In this document: positions 1 through 64,000 of the stretch, in pieces | Layout of the letters: each line of letters starts with the position of its first letter | Numbering within the stretch: position 1 is the stretch's first letter | Assembly: GCA_018402015.1 (NCBI GenBank) | Contig: JAGYJL010000002.1 | Location: 1-64,000, forward strand | Direction: 5' to 3' | Origin: Flavobacteriales bacterium | GTDB taxonomy: Bacteria; Bacteroidota; Bacteroidia; UBA10329 | Length of the DNA: 64,000 nucleotides | Made by a program: the position numbers and the translations under genes | Notes under the pieces: generated by a model | What the model was told of the DNA's origin: nothing | Databases searched by the model: none | The model's input: the letters and a program-made list of their open reading frames with translations, nothing else

Positions 1-90
1 CGTACTTATGAGTATCAAGATACAGCTAAGTGTTATGTCGGATTTAGAACGGTAATGACGTTCTTGGGAAGAGATAAGGCTGATTTTTAA
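1..90 (+). CDS. gldK: GldK, C-terminal end (partial)
   Basis: Only the last 29 codons are in the window, in frame 1 and ending in TAA at 88-90. The peptide contains CYVGFRTVM, the C-terminal Cys-x-GFR signature of the formylglycine-generating-enzyme/sulfatase-modifying fold shared by the GldK/PorK lipoprotein. GldK forms the periplasmic ring of the type IX secretion system with GldN. Identity rests on this signature plus position 39 bp upstream of gldL, the invariant gldKLMN order in Bacteroidota. Confidence 0.85.
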   Translation, partial: RTYEYQDTAKCYVGFRTVMTFLGRDKADF

Positions 91-129
91 TCACATCGAA
101 ATCAAGTAAAACCTAAAATAAATTAAGTC

Positions 130-924
130 ATGCAAGGGAAAAAGTGGAAAAGTTTCATGGCGAAGCTATATGGCTTCGGAGCGGCAATTGTAATTATTGG
201 AGCAATGTTCAAGATACAACATTGGCCTGGTGCTGGGCCGATGCTTGTAGTTGGTTTGTCTGTTGAAGCGATTATTTTCTTCTTTTCTGCTTTTGAAAAG
301 CCTCATGAGGATCCAGATTGGAGTTTGGTGTACCCAGAGTTGGCTGGCATTCCTGGGGAAGGTGGTCATGGGGGTCATGGTGGCAACAACCAGAATAGCA
401 TTTCTCCATCTCAAGAGTTAGATAAACTGCTAGAAGAAGCTAAAATCGGTCCAGAACTGATTGAAAGTCTTGGGAACAATCTTAGATCATTAGGAGATAA
501 TGTGGCTAAGATGAGTGACATTACTGATGCATCTGTTGCAACTGAGCAGTATGTTGGAAATGTCAAGAAAGCTGCTGAGACGGTTGGAGGTCTTTCTGAT
601 GCTTACATGAAGGCATCTGCCTCACTTGGCGCCATGGTAGTTGATGGCGAAGGAGTAGATTTTGGCTCGGAAATGAAGAAGATGGCCGAAAACATCACTC
701 AGCTCAATACGCAGTATGAGATGCAACTGCAGGGGACCAAGCAGTTCTTAGAATCATCTGATACGTTGTATGGAGGTATGAATAGCCTGATGAGCACACT
801 TAATGAGTCGGTGGATGATGCCAAGAAGTATAAGGATGAGGTTGCGCAATTGGCGCAAAATATCAGTTCATTGAATACTGTTTATGGTAATATGCTTTCT
901 GCTATGAATCGTCCTCAGGGATAA
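130..924 (+). CDS. gldL: GldL, inner-membrane T9SS motor protein
   Basis: A 264-residue protein. Two hydrophobic segments (about residues 13-28 and 36-52) enclose the short FKIQHWPGAG loop typical of GldL. They are followed by a Gly/His-rich linker and a long, mostly helical, probably coiled-coil cytoplasmic tail. In the family, GldL and GldM form the proton-driven motor that powers type IX secretion and gliding. The ATG at 130 places the first transmembrane segment at the expected distance from the N terminus. The gene lies between gldK and gldM on the same strand, so it is probably co-transcribed with them. Confidence 0.95.
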   Translation: MQGKKWKSFMAKLYGFGAAIVIIGAMFKIQHWPGAGPMLVVGLSVEAIIFFFSAFEKPHEDPDWSLVYPELAGIPGEGGHGGHGGNNQNSISPSQELDKLLEEAKIGPELIESLGNNLRSLGDNVAKMSDITDASVATEQYVGNVKKAAETVGGLSDAYMKASASLGAMVVDGEGVDFGSEMKKMAENITQLNTQYEMQLQGTKQFLESSDTLYGGMNSLMSTLNESVDDAKKYKDEVAQLAQNISSLNTVYGNMLSAMNRPQG

Positions 925-966
925 TTCTAACGTAGTTCTAAACCAAATTATCTGAACTGAACAAGA

Positions 967-2658
967 ATGGCAGGAGGAAAAGAAACACCAAGGCAGAAAA
1001 TGATTGGGATGATGTACTTGGTACTCACCGCGTTACTCGCGTTGAATGTATCCAAGGAAATTCTCAACTCATTTATTCTGATCAACGATAGCCTTATCGT
1101 TACCAACAAGAACTTTGCTAATAAGAACGAGTCAGAATATGACAAGTTTGATCGTGCTTATGCTGAGAATAAGGAGAAAGTTGGTAAATGGCATAGTAAA
1201 GCGATGGAGGTCAAGGAGTCTTCGAAAGAGATGGTAGATTATATCGAGGACCTTAAGCAGTACTTGATCATGAGGACCGATAAACTTGATTCGGTTGAAA
1301 TCAACAAATTTAAGGAGTCAGGAGACCAAATAATATTGGATTCCATTTTTGCACTCAAGAATGTTAATTCAAAGGATAACTATGACATCGCAACGAATAT
1401 CATGATCGGTGGTGATGAAGGCAAGTTGAAAGAAGGCGAACATACAGCTTTTGAATTAGCTACGAAACTTACCACTTTCAAAGATGGATTGATTGCTCAT
1501 TTGGACCCCATCAAAGGGAGGAGTATTATCGATGCACTGAAGCTTAATTTCAATACGGATACCACACTTAGAATTAGCGCTTCTGAATTTCAAAGCTGGC
1601 ATTTAGCTAATTTCTATCATATTCCTTTGGCAGCAGTCATTACAAATCTTACAAAGATTCAAACCGATGTAAGAAATGCCGAATCGGATGTGGTAAAGTA
1701 CCTGTACAGGGAAGTTGATGCGAGCGATTTCAAGTTCGATAAGATTACGGCTAGAGTCATTGCACCGAATTTGGTCTTTCAGGGAGATGATTTCAAATCT
1801 GAAATATTTGTTGCTGCTTACAGCTCGACACAGAATCCGAAAATCGAGATTGGAAAGGTTGATACAAACACAATGACGATTAGTAATGGCGATACAAGTG
1901 CTATTCAAATTAAAGACGGAGTAGGGATTTACACTGCACGCGCATCTAGTGAAGGGCTGAAGACTTATGAAGGTCTTATCAGTATAAAAAATCCTGGAGG
2001 AGGTGGCTACACTTCTTACCCGTTTAAAGGCGAGTACATGGTTATGAAGTCGGGTGTGGTTGTGTCACCAACTAAGATGAACGTATTGTATCGTGGTGTT
2101 AAGAATCCGATTAGCGTTTCTGTTCCAGGTGTAGCTCCTGAGCTTGTTAAACCGTCTTTGCAAGGTGGTACGCTTAGGCCAGATGCAGCTGCGGGAAAAG
2201 GGAACTATATTGCAGAAGTTGCAGGTGGAAGTACTGCCAAGGTTGTTGTTTCAGCTGAGGTTGATGGAAAGCAACGTAAAATGGGTGAGTTTGATTTCCG
2301 CGTTAAGGATGTTCCACCACCAGTTGCTACGATTGCAGGTGTTGAGGAAGGATTAGTTTCAGCTAATAGATTAGCTGCCGCTCCTACAGTGATACCGAAG
2401 ATGCAGAACTTCGATTTCGAGTTGTTCTTTAAGGTGACCAAGTTTGACTTGGTATATCAAGTCGGTACAGACCTTATAACGACTAATGTTACCGGTAGCT
2501 CAATACCTGCTAATGCGTTAAGTCAGATAAGCAGATTGAAGAAAGGTTCTAGAATTTATATCGAAAACATATCAGCAGTTATGTTGGATGAAAATAATCG
2601 ACCTGCTGCTGGCGTTACTCCTAAGAAACTATCTCCAGTTAGTTTGAAATTGAACTAG
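967..2658 (+). CDS. gldM: GldM, T9SS motor/periplasmic shaft protein
   Basis: A 563-residue protein with the family start MAGGKETPRQKMIGMMYLVL, which is a cytoplasmic tip running into one transmembrane helix (about residues 13-30). A long periplasmic region follows, with a helical D1 part and then beta-rich domains. In known systems GldM dimers pass through the GldL ring and contact GldK/GldN, transmitting proton-motive force to the secretion ring. The start lies 42 bp after gldL, and the ORF is full length with no disruption. Confidence 0.97.
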   Translation: MAGGKETPRQKMIGMMYLVLTALLALNVSKEILNSFILINDSLIVTNKNFANKNESEYDKFDRAYAENKEKVGKWHSKAMEVKESSKEMVDYIEDLKQYLIMRTDKLDSVEINKFKESGDQIILDSIFALKNVNSKDNYDIATNIMIGGDEGKLKEGEHTAFELATKLTTFKDGLIAHLDPIKGRSIIDALKLNFNTDTTLRISASEFQSWHLANFYHIPLAAVITNLTKIQTDVRNAESDVVKYLYREVDASDFKFDKITARVIAPNLVFQGDDFKSEIFVAAYSSTQNPKIEIGKVDTNTMTISNGDTSAIQIKDGVGIYTARASSEGLKTYEGLISIKNPGGGGYTSYPFKGEYMVMKSGVVVSPTKMNVLYRGVKNPISVSVPGVAPELVKPSLQGGTLRPDAAAGKGNYIAEVAGGSTAKVVVSAEVDGKQRKMGEFDFRVKDVPPPVATIAGVEEGLVSANRLAAAPTVIPKMQNFDFELFFKVTKFDLVYQVGTDLITTNVTGSSIPANALSQISRLKKGSRIYIENISAVMLDENNRPAAGVTPKKLSPVSLKLN

Positions 2659-2679
2659 TTGGTTTAGTTAAACTTATAA

Positions 2680-3537
2680 ATGAAGGTCATGAAAAAGTTG
2701 CTTGTCATTTTGGTAGTTATACTTGGTGCCGTTGGGGCATCAGTAACTGATCTATCTGCGCAGAATGTGTTGGATGGTGTTTATGTGAAAGAACATTATC
2801 CAACTAGAAAGGTGATCCCTTATACACACTTGCGTGAAGCTGATGTGATGTGGGCAACGCGAATTTGGAGGAAGTTGGATCTTCGGGAGAAGATAAATCA
2901 GCCTCTCTACTATCCTACCGAAGCAATTAAGAACAGAAGAAGTTTAACGCAGGTTATTCTAGAGGCTGTAAAAGAAGGTAGTTTGACCGCGTACGAAGCA
3001 CTAGATGACGAGTTCACCATGACTTTGACGAAGGCTGAAATCGAACGAAAATTGAACTTCATTGACACTCTTTATATTGAGGATCCAGAGCCTCCTTACG
3101 AGATGAAGATGCAAGTAGTAGACGAGCCATTTGACCCATCAAACGTGAAGGAATTTCGTTTGAAGGAAGATTGGTTCTTCGACCGACAAAAGTCGATTCT
3201 TGATGTTAGAATTATAGGTATACAGCCTGTAGCAGATAACATCGATAGAACAACTGGTGAAATTCGAGGTAAGGAACCAATGTTCTGGATTTACTTTCCA
3301 GAGGCAAGAAACATCTTTGCCAGTGCTGAGGTGTTTAACCGTCAGAATGATGCCGAAAGAAGAACGCTGGAGGATATTTTCTGGAAGCGGATGTTCGGAT
3401 CGTACATCTATAAAGAGAAGAACGTTTACGATCGTCAGATTTCAGATTACATGCTTAACGGTATAGATCAGTTGTTAGAGGCTGAGAAGATCAAGGAGCA
3501 GATATTCATCCTAGAGCATGATCTTTGGGAATATTGA
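2680..3537 (+). CDS. gldN: GldN, periplasmic T9SS ring protein
   Basis: A 285-residue protein with an N-terminal signal peptide; either ATG 2680 or 2689 is possible, the latter giving a more compact MKKLL start. The mature part contains typical GldN stretches such as YTHLREADVMWATRIWR and MFWIYFPEARN. GldN pairs with GldK in the periplasmic ring of the T9SS and is required for secretion of surface adhesins and enzymes. It is the last gene of gldKLMN and is followed immediately by a strong terminator. Confidence 0.96.
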   Translation: MKVMKKLLVILVVILGAVGASVTDLSAQNVLDGVYVKEHYPTRKVIPYTHLREADVMWATRIWRKLDLREKINQPLYYPTEAIKNRRSLTQVILEAVKEGSLTAYEALDDEFTMTLTKAEIERKLNFIDTLYIEDPEPPYEMKMQVVDEPFDPSNVKEFRLKEDWFFDRQKSILDVRIIGIQPVADNIDRTTGEIRGKEPMFWIYFPEARNIFASAEVFNRQNDAERRTLEDIFWKRMFGSYIYKEKNVYDRQISDYMLNGIDQLLEAEKIKEQIFILEHDLWEY

Positions 3538-3560
3538 TAGTAAATTAAGAAAAGAGCTAA

Positions 3561-3590
3561 AGGCCGAAACTCAATTAGTTTCGGCCTTTT
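3561..3590 (+). terminator. Rho-independent terminator after gldN
   Basis: A perfect 10-bp stem (AGGCCGAAAC / GTTTCGGCCT) with a 7-nt loop, followed by a T-rich tail. It lies 24 bp after the gldN stop and closes the gldKLMN operon. Confidence 0.9.
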
Positions 3591-3628
3591 TGCTTTTGTA
3601 GATAGCCCATTCTTTTGTTTTAAGTCAA

Positions 3629-3657
3629 TTGTTTTCACGTTGATTGCCCTACTTTTG
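3629..3657 (+). promoter_or_regulatory. Bacteroidota-type promoter of the DUF3078 gene
   Basis: TTG at 3629-3631, an 18-bp spacer, then TACTTTTG at 3650-3657, matching the Bacteroidota -33/-7 consensus TTG..TAnnTTTG. It lies 17 bp before the ATG at 3675. Confidence 0.6.
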
Positions 3658-3674
3658 CGCACAAAATTTGTCAG

Positions 3675-4853
3675 ATGAAAAAAATATGTCTTACGGCAGT
3701 TATAGTTTTTGCTGCTATCAGTTCAACGGTGTTTGCTCAGGACATGTCTACAAAAGACATTGCTACGGCAGCTGAGAAAGCACTTAAACCCGCTGCCGAT
3801 TCAACGAAAGTCTGGGACATAGGGGGCTCAGCAGCGCTTAACTTTGGACAGACTTATCTTAAAAGTTGGGCAGGTGGTGGCCAAAATTCCCTTGCTGTCG
3901 CATTTACTGGTTTGGTTCACGCAAATTATCGCAAAAATAAATTTGCTTGGGATAACAACCTTGTTCTGGCGTTAGGCGGTATAGCGCTTTTCCCACAAGA
4001 GAAGTACAGCGATAATCTGAATAAATTCCCTTTCCGAAAGAATCAAGACAACTTTCAGTTAACTTCTATTGGAAGTTACCAGATAGAGAAGAACGGAAAA
4101 TGGTACGCATCAGGATTGCTTGATTTCAGGACTCAATTGCTTAGTGGTTTTGATAACTACAGAGGTACTGACACACTCAATCCTAGTCTGATAAACACTA
4201 GAGATTTGGTTTCTCAATTTGCTGCACCTGCATATTTGACGCTATCTGCTGGTATAACATACAAGCCTGTCAGTTGGATTCAAATGTATCTTTCACCTGT
4301 TGCGGGTAAGTTCACTTTTGTTAACCCTGCGGCCAATGTTTATGAAGCGAAGAGTGGTGGAGAAGGAGCCACAGCCTATGGTTTGGAAAACCCTACTGAT
4401 GTCTACCGGGCTGAGTTTGGTTGGTATTTCCGTGCAAACCTGGAGAAAGAGGTATTCAAAAACGTGATTGTTAAAACTCAAGTGGAGTTATTTGGGAATT
4501 ATCTGGATAACGAGCATGTAGATAATATCGTAGCAACTCCCATAGATGAAAATGACCCTACGCAAGGAACATATTATGATCCTGCAACTAGAAGTCAGAA
4601 TTCACTTATTGGTACTGATGGTTCCGGAAATCCTATTTATGCTTATGATAACCGTTTGAATGTGGATGTGAACTGGCAGACTTGGATTTCTTTCAAGATC
4701 AATAAATACTTGCAGGCCTCGTTGGAATGGCAGTTATTGTATGATTATGATATTGCTGTTCCTAATTTTCAGAACGATGGAATATCAACGTATTCTTCCA
4801 GAGGCGTGCAGTTCAGACAAGGTCTGACCCTCGGTGTGGGTTATGTTTTCTGA
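3675..4853 (+). CDS. DUF3078 family outer-membrane protein
   Basis: A 392-residue protein with a clear signal peptide (MKKICLTAVIVFAAISSTVFAQ). The mature region has the DUF3078 character: WDIGGSAALNFGQTYLKSWAGGG near residue 47, then alternating amphipathic beta strands, and a C-terminal strand ending in Phe (GVGYVF), as expected of an outer-membrane barrel. The family is confined to Bacteroidota and its function is unknown. The gene stands alone, with its own promoter and a terminator shared with the convergent peptidase gene. Confidence 0.85.
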   Translation: MKKICLTAVIVFAAISSTVFAQDMSTKDIATAAEKALKPAADSTKVWDIGGSAALNFGQTYLKSWAGGGQNSLAVAFTGLVHANYRKNKFAWDNNLVLALGGIALFPQEKYSDNLNKFPFRKNQDNFQLTSIGSYQIEKNGKWYASGLLDFRTQLLSGFDNYRGTDTLNPSLINTRDLVSQFAAPAYLTLSAGITYKPVSWIQMYLSPVAGKFTFVNPAANVYEAKSGGEGATAYGLENPTDVYRAEFGWYFRANLEKEVFKNVIVKTQVELFGNYLDNEHVDNIVATPIDENDPTQGTYYDPATRSQNSLIGTDGSGNPIYAYDNRLNVDVNWQTWISFKINKYLQASLEWQLLYDYDIAVPNFQNDGISTYSSRGVQFRQGLTLGVGYVF

Positions 4854-4876
4854 GATAATACTGACGTAAAGGAATT

Positions 4877-4905
4877 AAAAAAGGGAGCAATAAGCTCCCT
4901 TTTTT
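4877..4905. terminator. Bidirectional terminator between convergent genes
   Basis: A perfect 12-bp inverted repeat (AAAAAAGGGAGC / GCTCCCTTTTTT) with a 5-nt loop. It gives a stem with a T-run on either strand and can serve both the DUF3078 gene and the M3 peptidase gene. Confidence 0.9.
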
Positions 4906-4926
4906 ATTTTCATATCAATGCTTCAA

Positions 4927-6648
4927 TCAAAGCTTTGAATACTCGTCCCAAACGAACGCCATCAGTTCTTTGACATATTCTTGAGAGAAGCTGAATTCTA
5001 TTCCAGCAGTTGCATAGATCTCACTTATAGGTTTGGTATACCCAAGTTTAAGTGCGGCTTCGTATTGATCCAACGCCTGTACTGGGTTTGTGCGGTAATT
5101 GCGCCATACAGCAATCGCTCCAAGTTGGGCAATGGCGTATTCTATGTAGTAAAAAGGAACTTCAAAAAGATGGAGTTGCTTTTGCCATTGGAACTTTTTG
5201 GCAGTTTCATATCCTGTCCAATCTACTACCGTGCTGCCAAGTTGGGAACTTATTCTTATCCAATTATCTGCTCGTTCAGGTTCAGTGTGTTCCGGATTTT
5301 CATAGATCCAATGCTGGAAAGCATCTATGGTGGCTGTCCAAGGAAGAACCGCCATTATTTTCTCCAGATGTTCTTTCTTGGCTCTTCGAAGATCATCCTC
5401 GTTATCAAAGAAGATATCCCACTGATCTATCGATAATAGTTCCATACTCATACTGGCCAACTCGGCAACCTCTGACGGAAGGTTTTTGAAAGCAGTTATT
5501 TCTAGGTCTTTGCTCAAGAACGAATGAACGGCATGCCCACCTTCATGAACCATAGTGACAAGGTCTCTAAGCGACCCTACAGAGTTCATGAATATGAAAG
5601 GCACCCCTATTTCGTAAAGCGGATAGTTGAAACCACCAGGCGCTTTACCTAACCGTGAACCGAGATCAAGGTGACCCATCGAGTTCATAATATCCAGACA
5701 TTCGCCATAATAGGGTCGGATTTTTCCAAAAGCTACGATCGATTTTTCAATCAATTCCTTTTCCGTTCCAAATGGCTTAAGTCCTTTTTTTCCGGATGGA
5801 TCAACATCTGTGTCAAATGGCTTCAGCGAGTCTAGGCCAAGTTGTTCTTTTCGATCCTGATCGATCTTGTTAATCAACGGAACGCACTCTGCTTGAATTG
5901 CCTTGTGGAATGTGAAGCAATCTTGAGCAGTATAATCGAACCTTCCCAGTGCATCTAGCTTGTAATCTCGGTAGTTGGCGTAGTTTGCTTGTTTTGCAAC
6001 CTTATCTCGCAACTTTACCAATTCCGTGAACAGTTGATCGAGGTCTTTGGCTTTAGAAAGACGTGCTTCGTTAACTTTCTCGAAAATGGTCTTTCTAAGG
6101 TCTCTATCGGTTTCCTTTAAGAAACTATTGGCCATCTGAAGGGTTAGCGTCTTCCCTTCTTGTTCTATGCTCATAGAGCCTGTTATGGCTCCGTATTTCT
6201 GCTGTAGCTGTTGAAGCGTGGTGAACAGCGGAATACTCTCCTCGCGGTAGAGTTTTATCTGCATCCGGAGGCTGCGCAAGAAAATCTCGTATTTCTTCTC
6301 ATCAAGATCGTTGCAGAATGGTGACTCTAGAAGTTTTTTGTTGAACTTATCGGAATATGGAGCCGCCTTTGGGTCGATTTCCGTTACCATGAAATTGAAC
6401 GCATTCTCATACTCCTGGTTCGTGGTGTCTATATTCATTCTGATATATCGCCACGCAGTTTCTTCACTCAGAACCGCTTCCACCTCACTTAGGTCCAGAA
6501 TCCAATTTTCAAGCTCAGAACCGTTTGTGATCTTGCGCGCCAACAGCTCATCGAACAATGGCTGTAGCGATTCCCAACTATCAACCACAAACTCCTCGGA
6601 GAGATAGGTTCTAGCTGGTCGTTGTGGGATGGCAATATCTTTAAACAT
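4927..6648 (-). CDS. M3 family oligoendopeptidase (PepF-like)
   Basis: A 573-residue zinc metallopeptidase. The catalytic motif HEGGH (HExxH) is at residues 368-372 (VHEGGHAVHSF). The downstream Glu-rich helix SEVAELASMSMELL, about 25 residues later, supplies the third zinc ligand as in the M3 family. There is no signal peptide, so it is probably a cytoplasmic enzyme trimming short peptides. It lies 5 bp downstream of the DUF5606 gene on the same strand, so the two are probably co-transcribed. Confidence 0.92.
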   Translation of the reverse strand: MFKDIAIPQRPARTYLSEEFVVDSWESLQPLFDELLARKITNGSELENWILDLSEVEAVLSEETAWRYIRMNIDTTNQEYENAFNFMVTEIDPKAAPYSDKFNKKLLESPFCNDLDEKKYEIFLRSLRMQIKLYREESIPLFTTLQQLQQKYGAITGSMSIEQEGKTLTLQMANSFLKETDRDLRKTIFEKVNEARLSKAKDLDQLFTELVKLRDKVAKQANYANYRDYKLDALGRFDYTAQDCFTFHKAIQAECVPLINKIDQDRKEQLGLDSLKPFDTDVDPSGKKGLKPFGTEKELIEKSIVAFGKIRPYYGECLDIMNSMGHLDLGSRLGKAPGGFNYPLYEIGVPFIFMNSVGSLRDLVTMVHEGGHAVHSFLSKDLEITAFKNLPSEVAELASMSMELLSIDQWDIFFDNEDDLRRAKKEHLEKIMAVLPWTATIDAFQHWIYENPEHTEPERADNWIRISSQLGSTVVDWTGYETAKKFQWQKQLHLFEVPFYYIEYAIAQLGAIAVWRNYRTNPVQALDQYEAALKLGYTKPISEIYATAGIEFSFSQEYVKELMAFVWDEYSKL

Positions 6649-6653
6649 CCCTT

Positions 6654-7178
6654 TTACTTTTTAACCTTCTTGGTAGAACCTTTCTTTCCTTTCGGTTCTG
6701 ATTTTGGCTTAGGAGCTTCTGTCTTTTCTTGCTTTGCAGATTTTGGAGCCGCAGCCTTTTTGGCGGTTGTTTTATCTTCCTTCAACTCTTCTTCCTTCAC
6801 TAAAAGACCTTTTTCGGCTAGAAGATTGTACCACTGAAATAACTTCTTGAGGTCTGAGTTGTAAACTCGTTCTCTGTCGTAATTCGGTAGAACAGATGCC
6901 AAATAATCGCTCAGCTCTTTTACCGAAGCTTTCTTCGCGTCAAGTGCGGGCTTCCCGCCCGATTTATCGAAAATCAATGTAAATACCTCCGAAAGAGGAA
7001 CGTCATCCTCATCCGTATAGATACTGATGTCTTCCAGAGCCAAGATCTTGTGCGTGGCATAAGCTGGCATACGCTTCCCATCAAGAAGCGATTCTACAAC
7101 AAGGCCACTTTTCATTTGGCTTACAAGTTTGAATAATCCGGGATAGCCGGAAATGGATAGTATTCCGTTTAGCTTCAT
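6654..7178 (-). CDS. DUF5606 family protein
   Basis: A 174-residue protein. The N-terminal ~130 residues begin MKLNGILSISGYPGLFKLV and include LLDGKRMPAY, characteristic of the Bacteroidota family DUF5606. The C-terminal ~45 residues are a Lys/Ala/Pro-rich, highly basic disordered tail, suggesting nucleic-acid or ribosome contact. That last point is inference, since the family has no established function. The gene precedes the M3 peptidase gene and has a consensus promoter 16 bp upstream. Confidence 0.85.
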   Translation of the reverse strand: MKLNGILSISGYPGLFKLVSQMKSGLVVESLLDGKRMPAYATHKILALEDISIYTDEDDVPLSEVFTLIFDKSGGKPALDAKKASVKELSDYLASVLPNYDRERVYNSDLKKLFQWYNLLAEKGLLVKEEELKEDKTTAKKAAAPKSAKQEKTEAPKPKSEPKGKKGSTKKVKK

Positions 7179-7184
7179 CTACAA

Positions 7185-7202
7185 TAATTTTGGTCAAAAG
7201 TA
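7185..7202. promoter_or_regulatory. Divergent -7 elements for the DUF5606 gene and the gene at 7275
   Basis: TAATTTTG on the plus strand at 7185-7192 and TACTTTTG on the minus strand (7202 to 7195). Both match TAnnTTTG exactly, and they are 2 bp apart and back to back, so RNA polymerase binding on one should exclude the other. Confidence 0.5.
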
Positions 7203-7274
7203 AGTATTACGCTTACGACCGTGTTTGAGCTTAATCGTAATTATCAACATGTCCATGACGCTAAAGAGAAAGCA

Positions 7275-8087
7275 ATGCGTAGTTTAGTTGCTATGAGATT
7301 CTTTTCAGTCATACTGCTGTTTATTCTAATGTGGGCTCAGGTTGCCTGTGCTCAAGAACTGGAGTATGATCGATTTATTCCGGGTGAGTTTAATATGCTT
7401 TCCACTGACCACATAGGAAGGGTTTATGTAACCAAACATGACGAACTCTTCCTTTATTCTGAAAAAGGTGACCTGATGTATCAATTCAGTGATCTCAGTA
7501 GAGGCGAAATTGAACTTCTTGATACTCGTAATCCGTTGAAGATTCTTTTGTTCTATCCAGATTATAGTCAGATTGCTTTTTTAGATAATACATTGAGCGC
7601 TACGCGTGAGAATGTAAACCTTATGAGTCTTGGTTTGGAATTGGCAAGGTTGGCCTGCACTTCGTTTGATAATGGTTTCTGGGTTTATGACCCGGTCAGT
7701 TTCAGATTAGTACGGTTCGATCAAGGGCTGAACGTAACAAACGAAGTGTCCAACATCAATCAACTGGTTGGCGCTGATATCAATCCAAATCAGATGGTTG
7801 AATTCGATAGTTGGTTGTACATGAACGACCCAGATCAGGGAGTTTTTGTCTTCGATTCATTCGGAACATACACCAAGTTGATTCCGATTAAAGGCGCTCG
7901 GCAGATAAACGTGCGTGGCAACGGCATTTTTCTTCAAATGGATGACAAACTGATCAAATACGATACGTTGAGTTTTGAGCAGATTGAAATTCAATTGCCC
8001 GTGCAGGATTTCACAGCAATAAGCATAGAAAAAAAGCACCTGTTCATTCTTGGAAAAAAAGGTGTTTCTGTATACCGTTTAAACTGA
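7275..8087 (+). CDS. Exported protein of unknown function, possibly beta-propeller
   Basis: About 270 residues from ATG 7275. The frame is open from GTG 7221, but only the 7275 or 7293 start puts the hydrophobic signal peptide (FFSVILLFILMWAQVACAQ) at the N terminus. The mature protein consists of short repeated beta-strand segments with turns such as DHIGRVYVTK and NGIFLQMDDKL, reminiscent of a WD40/NHL-like propeller. I do not recognise a named family. It lies upstream of the kinase gene, which has its own promoter. Confidence 0.6.
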   Translation: MRSLVAMRFFSVILLFILMWAQVACAQELEYDRFIPGEFNMLSTDHIGRVYVTKHDELFLYSEKGDLMYQFSDLSRGEIELLDTRNPLKILLFYPDYSQIAFLDNTLSATRENVNLMSLGLELARLACTSFDNGFWVYDPVSFRLVRFDQGLNVTNEVSNINQLVGADINPNQMVEFDSWLYMNDPDQGVFVFDSFGTYTKLIPIKGARQINVRGNGIFLQMDDKLIKYDTLSFEQIEIQLPVQDFTAISIEKKHLFILGKKGVSVYRLN

Positions 8088-8130
8088 TCGGAACGGTGGG
8101 AAACTTCTATGAATCCTATAGGGTAAATGG

Positions 8131-8161
8131 TTTGGGTGCGAACATCGAATTAGTATTTTTG
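8131..8161 (+). promoter_or_regulatory. Promoter of the deoxynucleoside kinase gene, close to the start codon
   Basis: TTTG at 8131-8134, a 19-bp spacer and TATTTTTG at 8154-8161 match the Bacteroidota consensus well. The ATG at 8169 follows by only 7 nt, so the transcript should be leaderless or nearly so. Confidence 0.55.
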
Positions 8162-8168
8162 GTCGCCA

Positions 8169-8795
8169 ATGTCAGAGCTTAAACATATAGCGGTAGCAGG
8201 GAATATCGGAGCTGGGAAAACCACGCTTACCGGCCTACTATCAAAACATTACAAATGGGAAGCGCAATATGAAGCTGCGGATGATAATCCTTATCTGAAC
8301 GATTTCTATGAAGAAATGCAGCGATGGTCGTTCAACCTGCAGGTATATTTCCTCAATTCAAGGTTCCGTCAGGTTATGGATATCAAGAATGGTAATAAGA
8401 CCGTAATTCAGGACAGAACCATCTTTGAGGATGCACACATTTTTGCACCCAACCTTCATTCCATGGGACTGATGACAACACGCGATTTCGAAAATTACAA
8501 TTCGCTTTTCGAATTGATGAATGAATTCGTTGGGCCACCAGACCTTCTTATTTATCTGCGTGCCTCTATTCCAACGTTGGTCAATCAGATTCAGAAACGA
8601 GGCCGCGCTTACGAAGAGACTATCCGTTTAGATTACCTTAAAAGATTGAACGAGCGCTACGAAGCGTGGATCAGTACTTACGACCAAGGTAAGTTACTTG
8701 TGGTTGAAGTGGATGACAACAACTTCTCTGAAGACGCGGAAGATCTAGGTAAGATCATTACCCAGATAGACTCCAATATTCACGGCCTGTTTTAA
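8169..8795 (+). CDS. Deoxynucleoside kinase (deoxyadenosine/deoxyguanosine kinase type)
   Basis: A 208-residue protein phosphorylating deoxynucleosides at the 5' position for salvage. The P-loop GNIGAGKT is at residues 11-18. The DRTIFED motif corresponds to the family's DRS/ERS substrate-binding segment, and RGRAYEETIRLDYL is the LID region with its arginines. Length is normal for the family. The stop overlaps by 4 bp the stop of the convergent S8 protease gene. Confidence 0.92.
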   Translation: MSELKHIAVAGNIGAGKTTLTGLLSKHYKWEAQYEAADDNPYLNDFYEEMQRWSFNLQVYFLNSRFRQVMDIKNGNKTVIQDRTIFEDAHIFAPNLHSMGLMTTRDFENYNSLFELMNEFVGPPDLLIYLRASIPTLVNQIQKRGRAYEETIRLDYLKRLNERYEAWISTYDQGKLLVVEVDDNNFSEDAEDLGKIITQIDSNIHGLF

Positions 8796-10617
8796 GGAAT
8801 AAGCAGTTTTATCGCATTAAACCGATCTCCGTTCTGCACTCGTAGAGCGTAGATTCCTTTTGCCAATCCCTTGTGATTCACGGTTATGGAACTGAACGTG
8901 GTGCCATTTGCCACTATCCGACCATTCATGTCAAGTAACTGCCAACTGCGGGCAGCATTTTCCTCAAATTGCAATGTATTTGTTCTGCATGCGTTTCAAT
9001 TACTGCTCTAAGTTCACTGTCAGCATCACTCACAGCTGAAGCGCCATACGTAACGGCCTCATATGCGTTTATCCGACCGTATCCAAGTTCATAGCTCCAT
9101 TTGCCAGCCTCTTTCCATGTAGAATAGTCATAGTCGCCAACTTTTTCTGCTGTAAGGGCCAAGGTTTTTCTGGCCAACCATTCGGGAAGAGAAGGCGTGT
9201 GAGACAATACAAGTGCCATCACACCAGCCGCATTTGGGCAGGCTGCAGAAGTCCCATTAAAGGTGTTGAAGTATTCTGTATTGTGGAATCCGTTAGAACC
9301 CAACATGTCTATCGTTGCAACACGCACACCAGGGGCGCTCACATCAAGTCCTGTTCCCCAGTTTCCGGCCCACCAGCTTTCGCCATCGCACGAAGTTGGG
9401 GTCTTGTGCTCATCGCACATGCTTGTAGCGCCAACGGCAATTGTTTTCTCGTAGCGCGCAGGCCAGATCGGAATGGTATCAGTAATACCATCATTACCAC
9501 TGGAAAATAGCATTGGAACGCCCAAACCATCACGGCCGGTTTCTACAACTTCAGCTATTACTGCATTTATCAGCGTATCGGAACCTGGAAACAATCCCAG
9601 CAAGGCATCTGGAACACCCCACGAGTTGGACGAGACATCTACATCGTTTTCGTTCTGCCAGCCCATGCAGTTGAGGAAGAATGCTGTTTCTGACCAAGGC
9701 TGAACCGAACCAAGGATATCTTCGTAGTTGAACACTCGGATTGGAATAACCTTGCAATCTTGACAAACTCCCGCAACGCCAATATCATTGTTGGTGTTTG
9801 CTGCCGCGATACCAGCGCACGATGTTCCATGACCATCGCTATCATAATTCGGAGTTGGATAGCCGTTGGTGCCATCTCCCATTGCATCGTAGCCAGGCAA
9901 TAATTTACCTTCCAACTCCGGATGTAAGGTATCAATTCCACTATCTGCAATTACAATATTGATATCAGAACTTCCGGTAGTGATCTCCCAAGCAGCTTCA
10001 ACGTTTATATCTGCTCCAATTGTTCCATTTCCTTGAACAGACGAACCATCATTTTTCAAGTGCCATTGGCGATTGTAACGTGGGTCATTCACGGAGCAAT
10101 CGCTCACGGTATGCATCAAGTTCGGACTAACAGTTTTGAATAGGTTCGAAGCTTTTAGGGTATTGATAACCTCCAAAATGTCTGTTCCGAATTTGGTGGT
10201 TTTCAGTTCAATGATGTCGTCAAAGAACTGGTGCGGACCGACTACTTCAATTTCCAGTTTTTCTGCTTCGCGAAGGAGCAACTCAAAATCATCCTCATCA
10301 TGCAAGTGCACGAAGAAATTTGGTTTGTAGGTTACGAATTGATGTTTTTCGTTGGTGTGAACCGGGCTAATGAACTCAACTACAGATTCATTCAACAACT
10401 CTTCTGAATTAACCCAGCCGAATGGCACAAACATCACGGGCTTATAGGTCAATGAACTTATCACCTCAACATCTGGCAGACCATATTTCTTTAGAAGAGA
10501 AAGTTGTTCTGCCTTCGAGGTTTCCTTGTCAAAGAACACGGCTTGGTGCGTTAAGGTCAGGTCATTCTGAGCAAAAAGACTCAGTGGTAAAAACAAAAGG
10601 GATAGAATTCTTTTCAT
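8792..10617 (-). CDS. Subtilisin-like S8 protease with T9SS type A sorting domain (one frameshift)
   Basis: A secreted serine protease. ATG 10617 starts a signal peptide (MKRILSLLFLPLSLFAQ); the open frame to 10647 adds nothing useful. The catalytic triad is visible: Asp in ADSGID, His in DGHGTSCAG, Ser in NGTSAACPNAAG. The final ~55 residues (WQLLDMNGRIVANG ... GIYALRVQNG) are a T9SS type A C-terminal sorting domain. They lie in a different frame from the protease domain, with a single break at about 8970-8995. Because the homology continues across the break, I read it as one gene with a sequencing indel or a recent frameshift. The cargo fits the T9SS genes at the left edge. Confidence 0.85.
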
Positions 10618-10650
10618 GGCAACGTTTCGTAAACCGAATTTACACAAACA

Positions 10651-10684
10651 AAGAAGCCCCGATCGTCATGATCGAGGCTTCTGT
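10651..10684 (-). terminator. Terminator after aceA (minus strand)
   Basis: On the minus strand, AGAAGCCTCGATC pairs with GATCGGGGCTTCT (13 positions, with one G-T pair) around a 4-6 nt loop and is followed by TTTGTTTG. It lies 30 bp after the aceA stop. Confidence 0.7.
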
Positions 10685-10713
10685 TGAAAAAGGGGTTGAA
10701 CTGTTCAGTTCAA

Positions 10714-12291
10714 TCAGTGCGCTGATTCAAACTGATTGGCTGTGTTTTTAGCACCACCTGCTTTCAAGGCTTTGTCTCCAGCGAAGAACTCTTTGTGGTC
10801 ATCGCCAAGGTCAGAACCGGCCATACGCTGATGCTTGACACAGGAAACACCTTTGCGGATCTCCTGACGCTGCACACCACCAACGTAAGCCAACATGCCT
10901 TCTTCTCCGAAGTAACCTGCAGAAAGGTCGTTCATGTGAAGAGCAGTTGTGTGGTAAGTCGGCAACGTGATCAAGTGGTGGAAAATACCAGACACTCTTG
11001 ATGAATCTGCTTGGAAAGTCTTGATCTTCTGATCGGCCTCAATTGCCAATTCAGAATCATCATACTTCGCGTTCATCAGGTCGTTAGCATCGTATGCAGA
11101 AAGGTCTTTTCCTGCAGTTTCCCAACGCTTGTATGCCTGCTTACGGAAGTTCAAGGTCAGTTGAATGACGGAAGTTATTGTACGCAATTTAGCATTCGGC
11201 ACTTGCTCTTTGATTCTGTTAACCATTACTGCAATTGCTTCCACATCTGGGTTGGAGTTTCAATCCAAAGTAGATGCACCGTGCTGCAAAGCAGTTACAC
11301 AATCAATACCACGCGGTCGATGTTAGTGCCCGCTCTGGCTGTACAGACCGTTTGGCAAACGTACAGGGCGGACCAACTTGCCATTGCGCTTTAGCAATAC
11401 ATCATTATCCTTCACTTCATCAATGCTTTACTTCTTCTGCATCAACGAAATCCAAATATTGAGAAGGAAGGTCATGTAGCTCCAAAAGACACAGGCAATT
11501 TTTTTTGCGTCAAGCTAGCTCCTTCAAAATCGAAATTTTTGCAACGATGATTCCATCCTCTACACCCAACTCCAGAATGCAAGACGGATGGCGTTCAGCT
11601 TCGCGATGAAGTCCTCATGCGGAACAGTTACTTTACCATCGCAGTGACCACACTGCTTTGCGTCAGAAACTTGGTTTTCAATTTGGATGGCACAAGCACC
11701 GGCCTCGTCGTTTTTCTTGGTAAGAAGGTGATAACCTCCTCGTTTCGAAACCTGCATCGATATCAGCAATGATCGGCACAACGTGTGTTTCAAAATTGTC
11801 AATCAGATGCTTGAACATTTTTCACCCTGCCGCTTTTCTGCGGAAAAGGTCATTCAACTCTGTTGCATCTGCTTCTTCAAGAAATCATAGATACTCTGCA
11901 ATCAATTTAGGCACAGATGTTTTTCGTGCATAGATTGATCGGAAGCGGACCAAACTCAAGAACGTAACGCTGCAACCATCCAACCAGACAAGTAGATGTA
12001 TCTTCCTTTGGTTGTTTGTGATGTTTCTTCACAGCGATAAATCGTCTGTTGCGCCACAAACCCGTGCCTTTTTAATGATTGCGTGTACTTAGAATGGTCT
12101 GCATCCTTAATAGGCCATGTCTTCACATGATTGCTGCCGTGTATTTTGCAATATCAATCCCGTTTTAAAACGGTTTGTGTGTACATGCGAGCTGCATGTT
12201 CAGGGTTATTTCTCCCCAAGCAGTACCATATTTTGCTTTGAGTTTTTGAACTGTTTCTAGAAACCGAAACATAACTAGGTTGATTTCCCAT
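10714..12291 (-). CDS. aceA: Isocitrate lyase (reading frame broken many times)
   Basis: Cleaves isocitrate to succinate and glyoxylate in the glyoxylate shunt. The C-terminal 176 residues are intact (HMNDLSAGYFGEEGMLAYV, SCVKHQRMAGSDLGDDHKEF). Upstream parts lie in other frames: EAGACAIQIENQVSDAKQCGH contains the catalytic K-x-CGH region, and the N terminus reads KLKAKYGTAWGE..INPEHAARMYTQNRFKTG when frames are joined. The start is taken at ATG 12291. About 525 codons fit the longer bacterial ICL form. Homology is continuous, so the breaks look like indel errors. It is the second gene of an aceB-aceA operon. Confidence 0.85.
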
Positions 12292-12357
12292 TTTTATGTC
12301 AATAGTTATTATTAGATGTAATTGTATGCGTTTGGGGTAAGGAATTCCTCAGATTCC

Positions 12358-13883
12358 TCAGTTTGCAACCAGCTTCTTGAAAAGCTCGGTTACATGAGGT
12401 TCAAATTTTCCGTTGGTGTGAAGCCTCCGTTCCAACGTAAGCTATCTCAATTTTTCAAGCTCTGAAGGGATGAAACCTTCTACCATTTCGTAAGTCACGG
12501 TTCGGCCGTCTTCCATTTCCAGCGCCGTTGGATCACTGCCAAACCTGCGTTCACCGGAATTTCGGCAGTTAGCATCTTCCATCAGGTTGTAGATGGCAGC
12601 GGCAGCTCCCGTTTCCGCGCAACCAGCTTTCGAGTAAAGAATACCAACGTTGATATTTTCCGCACACCCGCTTCGCTGATGGTTCTTGAGAACGGCAATC
12701 AGATCGGCAGCAGTGATCGCGTCATTCTCGCGTTTCACGTCTATTTGGTTCGGAGTTGGCATGAACTCATCCAGATACGTCCATGGCCACTTTCACCAAT
12801 GCGGATGCGCAACCATGTTCCATCGTGGCCGTTTTCACTTCTCGAAGCTTATCGGCCTTCACTTTGGCGATGGCCGCAGCATTTGCTTCTTCGTCTCCTT
12901 TGATAGGAATGAAGGCAGCCATTCCGCCCATGGCGTGAACGTTCCGTTTGTGACAGGTTTGGATAACGTCGTGAGTAGGCATCCATAAATGGAGAGGCCA
13001 TTGTTACTTGGTCTCTGTTCGGAACGATAAATTCCGGGTGATTTCTAAAACGCTTGATGTACGAGAAGATGTAATCCCAACGTCCGCAGTTCAAGCCCGC
13101 AGAGTGGTCTTTCAGCTCCAAAGAATTTCATGAAGTTCGAAGAAGCAGAATCGTTTCGATAAGAACAGTCGCTTTATTCGTTCTTTGCTCAATTCCCAGT
13201 TCGTTTTCGCCATTGCAAGCATCGTTCCACAAACGTGCTTCCAGAGTGGCTTTCCATTTTGGTAGGTAGAAGTAAGGTCCGCTTCCATTCTCCAACAATT
13301 GATGCACGTTATGGAAGAAGTACAAACCGAAATCGAAAGGCCGCCAGAGCATGGCTCGCCATCGATCGTCAATCCTTTTTCCAATAAATGCCATCCGCGC
13401 GGACGAACAAGTAGCGTTGCAATTGTATCGTTCAACGCATATTTTTCTTTCCGTTGTCTGGGTTTTTCGTAAGATATCGTGCGCTTGTTGGCATCACGAA
13501 GATTGATGCGTCCGCCAACGTTATTATCCCAAGATGGAGGTACTGTCCTCAAAATCAGCCATGAACATCTTGGCGCCTGAGTTCAATGCGTTAATCACCA
13601 TCTTACGATCGGCTATTTGGACCTGATGATTTCGACTCTTCTATCCAGCAGGTCTTCTGGAAGTGGAGCAACTGTCCATTCGCTTTCGCGGATGTGGGCC
13701 TCTCTGTGGCAAAGTCAGGAAATTTTCCATTGTCGATTTCCCACTTGACGTCATGACGCGCTTCCAACAATTCTTTTCTACGACCATTGAAAGCACGGTG
13801 CAGTTTCACCACAAACGCAATGGCTTCTGGAGTAAGTTTCTCATATCAGCATTCAATTCTCCTTTTATCTCAACGCCTTCCAT
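12358..13883 (-). CDS. aceB: Malate synthase A (reading frame broken many times)
   Basis: Condenses glyoxylate with acetyl-CoA to malate. Recognisable blocks run in order over several frames: [18 protein letters not shown] at the start (ATG 13883), [33 protein letters not shown] and [26 protein letters not shown], and [11 protein letters not shown] with INVGILY. The true C terminus, [17 protein letters not shown], ends in TGA at 12358-12360 in a frame different from the preceding block. About 508 codons is close to the usual 530. The 66-bp gap to aceA implies one operon under the divergent regulator at 14030. Confidence 0.85.
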
Positions 13884-14029
13884 GGCAACAGTAAGTTCTG
13901 ACCTTATCCTTGAATTTGCGACAAAGATAAAAATGAAATTCAATTTCCAGCGAATTTTCGCTAATTGAGAATTTTCATTAAAAATTGATTTTCGCAACAT
14001 CGTCAATCGTATATTTGTCCGTTTGCATT

Positions 14030-15406
14030 GTGTCACGGAGCAGAAGAAAATATCAAACTCTCATTTTTGGGCTGAAACTCAAACGTTCCATGCGTAAAAA
14101 TTGTCTCTCCGCAGATTAGCGGAGAAGTCTGGACTGTCTTATCTCTTATTTAAATGAGGTGAAAGGGAAAAGTATCCGAAAGCTGAGAAGATTTCTACGT
14201 TGGCCAACTCGCTTGATGTACTTGCCACGATGGCTTGTTTCGCTGGAAACTGGACAAGCAGCTTTCGCCTGTTGGGAGATATTGAACTCGCGTTTGTTGG
14301 AAGAACTTCCCTTGGAGTTGTTCGGTATTGATAAGGGCAAATTGATTGAGATTGTGCAAGTGCACCACTCAAGGTTTCGGCACCTGTAGTACCATCGCGC
14401 AGATTTCAGGCACATATAACTTAACGCAGGAGAATTTCTACTTGCCCATGTTGCGCTCGTATCAAGAGATGCACGAGAATTATTTTGAGGTATTGGGCAG
14501 GGAAGCGGCGCTTCAGGAAGAATATGAATTGCCTGAAACTGGAAGCATTTCATGGAAGTGTTGCAGAAATATTCTACTGAATAAATTCGGGTGCAACGTA
14601 GAGGAGAACGACCTCAGTGAGTTTCGGAATTGACACACATTCGTTCCGTTTTGTGAAGACGAAGAAGATTCTGATCGATGCCAAGATGGCCGAAACGAAG
14701 GCATTTCTCTATGCCCAAAGGAAATCGGCTACCAGTTTTGGAGATGAGCGGAGGCGCGCCTTGATGACGCCTTGGCCGCGTGCCACGGCTGATGGCGTGC
14801 TGAACAACAGTCGCGCAAGTTATTTTGCTGGAGCGCTTCTCATTTCACCTGAAGAGTTGGCAAAGCTGGAAGGCTTTTCGCCCAACCGAAATGGGACGAT
14901 AAAGGTTTGCTGAATATTTGGAAACGTATAATAGTTCTCCTGAGATGTTCGTGCTGCGACTCATTAATATCATTCCAAAATACTTTGGTTTGAGCGGTAT
15001 GTTCTTCATGCGTTTTCGATGTAAGAGCAACGAAAGCGGGACGTTGAAGAAGCAGTTGCACCTCTCGCGAACGCGCAATTAAAGAAGAAAATCACTTTGC
15101 GCGAAGTATTGCCGCATGGGCGGATGAGACGGTACCAGCAGCCTCGGAAAAAACGCCAAAGGCGCATTGCCATCGTTGCTGACCGAAAATCAACGCCAAA
15201 GCTTTTTGGCGTGGCGTTGGGCCGACCGATGAAACGGAACCCGAATGCCAGTTTGAGCGTGATGATGGTTTTGAGAACGCGGCATTTGCCAAGAAAGTTG
15301 GATTGCTGACGATGCATCCATTGGAACAACCGTGATGGAAATTGATGGCAGTGAACTGCAACGCGAAGAGGAATTCCGAAATATCAAAACTGCGATGAAG
15401 CGCTGA
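14030..15406 (+). CDS. XRE-family regulator with ImmA/IrrE-type domain (RamB/ScfR-like), frame broken
   Basis: Joining frames gives an N-terminal HTH (FGLKLKRSMR, LSADLAEKSGLSYLNE, KGKSIRKAEKISTLANSLDV), then NSRLLEELPLELFGIDKGKL. Next come an IrrE/DUF955-like stretch (ENFYLPMLRSYQEMHENYFEV, TKKILIDAKMAETKAFLYA) and a DUF2083-like tail (SSPEMFVLRLINIIPKYFGL, GRPMKRNPNASLSV). This architecture is that of short-chain fatty acyl/acetate regulators such as RamB and ScfR, which control aceA/aceB in other phyla. Its divergent position 147 bp from aceB fits that role. The start (GTG 14030) and end are approximate. Confidence 0.7.
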
Positions 15407-15472
15407 TGAAGTCAAGCAACAGCAGTGAGCGAACTCACAAACTGAATCCACTGAACGTAGCATCTTTGCCGC

Positions 15473-16150
15473 ATGGCTACAGAGAGCAATCATTGACGTT
15501 ATTATTCCGCGTACAACGAGGAGCAATCCATCGGTTTGGTGTTGGATGAGATTCCCAAAGAATGGGTTCGGAATACGTGGTGGCGAACAATAGTCTGCGA
15601 CAGAACAGGTGAAGTTGCTGAGCTACCTGGAGCCAAAGTGGTGTTTCAACCAAATAAGGCTACGAAATGCATTAACTGACAATCGGAATTCATGTACCTT
15701 GGAAATAAAACCTGACATTATTGTATTTCTCGATGGTGACCATTCTGATTGCAGAGCAATTGCCAGAGGTTGTTAAACCTATTTTAGATAACGAAGGCTG
15801 ATATGGTCATCGGTTCTCGAGCATTAGGAAAGTCAGGCCGGAAGTCTCACCGCAACAGGTTTTGAGGTGGCTGTACGGTTTTACTTCCAGTTGTTCTACG
15901 GAGTGAAGTTCACTGACCTCGGCCCATTTCATTGCCATTCGGTACGAAAGGAGTCTCCTACAACTGAATATGGTTGACCGGAACTACGGTTGGACCGTGG
16001 AAATGCAGATCGAAAGCAGCCGTAGAAATTGCGATGCGTTGAAGTTCCAGTCGATTACCGGTCCGCATCGAAGTCAAAAGTCTCGGGCACGATAAAGGGA
16101 CGATTGGTGCAGGTTACAAGATCATTCTTACCCTTTTCAAATACCTTTGA
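15473..16150 (+). CDS. GT2 polyprenyl-phosphate sugar transferase (Dpm1/Ppm-like), frame broken
   Basis: Reassembled over three frames: IDVII..AYNEEQSIGLVLDEIPKEW, then VVANN, FLDGDHSD, a DMVIGSRALGKS block, GVKFTDLGPF, MVDRNYGWTVEMQI and FQ..YR..SKVSGTIKGTIGAGYKIILTLFKYL. These are the nucleotide-sugar binding, D-x-D (DGD) and C-terminal blocks of dolichyl-/undecaprenyl-phosphate glycosyltransferases. The product would be a membrane-associated lipid-linked sugar used by the polytopic transferases encoded downstream. The start is ATG 15473. It overlaps or abuts the next gene. Confidence 0.75.
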
Positions 16151-17769
16151 ATGATGGAAATGACCCCCTCCCCGCTACGCGGTACTCCCCTTTCAAGGGG
16201 AGAGTTGGTTCTTTGATAAGGCGTTTGAGGAGCCGCTTTAACTCCCCCTGGAAAGGAGGGGCTGGGGATGGTCAGTCAGCTCTTGCGATTCTCGGCTACG
16301 TTCTTCTGGTCCATTTTATATCGTTTTGTCTACTGGCGATTCTGGTTTACAGTTTGGCGCAGGGCATTTGACGATGCTGTCTCCGTGCGAAGCGAAAGGG
16401 AGAAAAAGAAACACGAATTGCCTGATGAGTTGCCATTCGTCACTGTTCAGTTACCTGTGTACAATGATTTGTATGTAGTGGAGCGATTAATCAGACGTGT
16501 GGCGCAATTGGATTACATCCGTTGGATAACTGAGATTCAGAGTGTTGGATGACAGCACCGATGAGTCGGTGGAAGTGGCGGCCAATATCGTAGCTGAAGC
16601 TGCAGAGAAAACAGGCTTGGATATTCAGCATATTAGAAGAGATGAGCGGGTAGGTTTCAGAGGCTGGAGCGCTGTCGTACGGAATGAATCTGGCGAAGGT
16701 GAATTCATTGCCATTTTTGATGCTGATTTTCTTCCTGAAGGATTTTTCTGATGAAGACCTTGCCGTATTTCCAGACGAGAAGATGGTTGGTGCAGACGAA
16801 ATGGAACATCTCAGCCGCGATTATAACTTGCTGACGCTTGCTTTCGATGGCCTTGGATGCGCATTTCACCATTGAGCAGCGTGGCCGGAATTCGAATGGC
16901 GATTTCATGAACTTCAATGGAACGGCAGGAGTTTGGAAGGACATGTATCGAACATCTGGCGGTTGGAGTGCCGATACGCTTTACTGAAGATGCTGATGCG
17001 AGCTATCGCGCGCAGCTTGCTGGTTGGAAGATGAAGTACTTGGAAGAGCAGACTTCGCCAGCGGAAATTCCTGCATTCATTCAGGCCATTCGTTCGCAGC
17101 AATACCGTTGGAACAGGGCGGGGCGGAAGTGGCTCGCAGAAATTTATGAATGTAATGAAGGCTGATCTGCCGCTGCACGTCAAGTTCCATGCACTGTTCA
17201 CCTGTTCCAGCACCAGCATTTTCATTTGCATTTTCCTTGCTGCTGTGATCGGCGTGCCGTTGCTCTATTTTATGGCCGAAACAGGTTTAGCAAGTGAACT
17301 GATGAAGTATGCGGCTGTGTTCTTCCTCCACAGTTTTTCTTCCTGTCCAGGATTCTTTGGACAACCATCCGTCAGAGGCACGCCAATGCGTGGAGTGCAA
17401 CAACTTGGTTCGTACTGTTTTTCCGATTTTTGAGTCTGTCCATGGGGCTTTTCGCACAATGCCATTGCGGTTTCGGAGGATACTTGGGCATCCGTTCGCC
17501 CTTCATCGAACTCCGAAGTACAATATTGTAGGGAAGAAGTCGCATGTGACTGACCAATAAATATGTTGTATCGCGGCCACCTTTTATCGTATTGTTTGAA
17601 GCACTTTTGGCGCTCTATTTCTTAGGCGCAATTATTTGGGCCATTCATGTTGGCTATTACGCGTTCATTCCGTTTCACGTGCTGCTGACCTTGGTTTCAC
17701 GGGCATTACACGTTTTACACCATTAAGCATAGTTTCTTAGAATCTAATGCTGCCGCGTTGGATACATAG
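16151..17769 (+). CDS. Membrane GT2 glycosyltransferase (cellulose synthase-like), frame broken
   Basis: Joined frames give an N-terminal TM helix (GYVLLVHFISFCLLAILVYSL), a GT2 core with PFVTVQLPVYND, VLDDSTDESVEVA, ERVGF and IFDADFLPE (the D-x-D), a QRG..S block, then QQYRWNRG and a run of C-terminal TM helices (FICIFLAAVIGVPLLYFMA, VLFEALLALYFLGAIIWAI). It resembles processive CesA/CsaB-like enzymes. The reading frame into the first helix is open through a GC-rich palindromic repeat at 16158-16280, which replaces or extends the N terminus. The stop TAG at 17767 overlaps the next start. Confidence 0.7.
16158..16280. repeat. GC-rich palindromic repeat, copy 1
   Basis: Two CCCC-rich blocks facing inverted relatives: CTCCCCTTTCAAGGGGAGAG at 16191-16210 is itself a hairpin, and AACTCCCCCTGGAAAGG..GGGGCTGGGGATGG is the far half. 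A frame shared with the downstream glycosyltransferase stays open across it. Related elements occur at 18390-18556, and such sequences are common in Bacteroidota genomes. Confidence 0.7.
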
Positions 17770-19216
17770 GTTGCTGATGTTTGCAGCCTTTCAGTGGCAT
17801 TTGGCATTTGCAGTCATGGCATTGACCGCTTCAATTCGTCTGCCGTGCTCTTGTCATTCGCTGGGCTTTGGTTGATTTTTCCTGATTCAGTGGGTGATCG
17901 TGAGATAAGTGGAGACGGATGATGTTACCGGAATGGTGTTCCGAGCGATTTACTTGTTGGTTTTCCCGAATTGTCTGATGATGTATCCCGATACATCTGG
18001 GATGGCATGTTGACGAATGGGGATTTCTCCGTACTCATGCTTCCGTCAGAATGGTCCGGACACAGGCTGAACAATTTTGGAAACATGCTGCATCAGCTCA
18101 ATTCACCGACTATTATTCTATCTATCCGCCTGTTTTGCAATCGGTATTCGCGTTTAGTGTGTGGCTGGGTAATGGCCCAGTGCTTTCTTCCATTATTGTT
18201 CTTCGGGTGTTAGTGTTGCTAGCGAGTTTGGCTCGATGGTTCTCATCTGGAAGCTTTTAAGCGTGGAAGATGGCAGGCGAACCTGATGTTTATGCCTTGA
18301 ATCCGCTGGTGATCGTTTGAGTTTGCTGGGAATCTGCATGGAGAGGTCTTTATGGTTTTCTTCTTGCTACTGAGTTTGTGGTTGGCCTCCCCCAACCCCT
18401 CCAAGGAGGGAGAAAGAACCCCTCTGCCTTCGGTATCTCCCCAAGGGAGAAAAGTGCCCCACCTGACCCCTCCCCCGAAAGGGAGGGAGCTGAGGTGCTT
18501 CGGGCCAGCCTTTGATTGCTATAAAGCTCCCCTCATGGAAAGGAGGGGCTGAGGAAGGTCTCGTTCTGTCTGCCATTGCCTTTGGTTTGCGAGCGTTGGG
18601 ACAAGCTTTTGCCTATCATTTTCCCTTCCGTTCTACATCAAGCGATTAGGTTGGTTCAGGACCGCGATTTTGGCACAGTTGCGATTCTTACAGTCGCGCT
18701 GCAACATGTTCCATTTGGACGCCCGATACGCTTCAGAATACGTTTTCCTCACTCAGCTCTATTTCGCCAATTTCGAGTTCAATGCGAGTTTCTTTTATAT
18801 CATTCGGGAAGTTGGATTCTGGTATAAGGGCTACAATATTATTGGCGTGACGGCTGTTTGGCTACCGCGTTTGGTTGCTCTTTTATTCTTCTCATTGCAC
18901 TACTGGTTAAGGACAAAGAAGTGTCTGGACTTCCGAAGTTGATGCTCTTTCTTATGGTTCCTTTATTATGCATTTGCCACTACAGTGAATCCGTGGTACG
19001 TGGCCGTGTTGGCGACTTTCCTTCCATTTACCAAGTATCGGTTTTGCGTTGCTGTGGTTGATGCTCGGTTCCACTTTCGTATCAGGCATTCAGGAAACAG
19101 AACCTTTTCGAGAGAATATGTGGCTGATCGCTTTGGAATATGTGCCTGTTTATGCGTGGTTGCTGTTTGAGTTGAATGTGTTGCTTGAGGTTGGAACGAA
19201 AGTGGGCATTGCGTAG
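17747..19216 (+). CDS. DUF2029/GT87-like polyprenyl-phosphate mannosyltransferase, interrupted by a repeat and frame-broken
   Basis: A polytopic membrane protein beginning MLPRWIHRLLMFAAFQWHLA. The marker FPELSDDVSRYIWDGML is typical of DUF2029/GT-C enzymes, with the catalytic-type Asp in a DD pair after helix 1. Later blocks include DVYALNPLVI, EFAGNLHGE and FFLLLSLWLAS; then, after the 165-bp repeat at 18390, GLVLSAIAFGLSVGT, PFYIKRLGWF, and a C terminus VPVYAWLLFELNVLLEV. It probably uses the lipid-linked sugar made by the gene at 15473. The start overlaps the upstream gene by 23 bp. Frames are broken in at least five places. Confidence 0.65.
18390..18556. repeat. GC-rich palindromic repeat, copy 2, inside a coding sequence
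   Basis: CCTCCCCCAACCCCTCC at the left and AAAGGAGGGGCTGAGG at the right are inverted partners, with further GGGAGA/TCTCCC pairs between them. Flanking protein homology (LLSLWLA on the left, GLVLSAIAFGL on the right) is contiguous in relatives of the interrupted transferase, so this is an insertion. The left frame stays open through to 18552. Confidence 0.7.
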
Positions 19217-19223
19217 GGCAGGA

Positions 19224-19775
19224 GTGAAGCGGAAACGGTTGTTGCCGTTGCTGAATGAGAAGGATAGAGGGTCCTTCGCTGCGCTCCAGAGGAAGACAAA
19301 GTGGGAGTTTGCAGGTGTTGGAAGTAGGAGCAGGAAATGGGGCACTGGTAAAGCTTCTAAATAATGAAGGACTGCAGCTTTCGGCTTTGGATATCGAGAA
19401 TAAAAGCCTGTTTGAGGATGTGGCTGTTGAGGTTTATGACGGGGAGAAGTTCCCGTTTTACGGATAAAAGCAGTTCGATGTGTGCCAGTTGGTCGCGATG
19501 CCATCCTTGACCAATGCCGAGGGCGACTCATTCGCGAAGCAAAGCGTGTTTTCAAACCGCGTTATCATTATGGAGGACATTTATGAGGGGGCTGTTTCAA
19601 GAGTACCTTGCCCGGTTTATTAGTTTGGTGAACTGGGGATTCTTTGGTCATCCACATACAGACAAACGGATGCGTGGAGAATTATTCGGAGGAATGGGCT
19701 GGTGGTGGAGAAGGTGGAGTATTATCGGTTTCTGCTGATGCTTTAAGCAGGTGACATTATGTTTTGAGGGGGCTA
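19224..19775 (+). CDS. Class I SAM-dependent methyltransferase, frame broken
   Basis: Motif I is clear (VLEVGAGNGALVKLL). It is followed by LSALDIENKS (acidic end of strand 2), YDGEKFPF and KQFDVCQLV (motif IV region), EAKRV..RVIIMEDIYEG, and a FGHPHTD/ELFGGMGLVVEKVEYY C-terminal part, all once frames are joined. The substrate is unknown; the operon context suggests a glycan or lipid. The start (GTG 19224) and end are approximate. About 50 bp of repeat-like sequence splits LLPLLNEKD from RVLEVGAGNG. Confidence 0.6.
19262..19313. repeat. Short repeat-like insert in the methyltransferase gene
   Basis: The segment GGTCCTTCGCTGCGCTCC..GGAAGACAAAGTGGGAG resembles a dispersed Bacteroidota repeat (a relative of the GGTTCCTCGGAATGACAAA type seen at 24551). 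Removing it restores the expected NEKDRVLEVGAG junction of the methyltransferase. Confidence 0.4.
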
Positions 19776-19838
19776 GAGAAGACAGGAGTTAGAAGCTGGA
19801 ATAATGGAGCTTATGTTGGAACTTGAGGCTTGCGACTC

Positions 19839-20245
19839 TCAAGAGATCGGTTCGCGGTTGCATTCTCCGATAAGGGCCACGGCAACCTGCAATAAGGCCT
19901 AACGATATTGTAGGTGAATTCGAGCATGGCCCAATATGGCGATGTGATGTTGAAATCGCCATAGTAGCTGGTTACGGTAAGCCCGGTGAGGATTCCCATA
20001 AGGAAACCGAATTTAAGACCTTTGGTAAGTGGTTTCCGCCTTGTAAAGCATGTGGTACACGTACACGAATACGATGGCGCGCATGGCGTGGGTAATGAGG
20101 AAATACGCCACGGGCATTTGCATGCGCTCTATGCCGGAATACCCCTCGTTATACCGTCTCGAAATTACTTCGTGCCATAGCACACCTGCAGGGTGATGAT
20201 CGACCAAGCAGCTACCGTAGCCAATATGAAGCGAGCCATGTTCAT
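19839..20245 (-). CDS. Small membrane protein (about 135 residues), unknown function
   Basis: Joining two to three frames gives MNMARFILATVAAWSII, MQMPVAYFLITHAMRAIVFVYVYHML, and LKFGFLMGILTGLTVTSYYGDFNITSP with WAMLEFTYNIVRPL. This makes about four transmembrane segments in a layout like small DUF1761-type membrane proteins, though I am not sure of the family. It stands alone, and the frame breaks are like those of its neighbours. Confidence 0.45.
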
Positions 20246-20294
20246 TAGGGGATGGCAAGTTTAATGATTCTTAGCCTGGTCATGCTGAAGGGTT

Positions 20295-20708
20295 TTACAA
20301 TTTAATGATGCCTTTTGGCGAAGTGTTTTCTGGTACTGGTGTTAGTCCGTTTCCTGATTGGAACGTAGCAATCATAAGACCGTACTCTCGGTTGGTACAG
20401 CATGAAACAGCCTGCTGTAAGCACCGTTTCCGTTGGGAAGTTGGCAGATGGTGGTTCCGTAGATATCGTCATTGCCTGTTATCTGTCGCGTCCATTCCTC
20501 GTTGCCATCAGCATCTACCTTAAGTAGGTAACCTGTGCGCTGGAATGTGGAGGTCTCATCAGCGGTCGCCAATGGTTATGACGCTGTGGTCGGGAGGATG
20601 ACCATCTCAGCGCGTTCTTCTGCCGATGTGGTTCCGTACGTGCGTTGGAAGAGACTCTGTGAGAGGATAAAGGGGAAAAAGAAAAATGAAAAACGTGAGG
20701 AGGTGCAT
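20295..20708 (-). pseudogene. N-terminal fragment of a secreted protein
   Basis: Begins MHLLTFFIFLFPLYPLT, a signal peptide. It is followed by SLFQRTYGTTSAEERAEMV, ADETSTFQRTGYLLKVDADGNEEW and DDIYGTTICQLPNGN, the repeat style found in T9SS-secreted proteins that carry 'GYLLKTDSNGNEIW' modules. It stops at 20295 without any sorting domain, so it is probably a truncated gene. The frame is broken at least twice. Confidence 0.4.
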
Positions 20709-21122
20709 GGGGTTGCTGTTTTGGGGTAATGACGAATATACGAATGGCGCGTGTTGCACGCTGCGGTGAATGATTCATCGTGTTACTATAAGGTGCTATC
20801 ATTCAGTTGAATGCTGACGATAGAAATACGAAAACGGACGAAAAGAATATATATGCTGTCTGGAAAGATAGTGTACGATGAAGGTAATAAATAAGACGTC
20901 ATTTCTAAAGAATATATTGATTGAAAGAATATAGTAGATGACCAAAATAACTGGCTAACCGCCTGTAGCCATTATTGAACAGACCAAGGTAGTGAGAAGC
21001 TAACGAAGAGGATGTAAAAATGACTATTAGAAGGAGGAAGAGACTGAAAATAATTATTTCAGAGCGTTTGAGCGGAGAGATGGTCGGTCTGGAGAGTGTG
21101 GTCATTTAAAACACGTGAAGCC
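20709..21122. other. No gene recognised
   Basis: About 410 bp with stop codons in all frames and no homology that I recognise. It is A+T-richer than the flanks and holds no clear repeat or terminator. Confidence 0.5.
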
Positions 21123-21546
21123 ATGTTGCATTCTGAGATTGGAAGGTTGATAAGAAAAGGAGCCTGAAAGTCCGAAAGTCTTTCTGCGCAAGCGGATTAC
21201 GGACCGCGAGTGCGAACGCTGACACAATCCGCTGGACTTGTGCAGGTGCGGGATAGCATGATGCAACGGCTATGTGAGGCGATAGGATGCACACCGAATG
21301 ACATTTTACGGTGGCGTGGGGCGGCCCAGCCATTTACAGGCGCTGAATATGATGATGAAGGTGGAGAATGCGGCAGACCTGCTTGCCGACCTTAAGCAGC
21401 CGGAGTTGGAGCTTCTGTTGAAAAAGGCCGAGCAACTGGTGCAGGATGCGTCTAAATTGAGCATTGGTGGTGAGGACGACTTTTCTGAACGTAGCGCGTA
21501 TTGCGGGCAACGACAGCAACTTCGTCGAAGTTTATCTGTGCAATAA
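21123..21546 (+). CDS. Small HTH (Cro/C1-type) DNA-binding protein, frame broken
   Basis: ATG 21123 starts MLHSEIGRLIRKRSLK. After frame joining come LTQSAGLVQVRDSMMQRLCEAIGCTPNDILRW, the last part being the hallmark of short Bacteroidota HTH_26/XRE regulators (LCEA..CTPNDLL), and a tail ADLLADLKQPELELLLKKAEQLV. It probably binds DNA as a dimer. Its target is unknown; it lies at the left edge of the repeat/toxin region, so it could be a cassette regulator or a stray gene. Confidence 0.5.
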
Positions 21547-21803
21547 AGGTTGCAGTTGGTGAGTAAAGCTTTCAGTTCGGAACGGAAGTCGGTTCGGGTG
21601 GATATGTTGGCGCGATTGTGTGTTTTGCTTCGGTGCTTACCGAACGACCTTTATGATTGAGTACTGCGCATCATTTGAACGGATTGCGAAAAGTAACGGG
21701 GATCGGAAGTGATGACGGAACATCTGGCATTGCTTCCTTGTTGAGATCGGGGAGGGTTCTGAGGAGTTGAAGAGAACGGGACAATGATGCTGATGGATCT
21801 GGG

Positions 21804-21926
21804 TTTCTCTCAAGTCCGTGGAAGTGCGCTAGGTGTATTTTGGGTTTTTGTTCTAAAGATACGTTCGAAACTTATCGTGTTATGTTCCACACAAAGAAGT
21901 CCTTCGGAATTCTTGCGCGTGCCATT
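21804..21926 (+). repeat. Interspersed hairpin repeat, copy A (degenerate)
   Basis: Starts TTTCTCTCAAGTCCGTGG and includes AAGTGCGCTAGGTGTATTT, a degenerate stem (GATACGTT/AACTTATC) and TCCTTCGGAATTCTTGCGCG. It lacks the left 'GTGCTCAG' end. The most diverged of four copies, all in the same orientation. Confidence 0.8.
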
Positions 21927-22011
21927 GGAACACTTAGCCGGGCGAGGGAGTTTTGCCGAACACAAATGATTAGACTTCCTCACAACTATTCAAAGATGCC
22001 TGTTTCAGTTT

Positions 22012-22495
22012 CTATTTTTCGATCGTTTTATTTTCCCTGAATTTAACTTGCTCAACCGGTTGAGTATCTGGGCAAATAGTTTCCCGGTTCCCTAACGGCT
22101 CCCCATATCTCATTATTCCGCATTTTGTAGCAGTTTTCTCTTCAGCTAATTCACAATATCTTCCTCTATAGTGAACTAAGTATTCTTGGAGGACGCTAAG
22201 GCGAAGATTTCCCAAAGATCTTCAGTGAAAGAGGAATCATTACGAAAGAATCAGCGTAGCCTCTCAACAGAAGTCACGGTATTATCTGAGCTGTAACGCA
22301 CAAGAAGCAGGCGGTTGCCATAGAAATCCACTTACCAGCCGCTGCCCAGTCACTCCCTGAAATTCAAACGATTCTGACTCGCTCTTGGTCCAGTCTCTGA
22401 AAATCTTTCAGCAGATCTTATTTACAATTCTAAAGACTGTGATTACGCCAACGAAACACCTCCAGAAAAAACAGAACGAAAAATACTTTAAGCAT
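22012..22495 (-). CDS. Candidate immunity protein / hypothetical, frame broken
   Basis: Starts at ATG 22495, 19 bp after the stop of the Rhs fragment. The N terminus is hydrophobic (MLKVFFVLFFLEV). The rest is recoverable only by joining frames (SSDNTVTSVERL, FFRNDSSFTEDLWEIFA) and ends in the open stretch KCGIMRYGEPLGNRETICPD...ENKTIEK. I recognise no family. The position directly downstream of an Rhs toxin-like tip is where immunity genes sit, so that role is inferred from context only. Confidence 0.35.
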
Positions 22496-22514
22496 AAAAC
22501 AAAAATATAATTAC

Positions 22515-23425
22515 CTAATAAGGTTCGGTTCGTAATGGGCCAAGAGCGGTGCCGTCAGCATAGTGTAGCCTGATTCCACTGTACTATATTACTCGGAATA
22601 CTGTTTCCACTACGCGTAGAACCATCAGCTGTAGGATTAAAGTACAATTCGTACTGGCCAGCAAGTCCGATGCCTCGTTGATTAAAATTCCGGAGCTGTC
22701 GCTACTCAACTAAAAACATTCGGATTGGCATTCCGTATTGATCGGCTTCACTATTGCGTGGCAGCAGAGCTGCAGTTCCGTTGAGGATTAAAACTCGAGT
22801 AGCATTCTGCTGGAGCTGTACCAGCAGCCACCATTGCCATTGTCAATAGCGTTCTGAACAGACACATCAATATTAGTCAGGTCCCACGGCAGACAGTAAG
22901 CCTCGGCCATTACCCGAACTCCATAATCTTGGTTAAACTGGTTTCTAATTGTCGCTGCGAAACTGACCCAGAACACTCCTTGTGCGGGAGTTACCGGTCA
23001 TGCTTGATCGTGACAACATCTTGATGAGCCTGTTTATTCAAGAATACTGATTCAAGACACTTTGTATCCGATTAGTCATTCCGTTTGCTGTTCCTTGTTG
23101 AGTACCGTTCTCAATTTCAACAGTATTCGTTAAGTTACCATTTGGATTTCTCTGCTTGTCTATGTCAACCTGATATGTCACACCATCAGCTCTTTTATCT
23201 TGGTAGCTAACATCCTCTAATCCTTCAAGCTCCACTCTGTGTATCAATTTGTTGCCACTAAAGCTATATGGACTATAGTGAGGATACTTTTTGTTAAAGG
23301 GTCAACTGCAAAGAACCTATAACCCTCGTGGGTCGTGCATCCTGTACTTGTAATTGACGCTATTGCCGTTCCCTTGCAACTCATCATCCCTTCTCCTGCC
23401 CTTGGAAGCCGAATCTGTAGCCAGT
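22515..23425 (-). pseudogene. Rhs C-terminal cassette: truncated core plus toxin-like tip
   Basis: The first ~55 residues are the Rhs repeat-associated core end: TGYRFGFQGQE, GNSVNYKYRMHDPR.GRFFAVDPL, YPHYSPYSFSGN, VELEGLEDV. Everything upstream of TGYRFGF is missing, because repeat copy B begins at the next base. The variable tip that follows is about 240 residues over several frames (GVTYQVDIDKQRNPNGN, NRIQSVLNQYS, GVFWVSFAATIRNQFNQDYGV, YELYFNPTADGS), ending at TAG 22515. No toxin fold is recognised. Rhs tips of this kind act in contact-dependent killing, but this copy lacks a delivery portion and looks like an orphan cassette. Confidence 0.6.
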
Positions 23426-23558
23426 GTGCTCAGAGGAGGAAAAAGGACGAAAACCCAGCATGGCAGAAAAGTAGGTTTTTGTTCTCAAAGTTTTCTCTCA
23501 AGTCCGTGGAAGTGCGCTAGGTGTACTTTGGGTTTTGTGCTGAAGATCAGTTCGGATA
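23426..23558 (+). repeat. Interspersed hairpin repeat, copy B (right end missing)
   Basis: Begins GTGCTCAGAGGAGGAAAAAGG and continues through GTTTTCTCTCAAGTCCGTGG and AAGTGCGCTAGGTG to GATCAGTTCGGA, where similarity stops midway through the hairpin. The left terminus abuts the broken Rhs core; the right side ends 22 bp from the hepT stop. Confidence 0.9.
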
Positions 23559-23579
23559 CGGCATCTGGTGAAAAACAAA

Positions 23580-23921
23580 TCACCTTTTTAACGCTCCGAT
23601 CTCAGCTTTGAGTATAGGAAGGTCCTTTATCAGAATTCTCCACAAGGCGGCAGGGTCGATGGAATCGTAGGCGTGAACGATCAGATTACGCAGGCCTATT
23701 ATCTGGTCGGCACTTGAAATGGGAAGCTCCTTGTCCAGTTTTCTGATCTGTGAGACCGCCTCACCAATGATCATCAGGTCGCGTTCTACAGCCCTTACAG
23801 AAATGAAATTGCTACTGAAATCGTTGAAATCCCTTCGGTGATGTTCCAGTATCTTCTCCAGTTCTTCAATGATGGACTCCACGTCCATCAACAGTTTCGG
23901 AATTCGCTTATGCGGCAGCAT
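23580..23921 (-). CDS. hepT: HepT-like toxin (DUF86 ribonuclease/nucleotidyl-acceptor)
   Basis: 113 residues from ATG 23921 (or 12 codons later). Mostly helical, and contains RNLIVHAY, the R-x4-H-x-Y active motif of HepT/HEPN toxins, near residue 85. HepT is an RNase-type toxin kept inactive by its partner MntA, which adds AMP units to the HepT tyrosine of this motif. The start overlaps the mntA stop by 14 bp. This gene is intact despite lying in the frameshift-rich block. Confidence 0.85.
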   Translation of the reverse strand: MLPHKRIPKLLMDVESIIEELEKILEHHRRDFNDFSSNFISVRAVERDLMIIGEAVSQIRKLDKELPISSADQIIGLRNLIVHAYDSIDPAALWRILIKDLPILKAEIGALKR

Positions 23922-24222
23922 ACAACGGTACTTTGGTGCGATCCACTTCCTGTTTGAAGATCGGGTTTCTGATAACGTTGTACGAAACAAGATCGACCCG
24001 TCTGTTCAATAGCATTTCCAACGAACGGAGTACTTCAAAAAAGGCATCACCACGCTCCAATGGGCTCAGTTCTTCTTTGAATACCACGGCAAGGTCCACA
24101 TCGCTATCTTCTGGCAGGTTATGCTGCAAAGCAGAACCGAACAGGAACAATGCTTGCACACCATTCTTCCGGCAGATGGCCTCTGCGCAGCTTTTTGGTT
24201 CTGTTTGCGGCAGCGTGTTCAT
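23908..24222 (-). CDS. mntA: MntA-like nucleotidyltransferase antitoxin
   Basis: 104 residues. FLFGSALQHNLPEDSDVDLAV carries the GSx(10)DxD minimal nucleotidyltransferase motif of MntA, the antitoxin that modifies HepT. It is followed by RRVDLVSYNVI and KVPLYA, as usual in the family. mntA precedes hepT with a short overlap, the standard arrangement for translational coupling. The pair is flanked by repeat copies B and C. Confidence 0.85.
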   Translation of the reverse strand: MNTLPQTEPKSCAEAICRKNGVQALFLFGSALQHNLPEDSDVDLAVVFKEELSPLERGDAFFEVLRSLEMLLNRRVDLVSYNVIRNPIFKQEVDRTKVPLYAAA

Positions 24223-24329
24223 TCCCGATCGTTATCCAGTTCAAACTTACGAAACAAAGGTATTCTATCTACTGCTGCGAAGCCGCTGCCTCTGTAGGGC
24301 TCAGGGTGCGGACTGAGTAAACAAGGCAG

Positions 24330-24516
24330 GTGCTCAGAGGAGGAAAAAGGACGAAAACCCAACATGGCATAAATATCGGTTTTTGTTCTCAATGTTTTCT
24401 CTCAAGTCCGTGGAAGTGCGCTAGGTAGTTTTCGGGTTTTGTGCTTAGATCAGTTCGGAAACTGATCGTACTTAGTTCCACACAAGAAATCCTTCGGAAT
24501 TCTTGCGCGAGCATGG
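24330..24516 (+). repeat. Interspersed hairpin repeat, copy C (full length)
   Basis: The most complete copy, about 187 bp, from TGCTCAGAGGAGGAAAAAGG to GCGCGAGCATGG. The ends carry TGCTC/GAGCA as 5-bp inverted termini. Internally there is a perfect hairpin, GATCAGTT-CGGA-AACTGATC, at 24448-24467 and a second TTCG-capped stem around 24483-24503. Confidence 0.9.
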
Positions 24517-24572
24517 GGAAGGAAGCGTCTCTCTTGATGTGAGATTCCTTGTTCCTCGGAATGACAAAATTG

Positions 24573-24704
24573 GTGCTCAGGTTTTCTCTCAAGTCCGTGG
24601 AAGTGCGCTCAGTGTATTTTGGGTTTTGTTCTTAAGATCAGTTACAAACTGATCGTACTTAATTCCACACAAGAGATCCTTCGGAACTCTTGCGCGAGCA
24701 TGGG
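24573..24704 (+). repeat. Interspersed hairpin repeat, copy D (internal deletion)
   Basis: Has both ends (GTGCTCAG and GCGCGAGCATGG) but lacks the ~57-bp segment between GTGCTCAG and GTTTTCTCTC found in copies B and C. Its hairpin is GATCAGTT-ACA-AACTGATC, with the same stem and a changed loop. It lies 56 bp after copy C; the spacer contains GTTCCTCGGAATGACAAAA, another dispersed repeat. Confidence 0.9.
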
Positions 24705-24898
24705 GGTCATGTACGTATACTTCTGGCATCCTTCCTGCCGCTTCGCCAAGAACTATCAGGTTACATGATAAACGGCATCGCGCGTTCTGCCATCGGAAAC
24801 AAAGCCTTCAAAACTAAGCCCATCGCGTAAAGAAGCAGTATTTTTCTGGACCGCCTCTACCATATCTTGCAGAATGATGTAGGCAGCCGTACCGACAT
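24705..24898 (-). pseudogene. Second hepT-like gene, truncated at repeat copy D
   Basis: After frame joining, the residues ILQDMVEAVQKI, LSFEGFVSDGRTRDAVYH and LIVLGEAAGRMPE match the first half of a HepT/DUF86 protein. Homology ends at MPE, 1-3 codons before copy D, so the R-x4-H-x-Y active motif is absent. Start near ATG 24898. The nucleotidyltransferase partner precedes it. Confidence 0.55.
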
Positions 24899-25180
24899 TG
24901 ACCACCTCTTCTTTAATGATGCTCCCAGTAGTGTGGCTTGAGTGCACGCCTGCATACCAGATGCGTCATGACCCAGCAATTGCTTCAATTCTTGTTGGAG
25001 GTCAAAGAATTCCCAGCCCATCTCGCCATCAAATCAATGAGAATATCCACATCGCTGGTCTGTGCATTGAAATCGGACCGCACTACAGACCCGAACAAGG
25101 CAAGATAGGAGATAGGATAACGCTTTCTCAGAGCCGGAGACCTCCTGATAGTTTGTGCTGATGTCCTTAAACGATTCCAC
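24890..25180 (-). CDS. Second MntA-like nucleotidyltransferase, frame broken
   Basis: Contains LALFGSVVRSDFNAQTSDVDILIDF, a GSx(n)DxD nucleotidyltransferase motif, then EFFDLQQELKQLLGH and a tail ending IKEEVVNVGT, as in MntA/MNT-family antitoxins. The start is near GTG 25180. It overlaps the truncated hepT-like gene and is therefore an antitoxin left with a dead or missing toxin. Confidence 0.6.
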
Positions 25181-25361
25181 AACACAAATATAAGCGAATG
25201 AGGGCGGGTAGCTTTGGGTTTGGTGGCTAATCTGATGATGGGCACACGTTACGCAAAAAGTTGAATGCGCGCCAGCACGGAGTCAAACTGCAATTTTTGG
25301 CAACATTTTGTTTAGAAAGAGTGCAGCAGGACCGTAAATTGACTGATCGGAACCAAATTCA

Positions 25362-27500
25362 ATGATAAGGTCAATACTCACATTTCTTTTCAGCTTTTAT
25401 TTCTGGTAGAAGCCACAGACCGAACATGTTGTGGGTGGTGAGATACATTGGGAGTGCATTGATAATGGCCCCGATGCTGGGAAGATGGTTTTCTATGTAA
25501 AACTGTTCCACGATTGCTCAGTACAGAATACCATTGTTTCGACAAATGGTCAAATTTATCGTTATTACGAATCACCTGTTTTGTGGGTGTGCAGATACCC
25601 TTGACCCTTGTTTATAAAAGCAGATGCTAACTGATGCGTTATACAGTGTTCCTTGCAGTTTGGCAAGTGGGGGCGACCTGTCTTTCCGTAGTACCTGTTT
25701 AAGACGAATGGAAATAGCCATTACTGGTGTTCCGCCTACAAACGGTTACACAGTTGTTTACAGTCGGTGTTGTAGAAATGAGGTCGACAATCTGACCGAT
25801 GCCAGTAATTCTGAGGGTTTATTATACCTGGCTACCATGTTTCCATTTGAAAGTAGACAGATGTATCCGTGTTATGACTCCAGCCCTCAATTCGTTGAGA
25901 CACTTGCTTCTGTTGGTTGCTCAGGAAGTGAACTACGATATTATTCTGCGTTGGGGGTTGATCGGGATTTGATTCACTCCAGTTATGTGTTCGTTCCTGC
26001 TTTGGGCGAAATGGAATACCTATCCCGTATAGTGCCGGATATACATTCGATGTTCGTTGCCGGGTCCGATGTTAAATCGGTTATGATGCAGTGGAACGGT
26101 ATCCAGCGGATGCGTTGAATACGATAGTCCGCCCAATTTTCAAGGTAGGTGGTCGATTGTCACAGCCGTTGACGCATGGCGTTGTGGGGTTCGCATTTCG
26201 AGTGATCGGCTATTCGCTCATCATATTGCCTTGTAGCACGGAGAATGCTGCTCTGTAGTTAGTAATCCTATTTGGACGAGCCTATTAGCGCCAGTGGTTT
26301 TGAGGTAAGTGTGCCGGCGGGTGATGCGATGAGTTTTTCTTTGAACGCCATGAATTCGAGCTCATTGGGTTGCTGCCTCAGGAAATGACGTTTGAGGCTG
26401 TTGGAAGTCAATTTGGAAGTGGATTCACCGATGAACAGTGGATGTGGATTGTTCCTTGTGCGACCCTTGATGACCTCCGCCCGTTTCGGTAGGTGACTCA
26501 ACCGTGCTGAGTACGGTCTTCAACTGGCAGACCTCGTGTAACCATGTTATACAGAATGCTTGATTATGACCACTTCCAGTACCTACCATTTTCATTTTTC
26601 AAATTCAATGATGATTTCTGTCCGGCAAATGGCATTAGAATAGTAAACATGGCGGTGACCGTTCTAGGTGATTCATATAGTGTCAAGTCCCATGTCCGTT
26701 GTGTCAGTTTGGATTCGACCGGCAATGTTACGCTGGCATGGGAGCCTACTTTGGATACGAATGCTGTTCCCTCTTTTTGTGGAATATATCATTGAGCACG
26801 GGACAGCTGAATCGGGGCCTTTGTGGAGGTGGGAACCGTAACAACTATTGAAACAGGCTTTGTTCATGATGTTGGACATCTAATACCTCCCAGTCAGGTA
26901 GGGTGAATTACTACCGGGTGAGATTACAAGGTCTGGATGTAATGATTCGGCTGTTGCTGCCGCAGAAAGGATGCGTATCAGTATTCATCTTACGATGGTC
27001 AATACAGGAACCAGCGCAGAACTGAGCTAGATGCGATATCCGACCCGTTGCCGTCACTTCCAATTCCGTTTTATCACATTTATCGTGAATACCCTGTGAA
27101 TATGGAGCCTGATGGAAGCTCCCTGCCTCGGCATTGAGTTATTCGGATTCTGTGGTTTGGGTGGTGAGCAGGTGAATTATCGCGTTGAGCTGACGAATGA
27201 ACTGCCCTGTGTATCGGTTTCAAATATTGTGGGGGATGTTTGGATGGTGTCAGTGATTTTCATCCAGTCGGTTCAGTTAAGTTTGCAGATCCAAGTGAAG
27301 GAACTTTCAACCTGAGTTCAGACATGGATTATGCTTGGGTATAGATTTACTTGATATTTCAGGCAGAATAATCGATGAGCATCGTTTCTCATCAGCAACA
27401 AAAGCTATCCAATCTGATTTACATTGCAAGACGTTGGGACATATCTACTTCTGGTAGAAACTGAAGTAAATTTGCAGTGCAGAAGGTTGTGATTCATTGA
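25362..27500 (+). CDS. T9SS-secreted surface protein with type A sorting domain, frame broken
   Basis: ATG 25362 opens a signal peptide (MIRSILTFLFSFYFW). The N-terminal block EHVVGGEIHWECID and the later YTVVYSRCCRN are signatures of large T9SS adhesin-like proteins. Next come a DAWRCGVRIS block, a LPQEMTFEAVGSQFG region, and fibronectin-like segments (VSLDSTGNVTLAWEPTLDTNAV). A type A sorting domain (DPSEGTFNLSS, DLLDISGRIIDEHRF, VGTYLLLVETE..FAVQKVVIH) ends at TGA 27498-27500. About 710 residues in all, spread over many frames. Probably exported by the gldKLMN machinery and anchored to or released from the surface. Confidence 0.65.
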
Positions 27501-28588
27501 TCGGCCCTCCCCCAGTAAGCCTTTCACTACTTTGAATTGGTTGAAGAACTCGCCAACGAATACGCGGCCAATGCTGTAGGTGGGAATGGCGAGATCATTA
27601 CCAGCTATCTTAGGCCACGTTTCCGGCCATGAGGATGACAAGGAAGATCTCAATGGATGGGCTTTGACGCTCTGCGAAGTAGATAAGCGGTTGAAGTACA
27701 ATATTGTCCAATAGTTGGGCTACAGCATATACGATGGCCATTTGCCCCGTTAGGCTGGTATATCTGTGAGGTTAAGCCCCTGCCGAGTTGGTGCTTGATA
27801 CCAATGGTGATACCTACGCCTGCGCCAATTATACAGGACCTACGTACGGAATGACATTGAACGGCCCCGCAATGAATCCGATGAGTAAGGCGTTGTCGAT
27901 ACCCGCAGTACTGAGCCCTGCGGAAACGATGGTCATTACGATAGCCCACTTCACCATAATGACACCAATGAAGTAACGCGTAAGCGGTTCTTTGCTTTTG
28001 TGCAGCACCTTGCCAATGCGCACTTCATACTCATCAGGTATGAGCGTCATGATGCGTGTTCTTGAACGATTAAGCTGGTCCTTTAGGAAGAAGAAGGTGA
28101 TGAAGGTGATAGCGAAGAAGGCAATGAAGATATCGCCTGTTGACCGAGCGCATATTGGCCACGCTGTGCCTAGGCCGAAATATCGAAGAGATGGGTGAGC
28201 AGGTTCTTCAGTTCGGTCTCGAGCACTATGGGTGCTTCGGTAAGTTTGGTTGATGTAGTCCTGTGCTATTTGGATGGGGCCCGAATGTTGCTTATAACGT
28301 CTTCGGTATTAACGTTGGAGAGTTTGCGCGCCTCGTCTGCCACCATGGGAACAAAGGCGCTGATGTTCCACTCCGAAGAAACTCAAGCCCAAAGATGGTA
28401 AGGGATGCAGCCGCTGCCCTGCATTGTTTTTCCCTTGTATTGGAGTTTGAGCAGAAAACGGATGAGCGGTTCGCCAGCAGTTGAGATGACACCTGCTACC
28501 AGAATGCTTAGGCGATGATGGTGTGGAGTACCATGCCATGGCCAGTAGAGCGTGATGGCGGGTACGTAGATCAGTTTCTGTTTTTCAT
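27494..28588 (-). CDS. AI-2E family transporter (PerM-like permease), frame broken
   Basis: The C-terminal half is clear: LIPDEYEVRIGKVLHKSKEPLTRYFIG, MVKWAIVMTIVSAGLS, LLIGFIAGPFNVIPYVGPVIGAGVG, then LAIPTYSIGRVFVGEFF. These are the conserved GxxxxIPYVGP and terminal blocks of the AI-2E/PerM family. The N terminus (ATG 28588) gives two helices, a coiled region (VADEARKLSNVNTEDVIS) and TFFFLKD. About eight membrane segments are expected. Substrates of the family vary and none is implied here. It converges on the adhesin gene with an overlap of about 7 bp. Confidence 0.7.
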
Positions 28589-28613
28589 GTTGTACGAATA
28601 TACGTAGGAGACA

Positions 28614-28644
28614 AAAAGAAGCAGCCCCTTGTGGAGTTGCTTCC
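28614..28644 (-). terminator. Terminator after ftsZ (end of the dcw cluster)
   Basis: On the minus strand, GAAGCAACTCC and GGGGCTGCTTC form a near-perfect stem around a short loop and are followed by TTTTTGT. It lies about 60 bp downstream of the ftsZ stop. Confidence 0.7.
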
Positions 28645-28702
28645 CTGAAATAGTGAATGCGGCGGGTGGGTTTTCTTAATCTACTGATTTATGTAGAACT
28701 CG

Positions 28703-30781
28703 TTATTTGTCGCTGAGCCCACCACGTCTGTTACCATTCTCGTCTGTTTCTTCACCAGTTACCTCAAATTTGGTAACCGTGCTTTCTGAAGAATGAGGCA
28801 TGTTATCAAATTGACGTTGCACACGTCTTTTGAGCCGGAACGTTCTCCAATTCAGCCAGTTGGTTGGTGAGTTGAATCTGCGGTTCATTCCTTTCAAGCG
28901 CTCTAAACGCTCCAACTGCTTGCGCTGCATTTCTTCCGTATCGAAACTATCGGTAGGCTCGTTGCGGGTAAGGAGTTGTGGTTCGTTGGTAAGACGCGCG
29001 GTTTCGGCCTTTGTTGAAGAAGCCTCTGGGGTTTCGTCATACAGGTTGAACATGGTAACGTTCTCCTCCTTTGCTACAGGTGTTTCCTTCTTTACCTCAA
29101 ACTCGAATTCGGTAGGAGTTTCGGTAGTAACGATGTTGTCCGTCTTCGGTTCTTCATCTTTCGGTTCGCTAAAGGCTCTGAACGTTTCTGTTTCTTCTTC
29201 CGCTACAGGCGTGTTGGCAATAGGCTGTTTGAAAAGGCTGAACGGCATTAACGGTGCTGTTTCTTCCTCTTCGGTTTCTGTCTCTGCCTCGATGTTGGAC
29301 ACTTCGTCTTCTTCGTGGTGGAATGTTTCCTCTTCTTCGAAAACAACCATTTCGGTTTCGGTGGTTATTCCGAAATCATCGTCATACTCATCATCGTCTT
29401 CCTCATTGTACATTGGAAGTTCCTCGCCTTCCTTCACCCCGATCATCTCTGGAGCTTCGGCATTGATGATGGCATTGAGTTCCTCGTCATTCTCATCCAC
29501 TTTGTATGCCATGAGGGTGGAGGCGGTTGGTATTTCCTCTTCTTCATCATCTAGCAGCAAGGTGTGCTTGATAAGCGGCTCTTCTTTTGGAGCTTGGAAT
29601 GTTGGCGTTTCGTTGATCGGTGTATTGTCGAAGTCGTTGTTCAGGTCTGTTGCCGGACGAAGTCGCTCATTCATCAACTTAGGACGTGCAGTAAGACCAG
29701 AAGGAATGGAGGCCTTCGGTTCTGTCTTAGGTGCAGCTGTTGGTGCTTGACGGTGCGTGTCGAGTACGTGTCTTACCACATTCTCTTTGCCTGTTACTTT
29801 CTCCAACTTTTCTCCAGAGAAGCCGGTAGCAATAACAGTAAGCGTAAGTCGATCGCCAAGGTCTTCATCGGTGCCGTTACCCCAAATAACATCGGCATCC
29901 ATACCTGCTTCTTCTTGAATATAATCGGTGATCTCGGCCACTTCGTCCATGGTAACCTCATCAGAGCCAGAACTGATATAAAGGAGGATGTTGCTGGCTC
30001 CGTAGATGTTGTTGTCGTTAAGTAGCGGAGAGGCCAAAGCCTGCTCCACAGCCTTAATGGCGCGATCCGGACCTGAAGTTGTTGCAGAACCCATTATGGC
30101 CACGCCTGAGCTGGTCATTACGGTTCTAACATCTTCGAAATCCACGTTTACGTAACCTTCTACGGTAATGATCTCTGCAATACCCTTGGCAGCAATGGTC
30201 AATACGTCATCGGCCTGTCCGAAAGCTTCGCTGAGTTTCAGGTTTCCGTACATCTCACGCAGTTTATCGTTAGAGATGATGAGAACCGTATCAACGTGCT
30301 TTTTCAATTCTTCGAGACCGAGGTCTGCTTGCAGTTTACGTTTCTTGCCTTCGAAACCGAATGGAATGGTTACGATACCTACAGTGAGGATTCCAAGTTC
30401 GCGTGCTGCCTCTGCAATGACCGGGGCGGCACCTGTTCCCGTACCACCGCCCATTCCGGCAGTGATGAATACCATTTTGGTATCGTTGCAGAGTACGTCC
30501 TTGATGTCATCGAGGTTTTCGATGGCCGCATTACGGCCTACTTCGGCCTGTGCACCAGCGCCACGGCCTTCTGTGAGGCTCGATCCCAATGCGATCTTCT
30601 TTGGCACTGGGCTCATGTCGAGCGCCTGTTGATCTGTATTACAGACCACGAAGTCTACGCCTCTAATGCCTTGTTTGTACATGTGGTTGACAGCGTTTGA
30701 GCCGCCTCCACCAACTCCGATCACTTTAATGATCGAGCTTTCCTCTTTGGGGAGATTGAAATTCATCATGTCCTTAGCCAT
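28703..30781 (-). CDS. ftsZ: FtsZ, tubulin-like division GTPase
   Basis: 692 residues. The GTP-binding tubulin signature GGGTGTGAAP is at 111-120, with VGGGGSNAVNHM near residue 23. A GTPase/C-terminal domain of about 330 residues is followed by a long acidic linker (EEEE- and TETE-rich, about 350-620). The expected C-terminal tail motif (NQLAELENVPAY.RR) is present only in the +1 frame at about 28815-28860, where the annotated frame reads NWLNWRTFRLKRR. This is probably a pair of compensating indels. It forms the Z ring with FtsA, encoded immediately upstream. Confidence 0.95.
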   Translation of the reverse strand: MAKDMMNFNLPKEESSIIKVIGVGGGGSNAVNHMYKQGIRGVDFVVCNTDQQALDMSPVPKKIALGSSLTEGRGAGAQAEVGRNAAIENLDDIKDVLCNDTKMVFITAGMGGGTGTGAAPVIAEAARELGILTVGIVTIPFGFEGKKRKLQADLGLEELKKHVDTVLIISNDKLREMYGNLKLSEAFGQADDVLTIAAKGIAEIITVEGYVNVDFEDVRTVMTSSGVAIMGSATTSGPDRAIKAVEQALASPLLNDNNIYGASNILLYISSGSDEVTMDEVAEITDYIQEEAGMDADVIWGNGTDEDLGDRLTLTVIATGFSGEKLEKVTGKENVVRHVLDTHRQAPTAAPKTEPKASIPSGLTARPKLMNERLRPATDLNNDFDNTPINETPTFQAPKEEPLIKHTLLLDDEEEEIPTASTLMAYKVDENDEELNAIINAEAPEMIGVKEGEELPMYNEEDDDEYDDDFGITTETEMVVFEEEETFHHEEDEVSNIEAETETEEEETAPLMPFSLFKQPIANTPVAEEETETFRAFSEPKDEEPKTDNIVTTETPTEFEFEVKKETPVAKEENVTMFNLYDETPEASSTKAETARLTNEPQLLTRNEPTDSFDTEEMQRKQLERLERLKGMNRRFNSPTNWLNWRTFRLKRRVQRQFDNMPHSSESTVTKFEVTGEETDENGNRRGGLSDK

Positions 30782-30877
30782 TTTTCCTCCTATTTATGGT
30801 TAGTTATTTGGGTTTTTATTTGGGTTTTTGCTGCTAGCGTAGTGCTTTCAGCGGGTTTCATTGGTTGTTGTTTCTTA

Positions 30878-32263
30878 TCAGTCAATTCCTTCGTTCATCC
30901 ATCTTTCCAGTTTCTTTCCGAAGTTTCTTAGACTTGAGAATGGACTGTTCCCACTTTTCTCTTCTGCTACTTCGCGGGCCACTTCCTCAGCTTGAGAAAT
31001 AGAGCTTTCTTCTTCCACTTCCTCTTCTTTAGGTGTTGTTTTTGGAATGGTAGATGGCTCGCGGCCTTCTGCCCAATCATCTATTGTAAGTCCTTTTGCA
31101 GCCAGATCGTCTTTGAACTCAAGCCCTTTCATTACAAGGCCTACACCTGTTGAGAAGATCGGGCTGGTAACATCTTCCGGATTTCCGGGAGCGAGGTGTT
31201 CGTTCGGGTATCCAACACGCACATCCATTCCGGTTATGTATTCCATCAATTGTGGAAGATGACGAAGGTTGGATCCACCACCCGTTACTACAATGCCACC
31301 GATGAGTTTTTTCTCGTAGCCTGAGTTCTTGATCTCGTAGTAAACGTGCTCGATGATCTCTTCCATTCTGGCCTGAATGATGCTTGCCAGATTCTTCAGG
31401 CTGATCTCTCGTGGTTCGCGCCCGCGCAACCCAGGAATGGAAACGATCTCGTTGTCTTTTGCTTCTGTTGCCAGGGCTGAACCGAACTTCACTTTCAGTA
31501 ATTCTGCCTGATGCTTGATGATGGTGCAGCCTTCTTTGATGTCTTCGGTGATGATGTTACCCCCGAATGGGATGACTGCCGTGTGGCGGATGATCTTGTC
31601 TTGGAAGATGGCGATGTCGGTTGTTCCACCACCAATATCTACCAACGCAACACCAGCTTCTTTCTCTTCTTCGCTAAGAACCGCAGCTGCCGATGCCAAT
31701 GGCTCAAGAACCAATTCGGTAACGGAAAGCCCTGCTTTGTACGCGCAGCGATGGATGTTCTTTGCGGCTGCTATCTGACCGGTGATGATGTGGAAGTTGG
31801 CTTCCAATCGGATACCGCTCATGCCAACAGGTTCTTTGATGCCCGGTTCGTTATCAACGATGTAATCCTGTGGGAGTACATGAATGATCTCTTCGCCAGG
31901 AAGCATCTGTAACTTGTACATGTCTCTTATGAGGTTGCGCACATCCTCTTTGCCGATCTCTTCATCCAAGGAATCGCGCATGTAAATGCCGCGGTTCTGT
32001 AACGATTTGATGTGCTGGCCCGCAATGCCCACGTTCACGTACTTGATATCGACCCCGGTCTTATTCTTGGCCTCTTCAACAGCCGTTTGAATGGCCTGAA
32101 CGGTCTTATCGATATTGGCCACCACGCCACGACTAACGCCCAGCGATTCTGATTTGCCGATACCGAGAATCTCGATCTTTCCATTCTCATCACGCTTACC
32201 AACGATACATGCGATCTTGGTGGTTCCGATATCAAGTCCTACTACGATGTCTGAATTTTCCAT
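30878..32263 (-). CDS. ftsA: FtsA, actin-like Z-ring membrane tether
   Basis: 461 residues with the actin-fold phosphate loop VGLDIGTTKIA (residue 9 on), the second loop VDIGGGTTDIAIF and the adenosine motif VVTGGGSNL. The acidic/Ser-rich linker (EEEVEEESSISQ) leads to the amphipathic membrane helix NFGKKLERWMNEG at the extreme C terminus. FtsA anchors FtsZ to the inner membrane and recruits later division proteins. It starts directly after the ftsQ stop. Confidence 0.95.
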   Translation of the reverse strand: MENSDIVVGLDIGTTKIACIVGKRDENGKIEILGIGKSESLGVSRGVVANIDKTVQAIQTAVEEAKNKTGVDIKYVNVGIAGQHIKSLQNRGIYMRDSLDEEIGKEDVRNLIRDMYKLQMLPGEEIIHVLPQDYIVDNEPGIKEPVGMSGIRLEANFHIITGQIAAAKNIHRCAYKAGLSVTELVLEPLASAAAVLSEEEKEAGVALVDIGGGTTDIAIFQDKIIRHTAVIPFGGNIITEDIKEGCTIIKHQAELLKVKFGSALATEAKDNEIVSIPGLRGREPREISLKNLASIIQARMEEIIEHVYYEIKNSGYEKKLIGGIVVTGGGSNLRHLPQLMEYITGMDVRVGYPNEHLAPGNPEDVTSPIFSTGVGLVMKGLEFKDDLAAKGLTIDDWAEGREPSTIPKTTPKEEEVEEESSISQAEEVAREVAEEKSGNSPFSSLRNFGKKLERWMNEGID

Positions 32264-33061
32264 TTAACTGTTCTTTTTGGTGCAGATGACCTGGTCTTTG
32301 TATTTGAGGTTGATGTGGGAGTATTGATCCCATCCGGTTTTGTTCAATCCTTTGTGATAGAAGAGAAGCAGCTTCTTGAATTTCTGCTCCATTTTATCTG
32401 TGTGGCCTAGAAGAATGTGATGATCGCCAACGGTTGGCACCAAGGTTAGTTCTCCATTCGGTTCTACAATGATCTGCTGGATCTGAGCTCGCCAGAATTC
32501 ATTGTTGCGGATGAAAGTTGCCAATTCGAACAGCTCATCGAGGTTCGAAATCTGTTTCAGACTATCGCTCATGTTTGCCACGTTGTAGCGTTGCATAACG
32601 TGCTGCCTATCGGTAATAAAGCCACTTGCAACAGGTACACGTGCGGTGTAGTTATCGCTTGTTGGCATGATGCCACTTCGCGGTCGATGTAAAACGATTC
32701 CCTTCTGAATTGAAAATGCGCAGAACAGGGTCGCGTTGGTAGACCTTTACGGCAAAGGTTCCACCATGCTTGGTGAACACTTCGGCACGTTTTACTGATG
32801 GATTGGCGAAAATATGACGCCTGTACACTGCAATAGGAATGGAACTAATTGGTTTGCCAACGAGACTATCACCTTTGCTCCAGATTACTTGGGCACGCCG
32901 CCTTTGGTAACAAAGAAATTTCCGTTGCTATGGTCTACCTGAATGTTGAGTTTGGAACACGGCAGCTGACATCTGATTCGAGTGCTGAAAGCCAGAGAAA
33001 CGAACAGCCCGACATCACGGCTATCAATATCAACGCTATGTTCAATATCCGCTTCGATCAT
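32264..33061 (-). CDS. ftsQ: FtsQ/DivIB-type division protein (2-3 frameshifts)
   Basis: The C-terminal ~130 residues are intact (FELATFIRNNEFWRAQIQQI, GDHHILLG). Upstream, other frames give KRILNIALILIAVMSG + LFVSLAFS as the single TM helix, QVDHSNGNFFVTKGD, RRHIFANPSVKRAEVFTK and HGGTFAVKVYQRDPVLRIFN, the POTRA/FtsQ-like part. ATG 33061 overlaps the end of murC. About 265 codons, normal for Bacteroidota FtsQ. Joins FtsL at the divisome. It should be essential, so the breaks are probably sequence errors. Confidence 0.8.
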
Positions 33062-34422
33062 GACGCCAGTTTCGGAATGGTGCAACCACCGATCGGATAT
33101 CTCCTGCGCCCATGGTGTAAGCAACACATCCAACTCAGCTACCGAAAGCGCATCTACAGCAGCCTGCTTACTTACCAGCTCTTTACTGGGTTCGATATGC
33201 GCTCCAATAATGCGCTTGATGTAACTCCCGGAATTGCTTCTTTCGCGTGCTGGGTGATTCCGAGAAGCGTTACCTCGTCCAACTGCGAAAGGCTGTTGGG
33301 TAAACTCGTTCATGCGATCCTGTGTGTGACTGAACAAGTGAGGTTGGAAAATCCTTTCACTTTTCGGCCTGGGAATAACTCGCGTACAGAACCGATGCAT
33401 GCTGAAATTTCGGTTGGATGATGCGCGTAATCATCGATATAAACCAACTTGTCGGTGTTGATGTGTACTTCGAATCTGCGCTTTACACCCTTGTAGGTAG
33501 CAAAACCAACGCGAAGTTCATCTTCGGTCAGTCCGAATTGATCTACAGCTGCAAATGCTGCCACTGCGTTTTCCAAGTTGTGCAACCCAGGCATTCCGAA
33601 CGTTATGCTACGGTAAGTTGCCCGTGGCGAATGCAGGTTGAATTGGTACTTACCATTTTCAATGGAAAGACCGGATGTATAGTAATCGCTCTTCTCGCTA
33701 AGTGAATAGGTTAACGTGGATCTGTCTGAATGCTCGAAAGGAAGCCCGAAACGATAGATGAGTTTTCCATTCGGGGTAATTCGTTCGGTGAAATCGATGA
33801 AGGATTTCAGCATTTCATCGGATGATCCGTAGATATCGAGATGGTCGGCATCAACAGAAGTTACAATAGCCACTTCTGGCGATAAGGTGAGGAATGAACG
33901 GTCGAACTCATCGGCCTCAACCACCATCAGATCGCTGCTTTTGGAAGTAAGCAGATTGGTGTTGTAGTTGGAACTGATTCCGCCTAGGAACGCGTTACAA
34001 TCGTGAGAAGAACAACGCAGTAAATGCGCTGCTATGGAACTGGTAGTTGTTTTGCCATGCGTTCCGGCTACGGCAATGGTTCGGTACGCTCTGGAAAGTT
34101 CTCCCAAAACCTCAGAACGCTTCAGTACGTCAAAACGGTTGTTGCGGAAGAACATCAACTCCGAATGATCTTTTGGTACTGCTGGAGTGTAGATTACCAA
34201 GGTGGTTTCGGCATCAAGAAAAGCATCAGCAATTGCGTTTGCGTCATCTTGATAATGAATTGCCATTCCTGCATTTTCCAACTCCTTGGTGAGTTCGGTC
34301 GAAACGCGGTCGTAACCGCCAACACGCTTACCTAGCTGCGCAAAATAGCGGGCCAGCGCGCTCATGCCAATGCCTCCGATCCCTATCAGATATACCGCTT
34401 GTATGTGGTTCAATCCTTTCAT
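33042..34422 (-). CDS. murC: UDP-N-acetylmuramate-L-alanine ligase (3' part frame-broken)
   Basis: Adds the first stem amino acid in cytoplasmic peptidoglycan synthesis. N-terminal UDP-binding GIGGIGMSALAR (14-25), P-loop GTHGKTTT at 120-127, EADEFDRSFL, and DDYAHHPTEI in the C-terminal ligase domain. The main frame ends at 33310. Homology resumes in another frame (FSRTQDRMNEF, SKQAAVDALSVAELDVLLT, AGDI) to TGA 33042-33044, overlapping ftsQ by 20 bp. It overlaps murG by 4 bp (ATGA). Confidence 0.88.
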
Positions 34423-35525
34423 GCTTTGGTAGCGATCTTTAGGATTTCACGGGCAATTACTTCATCTGCATTTGGCAAAGCCAGTTTAAGGATGTTGCTG
34501 CTGAGTTTTTCTCTCTCGGCAGAGTCGTTCAATAAGCGAAGCGCTTCGTTGCAGGCAAGTTCTCCAGCTTTACTGTCGGGAACAAGTATGGCAGCATCGT
34601 GGTCAACCAACGCCTGCGCATTTTTGGTCTGGTGATCTTCTGCTGCAAACGGAAATGGAACCAGAACCGATGGTTTACCAACGATACATAGCTCTGAAAT
34701 GGAACTAGCGCCAGCGCGCGATAGCACAACATCTGCCACAGCATAGGCCTGATCCATGGTGTAAATGAAATCGGATACGAAGAAGTTGGTGGCGTTTGCA
34801 TCAACCACAGCTTTTTTGGCTTCCTCAATAAAGAGTTTTCCAGTTTGCCAAACCACTTGTATATCGGCAGCTTTAAAAGCTTCGATGTGAGATTTGACCG
34901 CCAAGTTGATGGAGCGTGCGCCCAGGCTTCCACCGATCACCAAGAGGGTTTTCTTGTTGGGGTCGAGGTTGAAGGTTTTGATGCCTTCTTGACGTTTGCC
35001 TTCCAGATTCAAAATGTCCTGCCGTACCGGATTTCCTGTTCGGATGATGACATTCTTTGGGAAGAATTTCTCCATGCCATCGTATGCCACGCATACTTTG
35101 CTCGCCTTGTTTCCAAGTAGTTTATTGGTTATTCCTGCGTAGGAATTCTGCTCTTGGATAACCGTTGGAATACGCGCGCTATTGGCAGCGTACATTACAG
35201 GTCCGCTTGCAAAACCACCCACGCCTACAACAACATTCGGTTGGAAATTGCGGATGATCTTCAACGATTTTAAAAGGCTTCCGATCAACTTGAATGGGAA
35301 GGCCAGGTTTTTGACCATGTTGCTGCGGTTGATTCCAGCTATGTTGAGCCCGATGATCTCGTATCCGGCAGCAGGAACTTTCTCCATCTCCATTTTACCA
35401 AGCGCTCCTACAAAAAGGATCTCTACATCCGATCGCAGTTTTTTCAGCGCGTTGGCAATGGCAATGGCAGGGAAGATGTGTCCGCCCGTTCCGCCTCCTG
35501 ATATGATGACCCGAAGCTTAGACAT
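34419..35525 (-). CDS. murG: Lipid II synthase MurG (GlcNAc transferase)
   Basis: 368 residues, GT28. GGGTGGHIFPA at 10-20 is the glycine-rich loop binding the lipid I pyrophosphate. GVGGFASGPVM, IQEQNSYAG and the C-terminal nucleotide-binding ALVLSRAGASSISEL-type block follow. It transfers GlcNAc to lipid I on the inner face of the cytoplasmic membrane. The start overlaps the 3' end of ftsW by 8 bp and its stop overlaps murC by 4 bp, implying translational coupling. Confidence 0.95.
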   Translation of the reverse strand: MSKLRVIISGGGTGGHIFPAIAIANALKKLRSDVEILFVGALGKMEMEKVPAAGYEIIGLNIAGINRSNMVKNLAFPFKLIGSLLKSLKIIRNFQPNVVVGVGGFASGPVMYAANSARIPTVIQEQNSYAGITNKLLGNKASKVCVAYDGMEKFFPKNVIIRTGNPVRQDILNLEGKRQEGIKTFNLDPNKKTLLVIGGSLGARSINLAVKSHIEAFKAADIQVVWQTGKLFIEEAKKAVVDANATNFFVSDFIYTMDQAYAVADVVLSRAGASSISELCIVGKPSVLVPFPFAAEDHQTKNAQALVDHDAAILVPDSKAGELACNEALRLLNDSAEREKLSSNILKLALPNADEVIAREILKIATKA

Positions 35526-36690
35526 GTGCCAATTCGTTTTCAGGTTCCTTTACTGCGCGACTCACGCTGAGTATCATTCCAATTGCAATAGAAGTGAACC
35601 AAATGGAGGTTCCCCCCATACTTATAAGCGGAAGCGGCTGCCCCGTTACCGGAAAGAGATTCACGGCCACGGCCATGTTTATCAATGCTTGGAATACCAA
35701 AGCAAAACAAACCCCGAAGGCCAGTAACGTACCGAAGGTGCTTGTGCCTTTGTGTGCAATGCGTAAACCGCGGAAAAGCAAAATGAGATATAGGAATAGA
35801 ATACCCATTCCGCCAACTATTCCCCATTCTTCGATGATGATTGCAAAGATGAAATCTGAATATGGGTGTGGAATAAAATTCCGTTGTGAACTGTTGCCTG
35901 GACCAACACCCGCAATACCGCCATTGGCAATGGCGATCTTTGCCTGTTCGGTCTGGTAGTTGGCATCGGCTCGTTCTGGAGTTTCCTCGTTTGATATGTA
36001 GGTTTCCAATCGGGCTTTCCATGTTCCGAAACGCGGTAGTACTTTCTCTACTGGCACAGCAAAAGAAAGGAGCACAACAAAGACTCCCGCTAAGGCAATT
36101 GCTCCCACAAGACCTGCCAGGTATTTGAATCGAACTCTACCAATATAGAGGATGATGAGTGACGAAGTGAATAGCACGGCCGAAGTGGAGAAGTTGGCTG
36201 GCAAAATGAGTGCGCAGACCAATAGAACAGGCCAAATGATCTGGAGGAAGCCTTCCTTGAAATCGTCCATATCTTCCTGACGTTTGGAAAGGACGCGTGC
36301 CAAATACGCGATCAAAGCAACTTTGGCCAGGTCGGAAGTTTGGAATGAAAGATTGATGATCGGTAATGTCAACCAACGGCTTGCTTCATTACGCGATGTT
36401 CCTGCAATGAGCGTAATGGCAAGTAGTGGAATAGATATCCAAATAAGGATTTGCGCTACGCGTGAGAAATACGTGTACGGTACCTTATGGATGGCGTACA
36501 TCATGCCCCAACCAAGCACAATAATGGAGAAGTGTTTAAGAAGATAGTATTCGGTATTTCCGCCTTGATAACGATACGCAAGCGTACCAGTAGAACTGTA
36601 AACTGCCATTGCAGAAACAAGGGAAAGGAGGAACACCACGGCCCAAATGACCATGTCCCCTTCCAGATATTTTCTCAACAGTGAGTTCAT
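35518..36690 (-). CDS. ftsW: FtsW, SEDS-family septal peptidoglycan polymerase
   Basis: 390 residues with about ten hydrophobic segments starting near residue 12. The SEDS signatures are visible: ANGGIAGVGPGNSSQRNFIPHPYSDFIFAIIIEEWG in two consecutive blocks, and the C-terminal ISMGGTSIWFTSIAIGMILSVSR. It works with the class B PBP encoded further upstream in the cluster (41740). It is separated from the next upstream dcw gene by the inverted-repeat-bounded unit at 36694-37134. Confidence 0.95.
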   Translation of the reverse strand: MNSLLRKYLEGDMVIWAVVFLLSLVSAMAVYSSTGTLAYRYQGGNTEYYLLKHFSIIVLGWGMMYAIHKVPYTYFSRVAQILIWISIPLLAITLIAGTSRNEASRWLTLPIINLSFQTSDLAKVALIAYLARVLSKRQEDMDDFKEGFLQIIWPVLLVCALILPANFSTSAVLFTSSLIILYIGRVRFKYLAGLVGAIALAGVFVVLLSFAVPVEKVLPRFGTWKARLETYISNEETPERADANYQTEQAKIAIANGGIAGVGPGNSSQRNFIPHPYSDFIFAIIIEEWGIVGGMGILFLYLILLFRGLRIAHKGTSTFGTLLAFGVCFALVFQALINMAVAVNLFPVTGQPLPLISMGGTSIWFTSIAIGMILSVSRAVKEPENELAHV

Positions 36691-36693
36691 TTT

Positions 36694-37134
36694 TTAATTA
36701 GCAATTAGGAATGATGAATTAGGAATTGCCTCCTGATTCAGTTCCTTTCTTGTAGATGGTTTTAGTTATGGTTGATAGTATTCTCAAATTCTCTTCGCAA
36801 TCATGAAGCATAGAATCCGCCTGTTTTTCGTTCAAATAATCCGTGGCTTTCATTAAACGGAGCCAATAGCGGGTTTCTCGGGCCTCCTTGTAAGCAATGC
36901 TCATTTTTGATCCAAAGTCCTTTCTGGTCTGGCCTCCAATTGCTTCTTCCACATTAGCACCTATTGAGGTTCCGCTTCTGAGCAATTGTTTCGATAACAC
37001 GTATTCCTTTCTTTCTTCAGTTAGATGCCGATATAGGTTCACCACCCGAATTGCAAACTCGAAGCTTTTATTCTGAATGATGTTGTCCTCTTTCGCCATT
37101 TATTTCTAATTCCTCATTTCTAATTGGCAATTAA
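36694..37134. mobile_element. Inverted-repeat-bounded unit carrying a four-helix-bundle gene
   Basis: About 32-bp imperfect inverted repeats bound the unit. The left end (36694-36725) reads TTAATTAGCAATTAGGAATG.., and the reverse complement of the right end (37103-37134) reads TTAATTGCCAATTAGAAATG... About 28 of 32 positions agree. Only the gene at 36719-37099 lies inside. This is consistent with a small non-autonomous mobile unit inserted between the MurD-like domain gene and ftsW; no transposase is present. Confidence 0.6.
36719..37099 (-). CDS. Four helix bundle protein (23S rRNA IVS-type, S23 family)
   Basis: 126 residues, all helical. FEFAIRVVNLYRHL, LSKQLLRSGTSIGANVEEA, and KMSIAYKEARETRYWLRLM are the conserved blocks of the S23/four-helix-bundle family, often encoded in intervening sequences of 23S rRNA genes and as free-standing genes in Bacteroidota. 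It forms pentamer-like bundles in solved relatives; its cellular role is unclear. Unusual here because it sits inside the dcw cluster between inverted repeats. Confidence 0.88.
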   Translation of the reverse strand: MAKEDNIIQNKSFEFAIRVVNLYRHLTEERKEYVLSKQLLRSGTSIGANVEEAIGGQTRKDFGSKMSIAYKEARETRYWLRLMKATDYLNEKQADSMLHDCEENLRILSTITKTIYKKGTESGGNS

Positions 37135-37679
37135 TTCTTGGATTCAATAAAGGTTTTAACAGCCTTGCTGAACTGGTTTCCTCGATCTTCATAACTATCA
37201 AAAAGATCGTGGCTGGAACATGCTGGAGAAAGGATGATCTTATCGCCAGGTTGTGCCAAAGCAGTTGCCGCTTTCACGGCTTCATCGGCAGAGCTTGCGC
37301 CAACTATCACATCTGCAAAACCAAGGAAGGTTTTGAAAACACGGCTATTCTCTCGCCCAAGGCAAACAATACCTCTAACCTTGTCTGCCACAAGTTCTTT
37401 CAACATGCTGTAATCCTGTCCGTCCTGTAGACCACCTACAATCCACACAGCGGTACCTTGCAACCTCTCCAAGGAATACCATGTAAGATCCACGTTGGTG
37501 GCCTTACTATCGTTTATGAATTCAATGTCGTTCCACTTTCCGATCAGCTCTTGCCGATGTCGGGTACTCTGCACATCCGAAACGCTCTCTTCAATGATCT
37601 GCTTCCTCAACTCAAGCAAACTATTGAACATCTCCTGATCGGCAGAAACGGTGGGCTTATTCCAGGTTTTATCTTTCAT
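37131..37679 (-). CDS. Free-standing MurD C-terminal (ligase) domain, paralogue of the adjacent murD
   Basis: 182 residues from ATG 37679 (the open frame extends to 37799, overlapping murD). It aligns along its whole length with the last ~165 residues of the neighbouring MurD. It keeps HRQE, FINDSKATN (in E. coli MurD this loop holds D-Glu contacts), VWIVGGLQDGQDYS, and SPACSSHDLFDSYEDRGNQF. The UDP-binding and ATP P-loop domains are absent, so it cannot be a MurD on its own. The frame is intact, and the sequence has diverged well beyond a recent duplication while keeping the key residues, which suggests selection. It lies 22 bp downstream of murD. Confidence 0.85.
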   Translation of the reverse strand: MKDKTWNKPTVSADQEMFNSLLELRKQIIEESVSDVQSTRHRQELIGKWNDIEFINDSKATNVDLTWYSLERLQGTAVWIVGGLQDGQDYSMLKELVADKVRGIVCLGRENSRVFKTFLGFADVIVGASSADEAVKAATALAQPGDKIILSPACSSHDLFDSYEDRGNQFSKAVKTFIESKN

Positions 37680-37701
37680 GGATTTGTAGGTTTTGGTCGG
37701 T

Positions 37702-39033
37702 TTAAAGTGAACGGACAGCCGTTTTGAATTTTCTCCCTCGGTCTTCGTAGTTCTCAAAAAGGTCGAAGCTGGCGCAAGCGGGAGATAGGAGAACAGCATC
37801 TCCTTTTTTGCCTAGATAGTAGCTGGTCTTTACTGCTTCTTCGGCCGATTGTGTGTCAACTATGGTCTCAACGATTCCCTCAAAGGCCTTATGGATCTTC
37901 TCGTTGTCGGTACCAAGGCAGATAATGGCTTTTACTTTAGCACGGACCAGATCTTCTACCATGCTGTAATCGTTGCCTTTGTCAACACCTCCTACTATCC
38001 AGATAACGGGTTGGTTCATGCACTCAAGTGCATACCATGTAGAGTTGATGTTGGTGGCTTTACTGTCGTTTATGAACTCGATACCCTGAACCTTGCCAAC
38101 GGATTCGAGTCGGTGTTCAACAGCGCTGAAATCGCTCAGACTTTCTCGGACAGTTTCTTTTCGAAGCTCCAAGAGGCGCCCCACAATTCCTGCGGCCATT
38201 GAGTTGTAGGAATTGTGTTTGCCTTGTAGTGCAAGTTCGTGTATGGACATGGTTAGATTTGAGTTATTGAGGTTTATGTTGAGATTTTCGTTTTCTAGGT
38301 AAGCACCTTCGGCTACTGTTCCGTTAAGTGTGAACGGGTAACGTTTAGCCCTGATCGAATCGGTCAATGAACTGGCTATGTTCAAGTCGTCTGAGCAGTA
38401 GATGAAAGCGTCATCCTCTGTTTGATTCTGTGCTATTCGGAATTTCGCAGCGATGTACTTATCCATGCTTCCGTAGCGGTCTAAGTGGTCTGGTGTTATG
38501 TTCAAAAGCACAGCTATGTTTATTCGGCTATCGAACATTCCGTCCAGTTGGAAACTGCTCAGTTCTAGAACCAGATAGTCGAATTCTGTGTCTGCCACTT
38601 GCCAAGCAAGGCTTTTGCCCACGTTACCGGCCAATCCAGCGTTGAGTCCGCCTTTGGTTAGCATGTGGTGCGTGAGTAACGTAGTGGTGGTTTTGCCGTT
38701 GGTTCCAGTAATGCCGATGGTTTTGGCGTTTGTGTACTGCAAGCCGAATTCAATTTCAGATATAACTGGAATGCCTTTTCCTCGAAGCGTTTGTACGAGT
38801 GGCGCAGCATCTGGAATGCCAGGACTTTTCACTACCAGGTCGGCATTCAGAATTTTCCTTTCCGAGTGTTTTCCGGTTTCAAATTCCACTCCCCATTCAG
38901 TAAGATGTTGAGCATACTTCTCCTTCAGGTTTCCCTTATCTGAAAGGAAAATCTCAAAGCCTTTTTTCTGACCCAAGTAAGCTGCGCCAGCACCGCTTTC
39001 GCCTCCACCCAATATGACCAGACGTTCTGCCAT
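37702..39033 (-). CDS. murD: UDP-N-acetylmuramoyl-L-alanine-D-glutamate ligase
   Basis: 443 residues from ATG 39033 ([16 protein letters not shown]); the longer open frame to 39090 lies within mraY and is not used. Domains: N-terminal UDP-binding, P-loop [26 protein letters not shown], then the C-terminal ligase domain with HRLESVG, FINDSKATN and LSPACASFDLF. Adds D-glutamate to UDP-MurNAc-L-Ala. The start shares one base with the mraY stop (TAATG). Confidence 0.96.
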   Translation of the reverse strand: MAERLVILGGGESGAGAAYLGQKKGFEIFLSDKGNLKEKYAQHLTEWGVEFETGKHSERKILNADLVVKSPGIPDAAPLVQTLRGKGIPVISEIEFGLQYTNAKTIGITGTNGKTTTTLLTHHMLTKGGLNAGLAGNVGKSLAWQVADTEFDYLVLELSSFQLDGMFDSRINIAVLLNITPDHLDRYGSMDKYIAAKFRIAQNQTEDDAFIYCSDDLNIASSLTDSIRAKRYPFTLNGTVAEGAYLENENLNINLNNSNLTMSIHELALQGKHNSYNSMAAGIVGRLLELRKETVRESLSDFSAVEHRLESVGKVQGIEFINDSKATNINSTWYALECMNQPVIWIVGGVDKGNDYSMVEDLVRAKVKAIICLGTDNEKIHKAFEGIVETIVDTQSAEEAVKTSYYLGKKGDAVLLSPACASFDLFENYEDRGRKFKTAVRSL

Positions 39034-40283
39034 TACCTGAGTTTGAGGGTTACCACGGTTAGTACTGCGAGCATGATTCCAACGATCCAAAATCGGCCTA
39101 CGATCTTGGCTTCGTGCATACCTTTTTTCTGAAAGTGATGATGTAATGGAGACATCAAGAAGATCCTGCGTCCTTCTCCGAATTTCTTCTTCGTGTATTT
39201 GAAGTAGCTCACTTGCATCACCACGGAGAGGTTTTCCATGAGGAAAATGCCACAGAGAATAGGAATCAGAAGTTCTTTTCTGATTGCTAGCGCGAAGACA
39301 GCGATGATGCCGCCAAGTGCCAAGCTACCCGTATCGCCCATAAAAACCTGAGCTGGGTATTGATTGTACCACAAGAAGCCAACACAAGAACCAACAAACG
39401 CGGCAATGAATATTACCAGTTCGCCCGAACCAGGTATGTACATGATATTGAGGTAATCGGCAAAAATGATGTTACCGGACACGTAAGCAAGAATGCCCAA
39501 GGTTACGCCTGCTATAGCAGAAGTTCCTGTTGCAAGTCCGTCCAGACCATCGGTTAGATTAGCTCCGTTGGAAACTGCCGTTACGATGAAGATCACAATT
39601 GGGATGAACACCAACCAACCCCAATCCGTTGCTTTTTCGCCCAAGAAGAATAAGAGCGAGCTGTAGTCGAATTCGTTGTCTTTTACAAACGGAATTGTTG
39701 TTACCAATGAGTGCTCTGCGTCTCCGTAAACAGGAGTTCGTTGCAGTTCAATGGTTTTTCCATTTATCACTGTTTCAATCGTTTCGCCACCACGTACCAG
39801 TCGCTCTTTTATAGCTACATCTTCGTTAAAATAGAGTGTGCAGGCAACGATAATCCCGATACCGATCTGGCCCATTACCTTGAATCTTCCGGCCAAACCT
39901 TCCTTGTCTCGCTTGAATACTTTGATGTAATCGTCTGCAAAACCAATGAGGCCGAGCCATACCGTGGATATGAGCATTAATATCACGTACACATTATGAA
40001 GCTGCGCGAAGAGGAGAGTTGGAATTAGAATGGAGGAAAGAATGATGATTCCGCCCATGGTCGGTGTTCCCTGCTTGGCTACTTGACCCGCAAGGTCCAG
40101 GTCTCGGACAATCTCACCTACTTGCTTCAGTTGTAGGTATTGGATCACCTTCTTTCCAATAAGCATTGAAATGATCAGAGAAGTGATGATACTTGCAGCT
40201 GCTCGGAATGAGATGTACTGGAATACTCCCGCTCCTGGCAGTTGATAATGTGTTTCAAGGAAATCGAACAGATAGTACAACAT
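39033..40283 (-). CDS. mraY: Phospho-MurNAc-pentapeptide transferase (lipid I synthase)
   Basis: 416 residues with about ten TM helices. [11 protein letters not shown], the DD pair in [21 protein letters not shown] with its catalytic Asp, and [23 protein letters not shown] are the conserved blocks, followed by [12 protein letters not shown]. It transfers phospho-MurNAc-pentapeptide to undecaprenyl phosphate. The insert at about 175-215 ([15 protein letters not shown]..) is typical of the longer Bacteroidota form. One-base overlap with murE and with murD. Confidence 0.96.
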
Positions 40284-41743
40284 CAGCAGATCTGTTTAAG
40301 GTTGGTGGTGAGTACTTGCATGTCGTCAAAATCGTGCTTCACGCCTTTGATCTCCTGGTATTTTTCGTGCCCTTTTCCGGCCACTAGAATGATGTCTCCT
40401 GGCTGCACTAGCATGCACGCGGTTCGAATTGCCTCGGCACGGTCTACAATAGTAACCGCCTTTCGAATAAGCACTGGGTCGAGACCTGTTTTCATCTCAT
40501 CGATAATGGTCTGCGGGTCTTCGCTTCTCGGATTGTCTGAAGTCAGAATGAGCTTATCGCTCCCCTCAGCTGCAATCCGTGCCATTTCGGGGCGCTTGGT
40601 CTTGTCCCTGTCTCCTCCGCAGCCTACTAGCGTAATCAGTTTTTCTGTGCCTGTTCTTAGTTCGCGAATAGTAGAAAGCACGTTCTCCAATGCGTCAGGC
40701 GTGTGGGCGTAGTCTACAATTCCAAGAATGTTGTTTTCTGTTTTAAAGAACTGGAATCGTCCGTCTGGAGAATGAAGGTTGCTGAGTGTAGTTAGAATCT
40801 GGAGTTTCTCTTCCTTCAGCTCCAATGCTGCACCGTAAACGCTTAGAATATTGTACGCATTGAATGAGCCGATGAGCCGTGTGATCACTTCTTGTCCATC
40901 GATATTCAGAATCAACCCGGTAAGGTTGTTTTCAAGGATCTTTGCCTTTCGGTCAGCCATCGATTTTAAACCGTAGGTAACAACCTTGGCTTTGGTGTTC
41001 TGCACCATCACTGCACCGTTCTTATCGTCTGCATTAGTAAGTGCAAATGCTTTTGGCGAAAGGCCATCGAAAAGCAGTTTCTTGGCTCTTATGTAGTTGT
41101 CGAAGGTCTCGTGGTAGTCGAGGTGATCGTGAGTGATATTGGTAAAAATGGCACCTGTGAATTCGATTCCAGCCACCCTATGTTGGTCTAGTGCATGCGA
41201 ACTCACTTCCATGAAAGCATATTCGCAACCAGCCTCTACCATTTCTGCTAGGAGCTTGTTAAGATTGACCGGATCCGGTGTAGTGTGGGTTGCGGCCACC
41301 ACAGTTCCGTTGATCAGATTCCGAACCGTTGATATCAGTCCTACTTTATAGCCAAGGTTTCTGAATAGTTCGTAAAGAAGTGTAGCAGTAGTGGTTTTTC
41401 CGTTGGTTCCTGTTATTCCCACCAACTTTAGATCGGACGATGGGTTGTCGTAGAAATTCGAAGCGATGATTCCAGCAGCATAGCGGCTATTCTTCACTTG
41501 TATGTAGTTCACGTCTTTAACCAGATTTTCTGGGAGAACCTCACAGATAATGGCTAACGAACCTTGCTCAATGGCCTTTGAGATATAATCGTGGCCATCC
41601 ATAGCAGTTCCTTTCACCGCAATGAAGAGCGAGAATTTCTTTGCTTGACGGGAATCGATGCAGATGTTCTCGATGGCCACGTTTGTAGAGCCTATCACTT
41701 CCTCGATGCCAGCTTTGTACAATATGTCTTTCAGCAGTTTCAT
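40283..41743 (-). CDS. murE: UDP-MurNAc-L-Ala-D-Glu:meso-diaminopimelate ligase
   Basis: 486 residues. P-loop TGTNGKTTT at 111-119, [35 protein letters not shown], and [10 protein letters not shown] in the C-terminal domain. The DNPR sequence distinguishes meso-DAP-adding enzymes from lysine-adding ones, so the cell wall is inferred to be mDAP type. It overlaps ftsI by 4 bp. Confidence 0.96.
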
Positions 41744-43839
41744 GATAGACGTATTACTATTTCGCGACCTTCTAAAGCGCGGGTTCCGGGAATGATCGAT
41801 TGTTGACGTACAACTCCCGATCCGATCATTTTCACTTTCAGTCCTTGGTTTTCAAGAAGGAAAAGGGCATCCATTGCGCCCATTCCAACTACGCGTGGCA
41901 CAAGGTTTTCAATAACTTCTCTGGCCCGTATCTGCACGGTGTCGCCACTGTGCGATGCTTCTGCCCATTGCGCATCTGGGTCTTTTATTTCACTTTCAAT
42001 TTCAAGTTCGTTCAACGCGGTGGTGAGACCAGATTTGTCTGTCACTTTGGAGAAAGGAATTAGGTGATCTGCCAAAGCTGGATCCGTTTGCACTTCCTCC
42101 AACATTTTGACCTGAGTTGAATAGACCTTATCAGAAATCTCCTTGAATATTGGACCGGCAACGAGGTTTCCATAGTAAACAGAGCTGGTGGGCGAATCCA
42201 CCACTACAATGCACGTGTAGCGCGGTTTGTCGGCTGGGAAATAGCCAACGAAAGACGCTTGATAGCTCTTTTCGCGATGGTAGCTTCCGCCTTTTGCAAT
42301 TTGCGCTGTACCAGTCTTACCTGCGATCTTATAATTGGCGTGCTTCAGATTACTTGCAGTTCCGTGCTCAACCACTCCTTCCATTAGGGTCTTTACTTTC
42401 CGTACCGTTTCAATGGAACAGATTCGGTCGTTGAGAACAGTTGTTGGAAATTCTCTCTCAATTTTGCCGTGTTTCTTTATGGCGTTCACCATTTTTGGCT
42501 TAACCATTACCCCATCGTTTGCCACCGCATTGTAGAAAGCAAGAATCTGTAATGGTGTCTGAAGAACTTCGTAACCAATGCTCATCCAAGGTAAAGAGAT
42601 GCCTGACCACGAAGGGTCTTTTGGTGACGGAATAGAAGGTTGTCCTTCGCCTTTTATCTCCAATCCGAGCGGCTTGTCAAGACCCATTTCGCGCAAGCGA
42701 TCAACCATCTTCTCTGGTTTTTCGCGGTAGTATTGATTTACAAGTTTGGAGATGCCAACGTTGGAGGAGATCTCGAATGCTTTCGCTACGGTTATCTTAT
42801 CGTACACTCCCGTTTTGGAGTCTTTCATGGTGGCGTTATAGTACTTCTTGATACCGCCTTCGATATCAACGCTGTCCGTAATGTCCACATATCCATCTTC
42901 CAGCAAGCAGATCAAGCTTGCTAGCTTGAAGGTTGAGCCTGGTTCTGTGGTAGAGCCAATAGCGTAGTTGTAGGTCTCGTCATAATTTCCGCTTTCCTGA
43001 AGAGTCAGATTGGCGATGGCCTTTATCTCACCGGTTTTTACTTCCATCAAAATGGCACAGCCATGATGAGCCTTGTGCTTTTCGAGTTGCATAAGCAATG
43101 CGTGCTCGGCCACATCTTGTATGTTGATGTCGATGGTTGTAATGAGATCAGAACCGTCTTCTGGCTCTATTTCATTCACATCATTCAAAGGTTTCCAATT
43201 GCCGCCAGCAATTTTTTGCATCAATCTCTTACCGCCAACACCGGCAAGTTCTTCGGAATACGCACCTTCCAATCCAACGCTGAAGCCAGGTCGGTCGTAA
43301 CCGATTGTTCTGGCGGCCAACTGCTTAAAGGGCATTGCGCGCTTGTTTTTCTGGTGATAGATCAAGCCACCTTTGTATCTGCCTAGATTGAAAATTTCAA
43401 ATTCTCGCACTTTCTTCAGATCTGTGTGGTCAACATTTCTCTTGATCAAGTGGTATTGACTTCCGTTCAGTCGGGCCTGAGTAAGTTCTCGTTTGTATGT
43501 TGAGGCAGATTTATCTTGAAATAACTTGGCCAACTGTGCCGAAAGTTGATCGATGTGTTCATCGAAATACTCATCTGATAGAGATGGAATGTTGGCGTCC
43601 CAACGGATCTCATAGATAGGTTTCGATGTTGCCAGAAGACTTCCGTCTGATGCGAAAATATTTCCACGTGCAGCTTCTATCTCTCTGAATCTGGTTGTTT
43701 GTGTTTCGGCTTTAGCCTTCCATTTTTCACCTTCCAAAAACTGTATCTGCGCAACACGACCTACTATTGCAAACGCAAACAGGCACATCAGCCCATAGGC
43801 CAGATACACGCGTTTCTTTATTTGCTTATCGTGGTTCAT
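41740..43839 (-). CDS. ftsI: Penicillin-binding protein 3 (FtsI), septal transpeptidase with PASTA domain
   Basis: 699 residues. One N-terminal TM helix (about 11-30), a dimerisation/pedestal domain, then the transpeptidase domain: active-site STFK at 302-305, SSN (in EISSNVGIS), and KTG (AGKTGTAQI). The C-terminal ~65 residues (PRVVGMGAMDALFLLENQGL) are a PASTA domain, common in Bacteroidota FtsI. Works with FtsW. It overlaps ftsL and murE by 4 bp each. Confidence 0.95.
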   Translation of the reverse strand: MNHDKQIKKRVYLAYGLMCLFAFAIVGRVAQIQFLEGEKWKAKAETQTTRFREIEAARGNIFASDGSLLATSKPIYEIRWDANIPSLSDEYFDEHIDQLSAQLAKLFQDKSASTYKRELTQARLNGSQYHLIKRNVDHTDLKKVREFEIFNLGRYKGGLIYHQKNKRAMPFKQLAARTIGYDRPGFSVGLEGAYSEELAGVGGKRLMQKIAGGNWKPLNDVNEIEPEDGSDLITTIDINIQDVAEHALLMQLEKHKAHHGCAILMEVKTGEIKAIANLTLQESGNYDETYNYAIGSTTEPGSTFKLASLICLLEDGYVDITDSVDIEGGIKKYYNATMKDSKTGVYDKITVAKAFEISSNVGISKLVNQYYREKPEKMVDRLREMGLDKPLGLEIKGEGQPSIPSPKDPSWSGISLPWMSIGYEVLQTPLQILAFYNAVANDGVMVKPKMVNAIKKHGKIEREFPTTVLNDRICSIETVRKVKTLMEGVVEHGTASNLKHANYKIAGKTGTAQIAKGGSYHREKSYQASFVGYFPADKPRYTCIVVVDSPTSSVYYGNLVAGPIFKEISDKVYSTQVKMLEEVQTDPALADHLIPFSKVTDKSGLTTALNELEIESEIKDPDAQWAEASHSGDTVQIRAREVIENLVPRVVGMGAMDALFLLENQGLKVKMIGSGVVRQQSIIPGTRALEGREIVIRLS

Positions 43840-44204
43840 TGCTCAACCTGCTCTTCTGGTTTGATCACTATTTTTTTTGGTGGCACAACACTTTCGTAAA
43901 TGCCCATTGGCTCCACTGCTTTCGCTACCTCACTTTGTTTGCTCACGAACATCAGTTCCGATCGGGTGGAGATGAATTCAGATCGCAGTTCTTTCAGTTC
44001 TCTGTTGAGTGTTTCTCCCTGTATCACACTCTTTTCGGCAAAATGACTGTTGCCGATATAGAAGATTCCAATTCCGAATAAGAACAGTAGGTATGGGATG
44101 TTATTCACCATGTTGTCTCTGGTCAGGAAACTACCATCCAACACGCCCATTATTCGTTTGGCAATGTTGTCTTGCTTGGCGATATTTTCCTTTTCGGAAC
44201 TCAT
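43836..44204 (-). CDS. ftsL: FtsL-like division protein
   Basis: 122 residues. A cytoplasmic N-terminal ~35 residues, one TM helix (NIPYLLFLFGIGIFYIG), then a short periplasmic coiled coil (NRELKELRSEFISTRSEL). Sequence conservation of FtsL is weak, so the call rests on topology, length and its fixed place between rsmH and ftsI (4-bp overlaps on both sides). Partner of FtsQ in the divisome. Confidence 0.85.
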   Translation of the reverse strand: MSSEKENIAKQDNIAKRIMGVLDGSFLTRDNMVNNIPYLLFLFGIGIFYIGNSHFAEKSVIQGETLNRELKELRSEFISTRSELMFVSKQSEVAKAVEPMGIYESVVPPKKIVIKPEEQVEQ

Positions 44205-45100
44205 TGTATGCGTTCTGCTATTCTCAGTTTGGCGCTTCTGGCGCGTGGGTTTCTTTCTATTTCCTCATCTGTTGGCAAGGCAGGCCGTTTGGTAATGGCA
44301 TCAAAAGGAACCTGCGGTTTTCCATAGAAATCCTTTTCAACCTTGCCCTCTGTGTTGCCGCTTTTTATCAAGTTCTTTACAAGTCGATCTTCTAAAGAGT
44401 GGTACGAGATGACCACCAATCTTCCGCCTTCTGCCAGCACGTTCGGCATCTGCGTAAGCATTTCTTTCAGCGCGTTCATCTCGTCATTTACTTCAATCCG
44501 AATAGCCTGAAAAACACGAGACAGGAAGCTGTTTTCTTTCCCACGTTGAGCCATCGGTAGACAGACCTGCTTGAATTGTTCGATTGTTTCAATTGGAGCA
44601 CTACTTCGAGTGGCTTCAATTGCTTTTGATAGTTTCCAAGCTTCTTTCAAGTCCGCGTTCTCTCGGAATATTCGGGCCAATTCTTCTTTCGAATACTCGT
44701 TGATGACCTTGGCTGCAGTCAGTTCAATGCCCTCAGACATTCTCATGTCCAATGGCCCGTCTGCTCGCGTACTGAATCCTCGAGTTGGCTCGTCTATTTG
44801 AAAGGATGAAATGCCCAGATCGGCCAATATTCCGTTCACGGGCAAGGCTCCGAAGTACTTCAGAAAATTGCGCACGTATCTGAAGTTGTGCGGAATGAAC
44901 GTTAAACGGCTGTCCTCTATGAGGTTCATCTGTGCATCTTTATCTTGATCGAAAGCGAACAGATGTCCGCCTTTCAATTGCTTTAAAATCTCTCGTGAAT
45001 GCCCACCCCCTCCGAAGGTGAGGTCCACGTAAATCCCATCGGGATCGATCTTTAAGCCGCTAATGCACTCCTGTAACAGGACGGGGTCATGGTAACTCAT
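44201..45100 (-). CDS. rsmH: 16S rRNA (cytosine1402-N4)-methyltransferase RsmH
   Basis: 299 residues from ATG 45100 (MSYHDPVLLQECISGL); the open frame extends to 45250 through mraZ but homology starts here. SAM-binding motif YVDLTFGGGGHS, then GILADLGISSFQID, and the C-terminal SYHSLEDRLVKN and KPLxPTxEEI-like end (RPALPTDEEIERNPRARSAKLR). Methylates 16S rRNA in the decoding centre. It overlaps the mraZ 3' end by 14 bp. Confidence 0.95.
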   Translation of the reverse strand: MSYHDPVLLQECISGLKIDPDGIYVDLTFGGGGHSREILKQLKGGHLFAFDQDKDAQMNLIEDSRLTFIPHNFRYVRNFLKYFGALPVNGILADLGISSFQIDEPTRGFSTRADGPLDMRMSEGIELTAAKVINEYSKEELARIFRENADLKEAWKLSKAIEATRSSAPIETIEQFKQVCLPMAQRGKENSFLSRVFQAIRIEVNDEMNALKEMLTQMPNVLAEGGRLVVISYHSLEDRLVKNLIKSGNTEGKVEKDFYGKPQVPFDAITKRPALPTDEEIERNPRARSAKLRIAERIQ

Positions 45101-45560
45101 CAGCCCCGCTATTAAGGCTGCCCATGACTTCTTCAGCCAGTGTGGCAATGTCTGTTTCAGGATTGCTAAGCTTCTCTTCGTAAGATGCCTTGTCCCATAT
45201 TTCCACATAGGTACCAGCACTAGAGAGAACGATGTCTTTGCGTATCTCACTGAATCCCATCAGATCTTTGGGAATCAGCAATCGGCCAGTGCCATCAAGC
45301 TCAACGATCTTAACCCCTGCAGTGAACAACCGAATGAATTCGACATTCTTTCGCACAAACCTGTTGAGTCTGTTAACGATAGACATCTTAGCATCCCACT
45401 CTGTCATTGGGTACAACTCAATGCACTTGTCGAACATGCTTCGCTTTAAAACGAAGTTGCTCTGAAGTTCAGACAGCAACTGCTTCTTCAATGCTGTAGG
45501 TAGCATGAGTCGGCCCTTGGCGTCCACTTTGCATTCATATGTCCCAATGATGTTGGTCAC
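45087..45560 (-). CDS. mraZ: MraZ, transcriptional regulator of the dcw cluster
   Basis: 157 residues with two tandem AbrB/MraZ modules, each bearing a D-x-x-G-R signature: YECKVDAKGRLMLPTALK near residue 8 and VELDGTGRLLIPKDLM near residue 87. In E. coli, MraZ represses its own operon by binding short direct repeats in 10-bp steps upstream. Matching arrays lie 38 bp upstream here (45598-45623). First gene of the leftward dcw operon. Confidence 0.95.
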   Translation of the reverse strand: MTNIIGTYECKVDAKGRLMLPTALKKQLLSELQSNFVLKRSMFDKCIELYPMTEWDAKMSIVNRLNRFVRKNVEFIRLFTAGVKIVELDGTGRLLIPKDLMGFSEIRKDIVLSSAGTYVEIWDKASYEEKLSNPETDIATLAEEVMGSLNSGADELP

Positions 45561-45597
45561 TTACGCATGGATTTATCAGGTAAAGTAATGGATTATC

Positions 45598-45623
45598 TAC
45601 CACTATTTACCACAGTTTACCAC
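45598..45623 (-). promoter_or_regulatory. Probable MraZ operator: three GTGGTA repeats
   Basis: On the minus strand GTGGTA occurs three times at exactly 10-bp steps (TACCAC on plus at 45598, 45608 and 45618), 38 bp upstream of the mraZ start. The spacing and G-rich core match MraZ boxes known from other phyla (tandem TGGG- or GTGG-type repeats with 10-bp period). Confidence 0.65.
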
Positions 45624-45705
45624 AACTGTTGAAAACTTTATAGTTCGAAATTACACAAAGGTTACGATACAGCATTATTTGTGCTGAATTGAAGTTGAAA
45701 TATAG

Positions 45706-45721
45706 GTGGTAAAATGTGGTA
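45706..45721 (+). promoter_or_regulatory. Second GTGGTA pair, opposite orientation
   Basis: GTGGTA at 45706 and 45716 on the plus strand, again with 10-bp period, pointing away from mraZ toward the divergent hydrolase gene. A further single GTGGTA is the first six bases of that gene (45811). Confidence 0.5.
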
Positions 45722-45785
45722 GTAATGTTAATAAAGGTGTTTATTCGCCTTGATTAAAACGATAATCGCCCCCTTCATTTTTGGT

Positions 45786-45793
45786 TAATTTTG
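45786..45793 (+). promoter_or_regulatory. Candidate -7 element of the hydrolase/engB transcript
   Basis: TAATTTTG matches TAnnTTTG and lies 17 bp before the GTG start at 45811. I see no convincing -33 TTG at the right distance. Confidence 0.4.
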
Positions 45794-45810
45794 GGCAGCT
45801 TTAACGGAAA

Positions 45811-46569
45811 GTGGTAAAGGAAGAATCAGGACATAGATATATTGAGCAGGGCGAAGGCCCTGTTCTTCTAGTGCTTCATGGTTTGTTCGGGGCGCTAAGC
45901 AATTTCAAGGATGTTCTGAATGAATTCTCCACCGATTATAAAGTGGTAATTCCGATAATGCCTATCTATGAATTGCCGTTGTTGAAGACCAACGTAAGGG
46001 AATTAGCGGCATACATCGATGAGTTTGTTTCATTCAAGGGTTATACTGATCTGTCCTTGCTAGGCAATTCACTGGGAGGTCACGTATCGTTGGTTTACAC
46101 CGTTGCTCATCAGGAAAATGTAAAGGCGCTTGTTCTCACGGGTAGTTCAGGGTTGTATGAAAATGCTTTTGGTGGCTCCTTTCCGAGGAGAGAGGACAAA
46201 GAATATATCCGAAAGAAAGTTGAAACAACTTTTTACGATCCAAAGAATGCTACAGACGAACTGGTGGAAGAGGTTTTTGGAATAATCAATGACAGAAACA
46301 AATTGATCCGTGTGTTAGCAATTGCTAAATCGGCCATTCGTCATAATATGAAGGATGATCTGCCCAGTATTGAGGTTCCAGTGTGTTTGATCTGGGGAAA
46401 AAATGATGGAGTTACTCCTCCGCAGGTTGCTGAAGAATTTCATTCGTTGTTACCTAATTCGGAGTTGAATTGGATTGATCAATGCGGACACGCCCCCATG
46501 ATGGAGCATCCTGCCGAATTCAATCAGATCTTGGCACCTTGGCTTAAGAAGGTCATCGCCTCAAAGTAA
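45811..46569 (+). CDS. Alpha/beta hydrolase
   Basis: 252 residues from GTG 45811; an in-frame stop at 45802 excludes an earlier start. [10 protein letters not shown] (oxyanion-hole HG), nucleophile elbow LGNSLGGH (Ser near residue 89), Asp in [10 protein letters not shown] and His in [10 protein letters not shown] complete a catalytic triad typical of esterase/epoxide-hydrolase-like enzymes. No signal peptide; the substrate is unknown. The engB gene follows after 5 bp. Confidence 0.85.
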
Positions 46570-46574
46570 ATTAT

Positions 46575-47183
46575 ATGATGGTGAAAGACGTTCAGTTCGT
46601 AATGAGCAACTCAGATGTTGCCAAATGCCCCAAAGCGGATAAACCTGAATACGCATTTATAGGCCGTTCCAACGTTGGAAAGTCTTCGTTGATCAACATG
46701 CTGGTCAATAAGAAGAAATTGGCCAAGACGAGTTCTACGCCTGGGAAAACGCAGTTGATAAATCATTTTCTTGTAGATGAGAATTGGTATCTGGTGGATC
46801 TTCCTGGATACGGTTATGCGAAAGTGCCAAAAGCACAGAAGCAGAAATTTGAACGGATGATCTCGAATTACATCCTTCAGCGTACTAACCTAGTCAGTGT
46901 TTTTGTGTTGGTTGACGTTAGGCACACGCCACAACAGATCGATCTGGAATTCATGGAGTGGTTGGGGATGTCGAATATTCCGTTTGCAATGGTTTTTACA
47001 AAGCTGGATAAGTTGAAACGCAGCGAGATTGACGGTAAGTTGAAGAAATACAGAGAAAAGATGCTTGAGACCTGGGAAGAGCTTCCTGTTCAGTTTCTTA
47101 CTTCTGCAGAAAGTACGGCTGGTAAAACGGAGCTATTGGAATATATCGATTCACTCAATTCGGACCTTGGAACGAAGTTTTAG
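46575..47183 (+). CDS. engB: Ribosome biogenesis GTPase EngB/YsxC
   Basis: 202 residues. G1 GRSNVGKS at 30-37, G2 STPGKTQ, G3 DLPGYGYA, G4 TKLDK, G5 TSAEST. Acts in late assembly of the large ribosomal subunit and is generally essential. Start ATG 46575 or the next codon. Co-transcribed with the hydrolase and closed by the terminator at 47188. Confidence 0.95.
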
Positions 47184-47187
47184 GCAC

Positions 47188-47216
47188 AAAAAAGGCTCCT
47201 ATTAGGAGCCTTTTTT
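47188..47216. terminator. Bidirectional terminator
   Basis: A perfect 12-bp stem (AAAAAAGGCTCC / GGAGCCTTTTTT) with a 5-nt loop between convergent engB and the T9SS gene; it can act on both strands. Confidence 0.92.
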
Positions 47217-47236
47217 ATTTTATCGAATAGCTGAGA

Positions 47237-49141
47237 TCAACGAATCAACTGCAGCCAACCTGTTTCCTTATAGTTGAAGTTGTCCAACTCATTATTAATT
47301 GGGTTTCCAGTAGTCATTTCTGCTTTGGATATGACGTAGAAGTATGTTCCGGCTGATGCCTCAACGCCAGCTGCTGTGGTTCCATCCCAAGAAATCTGTG
47401 GAGAAACGGTTTCAAAAACCACGTTACCCCATCGGTTGTATATCTCGATCTTGAATGGTCCAACGGCACTTGTTCTCACGTCAAACACATCATTCCAGCC
47501 ATCATTATTAGGAGTGAAAACGTTAGGAACAATCAACCCCTCCACAACATCTACAGGAATGACCAATGTGTCCAAGCACTCAAGACCACTTCTTACAATC
47601 AGTGTGATGTCGTATGTGCCGATTTCATCATACGTGTGGAATGGCATAGAATCGGAGCTCGTAGTTCCGTCTCCGAAATCCCAATTCCACTCACTTGTCA
47701 ACAAGCTGGAATCAACCATTCCAAGGATATCGTAGACGAAAATCCCACCTGGAAGTGTGGTGTCTGTAGAAATAGAGAAATTGGCAACCGGAAGTGGCCA
47801 AACTTCAACCGAATAGTTGCGAGTAAGACCTGTACAGCCTCCATTGATATTGTTCGGAACCGTTTCTGTTATTGACAGGTTTCCGAATACAGCAGCAAGG
47901 CTATCATTGTCCCAAATAATGGTTACAGAATAGTCTGTTTGGTCGACAATTGTACCGCCCGTTACCTGGAAGTCGTAATCTGAACCATTTTCTGGAACCG
48001 TGTAGGTTGAAGCAACACTTGCACAAAGAGCAGTATCTCCTTCAACAGGTGGCTCAGAAGGAACGTTGAATCCCATGATGTAAGCATCTTCAGGGTAGAT
48101 CTGATAATCGTCCCAATCGTATCGAACAACCTGATAGAAGTTAGGGAACGTGGCAGCTGCCGTGTTTCCCATATTTTCCCACTCGTTGTTTGCTACGCTC
48201 CAGTTTGCAATTGTATTGTAATTCTCATCGCCTTCCCAAAAGTTAGCGTATAGGCCGATATCTGCAGTAGCAACGCTGCCGCTTCTTTTGTTGATACGGT
48301 GATACCACCAAGGGTTAACGTAGCAAATAGTGGTGTCGGTATTAAGAATCGGTAAGCTGTTGATCGTTGCATTTCTGTTCACGAAACGCACGTGGAACGT
48401 ATCAACAGCAGCTGTTGTTGGTTCAATTGTTACTGGACGATAGCGCTCAAACTGATTAGGGGAAATGTCAAGACCTGATCCAACAGGGAAATTGTAAACC
48501 GTTGCTTGGTTTACAACTCTTGCCAAATTCCCGTCCTGCAAACTAGAAACGTAACCGCAAGTATCACAACCAGCGTCTCTTTGAATTGCGCCAGTCGATG
48601 GATTGAATACCCACAACGTATCAAAATCGGTTGCCCATTCTCCAATGTTCAATTTCAATGTTCCGTTAACACCTATCTCGGCATTGACTCCATCCTGTAT
48701 TCTGCGGATGTCTCCTATCAGATCCACATCGTGGAATCTCGTAGCAACCGTTCCTTGAATAGAGTCGGTTGTCATGAATTTGACCTTGCCTTGTCCGGCA
48801 TTGTAAATTCCATTGTTCTCCCAATCTCCGTAGATTTCAAAAAGGCCATCGTTCGGCTCAATGTTCAAAGGGAAAACATCGAAACCACCGCTTTGTCCGT
48901 TGTTTATAAAGTCTCCCTTGATGATGAATTTACCAAGATTTACCATGATGCTATCATTGTTGGTCACGCCACCATCTACATAAACAATGGCAGAATCGTT
49001 AGCATCGCCATTAATATAGAACATGGCTCCGTTGTTGAATAGCAGGGGGTCGGGCTCTGCTTGAGCCAGTGCAGCTCCTGTGGTACCAATAATGGCAAGT
49101 AGTGCAAGGAAGATTCCTTTGATCGGGGTTGAGGTTATCAT
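47237..49141 (-). CDS. Secreted PKD-domain protein with T9SS type B sorting domain
   Basis: 634 residues. Signal peptide (IFLALLAIIGTTGAALAQ). The N-terminal half has beta-helix-like short repeats (GDANDSAIVYVDGGVTNND, IKGDFINNG). A PKD domain with WNWDFGDGTT is near residue 475. The last ~95 residues (LIVPNVFTPNNDGWNDVF, IYNRWGNVVFE, AGTYFYVI) are the gliding motility-associated C-terminal/T9SS type B domain. Probably a surface or extracellular adhesive protein. Intact. Confidence 0.9.
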   Translation of the reverse strand: MITSTPIKGIFLALLAIIGTTGAALAQAEPDPLLFNNGAMFYINGDANDSAIVYVDGGVTNNDSIMVNLGKFIIKGDFINNGQSGGFDVFPLNIEPNDGLFEIYGDWENNGIYNAGQGKVKFMTTDSIQGTVATRFHDVDLIGDIRRIQDGVNAEIGVNGTLKLNIGEWATDFDTLWVFNPSTGAIQRDAGCDTCGYVSSLQDGNLARVVNQATVYNFPVGSGLDISPNQFERYRPVTIEPTTAAVDTFHVRFVNRNATINSLPILNTDTTICYVNPWWYHRINKRSGSVATADIGLYANFWEGDENYNTIANWSVANNEWENMGNTAAATFPNFYQVVRYDWDDYQIYPEDAYIMGFNVPSEPPVEGDTALCASVASTYTVPENGSDYDFQVTGGTIVDQTDYSVTIIWDNDSLAAVFGNLSITETVPNNINGGCTGLTRNYSVEVWPLPVANFSISTDTTLPGGIFVYDILGMVDSSLLTSEWNWDFGDGTTSSDSMPFHTYDEIGTYDITLIVRSGLECLDTLVIPVDVVEGLIVPNVFTPNNDGWNDVFDVRTSAVGPFKIEIYNRWGNVVFETVSPQISWDGTTAAGVEASAGTYFYVISKAEMTTGNPINNELDNFNYKETGWLQLIR

Positions 49142-49270
49142 CAGATACGTAGTATTTGGTCGATACGATTTTCTCTAAGCACACAAATATATGCGCGAAG
49201 GGTCAATTGTTCAAATTAAACTGAGGCCGTTCGCGTGCTTAGACTTACATGAATTTCCCCAAATCGGAGA

Positions 49271-49597
49271 TCATTCGAACATTTCGCGCGCAAAATGTTG
49301 TGCGAAGTCGCGCATATCCGCAGCCATTTTATCTTCGTTGGTGGCTCGTTGTAACGTGTCGGCCATTGATACGATGGTCTGATGGAAGAAGCGTTTCATT
49401 TCATCAACGCGCATTTCCTTGGTCCAAAGATCCATCCGAAGTGTTTCTTCAGAATCAGTGTCATAGACCGATATCATGATCGCCTTGCTATCAAGCTCTT
49501 TGTCCATGCCTGCATCGGTGGCCAGCCAGTTTATTTTTTCTGGAATCTGATTCTCATCCAACGTTACGTTGAATCTAATTTCTGACGTTTTGCTCAT
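49271..49597 (-). CDS. gldC: GldC gliding motility protein
   Basis: 108 residues. The whole-length pattern MSKTSEIRFNVTLDENQIPEKINW is split by KxxEI and EKI..A blocks, with LWTKEMRVDEMKRFFHQ in the centre, typical of GldC, a small soluble protein that stimulates gliding in Flavobacterium. It follows gldB after a 1-bp gap, as in relatives. Confidence 0.92.
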   Translation of the reverse strand: MSKTSEIRFNVTLDENQIPEKINWLATDAGMDKELDSKAIMISVYDTDSEETLRMDLWTKEMRVDEMKRFFHQTIVSMADTLQRATNEDKMAADMRDFAQHFAREMFE

Positions 49598-49598
49598 T

Positions 49599-50612
49599 TC
49601 AAAGTTTGGGTTTGTATTTCGACTTGGCCAGAATTTCCTGAGCGTTCTGGTTGGTCATCAATTCTGTGATGGGGATTTGCGGGTTGTTCTTCATGTAAAA
49701 ACGAACGATCTGCCAGCCTACCCATTGGCCTAATCTACCAGGCGAATTTTTCGGGATTCCCGCCACAAATGGTGCTTGATTTATCCATTTGTTAATATCC
49801 ATGTATTCGGTTGTGTAGAGCAATTCCTGGTCTACCAAATGGGCCCAAATACGTGATTCATATTCTTTGCACCAAGCCATTTCTTCAGGTGAAAAGCCAA
49901 CTTTTAAAGAATCTTCTGTTTCGCGCAGTAGGGCGTCCATTGCGTACAGCAGTTTTCCTTCGAAAATCATGTGCTCCAGTAGGTTGTTGCGTAGCGCATC
50001 CGTTTCGTACATAGACTGCACCCAACCCTTCATAGCCTGTGGTACCACTTGGTTGGGCTTCATGTTCGTGTACATGTATTTGGGTAGCCCGACCAATGGA
50101 TAAACTGGGTAGTCGGCACCTAAGAACATGTCAAGGCCAATGGCCAAGGTGGTTTGGGTAGCTACTACGGCATAATTCAGTGCGCTGATATTGAAAACAA
50201 CATCGGGAATTGTGCTGTCTGGAAAGTGATGCCGGTAAAACTTAAAAGCATCGGTTAATTCGTTTTCTATGATTGAAACATCGTTGAATTCGTCCTGAAC
50301 ATCCCGATACAGGCTTTTCATATTCTCATCGGTAATGAATTGAGCTACAGCATAACTGTACGATTCCGATTCGGGGCTGCCAATTCTCAAAACACCTTCT
50401 GAGTAATCGACTAAGAATTGACCGTATTCGTTGTAAAGTTCAGCTGTATTCGTTTGCCCTGCTGCCGGATTGAGCGAGAAAAGGTCTTGATCCAACCGCT
50501 TGAATGTAATTTCAACATTCACAGTGCTGATATCTACATCCAACGGATCGTTGTGGCATCCACTAAGAAGAAAGAGGAGGAGCACAAAGGCTCCAGTAAG
50601 CGTAATTCTCAT
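49599..50612 (-). CDS. gldB: GldB lipoprotein required for gliding
   Basis: 337 residues. The lipoprotein signal VLLLFLLSGC puts the lipidated Cys at residue 19. The mature region has EITFKRLDQDLFSL, a degenerate zinc-protease-like fold with LAIGLDMFLGADYPVYPLVGLPKYM, and GQWVGWQIVRFYMKNNP near the end. In known species GldB is essential for gliding, possibly supporting T9SS assembly. Divergent from the barrel gene at 50662. Confidence 0.93.
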   Translation of the reverse strand: MRITLTGAFVLLLFLLSGCHNDPLDVDISTVNVEITFKRLDQDLFSLNPAAGQTNTAELYNEYGQFLVDYSEGVLRIGSPESESYSYAVAQFITDENMKSLYRDVQDEFNDVSIIENELTDAFKFYRHHFPDSTIPDVVFNISALNYAVVATQTTLAIGLDMFLGADYPVYPLVGLPKYMYTNMKPNQVVPQAMKGWVQSMYETDALRNNLLEHMIFEGKLLYAMDALLRETEDSLKVGFSPEEMAWCKEYESRIWAHLVDQELLYTTEYMDINKWINQAPFVAGIPKNSPGRLGQWVGWQIVRFYMKNNPQIPITELMTNQNAQEILAKSKYKPKL

Positions 50613-50627
50613 GCCCGATTATTCGTG

Positions 50628-50635
50628 TAATTTTG
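50628..50635 (+). promoter_or_regulatory. -7 element of the outer-membrane barrel gene
   Basis: TAATTTTG, an exact TAnnTTTG match, 26 bp before the ATG at 50662 in the gldB/barrel divergent gap. Confidence 0.45.
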
Positions 50636-50661
50636 CGAACGCAATTGAAGCGGTCGAAATT

Positions 50662-51486
50662 ATGAAAAAGCTACTTCTAACAGTATTGATCCTTAGTGTT
50701 GGTGAACTTGCAATGGCGCAAGACCAAGCGGTTGGTCCTAAAACCAGAAAGAAGTTCAAAATCGGGTTCAACCTATCACCTTCGGTGGATTTTTTCCAAC
50801 CGAACACAGAAGGTGTTGATCTGGATAAGGCCAAGATGAAGTTCGGGTATGGAATGATGGCCGAATACGCTTTTACAAATAACTACGCTATTGGTTTTGG
50901 ATTGGAGCATAAAATGAGTGGAGCTTCACTTGACTTCGGAGCAAATGCCGATGTACGGTATTTTGATCAGACAGAGAAAAGCGAGTACAGACTTTTGACA
51001 CGTACGTATCGGTATGATTATGTGAATCTTCCCATTACACTGAAACTGATGACCAACGAGATCGGTTACTTTACCTATTTCGGTCAGTTTGGTGCAGACA
51101 TATCCATACTTGCTTCTTCTCGAGCACGGGATGATCGACAATTGGTAATAACCGGGTTGGACACTACCGTTACACCAAATGTGATAACAGAAGATTTTGC
51201 TGCTGCTGGTGAAACGAGTTTCATTGGCAGATACAATCAAAGCATGTTCATCAATGTGAAGTTGAGAATTGGAGCTGGTTTTGAATGGAATTTTTCTGGT
51301 AACACCTCACTTGTTGTGAGCGTTTCCTATCACAATGGATTTATTGATCTGATGCGTGATCCAGATGCTGATAAAGTGAATAACGATGAGGGGCTCTATA
51401 AATATGATGACAATCGTGCGAAAGTTCCCTTTGAAATGAATGCCAACCTGCACCACGTAGCATTAAATGTTGGAATTCTCTTCTGA
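50662..51486 (+). CDS. Outer-membrane beta-barrel protein (PorT-like) beside gldBC
   Basis: 274 residues from ATG 50662 (MKKLLLTVLILSVGELAMAQ is a signal peptide); the open frame to 50500 runs antisense to gldB and is not used. The mature part has alternating strands (GYGMMAEYAFTNNYAIGFGL, YFTYFGQFGADISIL) and ends GILF, as a barrel does. It resembles PorT/outer-membrane beta-barrel domain proteins. Its place next to gldB-gldC and nadE suggests a link to gliding or secretion, but this is inference. Confidence 0.75.
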   Translation: MKKLLLTVLILSVGELAMAQDQAVGPKTRKKFKIGFNLSPSVDFFQPNTEGVDLDKAKMKFGYGMMAEYAFTNNYAIGFGLEHKMSGASLDFGANADVRYFDQTEKSEYRLLTRTYRYDYVNLPITLKLMTNEIGYFTYFGQFGADISILASSRARDDRQLVITGLDTTVTPNVITEDFAAAGETSFIGRYNQSMFINVKLRIGAGFEWNFSGNTSLVVSVSYHNGFIDLMRDPDADKVNNDEGLYKYDDNRAKVPFEMNANLHHVALNVGILF

Positions 51487-51502
51487 TTACAAGCACTACG
51501 AA

Positions 51503-51510
51503 TAACTTTG
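51503..51510 (+). promoter_or_regulatory. Candidate -7 element of nadE, overlapping a terminator
   Basis: TAACTTTG matches TAnnTTTG. Its last base is the first base of the terminator stem, so a nadE transcript from here would begin inside the hairpin. Confidence 0.35.
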
Positions 51511-51539
51511 CCGGAGCCTTATGACTCCGGCTTTTTTTT
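51510..51539 (+). terminator. Terminator after the barrel gene
   Basis: GCCGGAG / CTCCGGC 7-bp perfect stem, 8-nt loop, then eight Ts. The nadE ATG at 51543 comes 4 bases after the T-run. Confidence 0.85.
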
Positions 51540-51542
51540 ACC

Positions 51543-53171
51543 ATGCAGATACGACTCTCTCAGCTCAACTATCACATAGGGAATTTTGAGGACAACGTCC
51601 GAAAGATCAAGGCTGAGGTGGTTGCTGGCATTGCCGATGGAGTTGAACTGATTGTTTTCTCTGAACTTTCTGTTTGTGGTTATCCGCCAAGGGATTTTCT
51701 TGAATTCGAGGATTTTATTCGAAGATGTGAGGAAACTATTGAAGAGATTGCCACTATTTGCAATGGAATTACCGCTATTGTAGGTGCTCCTTTGCGCAAT
51801 ACAGATGTTAGCGGAAAAGACCTCTACAACGCAGCATTTGTGCTTAGAGATGGTGCGATCACTCAAGTGGTTAAGAAGACTCTGCTTCCGAACTACGATA
51901 TTTTTGATGAGTACCGTTACTTTGAGCCGAACCGAGACTTCGAGATCGTTGAAGTAAATGGTCTACGGATCGCGTTGACCATTTGTGAGGATCTATGGAA
52001 CGTGGAAGATCCGCTTTACATCGTAAGCCCAATGGACGAGTTGATGAAACACGCTCCGCAGCTAATGGTGAACATTGCGGCTTCTCCATTCGATTTTTCG
52101 CACCGCGAGGATCGTATCCGCGTGCTAGAAACGAACTTAAAAAGTATGGTTTGCCGGTTCTGTACACCAATCATGTAGGCGCTCAAACGGAACTCATTTT
52201 CGATGGTGGATCTTTTGGCTATGGCTGCAGGATGGAAAGCTGATCATGAGTTGGGTTATTTCGAAGAAGACAATGCCACTTTCTGTTTAACGGTGAGTTG
52301 AGCGAGGTTGAGCGGCCATTTTGATAAGAGATAAGATTGAGCGCATTCATGATGCAATTGTGCTTGGTATCAAAGATTATTTTGAAACTCGGTTTTACGA
52401 AAGCCGTTATTGGCCTTTCCGGTGGAATTGATTCTGCCGTGGTTCTTTATTTGGCCGCTAAGGCACTAGGAGCCGAAAACGTCCGGATCCTTACTCATGC
52501 CTTCCGGGTTTTCTTCGCAGCATTCGGTTGATGATGCCATTGAACTTTCCAAAAATCTTGGAACGCAGTACGAGACCGTATCCATCGAAAATCTGTTCCA
52601 AGGTTTTCGAGATGAGTTAAAGCCCGTTTTCGGTGATTTGCCGTTCAATTTGGCTGAAGAAAATCTCCAGGCACGTATCAGAGGTGTTCTTTTAATGGCT
52701 GTGTCAAACAAATTCGGGAACATCCTTCTGAACACATCCAATAAGAGCGAATGCGCTGTTGGTTACTCCACTATTTACGGTGACATGAACGGTGGCCTTT
52801 CGGTAATTGCCGATCTGTACAAAACGGAGGTTTATGAATTGGCAAATTGGATAAATAGGAATGGAGAGCTTATTCCTGAGAATATCATAACCAAAGCGCC
52901 AAGTGCCGAGTTGCGACCGGATCAAAAGGATTCTGACTCATTGCCTGAGTATGATGAAATTGATGAGATCCTGCTAGAGTACATCGAACACCGAAAAGGC
53001 CCAGCGGAGATCATCGCCATGGGGCATGCTCCTGAACTTGTCAATAGGATTCTGCGTTTAGTCAACCTAAACGAATACAAAAGATATCAGACACCTCCTA
53101 TACTAAGAGTGAGTAGAAAAGCGTTCGGCATGGGCCGAAGAGTACCAATTGTGGGTAAGTATCTTTGTTAA
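51543..53171 (+). CDS. nadE: Glutamine-dependent NAD+ synthetase (frame broken in the middle)
   Basis: About 543 codons. The N-terminal CN-hydrolase (glutaminase) domain has Glu in [13 protein letters not shown], Lys in [13 protein letters not shown] and Cys in LTICEDLWN. The C-terminal synthetase domain has the P-loop [31 protein letters not shown] and the end [23 protein letters not shown]. Frames change at about 52160, 52225-52320, 52385 and 52500, but homology is continuous. The function is essential, so sequence error is likely. In flavobacteria nadE commonly neighbours gldBC. Confidence 0.85.
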
Positions 53172-53180
53172 AACGAAATT

Positions 53181-53582
53181 ATGATGAGAGGAATGATCGT
53201 ATTACTGGCCGTGGTGTTGATGACATTGGGCTGCGCAACCAAGGAAGAACAGGCACGAACCGATATTCTTGGAGAGTGGAGGATCGAGGTTGTTTTTGAG
53301 GATGGCCAGGACGTTACCTCCGATTACACGAATACCCGTGTGAACTACCGTATTTCCTTCGACAGCAACAGTTCTTTTCAGGAGAACTACCAAGTATTTG
53401 CCGGAGGCGATAACGTTACAGTCAACGGGTCTTGGGATTTGTCCGATAAGGCCACAAAACTTACGCTATCTGGCAATAATCAGGTTCGTGTTTACCAAAT
53501 TGATAAACTGGACGAAGACGAACTCAATGTGACTGATCTGAGCTCAAATAACGACCGTTTGATCGAGTTTGTTCCTAACTGA
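53181..53582 (+). CDS. Small lipocalin-like lipoprotein
   Basis: 133 residues. Lipobox VLMTLGC (Cys at residue 18). The rest is a single small beta domain: [43 protein letters not shown], the layout of the 'lipocalin-like/DUF5004' fold common in Bacteroidota. Function unknown. The stop overlaps the korB stop by 8 bp on the other strand; it may be read through from nadE, 9 bp upstream. Confidence 0.7.
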
Positions 53583-54600
53583 TCGTCCAAGTATTCTTAC
53601 CGCGAAGTAAACTGTTGAGGTCGCCCTCACCGAATTTCTCTTTCGCAGTTTCTACCTGATTTACCAGGAGATCTTCGTAACAAGCACGTTCTTCTGTGTA
53701 GAACACTCCGAACGGACGAGGGAAGTTTCCTTCTAACGATGGATCTTGGTAGAATCGCACGAGAATATTTGCCTTGGTTCGGTCTGTCTCATCATGGATC
53801 CAAAGATCATTTTCACTCACGGAATCCATGCTCACAATTGCAGGAATGAATCCGTCCAGTTTGATTCCAAATTCGTTGTTCTCGCCAAACACCAAGGGCT
53901 TCCCGTGCTCAACAAATAAGGTTTGATTCGCTTTGGTTGCTTTGTCTGTCATGCCGAAGAACGCACCGTCATTGAAAACGTTGCAGTTCTGATAGATCTC
54001 TACCATGGAAGTTCCTTTGTGTGCATTCGCTCTAGAAAGGATGTCGCGCAAATGAACTGGGTCTCGATCCATTGTTCGGGCCACAAAAGTTGCATCGGCA
54101 CCTAAGCACAATGCAGCCGGATTGAACGGATGATCCAAGGAACCCATTGGGGTTGATTTGGTGGTCTTTCCTTCTTCCGAAGTTGGTGAGTATTGTCCTT
54201 TGGTAAGGCCGTAGATCTGATTGTTGAACAACAACACGTTGATGTTGAAGTTCCTTCTGAGAAGATGGATCAAGTGATTACCACCGATGGAAAGTGCATC
54301 GCCATCGCCTGTTATCATCCAAACGCTCAGGTTGGGATTAGTGGCTTTAAGACCGCTTACAACAGCTGGGGCACGACCATGGATGCTATGCATGCCGTAC
54401 GTATTCATGTAATACGGAAAACGGCTGCTACAACCGATGCCAGAGATGAAAACCACGTCTTCGCGCTTTACGCCCAGTTCGGGAATTACCTTTTGTACCT
54501 GTTTCAGAATAGAATAGTCGCCACAACCTGGGCACCATCTTACTTCCTGATCCGTCTCAAAATCCTTGGCGGTCAATGCGCCATTCAATACTTCGCTCAT
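53575..54600 (-). CDS. korB: 2-oxoacid:ferredoxin oxidoreductase, beta subunit (KorB-like)
   Basis: 341 residues. [10 protein letters not shown] near residue 23 provides the family's cysteines. [30 protein letters not shown] and the TPP/Mg motif [20 protein letters not shown] are followed by [12 protein letters not shown]. Binds thiamine diphosphate and a 4Fe-4S cluster. With KorA it oxidatively decarboxylates 2-oxoglutarate (or another 2-oxoacid) to the acyl-CoA, reducing ferredoxin. It directly follows korA. Confidence 0.9.
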
Positions 54601-54601
54601 A

Positions 54602-56449
54602 TCAATTCAGTAGTTCCAGCACTTTTTCTTTGATCTCTCCTTTGGTGAAGGGAATGCCTTTCACTTTGTTCAAGCCGATGGCAGGAATAAGGAATTCGCT
54701 ACGGATCATCATGCGAAGCTGACCCATGTTCATTTCTGGTATCAAGACGTTATCGAATCCTTTCAGAACCTCTTCAAAATTCTGCGGATAAGGGAACAGA
54801 TACCTTAGATGCGCATGCGAAACAGAATGCCCTTCAGCGATCAGATCGGTAACAGCTGCTTTAATGGCTCCATACGTGGAGCCCCATCCGAGAACCAGAA
54901 CCTTTCCTGTCTTTGCTCCTAATTCGAGTTCTTGTTTGGGAACATTTTTGGCAATGTTGGCCACTTTCTGTGCCCTTGTATTCACCATATGCTGGTGATT
55001 GTCTGGATCGTAGCTGATGTTACCAGTTCCGTCTTCCTTCTCAATTCCTCCAACCCGGTGTTCCAATCCCAATGTTCCAGGAATGGCCCATTTTCGTACG
55101 AGATTTTCGTCCCTTTCATACGGAAGATATTCACCGTCTTTCAGATCGCTTGGCTTTGCAAAGTTTGCTTTGAACAATGGAAGTTCCTCTGCCGTTGGAA
55201 ATTTCCACGGCTCCGCTCCGTTGGCCAGATAACCGTCAGAAAGGAAGAACACAGGCGTCATATGTTCAACTGCTAGCCTGCATGCCTCAAAAGCCATGTT
55301 AAAACAATCTGCCGGAGTAGCTGCTGCAACTACAGCAACGGGCGCTTCTCCATTTCTACCGTAAACAGCTTGCAAAAGATCGGCCTGTTCTGTTTTGGTC
55401 GGAAGCCCGGTTGAAGGTCCACCGCGCTGTACATTCACAATCACCAAAGGCAATTCCAGCATCAGCGCCAAACCAATGGCTTCGCCTTTCAAAGCAATTC
55501 CTGGTCCGCTTGATGCGGTGATGCCAAGCGCTCCACCGAACGATGCTCCAATGGCAGAAGCCACTGCGGCAATTTCGTCCTCTGCCTGAAAGGTTTTTAC
55601 ACCGAAATTCTTGTGCTTTGCCAGTTCGTGCAATACATCCGAGGCTGGAGTAATGGGATAGCTACCATAGAACAATTCCAAACCAGAACGCTGCGTAGCA
55701 GCCACTAGGCCTAATGCAGTGGCCTGATTACCCATAATGTTGCGGTAGGTTCCGCTAGGCATTTCGGCCTTGTCTACACTGAAACGAGTAGTAGGTGTTT
55801 CGGTGGTATCGCCAAAATTGTAACCAGCACGAAGCACCTTTACGTTGGCATCAACGATTTCAGGTTTTTTCTTGAATTTTTCTGAAAGGTATTTGATGGT
55901 TGGGTCCAACGTTCTATCGAACATCCAAAGCACGTAGCCCAACACGAACATGTTCTTTGTTCGATCGATGTCTTTGGTTCCCAAGCCACTGTCTTTCAGA
56001 CACTCTTTGGTGAGTTTGGTAACCTCTATCGGGTAAACCTTGAACTCGGAAAGCGAGCCATCTTCTAACGGACTGATGCCACTTTCCACCTTGGCCAAAC
56101 GCAGGTTCTTTGCATCGAAACCATCTGTATTGGCTATGATGATGCCGCCTTTTTTCAGACTCTTGATATTGGCTTTCAGCGCAGCAGCATTCATCACCAC
56201 CAACGCATCACATTCATCACCAGGAGTGAATATTTCTACGCTACCGAAGTGAACCTGAAATCCGGAAACTCCGGCCAGGGTTCCTTGCGGGGCACGTATC
56301 TCTGCCGGAAAATTGGGGAATGTGCTCAGGTCGTTACCGAAAAGAGCGTTGGTGTCGGTGAACTGCGTTCCTGTGAGTTGAATTCCGTCACCGGAATCGC
56401 CTGCAAACAGGATGGTTATCTCTTTGGTACTTTCTAGTGTACTGGACAT
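54602..56449 (-). CDS. korA: 2-oxoacid:acceptor oxidoreductase, fused gamma-alpha subunit (KorA-like)
   Basis: 615 residues from ATG 56449 (the open frame goes to 56470). The N-terminal gamma domain (about 1-190) has [17 protein letters not shown] and [15 protein letters not shown]. The alpha/TPP-pyrimidine domain has [33 protein letters not shown] and [19 protein letters not shown]. The C-terminal transketolase-like part has [16 protein letters not shown] and PEMNMGQL. This gamma-alpha fusion is the usual Bacteroidota form. One base separates it from korB. Confidence 0.9.
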
Positions 56450-56525
56450 ACTTTTTTCTGTGGGCGGCAAAGGTAGTTTCCTATTTGCTGAAAACCTTGA
56501 CCGTAGTCATGTAATCGAGAAACTG

Positions 56526-56765
56526 TCAGAAGCTGACAGCTTCGACTGAAGTTATTTCTGGAGCAACGCGTTTTACGGCCTCTTCAACACCTGCTTTCAG
56601 TGTCATTTGGCTCATGTCGCAATTCTTGCACGAGCCCAATAAACGCAACTGCACAACCATGTCATCGGTAATGTTCACCAGTTCCATGTTGCCACCATCG
56701 GCAGCAAGGAACGGGCGCATACTTTCCAGCGCGCTCTCCACCTTTTTGTGTAATTCGTTGTCCAT
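56526..56765 (-). CDS. NifU C-terminal-domain protein (Fe-S scaffold/carrier)
   Basis: 79 residues: ESMRPFLAADGGNMELV, then LLGSCKNCDMSQMTLKAGVE with the C-x2-C cluster ligand pair, as in NifU-C/NfuA-type carriers. It can hold a 4Fe-4S cluster between two monomers for delivery to apoproteins. It lies 9 bp downstream of the Mrp gene, another Fe-S carrier, and next to the Fe-S enzyme KorAB. Confidence 0.9.
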   Translation of the reverse strand: MDNELHKKVESALESMRPFLAADGGNMELVNITDDMVVQLRLLGSCKNCDMSQMTLKAGVEEAVKRVAPEITSVEAVSF

Positions 56766-56774
56766 CTTTTTCTC

Positions 56775-57875
56775 TTAACGTGTGGTAATGGCCACTTTTT
56801 TGGTGGCTTCCTGTGTGTTGTTTCTTTTCTCAACCTCAAGGTTAACAGCTGCTGCCAGATCTTTGAATATCTGTGCAACGGGTGTAGTGTCTTGCAGCAA
56901 TGCCGGTCTTCCTGCGTCTCCAGCCTCACGTACGGATTGCACCAAAGGAATCTGTCCGAGCAATGGCACTTTTATCTGCTCTGCCAATCCTTTTACGCCA
57001 TCCTTACCAAAGATGTAATACTTGTTCTGTGGCAATTCGGCAGGGGTGAACCATGCCATATTTTCTATAAGGCCTAGAACGGGAACATTGATAGATTCCA
57101 GGCGGAACATAGCAACACCTTTTCGAGCGTCTGTCAAAGCGACTTCTTGAGGCGTGCTTACCACCACAGCACCTGTAACGGGTACTGCCTGCACAATGGT
57201 GAGGTGTACATCTCCGGTTCCTGGAGGAAGGTCGAGTAGGAGGTAGTCGAGTTCGTCCCACCACACATCACCGAACATTTGCTTGAGTGCTTTGGTTGCC
57301 ATCGGCCCGCGCCACACAATGGCTTGCGTAGGGTCTGAAAAGAATCCGATACTCATCACCTTTACGCCATAACTTTCTACAGGCAACATATATTGCTTGC
57401 CTTCGATTACCGTGACTTTCGGTTTCTCGCTAACGATATCGAACATGAGCGGCATGCTGGGTCCGTATATGTCGGCATCTATCAATCCAACCTTAAAGCC
57501 TTGTTTTGCCAACCCTACGGCCAGGTTGGCGGTAACGGTGCTTTTGCCTACTCCTCCTTTGCCCGATGCCACGGCAATGATGTTCTTTACTTTATTGAGT
57601 GTGGGCGGCCCTTGTGGTCCTTGCTGAATGGGCTTGGCAGCGATGTTGATGCGCACTTTTAGTTCTCCGAATGCCTTGGAAAGTACGGCATTGATGTCGT
57701 CTTCGAGTTTTTTGCGGATGTTGAGTGCGGGACTTTTGACCTCGAGGTCGATGTCGATCTCCTTTCCGAAAACCTGGATATTCTTCAATTCACCACTATC
57801 GATAATGCTTACGTTACCTGCTGGCGACTTCACGGCCTTGAGGGCCTCTTCTATGCTTTGCTTATTTAGACTCAT
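56775..57875 (-). CDS. Mrp/ApbC family P-loop ATPase, Fe-S cluster carrier
   Basis: 366 residues. The N-terminal ~85 residues are a DUF59/MIP18-type domain. The deviant Walker A GKGGVGKS is at 105-112 (SGKGGVGKSTVTANLAVGL). GLIDADIYGPSMPLM, DYLLLDLPPGTGD and LIENMAWFTP follow. Proteins of this family move Fe-S clusters to targets. Its minus-strand -7 element TACATTTG (57891 to 57884) lies 8 bp before the ATG. Confidence 0.93.
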   Translation of the reverse strand: MSLNKQSIEEALKAVKSPAGNVSIIDSGELKNIQVFGKEIDIDLEVKSPALNIRKKLEDDINAVLSKAFGELKVRINIAAKPIQQGPQGPPTLNKVKNIIAVASGKGGVGKSTVTANLAVGLAKQGFKVGLIDADIYGPSMPLMFDIVSEKPKVTVIEGKQYMLPVESYGVKVMSIGFFSDPTQAIVWRGPMATKALKQMFGDVWWDELDYLLLDLPPGTGDVHLTIVQAVPVTGAVVVSTPQEVALTDARKGVAMFRLESINVPVLGLIENMAWFTPAELPQNKYYIFGKDGVKGLAEQIKVPLLGQIPLVQSVREAGDAGRPALLQDTTPVAQIFKDLAAAVNLEVEKRNNTQEATKKVAITTR

Positions 57876-57960
57876 TCTAAATGCAAATGTAGTGATGAAA
57901 CTATGATTGAAAGACTGTCAATCATTTTCGTTAAAATTGGAGCTTATAGAAACCAATCTC

Positions 57961-58995
57961 ATGTTTAGAAGATCTACAGTAGTAATTGCATTTATAGCCT
58001 GCACCGGATTTGCTACAAGCAAATTTTTACAACCAACTCCGTACGACAGGGATACGGCCGTTAGCAGTATTCTCATAGCCTTGGGTGATGAAGCTCCTGA
58101 ACATTATATCGGAACGATGGATATGGAAAAGGTTGGTATGGGAAAAGATATCATCAACCTAGGTGGTGCTTATGAGAATGGTGGTGCAACCAATAGAGTA
58201 TCTGAGCATTTCGTGTGTATCGATTGCCACAACATTCAGCCTGAAGCGCCATTTGCAGATGATAACAATCCAGACAGTCGTTTGAAGTATTCAATTGAGA
58301 ACAATCAGCCTTATTTACCAGGCTCCACATTCTATGGAATAACAAATCGAACAAGTTGGTTCAATGGTGATCATGAACGGAAATACGGTAAGGAACTGAT
58401 AGAGCCTGCTCGGCACGATCTGGTGAATGCCATACAGTTGTGTTCTAAGGAGTGTTCTGTTGGTAGAATGCTTACGCAGGAAGAAATGCAAGCAGTGTTA
58501 CATTATCTGACATCAATGGAATTGAAATTGAAAGATCTGAACCTTTCTGAAGCAGAACTGGCCAGCATTTCGGCCAACGGACAAACAGCCGAGCAGAAAG
58601 CGCAGAACATCCGTTTGATCAAGTCAAAGTACTTGCAAGGTTATCCTGCCACGTTTGTGGAGGAGATTCCGAAAAAGGAGCGCAAGATGGGCGAGGAGGG
58701 TAACTTGGATAATGGCAAATGGATCTACGAGAAGAGTTGCTTGCACTGCCATTCTCCTCAGAAAACAGTAACAGATAGAACACTATTCGGAACTGGAAAG
58801 GACCAGAAGGATTTCAAATGGTTGGCCAGTTATTTTAAGAAGAGCAATGGAGGTTCGGTTTATTGGATAACTCGGCACGGAACTGCTTCTAAAGAACATA
58901 TTCCTCAATACATGCCTATTTATTCGAAGGAAAAACTGAGCGATTCTCAGATTGAGGATCTTGCAGCATACATCCTTGCGGAAAGCAAGAAATAA
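57961..58995 (+). CDS. Dihaem c-type cytochrome
   Basis: 344 residues from ATG 57961 (MFRRSTVVIAFIACTGFATS signal peptide); the open frame to 57907 adds 18 unlikely residues. Two haem c motifs: CIDCH near residue 88 and CLHCH near residue 261. LCSKECSVG between them adds a Cys pair, and MPIYSKEKLSDSQIEDLAAYI gives a Met and the last helix of the second cytochrome domain. Exported electron carrier, partner unknown. Its order (haem, long linker, haem) resembles SoxA-like or thiosulfate-related cytochromes, but I cannot assign it. Confidence 0.75.
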   Translation: MFRRSTVVIAFIACTGFATSKFLQPTPYDRDTAVSSILIALGDEAPEHYIGTMDMEKVGMGKDIINLGGAYENGGATNRVSEHFVCIDCHNIQPEAPFADDNNPDSRLKYSIENNQPYLPGSTFYGITNRTSWFNGDHERKYGKELIEPARHDLVNAIQLCSKECSVGRMLTQEEMQAVLHYLTSMELKLKDLNLSEAELASISANGQTAEQKAQNIRLIKSKYLQGYPATFVEEIPKKERKMGEEGNLDNGKWIYEKSCLHCHSPQKTVTDRTLFGTGKDQKDFKWLASYFKKSNGGSVYWITRHGTASKEHIPQYMPIYSKEKLSDSQIEDLAAYILAESKK

Positions 58996-59086
58996 GAGAA
59001 AGGAAAAACGAAAAAAGGGTAGAAAGTCTGTGCCTATGCCTTGAAGTGGTTGCTACCGTTTCCAGGTTCCTCTTTTCCCATTTTTT

Positions 59087-59449
59087 CTACAAGCCAAGTT
59101 CGGTCATTGGGTCCCAAAAGTGTTTTTGGAAATCGACCACTTGGTTGTTCTGAACCCGAATGCCTTCGCTTTCTAAAAGTTCTTGCATAAGGTTGGGGCC
59201 AGCAAAATGGGCGGCCCCGGAAAGCATGCCTATGCGATTGACCACTCGCTGCGCTGGAATCGGTTGAACGGATGCATGACACGCATTCATAGCCCAACCG
59301 ACCATTCTTGCTGCGCCAGGACTACCAAGGTATTTTGCAATGGCTCCGTAGGAAGTAACTCGCCCTTTAGGAATGAGCTTTACAACATCCCAAACATCTT
59401 GGAAGAAAGATTCCTTTTTTGATTGCGGTGTCTTGGCTTCAGGCGACAT
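59087..59449 (-). CDS. Alkyltransferase-like (ATL) protein, MGMT fold without active cysteine
   Basis: 120 residues. VWDVVKLIPKGRVTSYGAIAKYLG and GWAMNACH are the DNA-binding HTH part of the O6-alkylguanine transferase fold. The active-site motif PCHR is replaced by PAQR (QPIPAQRVVNRIG), so it cannot accept an alkyl group. It probably flags O6-alkylguanine lesions for nucleotide excision repair, as known for ATLs. It lies 10 bp downstream of trmB. Confidence 0.88.
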   Translation of the reverse strand: MSPEAKTPQSKKESFFQDVWDVVKLIPKGRVTSYGAIAKYLGSPGAARMVGWAMNACHASVQPIPAQRVVNRIGMLSGAAHFAGPNLMQELLESEGIRVQNNQVVDFQKHFWDPMTELGL

Positions 59450-59459
59450 AGCAACTGGT

Positions 59460-60179
59460 TCAGACGGAGAACGCGATGTAGTTGATCTTTCTGCCTTCCT
59501 TTAGCCAAAGGCCTTCGTAATAGGTTTGTATGCGAAGTTCCTTTTCACGTGCGCAGAGGAATGTGTTCTCACCTTTTTCCAGGTCTGCGTACACATCGGT
59601 CGATTCGCAGAGGGTTGTCAGTCCGAGTTCGGCTATCACTTCCTGCGTGTATTCGAAGAGCGGCAAATTGTCGGTCTTGAGTTGAACGATACCATCTTTT
59701 TTCAAGATCTTGCGGTAACGCTCAATGAAATTGGCCGAAGTAAGTCGGTTTTTTTCTCGGTTAGACTGCAATTGAGGGTCTGGGAAAATGATCCAGATCT
59801 CATCTACTTCACCTTCACCGAACAGATTGGAAATATGGTCGATGCGCGTTCGGAGAAAACCAACGTTGGTCAAGTTGTTTTCCAGGGCATGCTTTGCACC
59901 GATCCAAATTCGGTTGCCTTTTATATCCACACCGATGAAATTCCTGTTCGGATAAAGTTCTGCCTGCCCGGTAGAGTATTCTCCTTTTCCGCAAGCCAAC
60001 TCCAGTGTTATTGGATTTTGGTTGTTGAAGTGATCTTTTGCCCAGTTTCCTTTCAGAGCAAAGTCTGTCACTTCGTGCGCCATAGGAACTTCAACGCAGT
60101 TAGAGAACTTGCCGATATCGGCAAAGCGCGCAAGTTTCTTGGTGAGGTTCGGTTTAGTTAAGTCGAATTTCCTCGCCAC
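59460..60179 (-). CDS. trmB: tRNA (guanine46-N7)-methyltransferase
   Basis: About 240 residues. LELACGKGEYSTG is SAM motif I; FIGVDIKGNRIWIGA, DEIWIIFPDPQ (the family FPDPW/Q block) and LKTDNLPLFEYT follow. GTG 60179 gives VARKFDLTKPNLTKKLARFAD, the typical basic lead-in, and overlaps the rng 3' end by 26 bp; the frame is open to 60230. Methylates G46 in the tRNA variable loop. Confidence 0.9.
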   Translation of the reverse strand: MARKFDLTKPNLTKKLARFADIGKFSNCVEVPMAHEVTDFALKGNWAKDHFNNQNPITLELACGKGEYSTGQAELYPNRNFIGVDIKGNRIWIGAKHALENNLTNVGFLRTRIDHISNLFGEGEVDEIWIIFPDPQLQSNREKNRLTSANFIERYRKILKKDGIVQLKTDNLPLFEYTQEVIAELGLTTLCESTDVYADLEKGENTFLCAREKELRIQTYYEGLWLKEGRKINYIAFSV

Positions 60180-61722
60180 GACTGTTGTAAATATGATATT
60201 CCATAAAGTGGTAGTTGGTAGAAGATTCAACCTTTATATCTCCACTGAACTGTTTCTTCCAACCTTTCACAATGCTGTTGGACCATGGTAACCAGCTTTC
60301 GGTTTTGGTGAGGTAAGATGCGATGTATGGATGAACTTTGATCGTAATCGATTTTTCGTTCTGCTCATTCATCACAAAACTTACACTATTCTCTATGTCT
60401 GTATCAAACAGAACGGAAGCTTCAATCTCGCCAGAACCGCCACAACTGGGGCACTTCTCTTTGGTTTTGATGTCCATTTCCGGACGAACACGCTGACGGG
60501 TTATCTGCACTAAACCGAACTTGGACGGAGGCAGAACGTTGTGTTTGGCACGATCGTCCTTCATCTCATCTTTCAGCAGATTGTATAGCTCTTTTCTGTT
60601 CTCGGCCTTATGAAGGTCAATGAAGTCGATAACGATGATCCCGCCCATATCTCGCAAGCGCAGTTGACGCGCCACTTCTCTAGCGGCTTCCAGATTTACT
60701 TCAAGTGCGTTGGTCTCCTGATCATTCTGGGCATTGGTTCTTGGTCCGGAGTTAACATCAATAACATGCAACGCCTCGGTATGCTCAATTACAAGGTACG
60801 ATCCGTTTTTAAACGTTACGTGTTTACCAAATGAAGCTTTGATCTGCTTGTTCAGTCCAAGACTTTCGAATAAGGCCTGAGGACCTTTGTGTAGTTTGAG
60901 TTTGTTGAGTTTTTCTGGAGATGCAGAGAGGTATTTCGTTATTTCCTTATGCACATCCGGGCTATCGACAATAATGTTGTCGAAAGATGAACTCAGCATG
61001 TCTCGAAGCATGGATGAACTGCGGCTTAGCTCTCCCATTACACGCGTAGGTGGCTTGGCATTTTTCACCTTCTCCACCATTTTAACCCAACGCTCTACAA
61101 GATCATTCAGGTCGTCCTCAAGGTCTTTAACCTTCTTATTCTGCGCAGCGGTGCGAACAATAAGACCGAATCCTTTTGGCTTAATGTCTTTGAAGATGTC
61201 TTTCAGTCGCTTCTTCTCGTCATTCGTTTTGATCTTCTGCGAGATGGAAACTTTATCTGAAAAAGGCACAAGAACCATGAATTTTCCAGCGAAGGAAAGT
61301 TCTGTGGTAAGGCGCGGACCTTTGGTTGAGATCGGTTCTTTGGCCACTTGTACCAAGATGTCGATGCCCTGATTAAGGACCTCGTTGATCTTGCCGGTTT
61401 TCTCAATTTCGGCTTCAAGTCGGAATCGCTCCAACATGGGCGACTTCAACTTTCCGGCACGCGTAAGCTCAATGAATTTCATCATGGAGCGTACCCGAGG
61501 CCCGAGGTCGAGATAATGTTGAAAACCGTCTTTCTCATACCCTACGTCAATAAACGCAGCATTGAGTCCCGGCATCACTTTCCGAATGCGGCCGAGGTAT
61601 AGGTCTCCAACCTGAAAAGCGCTGTTTCCAGTCTCTTCGTGGAGTTCTACAAGTTTTTTGTCCTTTAAAAGGGCAATATCAACCTTTGAGGGTTGCGATG
61701 AGATTACCAGGTCGTAATTCAC
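60154..61722 (-). CDS. rng: Ribonuclease G/E family endoribonuclease
   Basis: About 522 residues from GTG 61722 (the frame is open to 61770). The S1 domain has GDLYLGRIRKVMPGLNAAFIDVG. The catalytic DNase-I-like part has GGIIVIDFIDLHKAENR, with its two Asp metal ligands, and LVQITRQRVRP. The zinc-link CPSCGGSG is near the C terminus. Acts in 16S rRNA 5' maturation and mRNA decay. Overlaps trmB. Confidence 0.93.
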   Translation of the reverse strand: MNYDLVISSQPSKVDIALLKDKKLVELHEETGNSAFQVGDLYLGRIRKVMPGLNAAFIDVGYEKDGFQHYLDLGPRVRSMMKFIELTRAGKLKSPMLERFRLEAEIEKTGKINEVLNQGIDILVQVAKEPISTKGPRLTTELSFAGKFMVLVPFSDKVSISQKIKTNDEKKRLKDIFKDIKPKGFGLIVRTAAQNKKVKDLEDDLNDLVERWVKMVEKVKNAKPPTRVMGELSRSSSMLRDMLSSSFDNIIVDSPDVHKEITKYLSASPEKLNKLKLHKGPQALFESLGLNKQIKASFGKHVTFKNGSYLVIEHTEALHVIDVNSGPRTNAQNDQETNALEVNLEAAREVARQLRLRDMGGIIVIDFIDLHKAENRKELYNLLKDEMKDDRAKHNVLPPSKFGLVQITRQRVRPEMDIKTKEKCPSCGGSGEIEASVLFDTDIENSVSFVMNEQNEKSITIKVHPYIASYLTKTESWLPWSNSIVKGWKKQFSGDIKVESSTNYHFMEYHIYNSRGEEIRLN

Positions 61723-61851
61723 GGATAGCAAGTTTATGGCCCGCCTACCGCATAGCGTACAACAGAACAAGGGCTATGCAGCCCGTTGTTCAAAATCGTG
61801 ATGTAAACACTGCCGCGAGAGGCGGCCTGTGAACCTTATCTCAAAGGCTGA

Positions 61852-61944
61852 TTACTTCTTCTTCTTATGGCGATTCTTTCTAAGTCGCTTTTTGCGCTTA
61901 TGAGTGGCCATCTTATGTCTTTTTCTCTTCTTTCCGCAAGGCAT
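61852..61944 (-). CDS. 30-residue basic ribosomal-type peptide (AURKAIP1/COX24 domain, bS22-like)
   Basis: Too short for usual ORF cut-offs. From ATG 61944 it reads MPCGKKRKRHKMATHKRKKR and then LRKNRHKKKK, stop TAA. The K(R)HKM.THKRKKRL.KNRHKK pattern is the AURKAIP1/COX24 (DUF1713) domain, which in actinobacteria is the small-subunit protein bS22. About 60% of residues are Lys/Arg/His. It lies between the TPR protein gene (12 bp upstream) and rng. Confidence 0.85.
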   Translation of the reverse strand: MPCGKKRKRHKMATHKRKKRLRKNRHKKKK

Positions 61945-61956
61945 GTCCAGACGTTT

Positions 61957-62775
61957 TTAAATGTTTTTACTAAGTTCTTGTATGTAATTATCCACTTCCT
62001 TGATCCGTTGTGGGTCTTCGGTAAGTGACTTGTAATTCTCAAGGTCTTCTATCGCTTTGGCGAATAGTTTCTGGCGCTCATGAAGATCTGCCAGGTATAG
62101 GTACGCATCAGCAAATTGCTTGTCAATTGATAGCACTTTTACAAATCGTTCCTCCGCTTTATCAAACTGCCCGGAACGAATGGCAAAGTAGCCAAGGTTG
62201 ATCAATGCTTTTATGTTATTGGGGTCTTGTTGTTCTACATTCTTCAGAATGCCTATTCCTTCCATTGGAGGTGTTCCAAGAAAAGATGCTCCCTCAATCA
62301 TGCAAACGCCTAGGTCTACTTTCACGTCAAGGTCTTCCGGAGCCAACTCCACGGCCTTTTCAAACGCCTCTCTCGACTGTGCGTACCAACTGGTTTTCCG
62401 AGGTTGGTCGCCTAGGTATTTCGCATTAAGAAGGAAGCGCTCACCTGCTTCGGTCCATGCTTCTGCTGTCCCTTCGGCTTCGGCTTTCTTTAAGGCATAG
62501 AACGCGGCACCTACAGGCTTTCTGAGCATATCGTAGAATACCACCAAGCTGTCGTTTGCCTTTTGAGTTTCCCAGCGATTTACATCGGCCAAGGCAGCGC
62601 TATCCAGCTCATTCTTGATCTCCGTAATATCGTCCATAATGACATATGTTACTGCTGGAGAAGTTTCCGCACTGTCAGCTTCAGCCTTTTCTGCAATAGG
62701 AGAAATAGGAGTGAAGTACAGAATAGCTGCAACAGCAATCGCCACTAGGGTCAATATTATCTGAGGGAGCTTCAA
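61957..62775 (-). CDS. TPR-repeat protein, membrane-anchored
   Basis: 272 residues. An N-terminal TM anchor (IILTLVAIAVAAILYF), then about four to five tetratricopeptide repeats: ESREAFEKAVELAPEDLDVKVDLG, NNIKALINLGYFAIRSGQFDKAEERF and QFADAYLYLADLHERQKLFAKAIED are clear, in pieces. Faces the periplasm; probably a scaffold for protein assembly. It begins 1 bp after the HU gene. Confidence 0.82.
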   Translation of the reverse strand: MKLPQIILTLVAIAVAAILYFTPISPIAEKAEADSAETSPAVTYVIMDDITEIKNELDSAALADVNRWETQKANDSLVVFYDMLRKPVGAAFYALKKAEAEGTAEAWTEAGERFLLNAKYLGDQPRKTSWYAQSREAFEKAVELAPEDLDVKVDLGVCMIEGASFLGTPPMEGIGILKNVEQQDPNNIKALINLGYFAIRSGQFDKAEERFVKVLSIDKQFADAYLYLADLHERQKLFAKAIEDLENYKSLTEDPQRIKEVDNYIQELSKNI

Positions 62776-62776
62776 C

Positions 62777-63061
62777 TTACTTTACGCTCTTCTTAACCTT
62801 ACTGACGAATGTCTTAGCAGGCTTGAATGCCGGAACGTTGTGCTCTGGAATAACGATGGTAGTGTTCTTAGAGATGATTCTACCTGTCTTCTGAGCGCGT
62901 TTTTTTACGATAAAACTTCCGAACCCTCTGAGGTAAACATTGTTTCCTTTTGAAAGGGAACTTTTTACCGAGGTCATGAAAGCTTCTACGGTATGTTGAA
63001 CCTGAAGTTTTTCGATTCCTGTCTGTTCTGAAATCTCGTTAACGATGTCAGCTTTTGTCAT
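62777..63061 (-). CDS. HU/IHF family DNA-binding protein
   Basis: 94 residues: MTKADIVNEISEQTGI, then the beta-arm region VYLRGFGSFIVKKRAQKTGR, NTTIVIPEHNVPAFKPAKTF (the Pro intercalating in DNA bends). A nucleoid architectural protein. The minus-strand -7 element TACCTTTG (63114 to 63107) lies 46 bp upstream. First gene of an operon with the TPR protein. Confidence 0.95.
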   Translation of the reverse strand: MTKADIVNEISEQTGIEKLQVQHTVEAFMTSVKSSLSKGNNVYLRGFGSFIVKKRAQKTGRIISKNTTIVIPEHNVPAFKPAKTFVSKVKKSVK

Positions 63062-63128
63062 TAGTGCTTGATTTTGAGCTGTTTAGTGCTTCTTTAAAAG
63101 GGCGTGCAAAGGTAATCGAATATTTTAA

Positions 63129-63156
63129 TTGAGGTAATTGTGACCAGTTATTTTTG
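63129..63156 (+). promoter_or_regulatory. mutY promoter
   Basis: TTG at 63129-63131, a 17-bp spacer and TATTTTTG at 63149-63156, 11 bp before ATG 63168. Back to back with the HU -7 element at 63107-63114. Confidence 0.5.
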
Positions 63157-63167
63157 AGGCCGTGAAA

Positions 63168-64000
63168 ATGAAGAACAATAAGTCGTTTCCCAACAGTGAG
63201 TTGTTGAGATGGTATGAAGAGAATAAACGTCAGTTGCCTTGGCGAGAAACGGGCAACCCCTACTATATATGGTTGTCGGAGATCATCCTACAGCAAACAC
63301 GTGTAGATCAGGGCACGCCATATTTTCGAAAGGTTTGTGGCAACTTTCCCAACGGTGCAAGACCTTGCCAATGCTTCTGAAGATGAGGTGTTGAAGCTAT
63401 GGGAAGGTTTAGGCTATTATTCCAGGGCTAGAAACCTGCATGCAACTGCCAAGCTTGTAGCTCGTGGCTATGGAGGTGAATTTCCAAGTACTTACGCGGA
63501 TCTATTGTCCTTGAAAGGAGTTGGTCCTTACACCGCAGCTGCAATTGGTTCAATTGCATATGACTTACCAGTTGCTGCTGTAGACGGTAATGTTTACCGC
63601 GTAATGGCAAGGTTCTTTGGTATTACAGATTCTGTTGATGAAACTTCTACAAAGAAGCATATTACGGAACTAGCGAATTGTGTGCTTGATACAAATCATC
63701 CAGGTAACCACAATCAGGCAGTAATGGAGTTAGGGGCTACGGTTTGTACGCCAAAGCAACCCAAATGCGAAAGTTGCCCAATGAATTCAAACTGTATAGC
63801 AAACGCTCAAGGTTTGCAAGCTGAACTGCCTGTTAGATCCAAAAAAGTGAAGGTTCGGAACAGGTATTTCTACTACATAGTAGGCGAATTTGATGGCAAG
63901 TTGCCGGTAAAACGGAGAGGAGAAGGCGATATCTGGCAAGGACTGTATGAGTTTCCTCTGTTGGAAACAGACCAAGCGCTTACTGAGTTGAAATTGGTTG
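63168..64000 (+). CDS. mutY: A/G-specific adenine glycosylase MutY (one frameshift, runs off the edge)
   Basis: Removes A mispaired with 8-oxoG. RQLPWRETGNPYYIWLSEIILQQTRV contains the catalytic Glu region in two blocks; LKGVGPYTAAAIGSIAY is the helix-hairpin-helix and VDGNVYRV holds the catalytic Asp. The 4Fe-4S ligands are C-x6-C-x2-C-x5-C (CTPKQPKCESCPMNSNC). A one-base deletion near 63332 shifts YFRKVCGNF away from the true FVATFPTVQDLA. The C-terminal NUDIX-like domain begins near 63850 and is cut by the window end. Confidence 0.9.

What the first reader, a model, noticed from the sequence alone, without database searches (positions are those of the whole stretch)
21804..25180. A four-copy hairpin repeat separates an Rhs toxin fragment and two HepT/MntA modules like cassette borders
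Copies A (21804), B (23426), C (24330) and D (24573) are all in one orientation. Between A and B lie the Rhs tip and its candidate immunity gene; between B and C an intact hepT-mntA pair; after D a second, broken pair. Copy B's left end (GTGCTCAG) starts at the base where Rhs homology stops, and copy D's right end lies 1-3 codons from where the second hepT homology stops. All the cassette genes point opposite to the repeats. Repeat-bounded modules loaded with toxins and antitoxins recall integron or other recombination-cassette arrays, but there is no integrase in view and the repeat is not a known attC. The nearby frameshift errors do not affect repeat identity.
Basis: partly seen in the sequence, partly recalled or inferred. 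Interest (0 to 1): 0.7.

Follow-up and report, generated by a model that had tools for sequence, protein, structure and literature searches.

The report
Repeat-spaced arrays of toxin–antitoxin modules
In two sister bacterial species of one genus, a modular DNA repeat (about 190 bases where complete) lies next to nearly every toxin–antitoxin pair or Rhs toxin tip in four gene clusters set between housekeeping genes, which looks like a cassette array built by recombination at shared spacers, although no integron-type recombinase or site was found with it.

Summary
The four copies are real, at the stated places and in one orientation. The repeat is a composite. A ~50-nt core occurs 16 times in all: 12 in three clusters of this genome and 4 in one cluster of the sister species G003; a class-wide pattern scan found it nowhere else (395 genomes). 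Cargo between copies is toxin–antitoxin pairs (MntA–HepT, ParE, DUF4258/MqsA-like) or Rhs tips; 12 of 14 gene-bearing intervals have profile or homology support. Genes always run opposite to the repeat; 12 of 16 cores lie 36–228 bp past a module's stop codon. Cargo proteins are mostly unrelated while cores are ~79% identical. Three of four clusters are absent from the orthologous gap of a relative. The right third (118–190) is a separate covarying double-hairpin element that flanks an IS200-type transposase gene in the genus. Copy ends are ragged, no attC core or adjacent recombinase was found, and no strain pair shows single-cassette gain or loss. Best reading: toxin-module islands built by recombination through shared spacers; it works like an integron or rAID array but membership is not shown.

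The parts
21804..21930 (+). Repeat copy A (core plus 3' double-hairpin module; no left module)
22012..23419 (-). Rhs C-terminal tip fragment (Rhs homology ~23215-23419, starting at YRFGFQG) followed by a frameshifted stretch where an immunity gene would be expected; immunity gene not identified
   Evidence: no family match
23426..23560 (+). Repeat copy B (left module plus core; 3' module nearly absent)
   Evidence: reverse strand supplies MLGFRPFSSSEHTG before YRFGF
23580..23990 (-). hepT1, HepT-like ribonuclease toxin
   Evidence: PF01934, E 7.8e-19
23908..24222 (-). mntA1, MntA-type nucleotidyltransferase antitoxin
   Evidence: PF18765 and PF01909; PADLOC PDC-S09
24284..24322 (+). Extra shared module, ~60 nt upstream of mntA1; the same ~35-nt stretch lies upstream of three unrelated TA operons in C1, C123 and G003:C36
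24330..24520 (+). Repeat copy C (fullest copy: left module 1-64, core 65-113, 3' double-hairpin 118-190)
24515..24580 (+). Alternative left module (GGAAGCGTCTC...GGAATGACAAAATTGGTGCTC) fused to copy D; the same fusion occurs in C123 and in G003:C36
24573..24706 (+). Repeat copy D (core plus 3' module)
24706..24878 (-). hepT2 remnant, cut off after about 63 of 112 aa at the repeat junction
   Evidence: intact homologue L041:6859-7197
24882..25180 (-). mntA2 remnant, frameshifted
   Evidence: intact homologue L041:6573-6878
25206..25282 (+). Partial fifth copy E (end of core plus an alternative 3' module), right border of the cluster
   Evidence: read directly; aligned

Best explanation
The window carries one of four islands in which unrelated toxin-antitoxin pairs and orphan Rhs toxin tips are strung head to tail and separated by a composite spacer repeat. 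Shown: the core of the spacer is confined to these islands; it usually follows a module's stop codon; all modules have one orientation relative to it; islands occupy gaps between housekeeping genes that are short in a relative; cargo differs while spacers are alike. Inferred: modules were brought in, shuffled and lost by recombination through the shared spacer modules (homologous or homology-assisted), and the toxin modules then hold the island in place by addiction. The 3' part of the spacer is a separate hairpin element probably spread by an IS200-like (RAYT-type) transposase of the genus, which landed in or was captured by the spacers. Orphan Rhs tips use an ATG or TTG provided by the reverse strand of the spacer, ahead of a fixed Rhs breakpoint at YRFGFNG.
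For: Core confined to the islands: 12 of 12 pattern hits among 395 class genomes, 16 cores in all with looser matching on the held loci. Cargo: MntA-HepT, ParE (one just under cut-off), DUF4258 with an MqsA-like partner, Rhs tips. Distances of 36-228 bp to a stop codon for 12 of 16 cores. MntA1/MntA2 31% and HepT1/HepT2 29% identical, most ParE pairs unrelated; cores 79% identical on average, 0.789 within and 0.785 between islands, so not local tandem duplication. Near-empty sites: accC and its convergent neighbour abut in G003 and G004 but are ~7.1 kb apart in G000; carbonic-anhydrase-like gene and murI 59 bp apart in G003 but 2.7 kb in G000; purE and its neighbour ~60 bp apart in G000 while G003 has an island there. 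The mntA2-hepT2 module is shared by G000:C112 and G003:C36 with different neighbours. A ~35-nt shared stretch upstream of four unrelated TA operons. RAYT link and covariation of the 3' module.
Against: No pair of strains shows gain or loss of one module with clean junctions. Repeat ends are ragged and at least one junction cuts a gene (hepT2). One 31-bp direct duplication flanks the C1 island, which homologous recombination alone does not explain; it is absent at C123 and C112. Two of 14 intervals have no recognised TA family. Only two sister species carry the islands. The window stretch is frameshift-rich, so some 'broken' genes may be assembly errors.
Confidence: 0.5

Rival explanations
1. 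Integron-like or rAID-like system: the core is a site for a tyrosine recombinase acting in trans (for example the IntI-resembling recombinase at G000:C57 and G003:C45), which captures single modules.
For: Integron-like layout (stop codon, site, next module, one orientation). TA cassettes occur in sedentary chromosomal integrons (PMC11551772); rAID arrays have a tyrosine recombinase, co-oriented short genes and conserved intergenic motifs (PMC12247911). The best IntI-like recombinases of the genus are in exactly the two core-bearing genomes. A 31-bp duplication at the C1 island recalls att sites.
Against: The recombinases score below the integron cut-off, lie far from the islands and sit beside other DNA. 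The core has no evident attC-like stem and no consistent RYYYAAC/GTTRRRY pair (read directly). Spacer borders are ragged. G000 and G003 look like sisters, so co-occurrence is weak evidence.
Confidence: 0.15
2. Passive accretion: toxin modules and dispersed repeats both pile up in insertion-tolerant gaps between convergent genes; the repeats are ordinary mobile intergenic elements with no role in module exchange.
For: The 3' module is a dispersed, transposase-linked element in most genus genomes. The same murI gap in G008 holds a different pile-up with an Rhs tip, a DDE transposase and other repeats, and without this core. Repeat units sit on different sides of the same module.
Against: The core occurs only beside toxin modules, in fixed orientation and usually close to the stop codon; random hopping would put copies elsewhere. 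A shared stretch also precedes four unrelated TA operons.
Confidence: 0.3
3. Array grown by local tandem duplication followed by divergence of the modules.
For: Head-to-tail layout; two Rhs tips next to each other in C1.
Against: Modules belong to different families or are under about 31% identical while spacers are ~79% identical, and cores are no closer within than between islands.
Confidence: 0.05

Closest known systems
Sedentary chromosomal integrons with toxin-antitoxin cassettes (e.g. the V. cholerae superintegron)
   Same: One-orientation array of small modules, each followed by a repeat; TA modules present and shown to stabilise the array (PMC11551772)
   Different: No integron integrase in the islands, no attC-like core, ragged repeats, several islands in different chromosomal gaps, cargo almost only toxin modules
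rAID (recombinase-associated acquired interbacterial defence) clusters of Bacteroidales
   Same: Co-oriented short genes for interbacterial conflict with conserved intergenic motifs (PMC12247911)
   Different: Here toxin-antitoxin pairs and Rhs tips, not orphan immunity genes; no recombinase in the islands
Orphan rhs-CT/rhsI and cdiA-CT/cdiI modules
   Same: Truncated Rhs tips followed by a putative immunity gene, with a fixed breakpoint (PMC3150448)
   Different: Not downstream of a full-length rhs gene; mixed with type II-like and HepT TA pairs; start codon supplied by the repeat
RAYT-linked REP elements / REPINs
   Same: The 3' module is a covarying hairpin element in inverted copies on both sides of Y1_Tnp genes in G007 and G008; RAYT genes are described as always flanked by inverted REPs (PMC2817692)
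   Different: ~70-100 nt with two hairpins, low copy number, no GT(A/G)G head; only part of the composite repeat
V. cholerae T6SS immunity-gene arrays
   Same: Arrays of conflict genes thought to grow by modular insertion and homologous recombination (PMC5361080)
   Different: No shared spacer repeat reported; tied to T6SS clusters

Membership tests
Integron | Integron integrase (TIGR02249 above cut-off) next to the array | tested here: not met
   No genome of the genus passes the cut-off; best hits lie on other contigs
Integron | attC sites: R''/R' core boxes (RYYYAAC/GTTRRRY) in a palindromic stem at every cassette border | tested here: not met
   Read by eye on the aligned copies: no consistent pair of boxes and no palindromic core; no attC covariance model was run
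Integron | Cassettes gained or lost singly with precise borders | not testable with these tools
   One genome per species; only whole-island differences seen
rAID cluster | Tyrosine recombinase at the head of the cluster | tested here: not met
   ORF lists of the islands show none
[quoted passage not shown]
rAID cluster | Cargo is orphan immunity genes | tested here: not met
   Cargo is TA pairs and Rhs tips
Orphan rhs-CT/immunity module | Rhs core end plus variable tip without the upstream Rhs repeats, followed by an immunity gene | tested here: inconclusive
   Rhs_assc_core positions 13-76 in C1 and G003 tips; the following genes have no immunity-family match; the window's own tip is frameshifted
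HepT/MntA toxin-antitoxin system | HepT-like and MntA-type nucleotidyltransferase genes adjacent | tested here: met
   activity not tested
RAYT-linked REP element (3' module only) | Inverted copies on both sides of a Y1_Tnp gene | tested here: met
   G008 (L046) and G007 (L055); single copy or remnants in G000, G002, G003, G004
RAYT-linked REP element (3' module only) | GT(A/G)G head and high copy number | tested here: not met
   No such head in the alignment; only a handful of copies per genome at the thresholds used

The most novel reading that the evidence does not exclude
The core is the recombination site of an undescribed cassette-capture system specialised for toxin-antitoxin and Rhs-tip modules, served in trans by a recombinase elsewhere in the genome, with several islands per chromosome.
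Probability: 0.12. Interest if true: 0.8.

Novelty: new variant of a known kind. Interest (0 to 1): 0.5.

Why it matters
How arrays of toxin–antitoxin and orphan Rhs modules are assembled outside integrons and secretion loci is an open question. A spacer found only beside such modules, in four islands with near-empty sites in relatives, gives a concrete, sequence-defined case to test repeat-mediated exchange of toxin modules. It also warns that a repeat read as one unit may be a composite with a hitchhiking transposase-linked element.

Tried and rejected
Rfam search: no family (best E 0.98). Plasmid and phage records: no match to the repeat. Core pattern in GTDB 220 contigs and IMG/VR: three single short hits in unrelated organisms, about what chance allows, and none (weak). 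Integron integrase as driver: below cut-off and remote. Tandem 288-nt repeats beside the G003 recombinase are unrelated to this repeat. A direct duplication at each island edge: found only at C1. A first hand-placed structure for the 3' module was off register and was replaced by the correct one. Reading the first 64 nt as Rhs coding sequence was considered and dropped: orphan tips in G000, G003 and G008 all start at YRFGFNG, with unrelated upstream sequence in G008.

Full report
Observation. The four copies exist as described and are far beyond chance. The window is contig C112 of a 3.08-Mb, 83% complete draft genome. FtsZ lies at 28703–30781, and Por_Secre_tail and similar proteins in sister genomes point to Bacteroidota (inference). 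The stretch of roughly 15–28.6 kb is rich in frameshifts: for example a transporter-like gene at 27504–28631 that is intact in five relatives is split here.

Where else the repeat is. In this genome the repeat occurs in two further clusters, C1:45344–50883 and C123:15457–18040, with isolated 3' pieces in C57 and C154. Among 99 relatives the full repeat is found only in the sister species G003, contig C36; other genus members have only the 3' piece, with one short match outside the genus. A 28-base core pattern with up to three mismatches hits 10 places in G000 and 2 in G003 and none in the other genomes of a 395-genome class sample. Looser matching on the held loci gives 16 cores, four in each of the four clusters.

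Architecture. Aligned copies show a ~50-nt core (TCTCAAGTCCGTGGAAGTGCGCTAGGTGTATTTTGGGTTTTGTG) with interchangeable partners. On the left there is either a module whose reverse strand carries an ATG or TTG used by Rhs tips, or a different module ending …AAAATTGGTGCTC. On the right there is either a ~70-nt double-hairpin element or another sequence (…GCACGGGCACGCGTTACGCGAAAAGC…). A further ~35-nt shared stretch lies about 35–70 nt upstream of four unrelated TA operons. Copy ends are ragged.

The 3' hairpin module is a separate element. Twenty-four copies from the genus give 97.5% standard pairs over 15 pairs, with 7 pairs changed on both sides; no shuffle reached the observed covariation score or percentage paired, and sliding the register destroys the signal. 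Inverted copies flank a Y1_Tnp (IS200-like) gene in G008 and G007; copies also lie beside that gene in G004 and beside its remnants in G000, G002 and G003. This resembles RAYT-linked REPs (PMC2817692), but the GT(A/G)G head and high copy number are not met.

Cargo. Window: Rhs tip; MntA–HepT; nothing; a second MntA–HepT, broken. C1: a ParE pair; a 76-aa gene with DUF2283; two Rhs tips, each followed by a small gene; a second ParE pair. C123: DUF4258 with a weak MqsA-like partner; a 91-aa gene without a family match; a ParE gene. G003:C36: MntA–HepT, Rhs tip, ParE pair, with a MazF pair just outside. Twelve of 14 gene-bearing intervals thus have at least weak profile or homology support as toxin modules; one ParE match and the MqsA match are under the curated cut-off. 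All run opposite to the repeat, and 12 of 16 cores lie 36–228 bp past a module's stop codon.

Comparison of sites. accC and its convergent neighbour abut or nearly abut in G003, G004 and G008 but are 7.1 kb apart in G000:C1, where a 31-bp direct duplication (one mismatch) of the gene end flanks the insert. The carbonic-anhydrase-like gene and murI are 59 bp apart in G003 but 2.7 kb in G000. The purE gap is ~60 bp in G000, holds only a MazF pair in G004 and G008, and an island in G003. The murI gap in G008 holds an Rhs tip and other genes with different repeats, so such gaps also attract unrelated insertions.

Mechanism. Cargo proteins are unrelated or under about 31% identical, while cores are 79% identical and equally so within and between islands: the spacers have been shared between islands, not copied in place with their genes. 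The mntA2–hepT2 module is 86% identical between G000:C112 and G003:C36 but has different neighbours, and one left-module-plus-core unit lies on its other side. This fits exchange through shared spacer pieces better than a precise site-specific reaction. It does not prove exchange: accretion in tolerant gaps remains a serious rival, and no strain comparison was possible. An integron-type or rAID-type system works alike in layout, but its defining recombinase, site and cargo were tested and not met; the IntI-like recombinases at C57 and in G003:C45 stay an untested candidate. That TA modules would stabilise such an array is inference from integron work (PMC11551772).

Verdict.

Noticed in passing
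L016:9304-9334 and 16417-16447 (G000:C1): 31-bp direct duplication of a gene's 3' end (TTTCCGCTCCAACCAACCATTATAATTYACC) on both sides of the 7.1-kb C1 island; relatives have one copy, so it marks the insertion borders.
   Followed up: partly
L063:3-1265 (G000:C57) and L107:6895-8175 (G003:C45): Tyrosine recombinases with an N-terminal extension, the closest to integron integrases in the genus, both at or near contig ends; the G003 one follows three to four 288-nt tandem repeats.
   Followed up: partly
L016:15400-16371, L048:8388-8888, L063:1279-1953, L098:5651-6595: Small proteins without family matches, two of them sharing a C-terminal region (...STVNI...NDP...), each near insertions, recombinases or palindromic repeats; possibly another cargo type.
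   Followed up: no
L098:2205-8134 (G008:C5): The murI gap in G008 holds an Rhs tip starting at YRFGFNG, a DDE transposase, a GIY-YIG gene and a separate ~150-nt repeat: an insertion hot spot with different repeats.
   Followed up: partly
window 15000-28600: Dense frameshifts in genes intact in relatives, ending just before ftsZ; probably a low-quality assembly stretch.
   Followed up: partly
L046:8171-9073 and L055:8231-9038: Double-hairpin element with strong covariation flanking an IS200-like transposase gene in inverted copies: a REP-like element without the usual GTRG head.
   Followed up: yes

Follow-up and report, generated by a model that had tools for sequence, protein, structure and literature searches.

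The Rhs fragment, its frames and its tip

Is an Rhs fragment that lacks its shell, has broken reading frames and is followed closely by a small gene a decaying remnant, a silent donor for another rhs gene, or a cassette that is kept in its own right? The question is raised by positions 22012-23425, on the minus strand, of the window analysed here (the whole stretch of 64,000 nucleotides, on contig C112 of a 3.08-Mb, 208-contig assembly that is 83% complete and whose gene content suggests the phylum Bacteroidota). A sequence-only reading had described an Rhs core end and pieces of a C-terminal tip at this location, and both were found there, occupying 23425-22515 and spread over several reading frames. 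The features and translated pieces concerned are the following:

23215-23425, minus strand: end of the Rhs core, YRFGFQGQEK..DDELQGNGNS..YPHYSPYSFSGNKLIHRVELEGLE, in noise-broken frames
22515-23214, minus strand: C-terminal tip, about 230 residues in several frames, ending ..YADGTALGPLRTEPY, with its stop at 22517-22515
22012-22495, minus strand: candidate immunity gene of about 160 codons, spread over two or more frames, with the hydrophobic start MLKVFFVLFFLEVF
within 23387-23497, minus strand: translated piece YRFGFQGQEK
within 23320-23484, minus strand: translated piece DDELQGNGNSVNYKYRMHDPR
within 23247-23429, minus strand: translated piece RFFAVDPLTK
within 23041-23301, minus strand: translated pieces KKYPHYSPYSFSGNKLIHRVELEGLED..QVDIDKQRNPNGN
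within 22791-22997, minus strand: translated piece AATIRNQFNQDYGV
within 22558-22701, minus strand: translated piece YELYFNPTADGS
10709-28950: noisy stretch, with 12-36 frame-breaking indels per kb relative to sister genomes, where frames cannot be judged

The fragment directly adjoins a repeat that ends at 23426, a feature absent from the sequence-only reading, and upstream of the repeat lies a HepT/nucleotidyltransferase module and no Rhs shell, in agreement with the earlier description of an orphan tip. The variable tip stands directly behind the Rhs core end, as is characteristic of orphan modules, and TIGR03696 matched three intact relatives with E values of 2.8e-12 to 3.5e-14.

Broken frames and a missing shell are what a functionless remnant, decaying after a rearrangement between repeats, would be expected to leave, and the sequence-only reading had itself pointed to stops throughout the tip as evidence against an orphan module. 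Stops are indeed present, but the indel rates relative to sister genomes make noise their best explanation. The rates given above count indels that are not multiples of three, in alignments with sister genomes that are at least 150 nt long and lie at 10.7-28.95 kb, with shorter alignments and those within the same genome (L027, L028) left out. Outside this stretch the corresponding values were 2.8 per kb (2.8-3.5 kb), 1.9 (29.8-30.8 kb) and 6.1 (29.8-31.7 kb), and a 175-nt alignment at 29.4-29.5 kb, within the open ftsZ frame, gave 11.4. Coverage by open frames of at least 150 codons falls from about 0.9 to 0-0.6 at about 10-28 kb and recovers on either side. The stretch is unpolished, with core genes full of frame-breaking indels, and gene calls within it are unreliable. 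The genes broken there include three that are open in the sister genome G008, as ORFs of 529, 537 and 377 aa, the last of which is AI-2E-transporter-like (names of the three assigned by eye). Because neighbouring genes that are intact in the sister are broken at the same rate, the broken frames of the tip are best explained as noise rather than decay. Pseudogene decay was thus rejected as their explanation, and a stretch of this quality allows no conclusion on whether the tip is decaying. The three readable cousin cassettes described below (two on contig C1, one in the sister species G003) are moreover intact, which makes a decaying remnant improbable.

With regard to the identity of the tip, searches of Pfam, NCBIfam, PADLOC, PHROGs and PDB sequences, conducted with pieces from the window and/or its relatives in G068 and G347, returned no family, and the earlier statement that the tip belongs to no recognised toxin family therefore stood. 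The NCBIfam search matched the Rhs core alone, the one weak PHROGs match was to a function-unknown family and lay over the core, and the one Pfam match of the G347 relative was below cut-off and outside the tip. Relatives of the fragment do exist: an 87-aa piece comprising the core end and the start of the tip matched Rhs ORFs in two other genomes of 395 in the class, with 46% and 43% identity (E 7e-16 and 4e-11). In G068 the Rhs ORF has 513 aa and precedes a 160-aa gene; in G347 it has 652 aa and precedes a 229-aa gene. A 69-aa middle piece of the tip, used alone, matched no other genome among the 395. When the tip DNA was compared to the G068 tip allowing for frameshifts, it scored 100, against a mean of 40 (sd 5) and a maximum of 59 for 60 shuffles, while three decoy tips scored 24-36. 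A homologous tip attached to an Rhs protein elsewhere, the absence of which the sequence-only reading would have counted against itself, is thus present in G068. Without its first 40 residues the tip scored 60 (shuffled mean 38, maximum 61), and the relatedness to G068 is accordingly most strongly supported in the first part of the tip. The comparison to the G347 tip scored 47, which is not significant; between the G068 and G347 tips themselves the E value is 0.002, and the window tip is linked to G347 through G068 alone. No relatives of the tip were found in the genome_contigs, viral_contigs, plasmids and phages collections, and a profile built from both foreign tips, run over 395 genomes of the phylum, retrieved G068 again and nothing else, with the genome studied here unmatched. 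In other genera, L074:226-5680 and L075:3-3302 contain short Rhs ORFs in succession, each of which carries some of the core and a tip of its own; a small gene follows most of them.

The small gene on the same strand, which had been predicted to follow the tip at a distance of 19 bp, was also found: its ATG (22495-22493) lies 19 nt past the tip stop, the gene extends to 22012, and its layout makes it a candidate immunity gene. The genes downstream of the G068 and G347 relatives have a 43-residue stretch in common (46%), and the small gene of the window resembles neither of them (best E value inside its coordinates 0.29), so that tip and small gene are paired here by position alone.

The leader repeat and the islands it occurs in

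The leader repeat that precedes the fragment and its surroundings in the window are as follows:

23426-23559, minus strand: leader repeat, immediately before the Rhs fragment and in frame into it, with a possible ATG at 23461-23459
21804-21948, minus strand: next repeat copy (hairpin part, then leader core), the 3' boundary of the cassette
24330-24520, minus strand: repeat copy (leader and hairpin part) upstream of a nucleotidyltransferase/HepT module, with no Rhs core behind
24581-24720, minus strand: fourth repeat copy, in tandem with the third
23580-24222, minus strand: HepT-like ribonuclease (23580-23990; PF01934, E 7.8e-19) and nucleotidyltransferase (23908-24222; PF18765, E 9.4e-16)
24756-25245, minus strand: second nucleotidyltransferase/HepT pair, in broken frames, with an intact relative in the G003 array (L052:9573-10197)
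20742-27505: island absent at the syntenic place in the sister genome G008 (about 6.8 kb here, 1.8 kb there)

All four copies in the window share a single orientation, that of the toxin genes. The genome studied here holds 19 matches to the repeat, of any length, at E <= 0.001, and the repeat was matched in seven of the 59 genomes searched (our own included), all of the same genus. The invariant stretch of the leader was reached by 15 matches, one of them partly, in our genome and G003 only: four each on C112, C1 and G003:C36, and three on C123. The matches in the other five genomes did not reach it, and the hairpin half of the repeat is dispersed there. A scan with the leader pattern gave 13 matches, one of which, at 57824 of the window (4 edits), was taken as chance and excluded from the leader counts; a weak copy on C123 (17990-18043), beyond the E-value limit of the multi-genome search, is outside the count of 15. 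Hairpins occupy the upstream half of the repeat, and for one copy the z values were -1.66 for the single-strand DNA fold and -2.65 for the RNA fold of the other strand. Rfam gave no match over 20.7-27.6 kb at E <= 0.1, and an exact scan for the 21-nt leader core found no match in genome_contigs and viral_contigs, from which near relatives are possibly omitted.

Orphan tips stand behind the same leader in four cassettes: the one in the window, two on contig C1 and one in the sister species G003. On C1 (46997 and 48567, 2/2) and in G003 (C36:30341, 1/1) the Rhs core follows directly after the repeat, from profile position 13. When the four cassettes were aligned from the YRFGF codon, the leader (-110 to 0) was 82-92% identical in all six pairs, and 85-89% among the three clean cassettes; the noise of the window lowers the values that involve it. 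Identity was 40-78% upstream of the leader (-150 to -110; clean cassettes 40-53%), 63-81% over the core (0 to +70; clean 70-81%) and 38-60% beyond it (+70 to +150; clean 50-60%). As judged from these alignments, a near-constant leader is combined with exchanged downstream parts, and since identity drops inside the conserved core motif, homologous recombination might take place there. The order of the unit (leader repeat, Rhs core end, tip, small gene, hairpin repeat, next leader) is repeated twice on C1 and once in G003, with tips that differ. The last codons of the leader (FSAMLGFR.FSSSEHTG) could be homologous to the Rhs core, which is suggestive only, as the one tblastn piece (54% over 26 columns) includes nine columns of the core's own YRYGFQGQE. 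We also considered the G003 tip as a relative of a full-length Rhs tip in G008:C53, where HELVH and HEYTH had been noticed by eye, and rejected this homology when a tblastn search with the G003 tip (E 1e-4) missed that locus.

The four islands in which the leader occurs contain Rhs-tip cassettes, type II toxin-antitoxin modules or both, encoded on the same strand as the leader. In addition to the modules of the window listed above, there are two Rhs-CT cassettes and a ParE-type toxin just under the Pfam cut-off on C1; MqsA-like/DUF4258, ParE and an Unstab_antitox-like ORF with its neighbour, with no Rhs, on C123; and RHH/PemK, nucleotidyltransferase/HepT, Rhs-CT and ParE on G003:C36. Several of these module matches fall below Pfam curated cut-offs, and four of the ten small island ORFs scanned gave no family. 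Genes outside the toxin-antidote kind are present as well, namely a 323-aa ORF on C1 and, on the plus strand of the window, an ORF that looks HTH-like near 21.2-21.55 kb and another at 25.6-26.1 kb (both by eye). Like the island of the window in G008, the C1 array (about 7.1 kb) is missing from sister genomes, in this case G003, G004 and G008. It ends on either side in a 31-nt direct repeat (30 identical; L027:5304-5334 and 12417-12447), and the empty sites of G003 and G004 have a single copy of this flanking sequence.

Some further observations concern repeats. The 31-nt sequence that flanks the C1 array derives from the 3' end of the adjacent 489-aa ORF, and a second repeat family, of 63 nt, has three copies within the array (L027:5478-5540, 6273-6335 and 10068-10130). 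On contig C9 of G008 (L092:4603-5819), about 220 bp, made of the 3' end of an AI-2E-transporter-like gene and the sequence behind it, are duplicated (85%) on either side of a small gene with a lipoprotein-like start.

Immunity, addiction or silent donor

We consider it probable that the locus is an orphan Rhs-CT/RhsI cassette, residing in a repeat-bounded toxin-antidote array and kept mainly for immunity. A tip without a shell could not be delivered, and the candidate immunity gene would guard the cell against neighbours whose full-length Rhs bears the same kind of tip. With the leader staying fixed, homologous recombination inside the short conserved motif of the core, YRFGFNG.EKDDE.KGNGNS, would exchange one tip for another, and entire units may be gained, lost and reshuffled between direct repeats. 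Relatives of the G003 tip (35%) and of its immunity gene (25% and 33%) lie side by side in G066. In E. coli EC93, as described in PMC3150448, an orphan immunity gene is made and protective, and the orphan toxin is apparently not made. Some of our observations do not sit easily with this reading. The tip ORFs of the readable cassettes are intact and open from the leader, and a purely immune role needs neither; the small gene of the window is paired with its tip by its position; three short core-bearing ORFs of the sister G008 (one on C5, two on C59) have no leader; and some genes of the islands are not of the toxin-antidote kind.

Alternatively, the cassette might act within its own cell as a type II toxin-antitoxin module, with the leader supplying the start codon of the tip and the small gene expressed together with it, and be kept by addiction. 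This is the main rival to an orphan cassette kept for immunity, with which it is compatible, due to an in-frame ATG and the neighbouring toxin-antitoxin modules, which lie in the same islands under the same repeat. The ATG is found 42 nt before the YRFGF codon in all four cassettes, and in the three readable ones (C1 two, G003 one) no stop interrupts the frame from the leader onwards. A precedent is offered by the orphan rhs of Salmonella, reported in PMC7043789 to be a type II toxin-antitoxin system expressed from an internal transcript with its own start. The same ATG, however, also occurs in leader copies with no Rhs behind them, and so is perhaps not kept for the tip. The immunity candidates, in addition, do not look like a cytoplasmic antitoxin: the three that are readable begin with LIVCLAFHGCQ (first C1 cassette), MELWEIVLFFVAAY (second C1 cassette) and RTILLIHLFSVAGYAQ (G003), and by eye they comprise a lipobox- or lipoprotein-like start, a signal-peptide-like start and what looks like a membrane protein. 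Since these candidates look envelope-bound, the targets of the toxins are probably in the envelope. Overall, we regard addiction as possible, albeit unlikely.

A third possibility, put forward in the sequence-only reading, is that the tip is a silent cassette, able to recombine onto a full-length rhs of the same genome. In a CDI locus of Yersinia an orphan module does seem to have been joined to the main gene (PMC3150448), and a partner might be missing from an assembly that is 83% complete. The search for a full-length rhs with a matching core end, which had been proposed along with this idea, nevertheless found none in the assembly: of its six Rhs core matches, four are of a visibly different core class (three on C185, one on C200) and two are the C1 orphans. 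In G003, which is 98% complete, the leader-led orphan cassette is likewise the sole Rhs core match. The silent-donor proposal did not hold up in these searches, and we now find it very unlikely. The Rhs-like ORFs of C185 (L030) are in tandem and about 1000 codons long, with near-identical starts (MPNPQY..), differing tips and a small gene after each.

A possible cassette platform, known systems and significance

If units are exchanged between islands, the leader could be the site of a site-specific recombinase acting in trans, and the islands an integron-like or rAID-like cassette platform. Leader copies are 0.7-1.7 kb apart (0.19 kb in one tandem pair), the modules are alike in orientation, and a near-invariant stretch, GCGCACTTCCACGGACTTGAG, lies within the leader; the 31-nt direct repeat that bounds the C1 array, present once in the empty sites, would also suit such a mechanism. 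Against it, tblastn with three recombinases of the genus (E <= 0.01) found no recombinase in the four islands, of which that of the window is noisy, and the boundaries of the repeat differ between copies. Integron arrays consist of small cassettes, often toxin-antitoxin modules, in one orientation and with a repeated element between them. The islands resemble them in their small co-oriented cassettes with a repeated element, but no integron integrase exceeded the cut-off: for TIGR02249 (cut-off 265 bits) the best pieces, on C57, scored 131 and 89 bits, with model positions 180-240 unmatched. An attC-like pair (RYYYAAC..GTTRRRY, 40-160 nt) was present in none of eight inter-cassette regions, as judged with this simple pattern and with the noisy window regions left out. 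Membership of the integrons was rejected on these two grounds, and a recombinase platform of any kind seems to us a remote prospect. Contig C57 also carries, on the minus strand at L029:7338-9932, an 864-aa restriction-methylase-like ORF with a REP-transposase-like stretch (GDHMHLLLV) mid-way, both by eye.

The rAID arrays of Bacteroidales, as PMC12247911 describes them, combine short orphan immunity genes in one orientation with conserved motifs between the genes and a tyrosine recombinase. Our islands are partly similar, with a row of short genes on one strand, candidate genes for interbacterial immunity among them, and a conserved intergenic sequence. They differ from that description in that the candidate immunity genes are accompanied by toxin tips and toxin-antitoxin modules; a tyrosine recombinase upstream, looked for with the same three genus recombinases as the only queries, did not turn up in the islands.

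Likenesses are also found among the orphan rhs-CT/rhsI and cdiA-CT/cdiI modules. There too, as described in PMC3150448, a detached tip with a short conserved upstream motif is followed by a small gene, several modules may stand in a row, and unrelated tips have a common upstream motif. The modules described there, however, are located downstream of a full-length gene, and most of the cdiA-CT orphans have no translation start signals. In the present case a matching full-length gene did not turn up, each of four cassettes follows a genus-restricted repeat containing an in-frame ATG, and toxin-antitoxin modules are interspersed. The orphan rhs of Salmonella, as presented in PMC7043789, is similarly a shell-less tip with an immunity gene and possibly its own start, but it adjoins its full-length rhs, and the immunity candidates studied here look envelope-bound.

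Detached tips are already known, as are orphan tips in rows (PMC3150448); less familiar is an arrangement in which tips share a repeat in front of them and stand among ordinary toxin-antitoxin genes, and Rhs tips and toxin-antitoxin modules under one shared repeat were not described in the open-access literature matches listed. The leader could conceivably be the hallmark of an undescribed platform of this genus, in which a direct repeat collects Rhs tip/immunity and type II toxin-antitoxin modules, lets them move as units between islands, and gives a formerly shell-bound tip a stand-alone start of its reading frame; we consider this rather doubtful.

Why bacteria keep toxin tips that have no shell is a question raised in both PMC3150448 and PMC7043789. 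Tips under a near-constant repeat, in the company of toxin-antitoxin modules, and in one case in a genome (G003) with no other Rhs core, make this question testable. If tips and their immunity genes are kept without any shell, immunity or addiction, and not the exchange of weapons, must explain it, and the repeat would be a possible unit of exchange.

Follow-up and report, generated by a model that had tools for sequence, protein, structure and literature searches.

The dcw cluster is among the best-studied bacterial operons, and the version of it carried by the stretch of DNA analysed here (64,000 nucleotides from a Flavobacteriales bacterium; hereafter the window) raises a question that its familiar layout would not lead one to ask: what is the C-terminal domain of MurD doing there as a gene of its own, behind a complete murD? 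The analysis below identifies the product as a real, conserved and apparently undescribed protein. Most likely it assists the late cytoplasmic steps of peptidoglycan synthesis in an accessory, non-catalytic capacity, as a partner or regulator rather than an enzyme.

The gene, its product and its neighbors

The gene, which we call MurD-C, occupies positions 37131 to 37679 of the minus strand (ATG at 37679, stop at 37131), where an open frame encodes 182 amino acids. Only 22 bp separate its start from the stop codon of full-length murD (37702-39030, minus strand). The murD frame opens at 39090, with a likely start (MAERLV) at 39030, and its C-terminal domain is intact, D-Glu lysine included. Upstream of murD in the same operon and on the same strand lies mraY (39033-40283). 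On the other side, ftsW (35518-36690, minus strand) directly follows MurD-C in relatives. In the window, a gene for a four-helix-bundle protein (23S rRNA IVP; 36719-37099, minus strand), identified from profile matches, is inserted between the two. Among the genomes read, it is found at this site in the window's genome only and thus stands outside the conserved unit. It looks like a mobile passenger; inverted repeats were looked for at its flanks and not found, and only short AT-rich direct repeats were seen. In one relative (L038) a similar gene sits between ftsQ and ftsA instead. Elsewhere in the window, at about 32700-33420 of the minus strand, murC in its 3' part and ftsQ in its 5' part carry several frameshifts and stops relative to L038. 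With both genes presumed essential, these breaks probably mark a low-quality stretch of the assembly.

The MurD-C protein matches Pfam Mur_ligase_C (PF02875) with an E-value of 1.4e-9 and 39.3 bits, above the gathering cut-off of 28.4. Against the murD model TIGR01087, the match is confined to positions 287-440 of 441, and its 138 bits lie below the cut-off of 212. A sequence search with the family profile of the stand-alone protein against solved MurDs returns the C-terminal domain only, and an AlphaFold model (pLDDT 81.7) is matched by Foldseek to the same domain (E 1.5e-11). The N-terminal UDP-binding and central ATP-binding domains are missing; the protein is a Mur_ligase_C domain protein derived from MurD, not a MurD ligase. 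In these respects the initial annotation, which had described an intact, MurD-C-only protein of this length directly downstream of full murD and devoid of UDP- or ATP-binding domains, is borne out by the open frame, the short intergenic gap, the domain matches and the fold. It had also called the divergence from the neighboring MurD large and conservation largely limited to functional loops. Identity to that MurD is 52% over 157 residues and is spread along the domain, so the emphasis on loops was overstated.

Distribution, selection and origin

MurD-C was found at the same place in all eight same-genus genomes with data (the window's and seven of its eight relatives), the copies being 67-85% identical to that of the window; in the eighth relative, whose genome is 70% complete, nothing matched, not even murD. 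Short frames matching the MurD C-domain only also follow murD in many families outside the genus. The search proposed in the initial annotation, for such proteins next to murD, yielded them in 19 of 78 sampled Bacteroidia families, a count from which second matches of about 20-28 bits, near murE or in long frames, were left out. The gene is near-universal in sampled families f1, f9, f11 and f37 and absent from most families of the class, which makes it dispensable at class level. The inspected named loci of Pedobacter, Mucilaginibacter, Fluviicola, Lutibacter, Mariniphaga and Labilibaculum have full murD only. Among named records only L038 carries the gene; it is titled Chryseobacterium gleum isolate TrE-03may19-215, a doubtful name for a metagenome assembly. 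Among 88 genomes of Bacteroidota outside Bacteroidia, none has it; the only one with two partial matches (G411) looks like a case of murD split between contigs.

Where both genes occur, the order is mraY-murD-[MurD-C]-ftsW-murG on one strand, mostly with short gaps or overlaps. Two genomes depart from it. In G049 a break in the cluster parts murD from MurD-C, which remains 6 bp before ftsW. In G261 a 177-residue MurD-C-like protein alone fills the canonical place of murD between mraY and ftsW. No canonical murD was found in this genome; away from the mraY/ftsW site (L205, 2264-4894) it encodes an 876-amino-acid protein in which a MurL-like epimerase domain is fused to a divergent MurD; this protein matches NF041275 with an E-value of 2.9e-76, below that family's cut-off. 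This combination suggests an L-Glu route of peptidoglycan synthesis, and the very divergent 177-residue protein could be a separate remnant of murD. Taken together, the two genomes suggest that MurD-C function is independent of adjacency to murD. As the gene stays by ftsW with murD elsewhere, its partner need not be MurD. The suggestion that MurD-C is a regulator or decoy subunit of MurD keeps its place among the candidates, with MurD no longer the obligatory partner. Two further arrangements were seen. At one locus (L203, in G289), a diverged tandem pair of MurD-C-only genes separates murD from ftsW. Families f4, f42 and f46 have, away from the dcw cluster, another MurD-C-only paralogue that is more degenerate (L131 3783-4322, L128 3602-4144, L169 2117-2656, L125 3695-4333 and L133 3871-4488); in f4 and f46 it adjoins a gene resembling an aldehyde dehydrogenase.

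Within the genus, dN/dS where computable is about 0.02-0.10 for MurD-C and 0.03-0.06 for murD, values that are rough with dS near saturation, yet far below 1 (for MurD-C, pN is 0.04-0.25 and pS 0.63-0.93). MurD-C is under purifying selection, with a conserved position. The initial annotation had argued that the gene is neither a fresh duplication nor a dying copy, naming a full-length second MurD in relatives or a dN/dS near 1 as observations that would speak against it. Relatives carry the same short protein, and together with gene order and the dN/dS values this rules out a local truncation or a pseudogene. Across families, the per-site rate of MurD-C is about double that of MurD (mean distance 2.18 versus 0.99).

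How often the gene arose bears on its history rather than on its function. In a full tree, 65 stand-alone copies group apart from 76 of 77 MurD domains (UFBoot 95), the exception being the very divergent MurD fused to MurL. A balanced set, run under a site-mixture model, unites 26 of 28 copies in a single clade (96/87) and leaves the two from f11 among the MurDs; a tree with all 28 together is 5.3 lnL better and is not rejected (AU p 0.62). For most copies, one clade apart from MurD points to an old partial duplication of murD, with f11 possibly excepted and long branches limiting the certainty of this sequence-based reading. That several partial duplications of murD occurred independently is unlikely in our judgment. 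It would fit the f11 copies, which besides their position in that tree score higher with the MurD profile than with the stand-alone one; it would also fit the outcome of forcing the window-genus copies together with their own MurDs, which costs 40.7 lnL and is disfavored without being formally rejected (AU p 0.072). The remaining dcw copies in the sample, however, cluster with good support, the concern about long branches notwithstanding, and the window copy is nearer to those of f4 and f46 (55-58% identity) than to its own MurD. In f11 (L120, L177, L178, L179) it is the full-length MurD that has diverged, and the C-only protein resembles MurD; an independent origin or a replacement of murD may lie behind this.

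Residues kept and lost

In E. coli MurD, the C-domain spans residues 299-437, with K348, T321, S415 and F422 at the D-Glu site (PMC3527612); Arg302, within hinge loop 294-304, is described as the handle for rotation of the C-domain (PMC4816537). Using this numbering, we compared 59 dcw-type stand-alone copies with 76 MurDs. The hinge motif HRQE (H301, R302 and E304; 37548-37559, minus strand) keeps its His and Glu in 59/59 copies and its Arg in 34. The INDSKATN loop (N316 to T321; 37494-37517, minus strand) is largely kept at N (58/59), S (55/59) and D (50/59), less so at T321 (40/59) and K319 (35/59). In the SPACSSHDLFDSYEDRG loop (37179-37229, minus strand), in which the window copy retains the equivalents of S415 and F/Y422, P411 is present in 59 copies, G426 in 58, R425 in 55, S415 and a Tyr at F422 in 51 each, and D417 in 30. 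The window copy has the equivalents of H301, R302, K319 and T321. The initial annotation had listed the second and third of these loops, both present as it described; a loop that it did not mention is altered. Where MurD has GGxDKGNDY, the window protein has GGLQDGQDY (37410-37436, minus strand), with Asp86 (codon 37422-37424) at the position of the D-Glu lysine. The K348 equivalent is a lysine in 8/59 stand-alone copies versus 75/76 MurDs, and the G and N that follow it are also lost. The hinge and outer face stay, then, while the loop that grips the amino acid decays.

These counts bear on what the domain could still do. One possibility is a sensor: with D-Glu, a nucleotide or a UDP-MurNAc-peptide bound in its pocket, the protein would inform MurD or the divisome of precursor levels. 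The retention of S415, Y422 and T321 equivalents in most copies counts in favor of such ligand binding and against an accessory protein that acts by contact alone; the NDS loop and the K or R found at the K348 position in family f27 lean the same way. On the other hand, no single residue has taken over this position: the window's genus shows D, A, P or E there, and the replacements elsewhere are scattered too. There is also no central domain to supply the rest of an ATP site. The idea of a D-Glu-binding sensor, raised at the outset, is weakened by the rarity of the lysine, and we regard the sensing role in its wider form as improbable.

Much the same chance, we feel, attaches to a domain that competes with or replaces the mobile C-domain of MurD on the MurD core. 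Its derivation from MurD, its location beside murD and the hinge residues H301 and E304, which rank with the best preserved, would all be in keeping with such a part. Yet co-resident MurDs retain a complete C-domain of their own, R302 and K319 are lost in about 40% of copies, the gene persists by ftsW where murD is elsewhere, and evolutionary rates of MurD-C and MurD show no covariation across 16 families. The initial annotation had also proposed a partner in a split ligase. In the window's genome, Mur_ligase_M cores and Mur_ligase_C matches number seven each; six cores have a C-domain match, and the seventh, without a listed one, is an 827-amino-acid frame, probably a MurF-alanine racemase fusion of the type known from Bacteroidota. 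No obvious core in this genome awaits a C-domain in trans, and a search there for an orphan core to complete a split ligase found none. With the C-domain of MurD complete and R302 and K319 so often lost, the split-ligase idea has lost ground.

That the gene is a functionless leftover of the murD duplication, as its fast evolution and patchy presence might suggest, is very hard to believe given the strong purifying selection, the intact frames and the tight operon position in 19 families.

Proposed role and relation to known systems

An accessory role is the best reading of the observed conservation, gene order, selection, residue losses and fold. A tandem duplication early within class Bacteroidia would have copied the C-terminal segment of murD, and the copy, though lost many times, would have been passed on as a gene of its own between murD and ftsW. 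Its product would be a folded MurD C-domain that no longer works as an amino-acid-adding domain, since most families show a decayed D-Glu lysine loop and many lack the catalytic Arg/Lys, with the hinge and the SPAC/RG face held by purifying selection. The retained face may dock on the cytoplasmic machinery for peptidoglycan precursors; our guess at the partner is either the core of MurD or the assembly of MurG and FtsW, whose genes come next downstream. Docking might tune or tether precursor supply, the direction of the effect being again a guess. Of the four proteins tested for rate covariation in the 16 families, MurG was favored (partial Mantel r 0.43, p 0.008), a signal that is weak and not robust, dropping to r 0.24 without family f11. 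Covariation with MurG rather than MurD, patchy presence and a rate about twice that of MurD are points against the explanation as a whole, namely an old duplication giving rise to a non-catalytic subunit that acts by protein contact, and we give it about an even chance of being right. More tentatively, and with the balance tilting somewhat against it, one could envision that an ex-MurD domain serves in a quarter of sampled Bacteroidia families as an undescribed dcw scaffold or regulator, linking the synthesis of precursors in the cytoplasm with the membrane stage of MurG/FtsW and persisting even where canonical murD has left the cluster.

A conserved extra gene at this site in about a quarter of the sampled families may reveal an unrecognized point of control or assembly in peptidoglycan precursor supply. 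The gene is likely to be annotated as "hypothetical" or "partial murD". It also illustrates cleanly how nature can turn one domain of an enzyme into a protein in its own right, one that apparently has no catalytic role. The open literature that we searched holds no description of a stand-alone MurD-C protein, in agreement with the initial annotation, which knew of no described role. The closest relative in kind is the MurD C-terminal domain itself (PF02875; TIGR01087 287-440), which shares fold, sequence and most loops with the stand-alone protein. The latter differs in lacking the UDP and ATP domains, in its decayed D-Glu lysine loop and in forming its own clade. The MurT/GatD amidotransferase exemplifies a Mur-ligase-type protein working with a partner protein. 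Its structure (6h5e) gives a weak fold match to MurD-C; MurT, however, combines a ligase core with a C-domain and has a catalytic partner, whereas the window gene encodes a C-domain only, with no adjacent amidase. The alternative L-Glu route of Xanthomonas (NF041275; PMC8788868) likewise departs from standard MurD, and a MurL-MurD fusion occurs in one of the genomes studied here. That route relies on a full ligase, MurD2, together with an epimerase, MurL, and the stand-alone C-domain is neither. Finally, although a MurD-C-only protein is absent from the report in question, the proposal that Mur ligases of Bordetella assemble on MurG as their scaffold (PMC6420597) provides a precedent for the physical assembly of cytoplasmic Mur enzymes.
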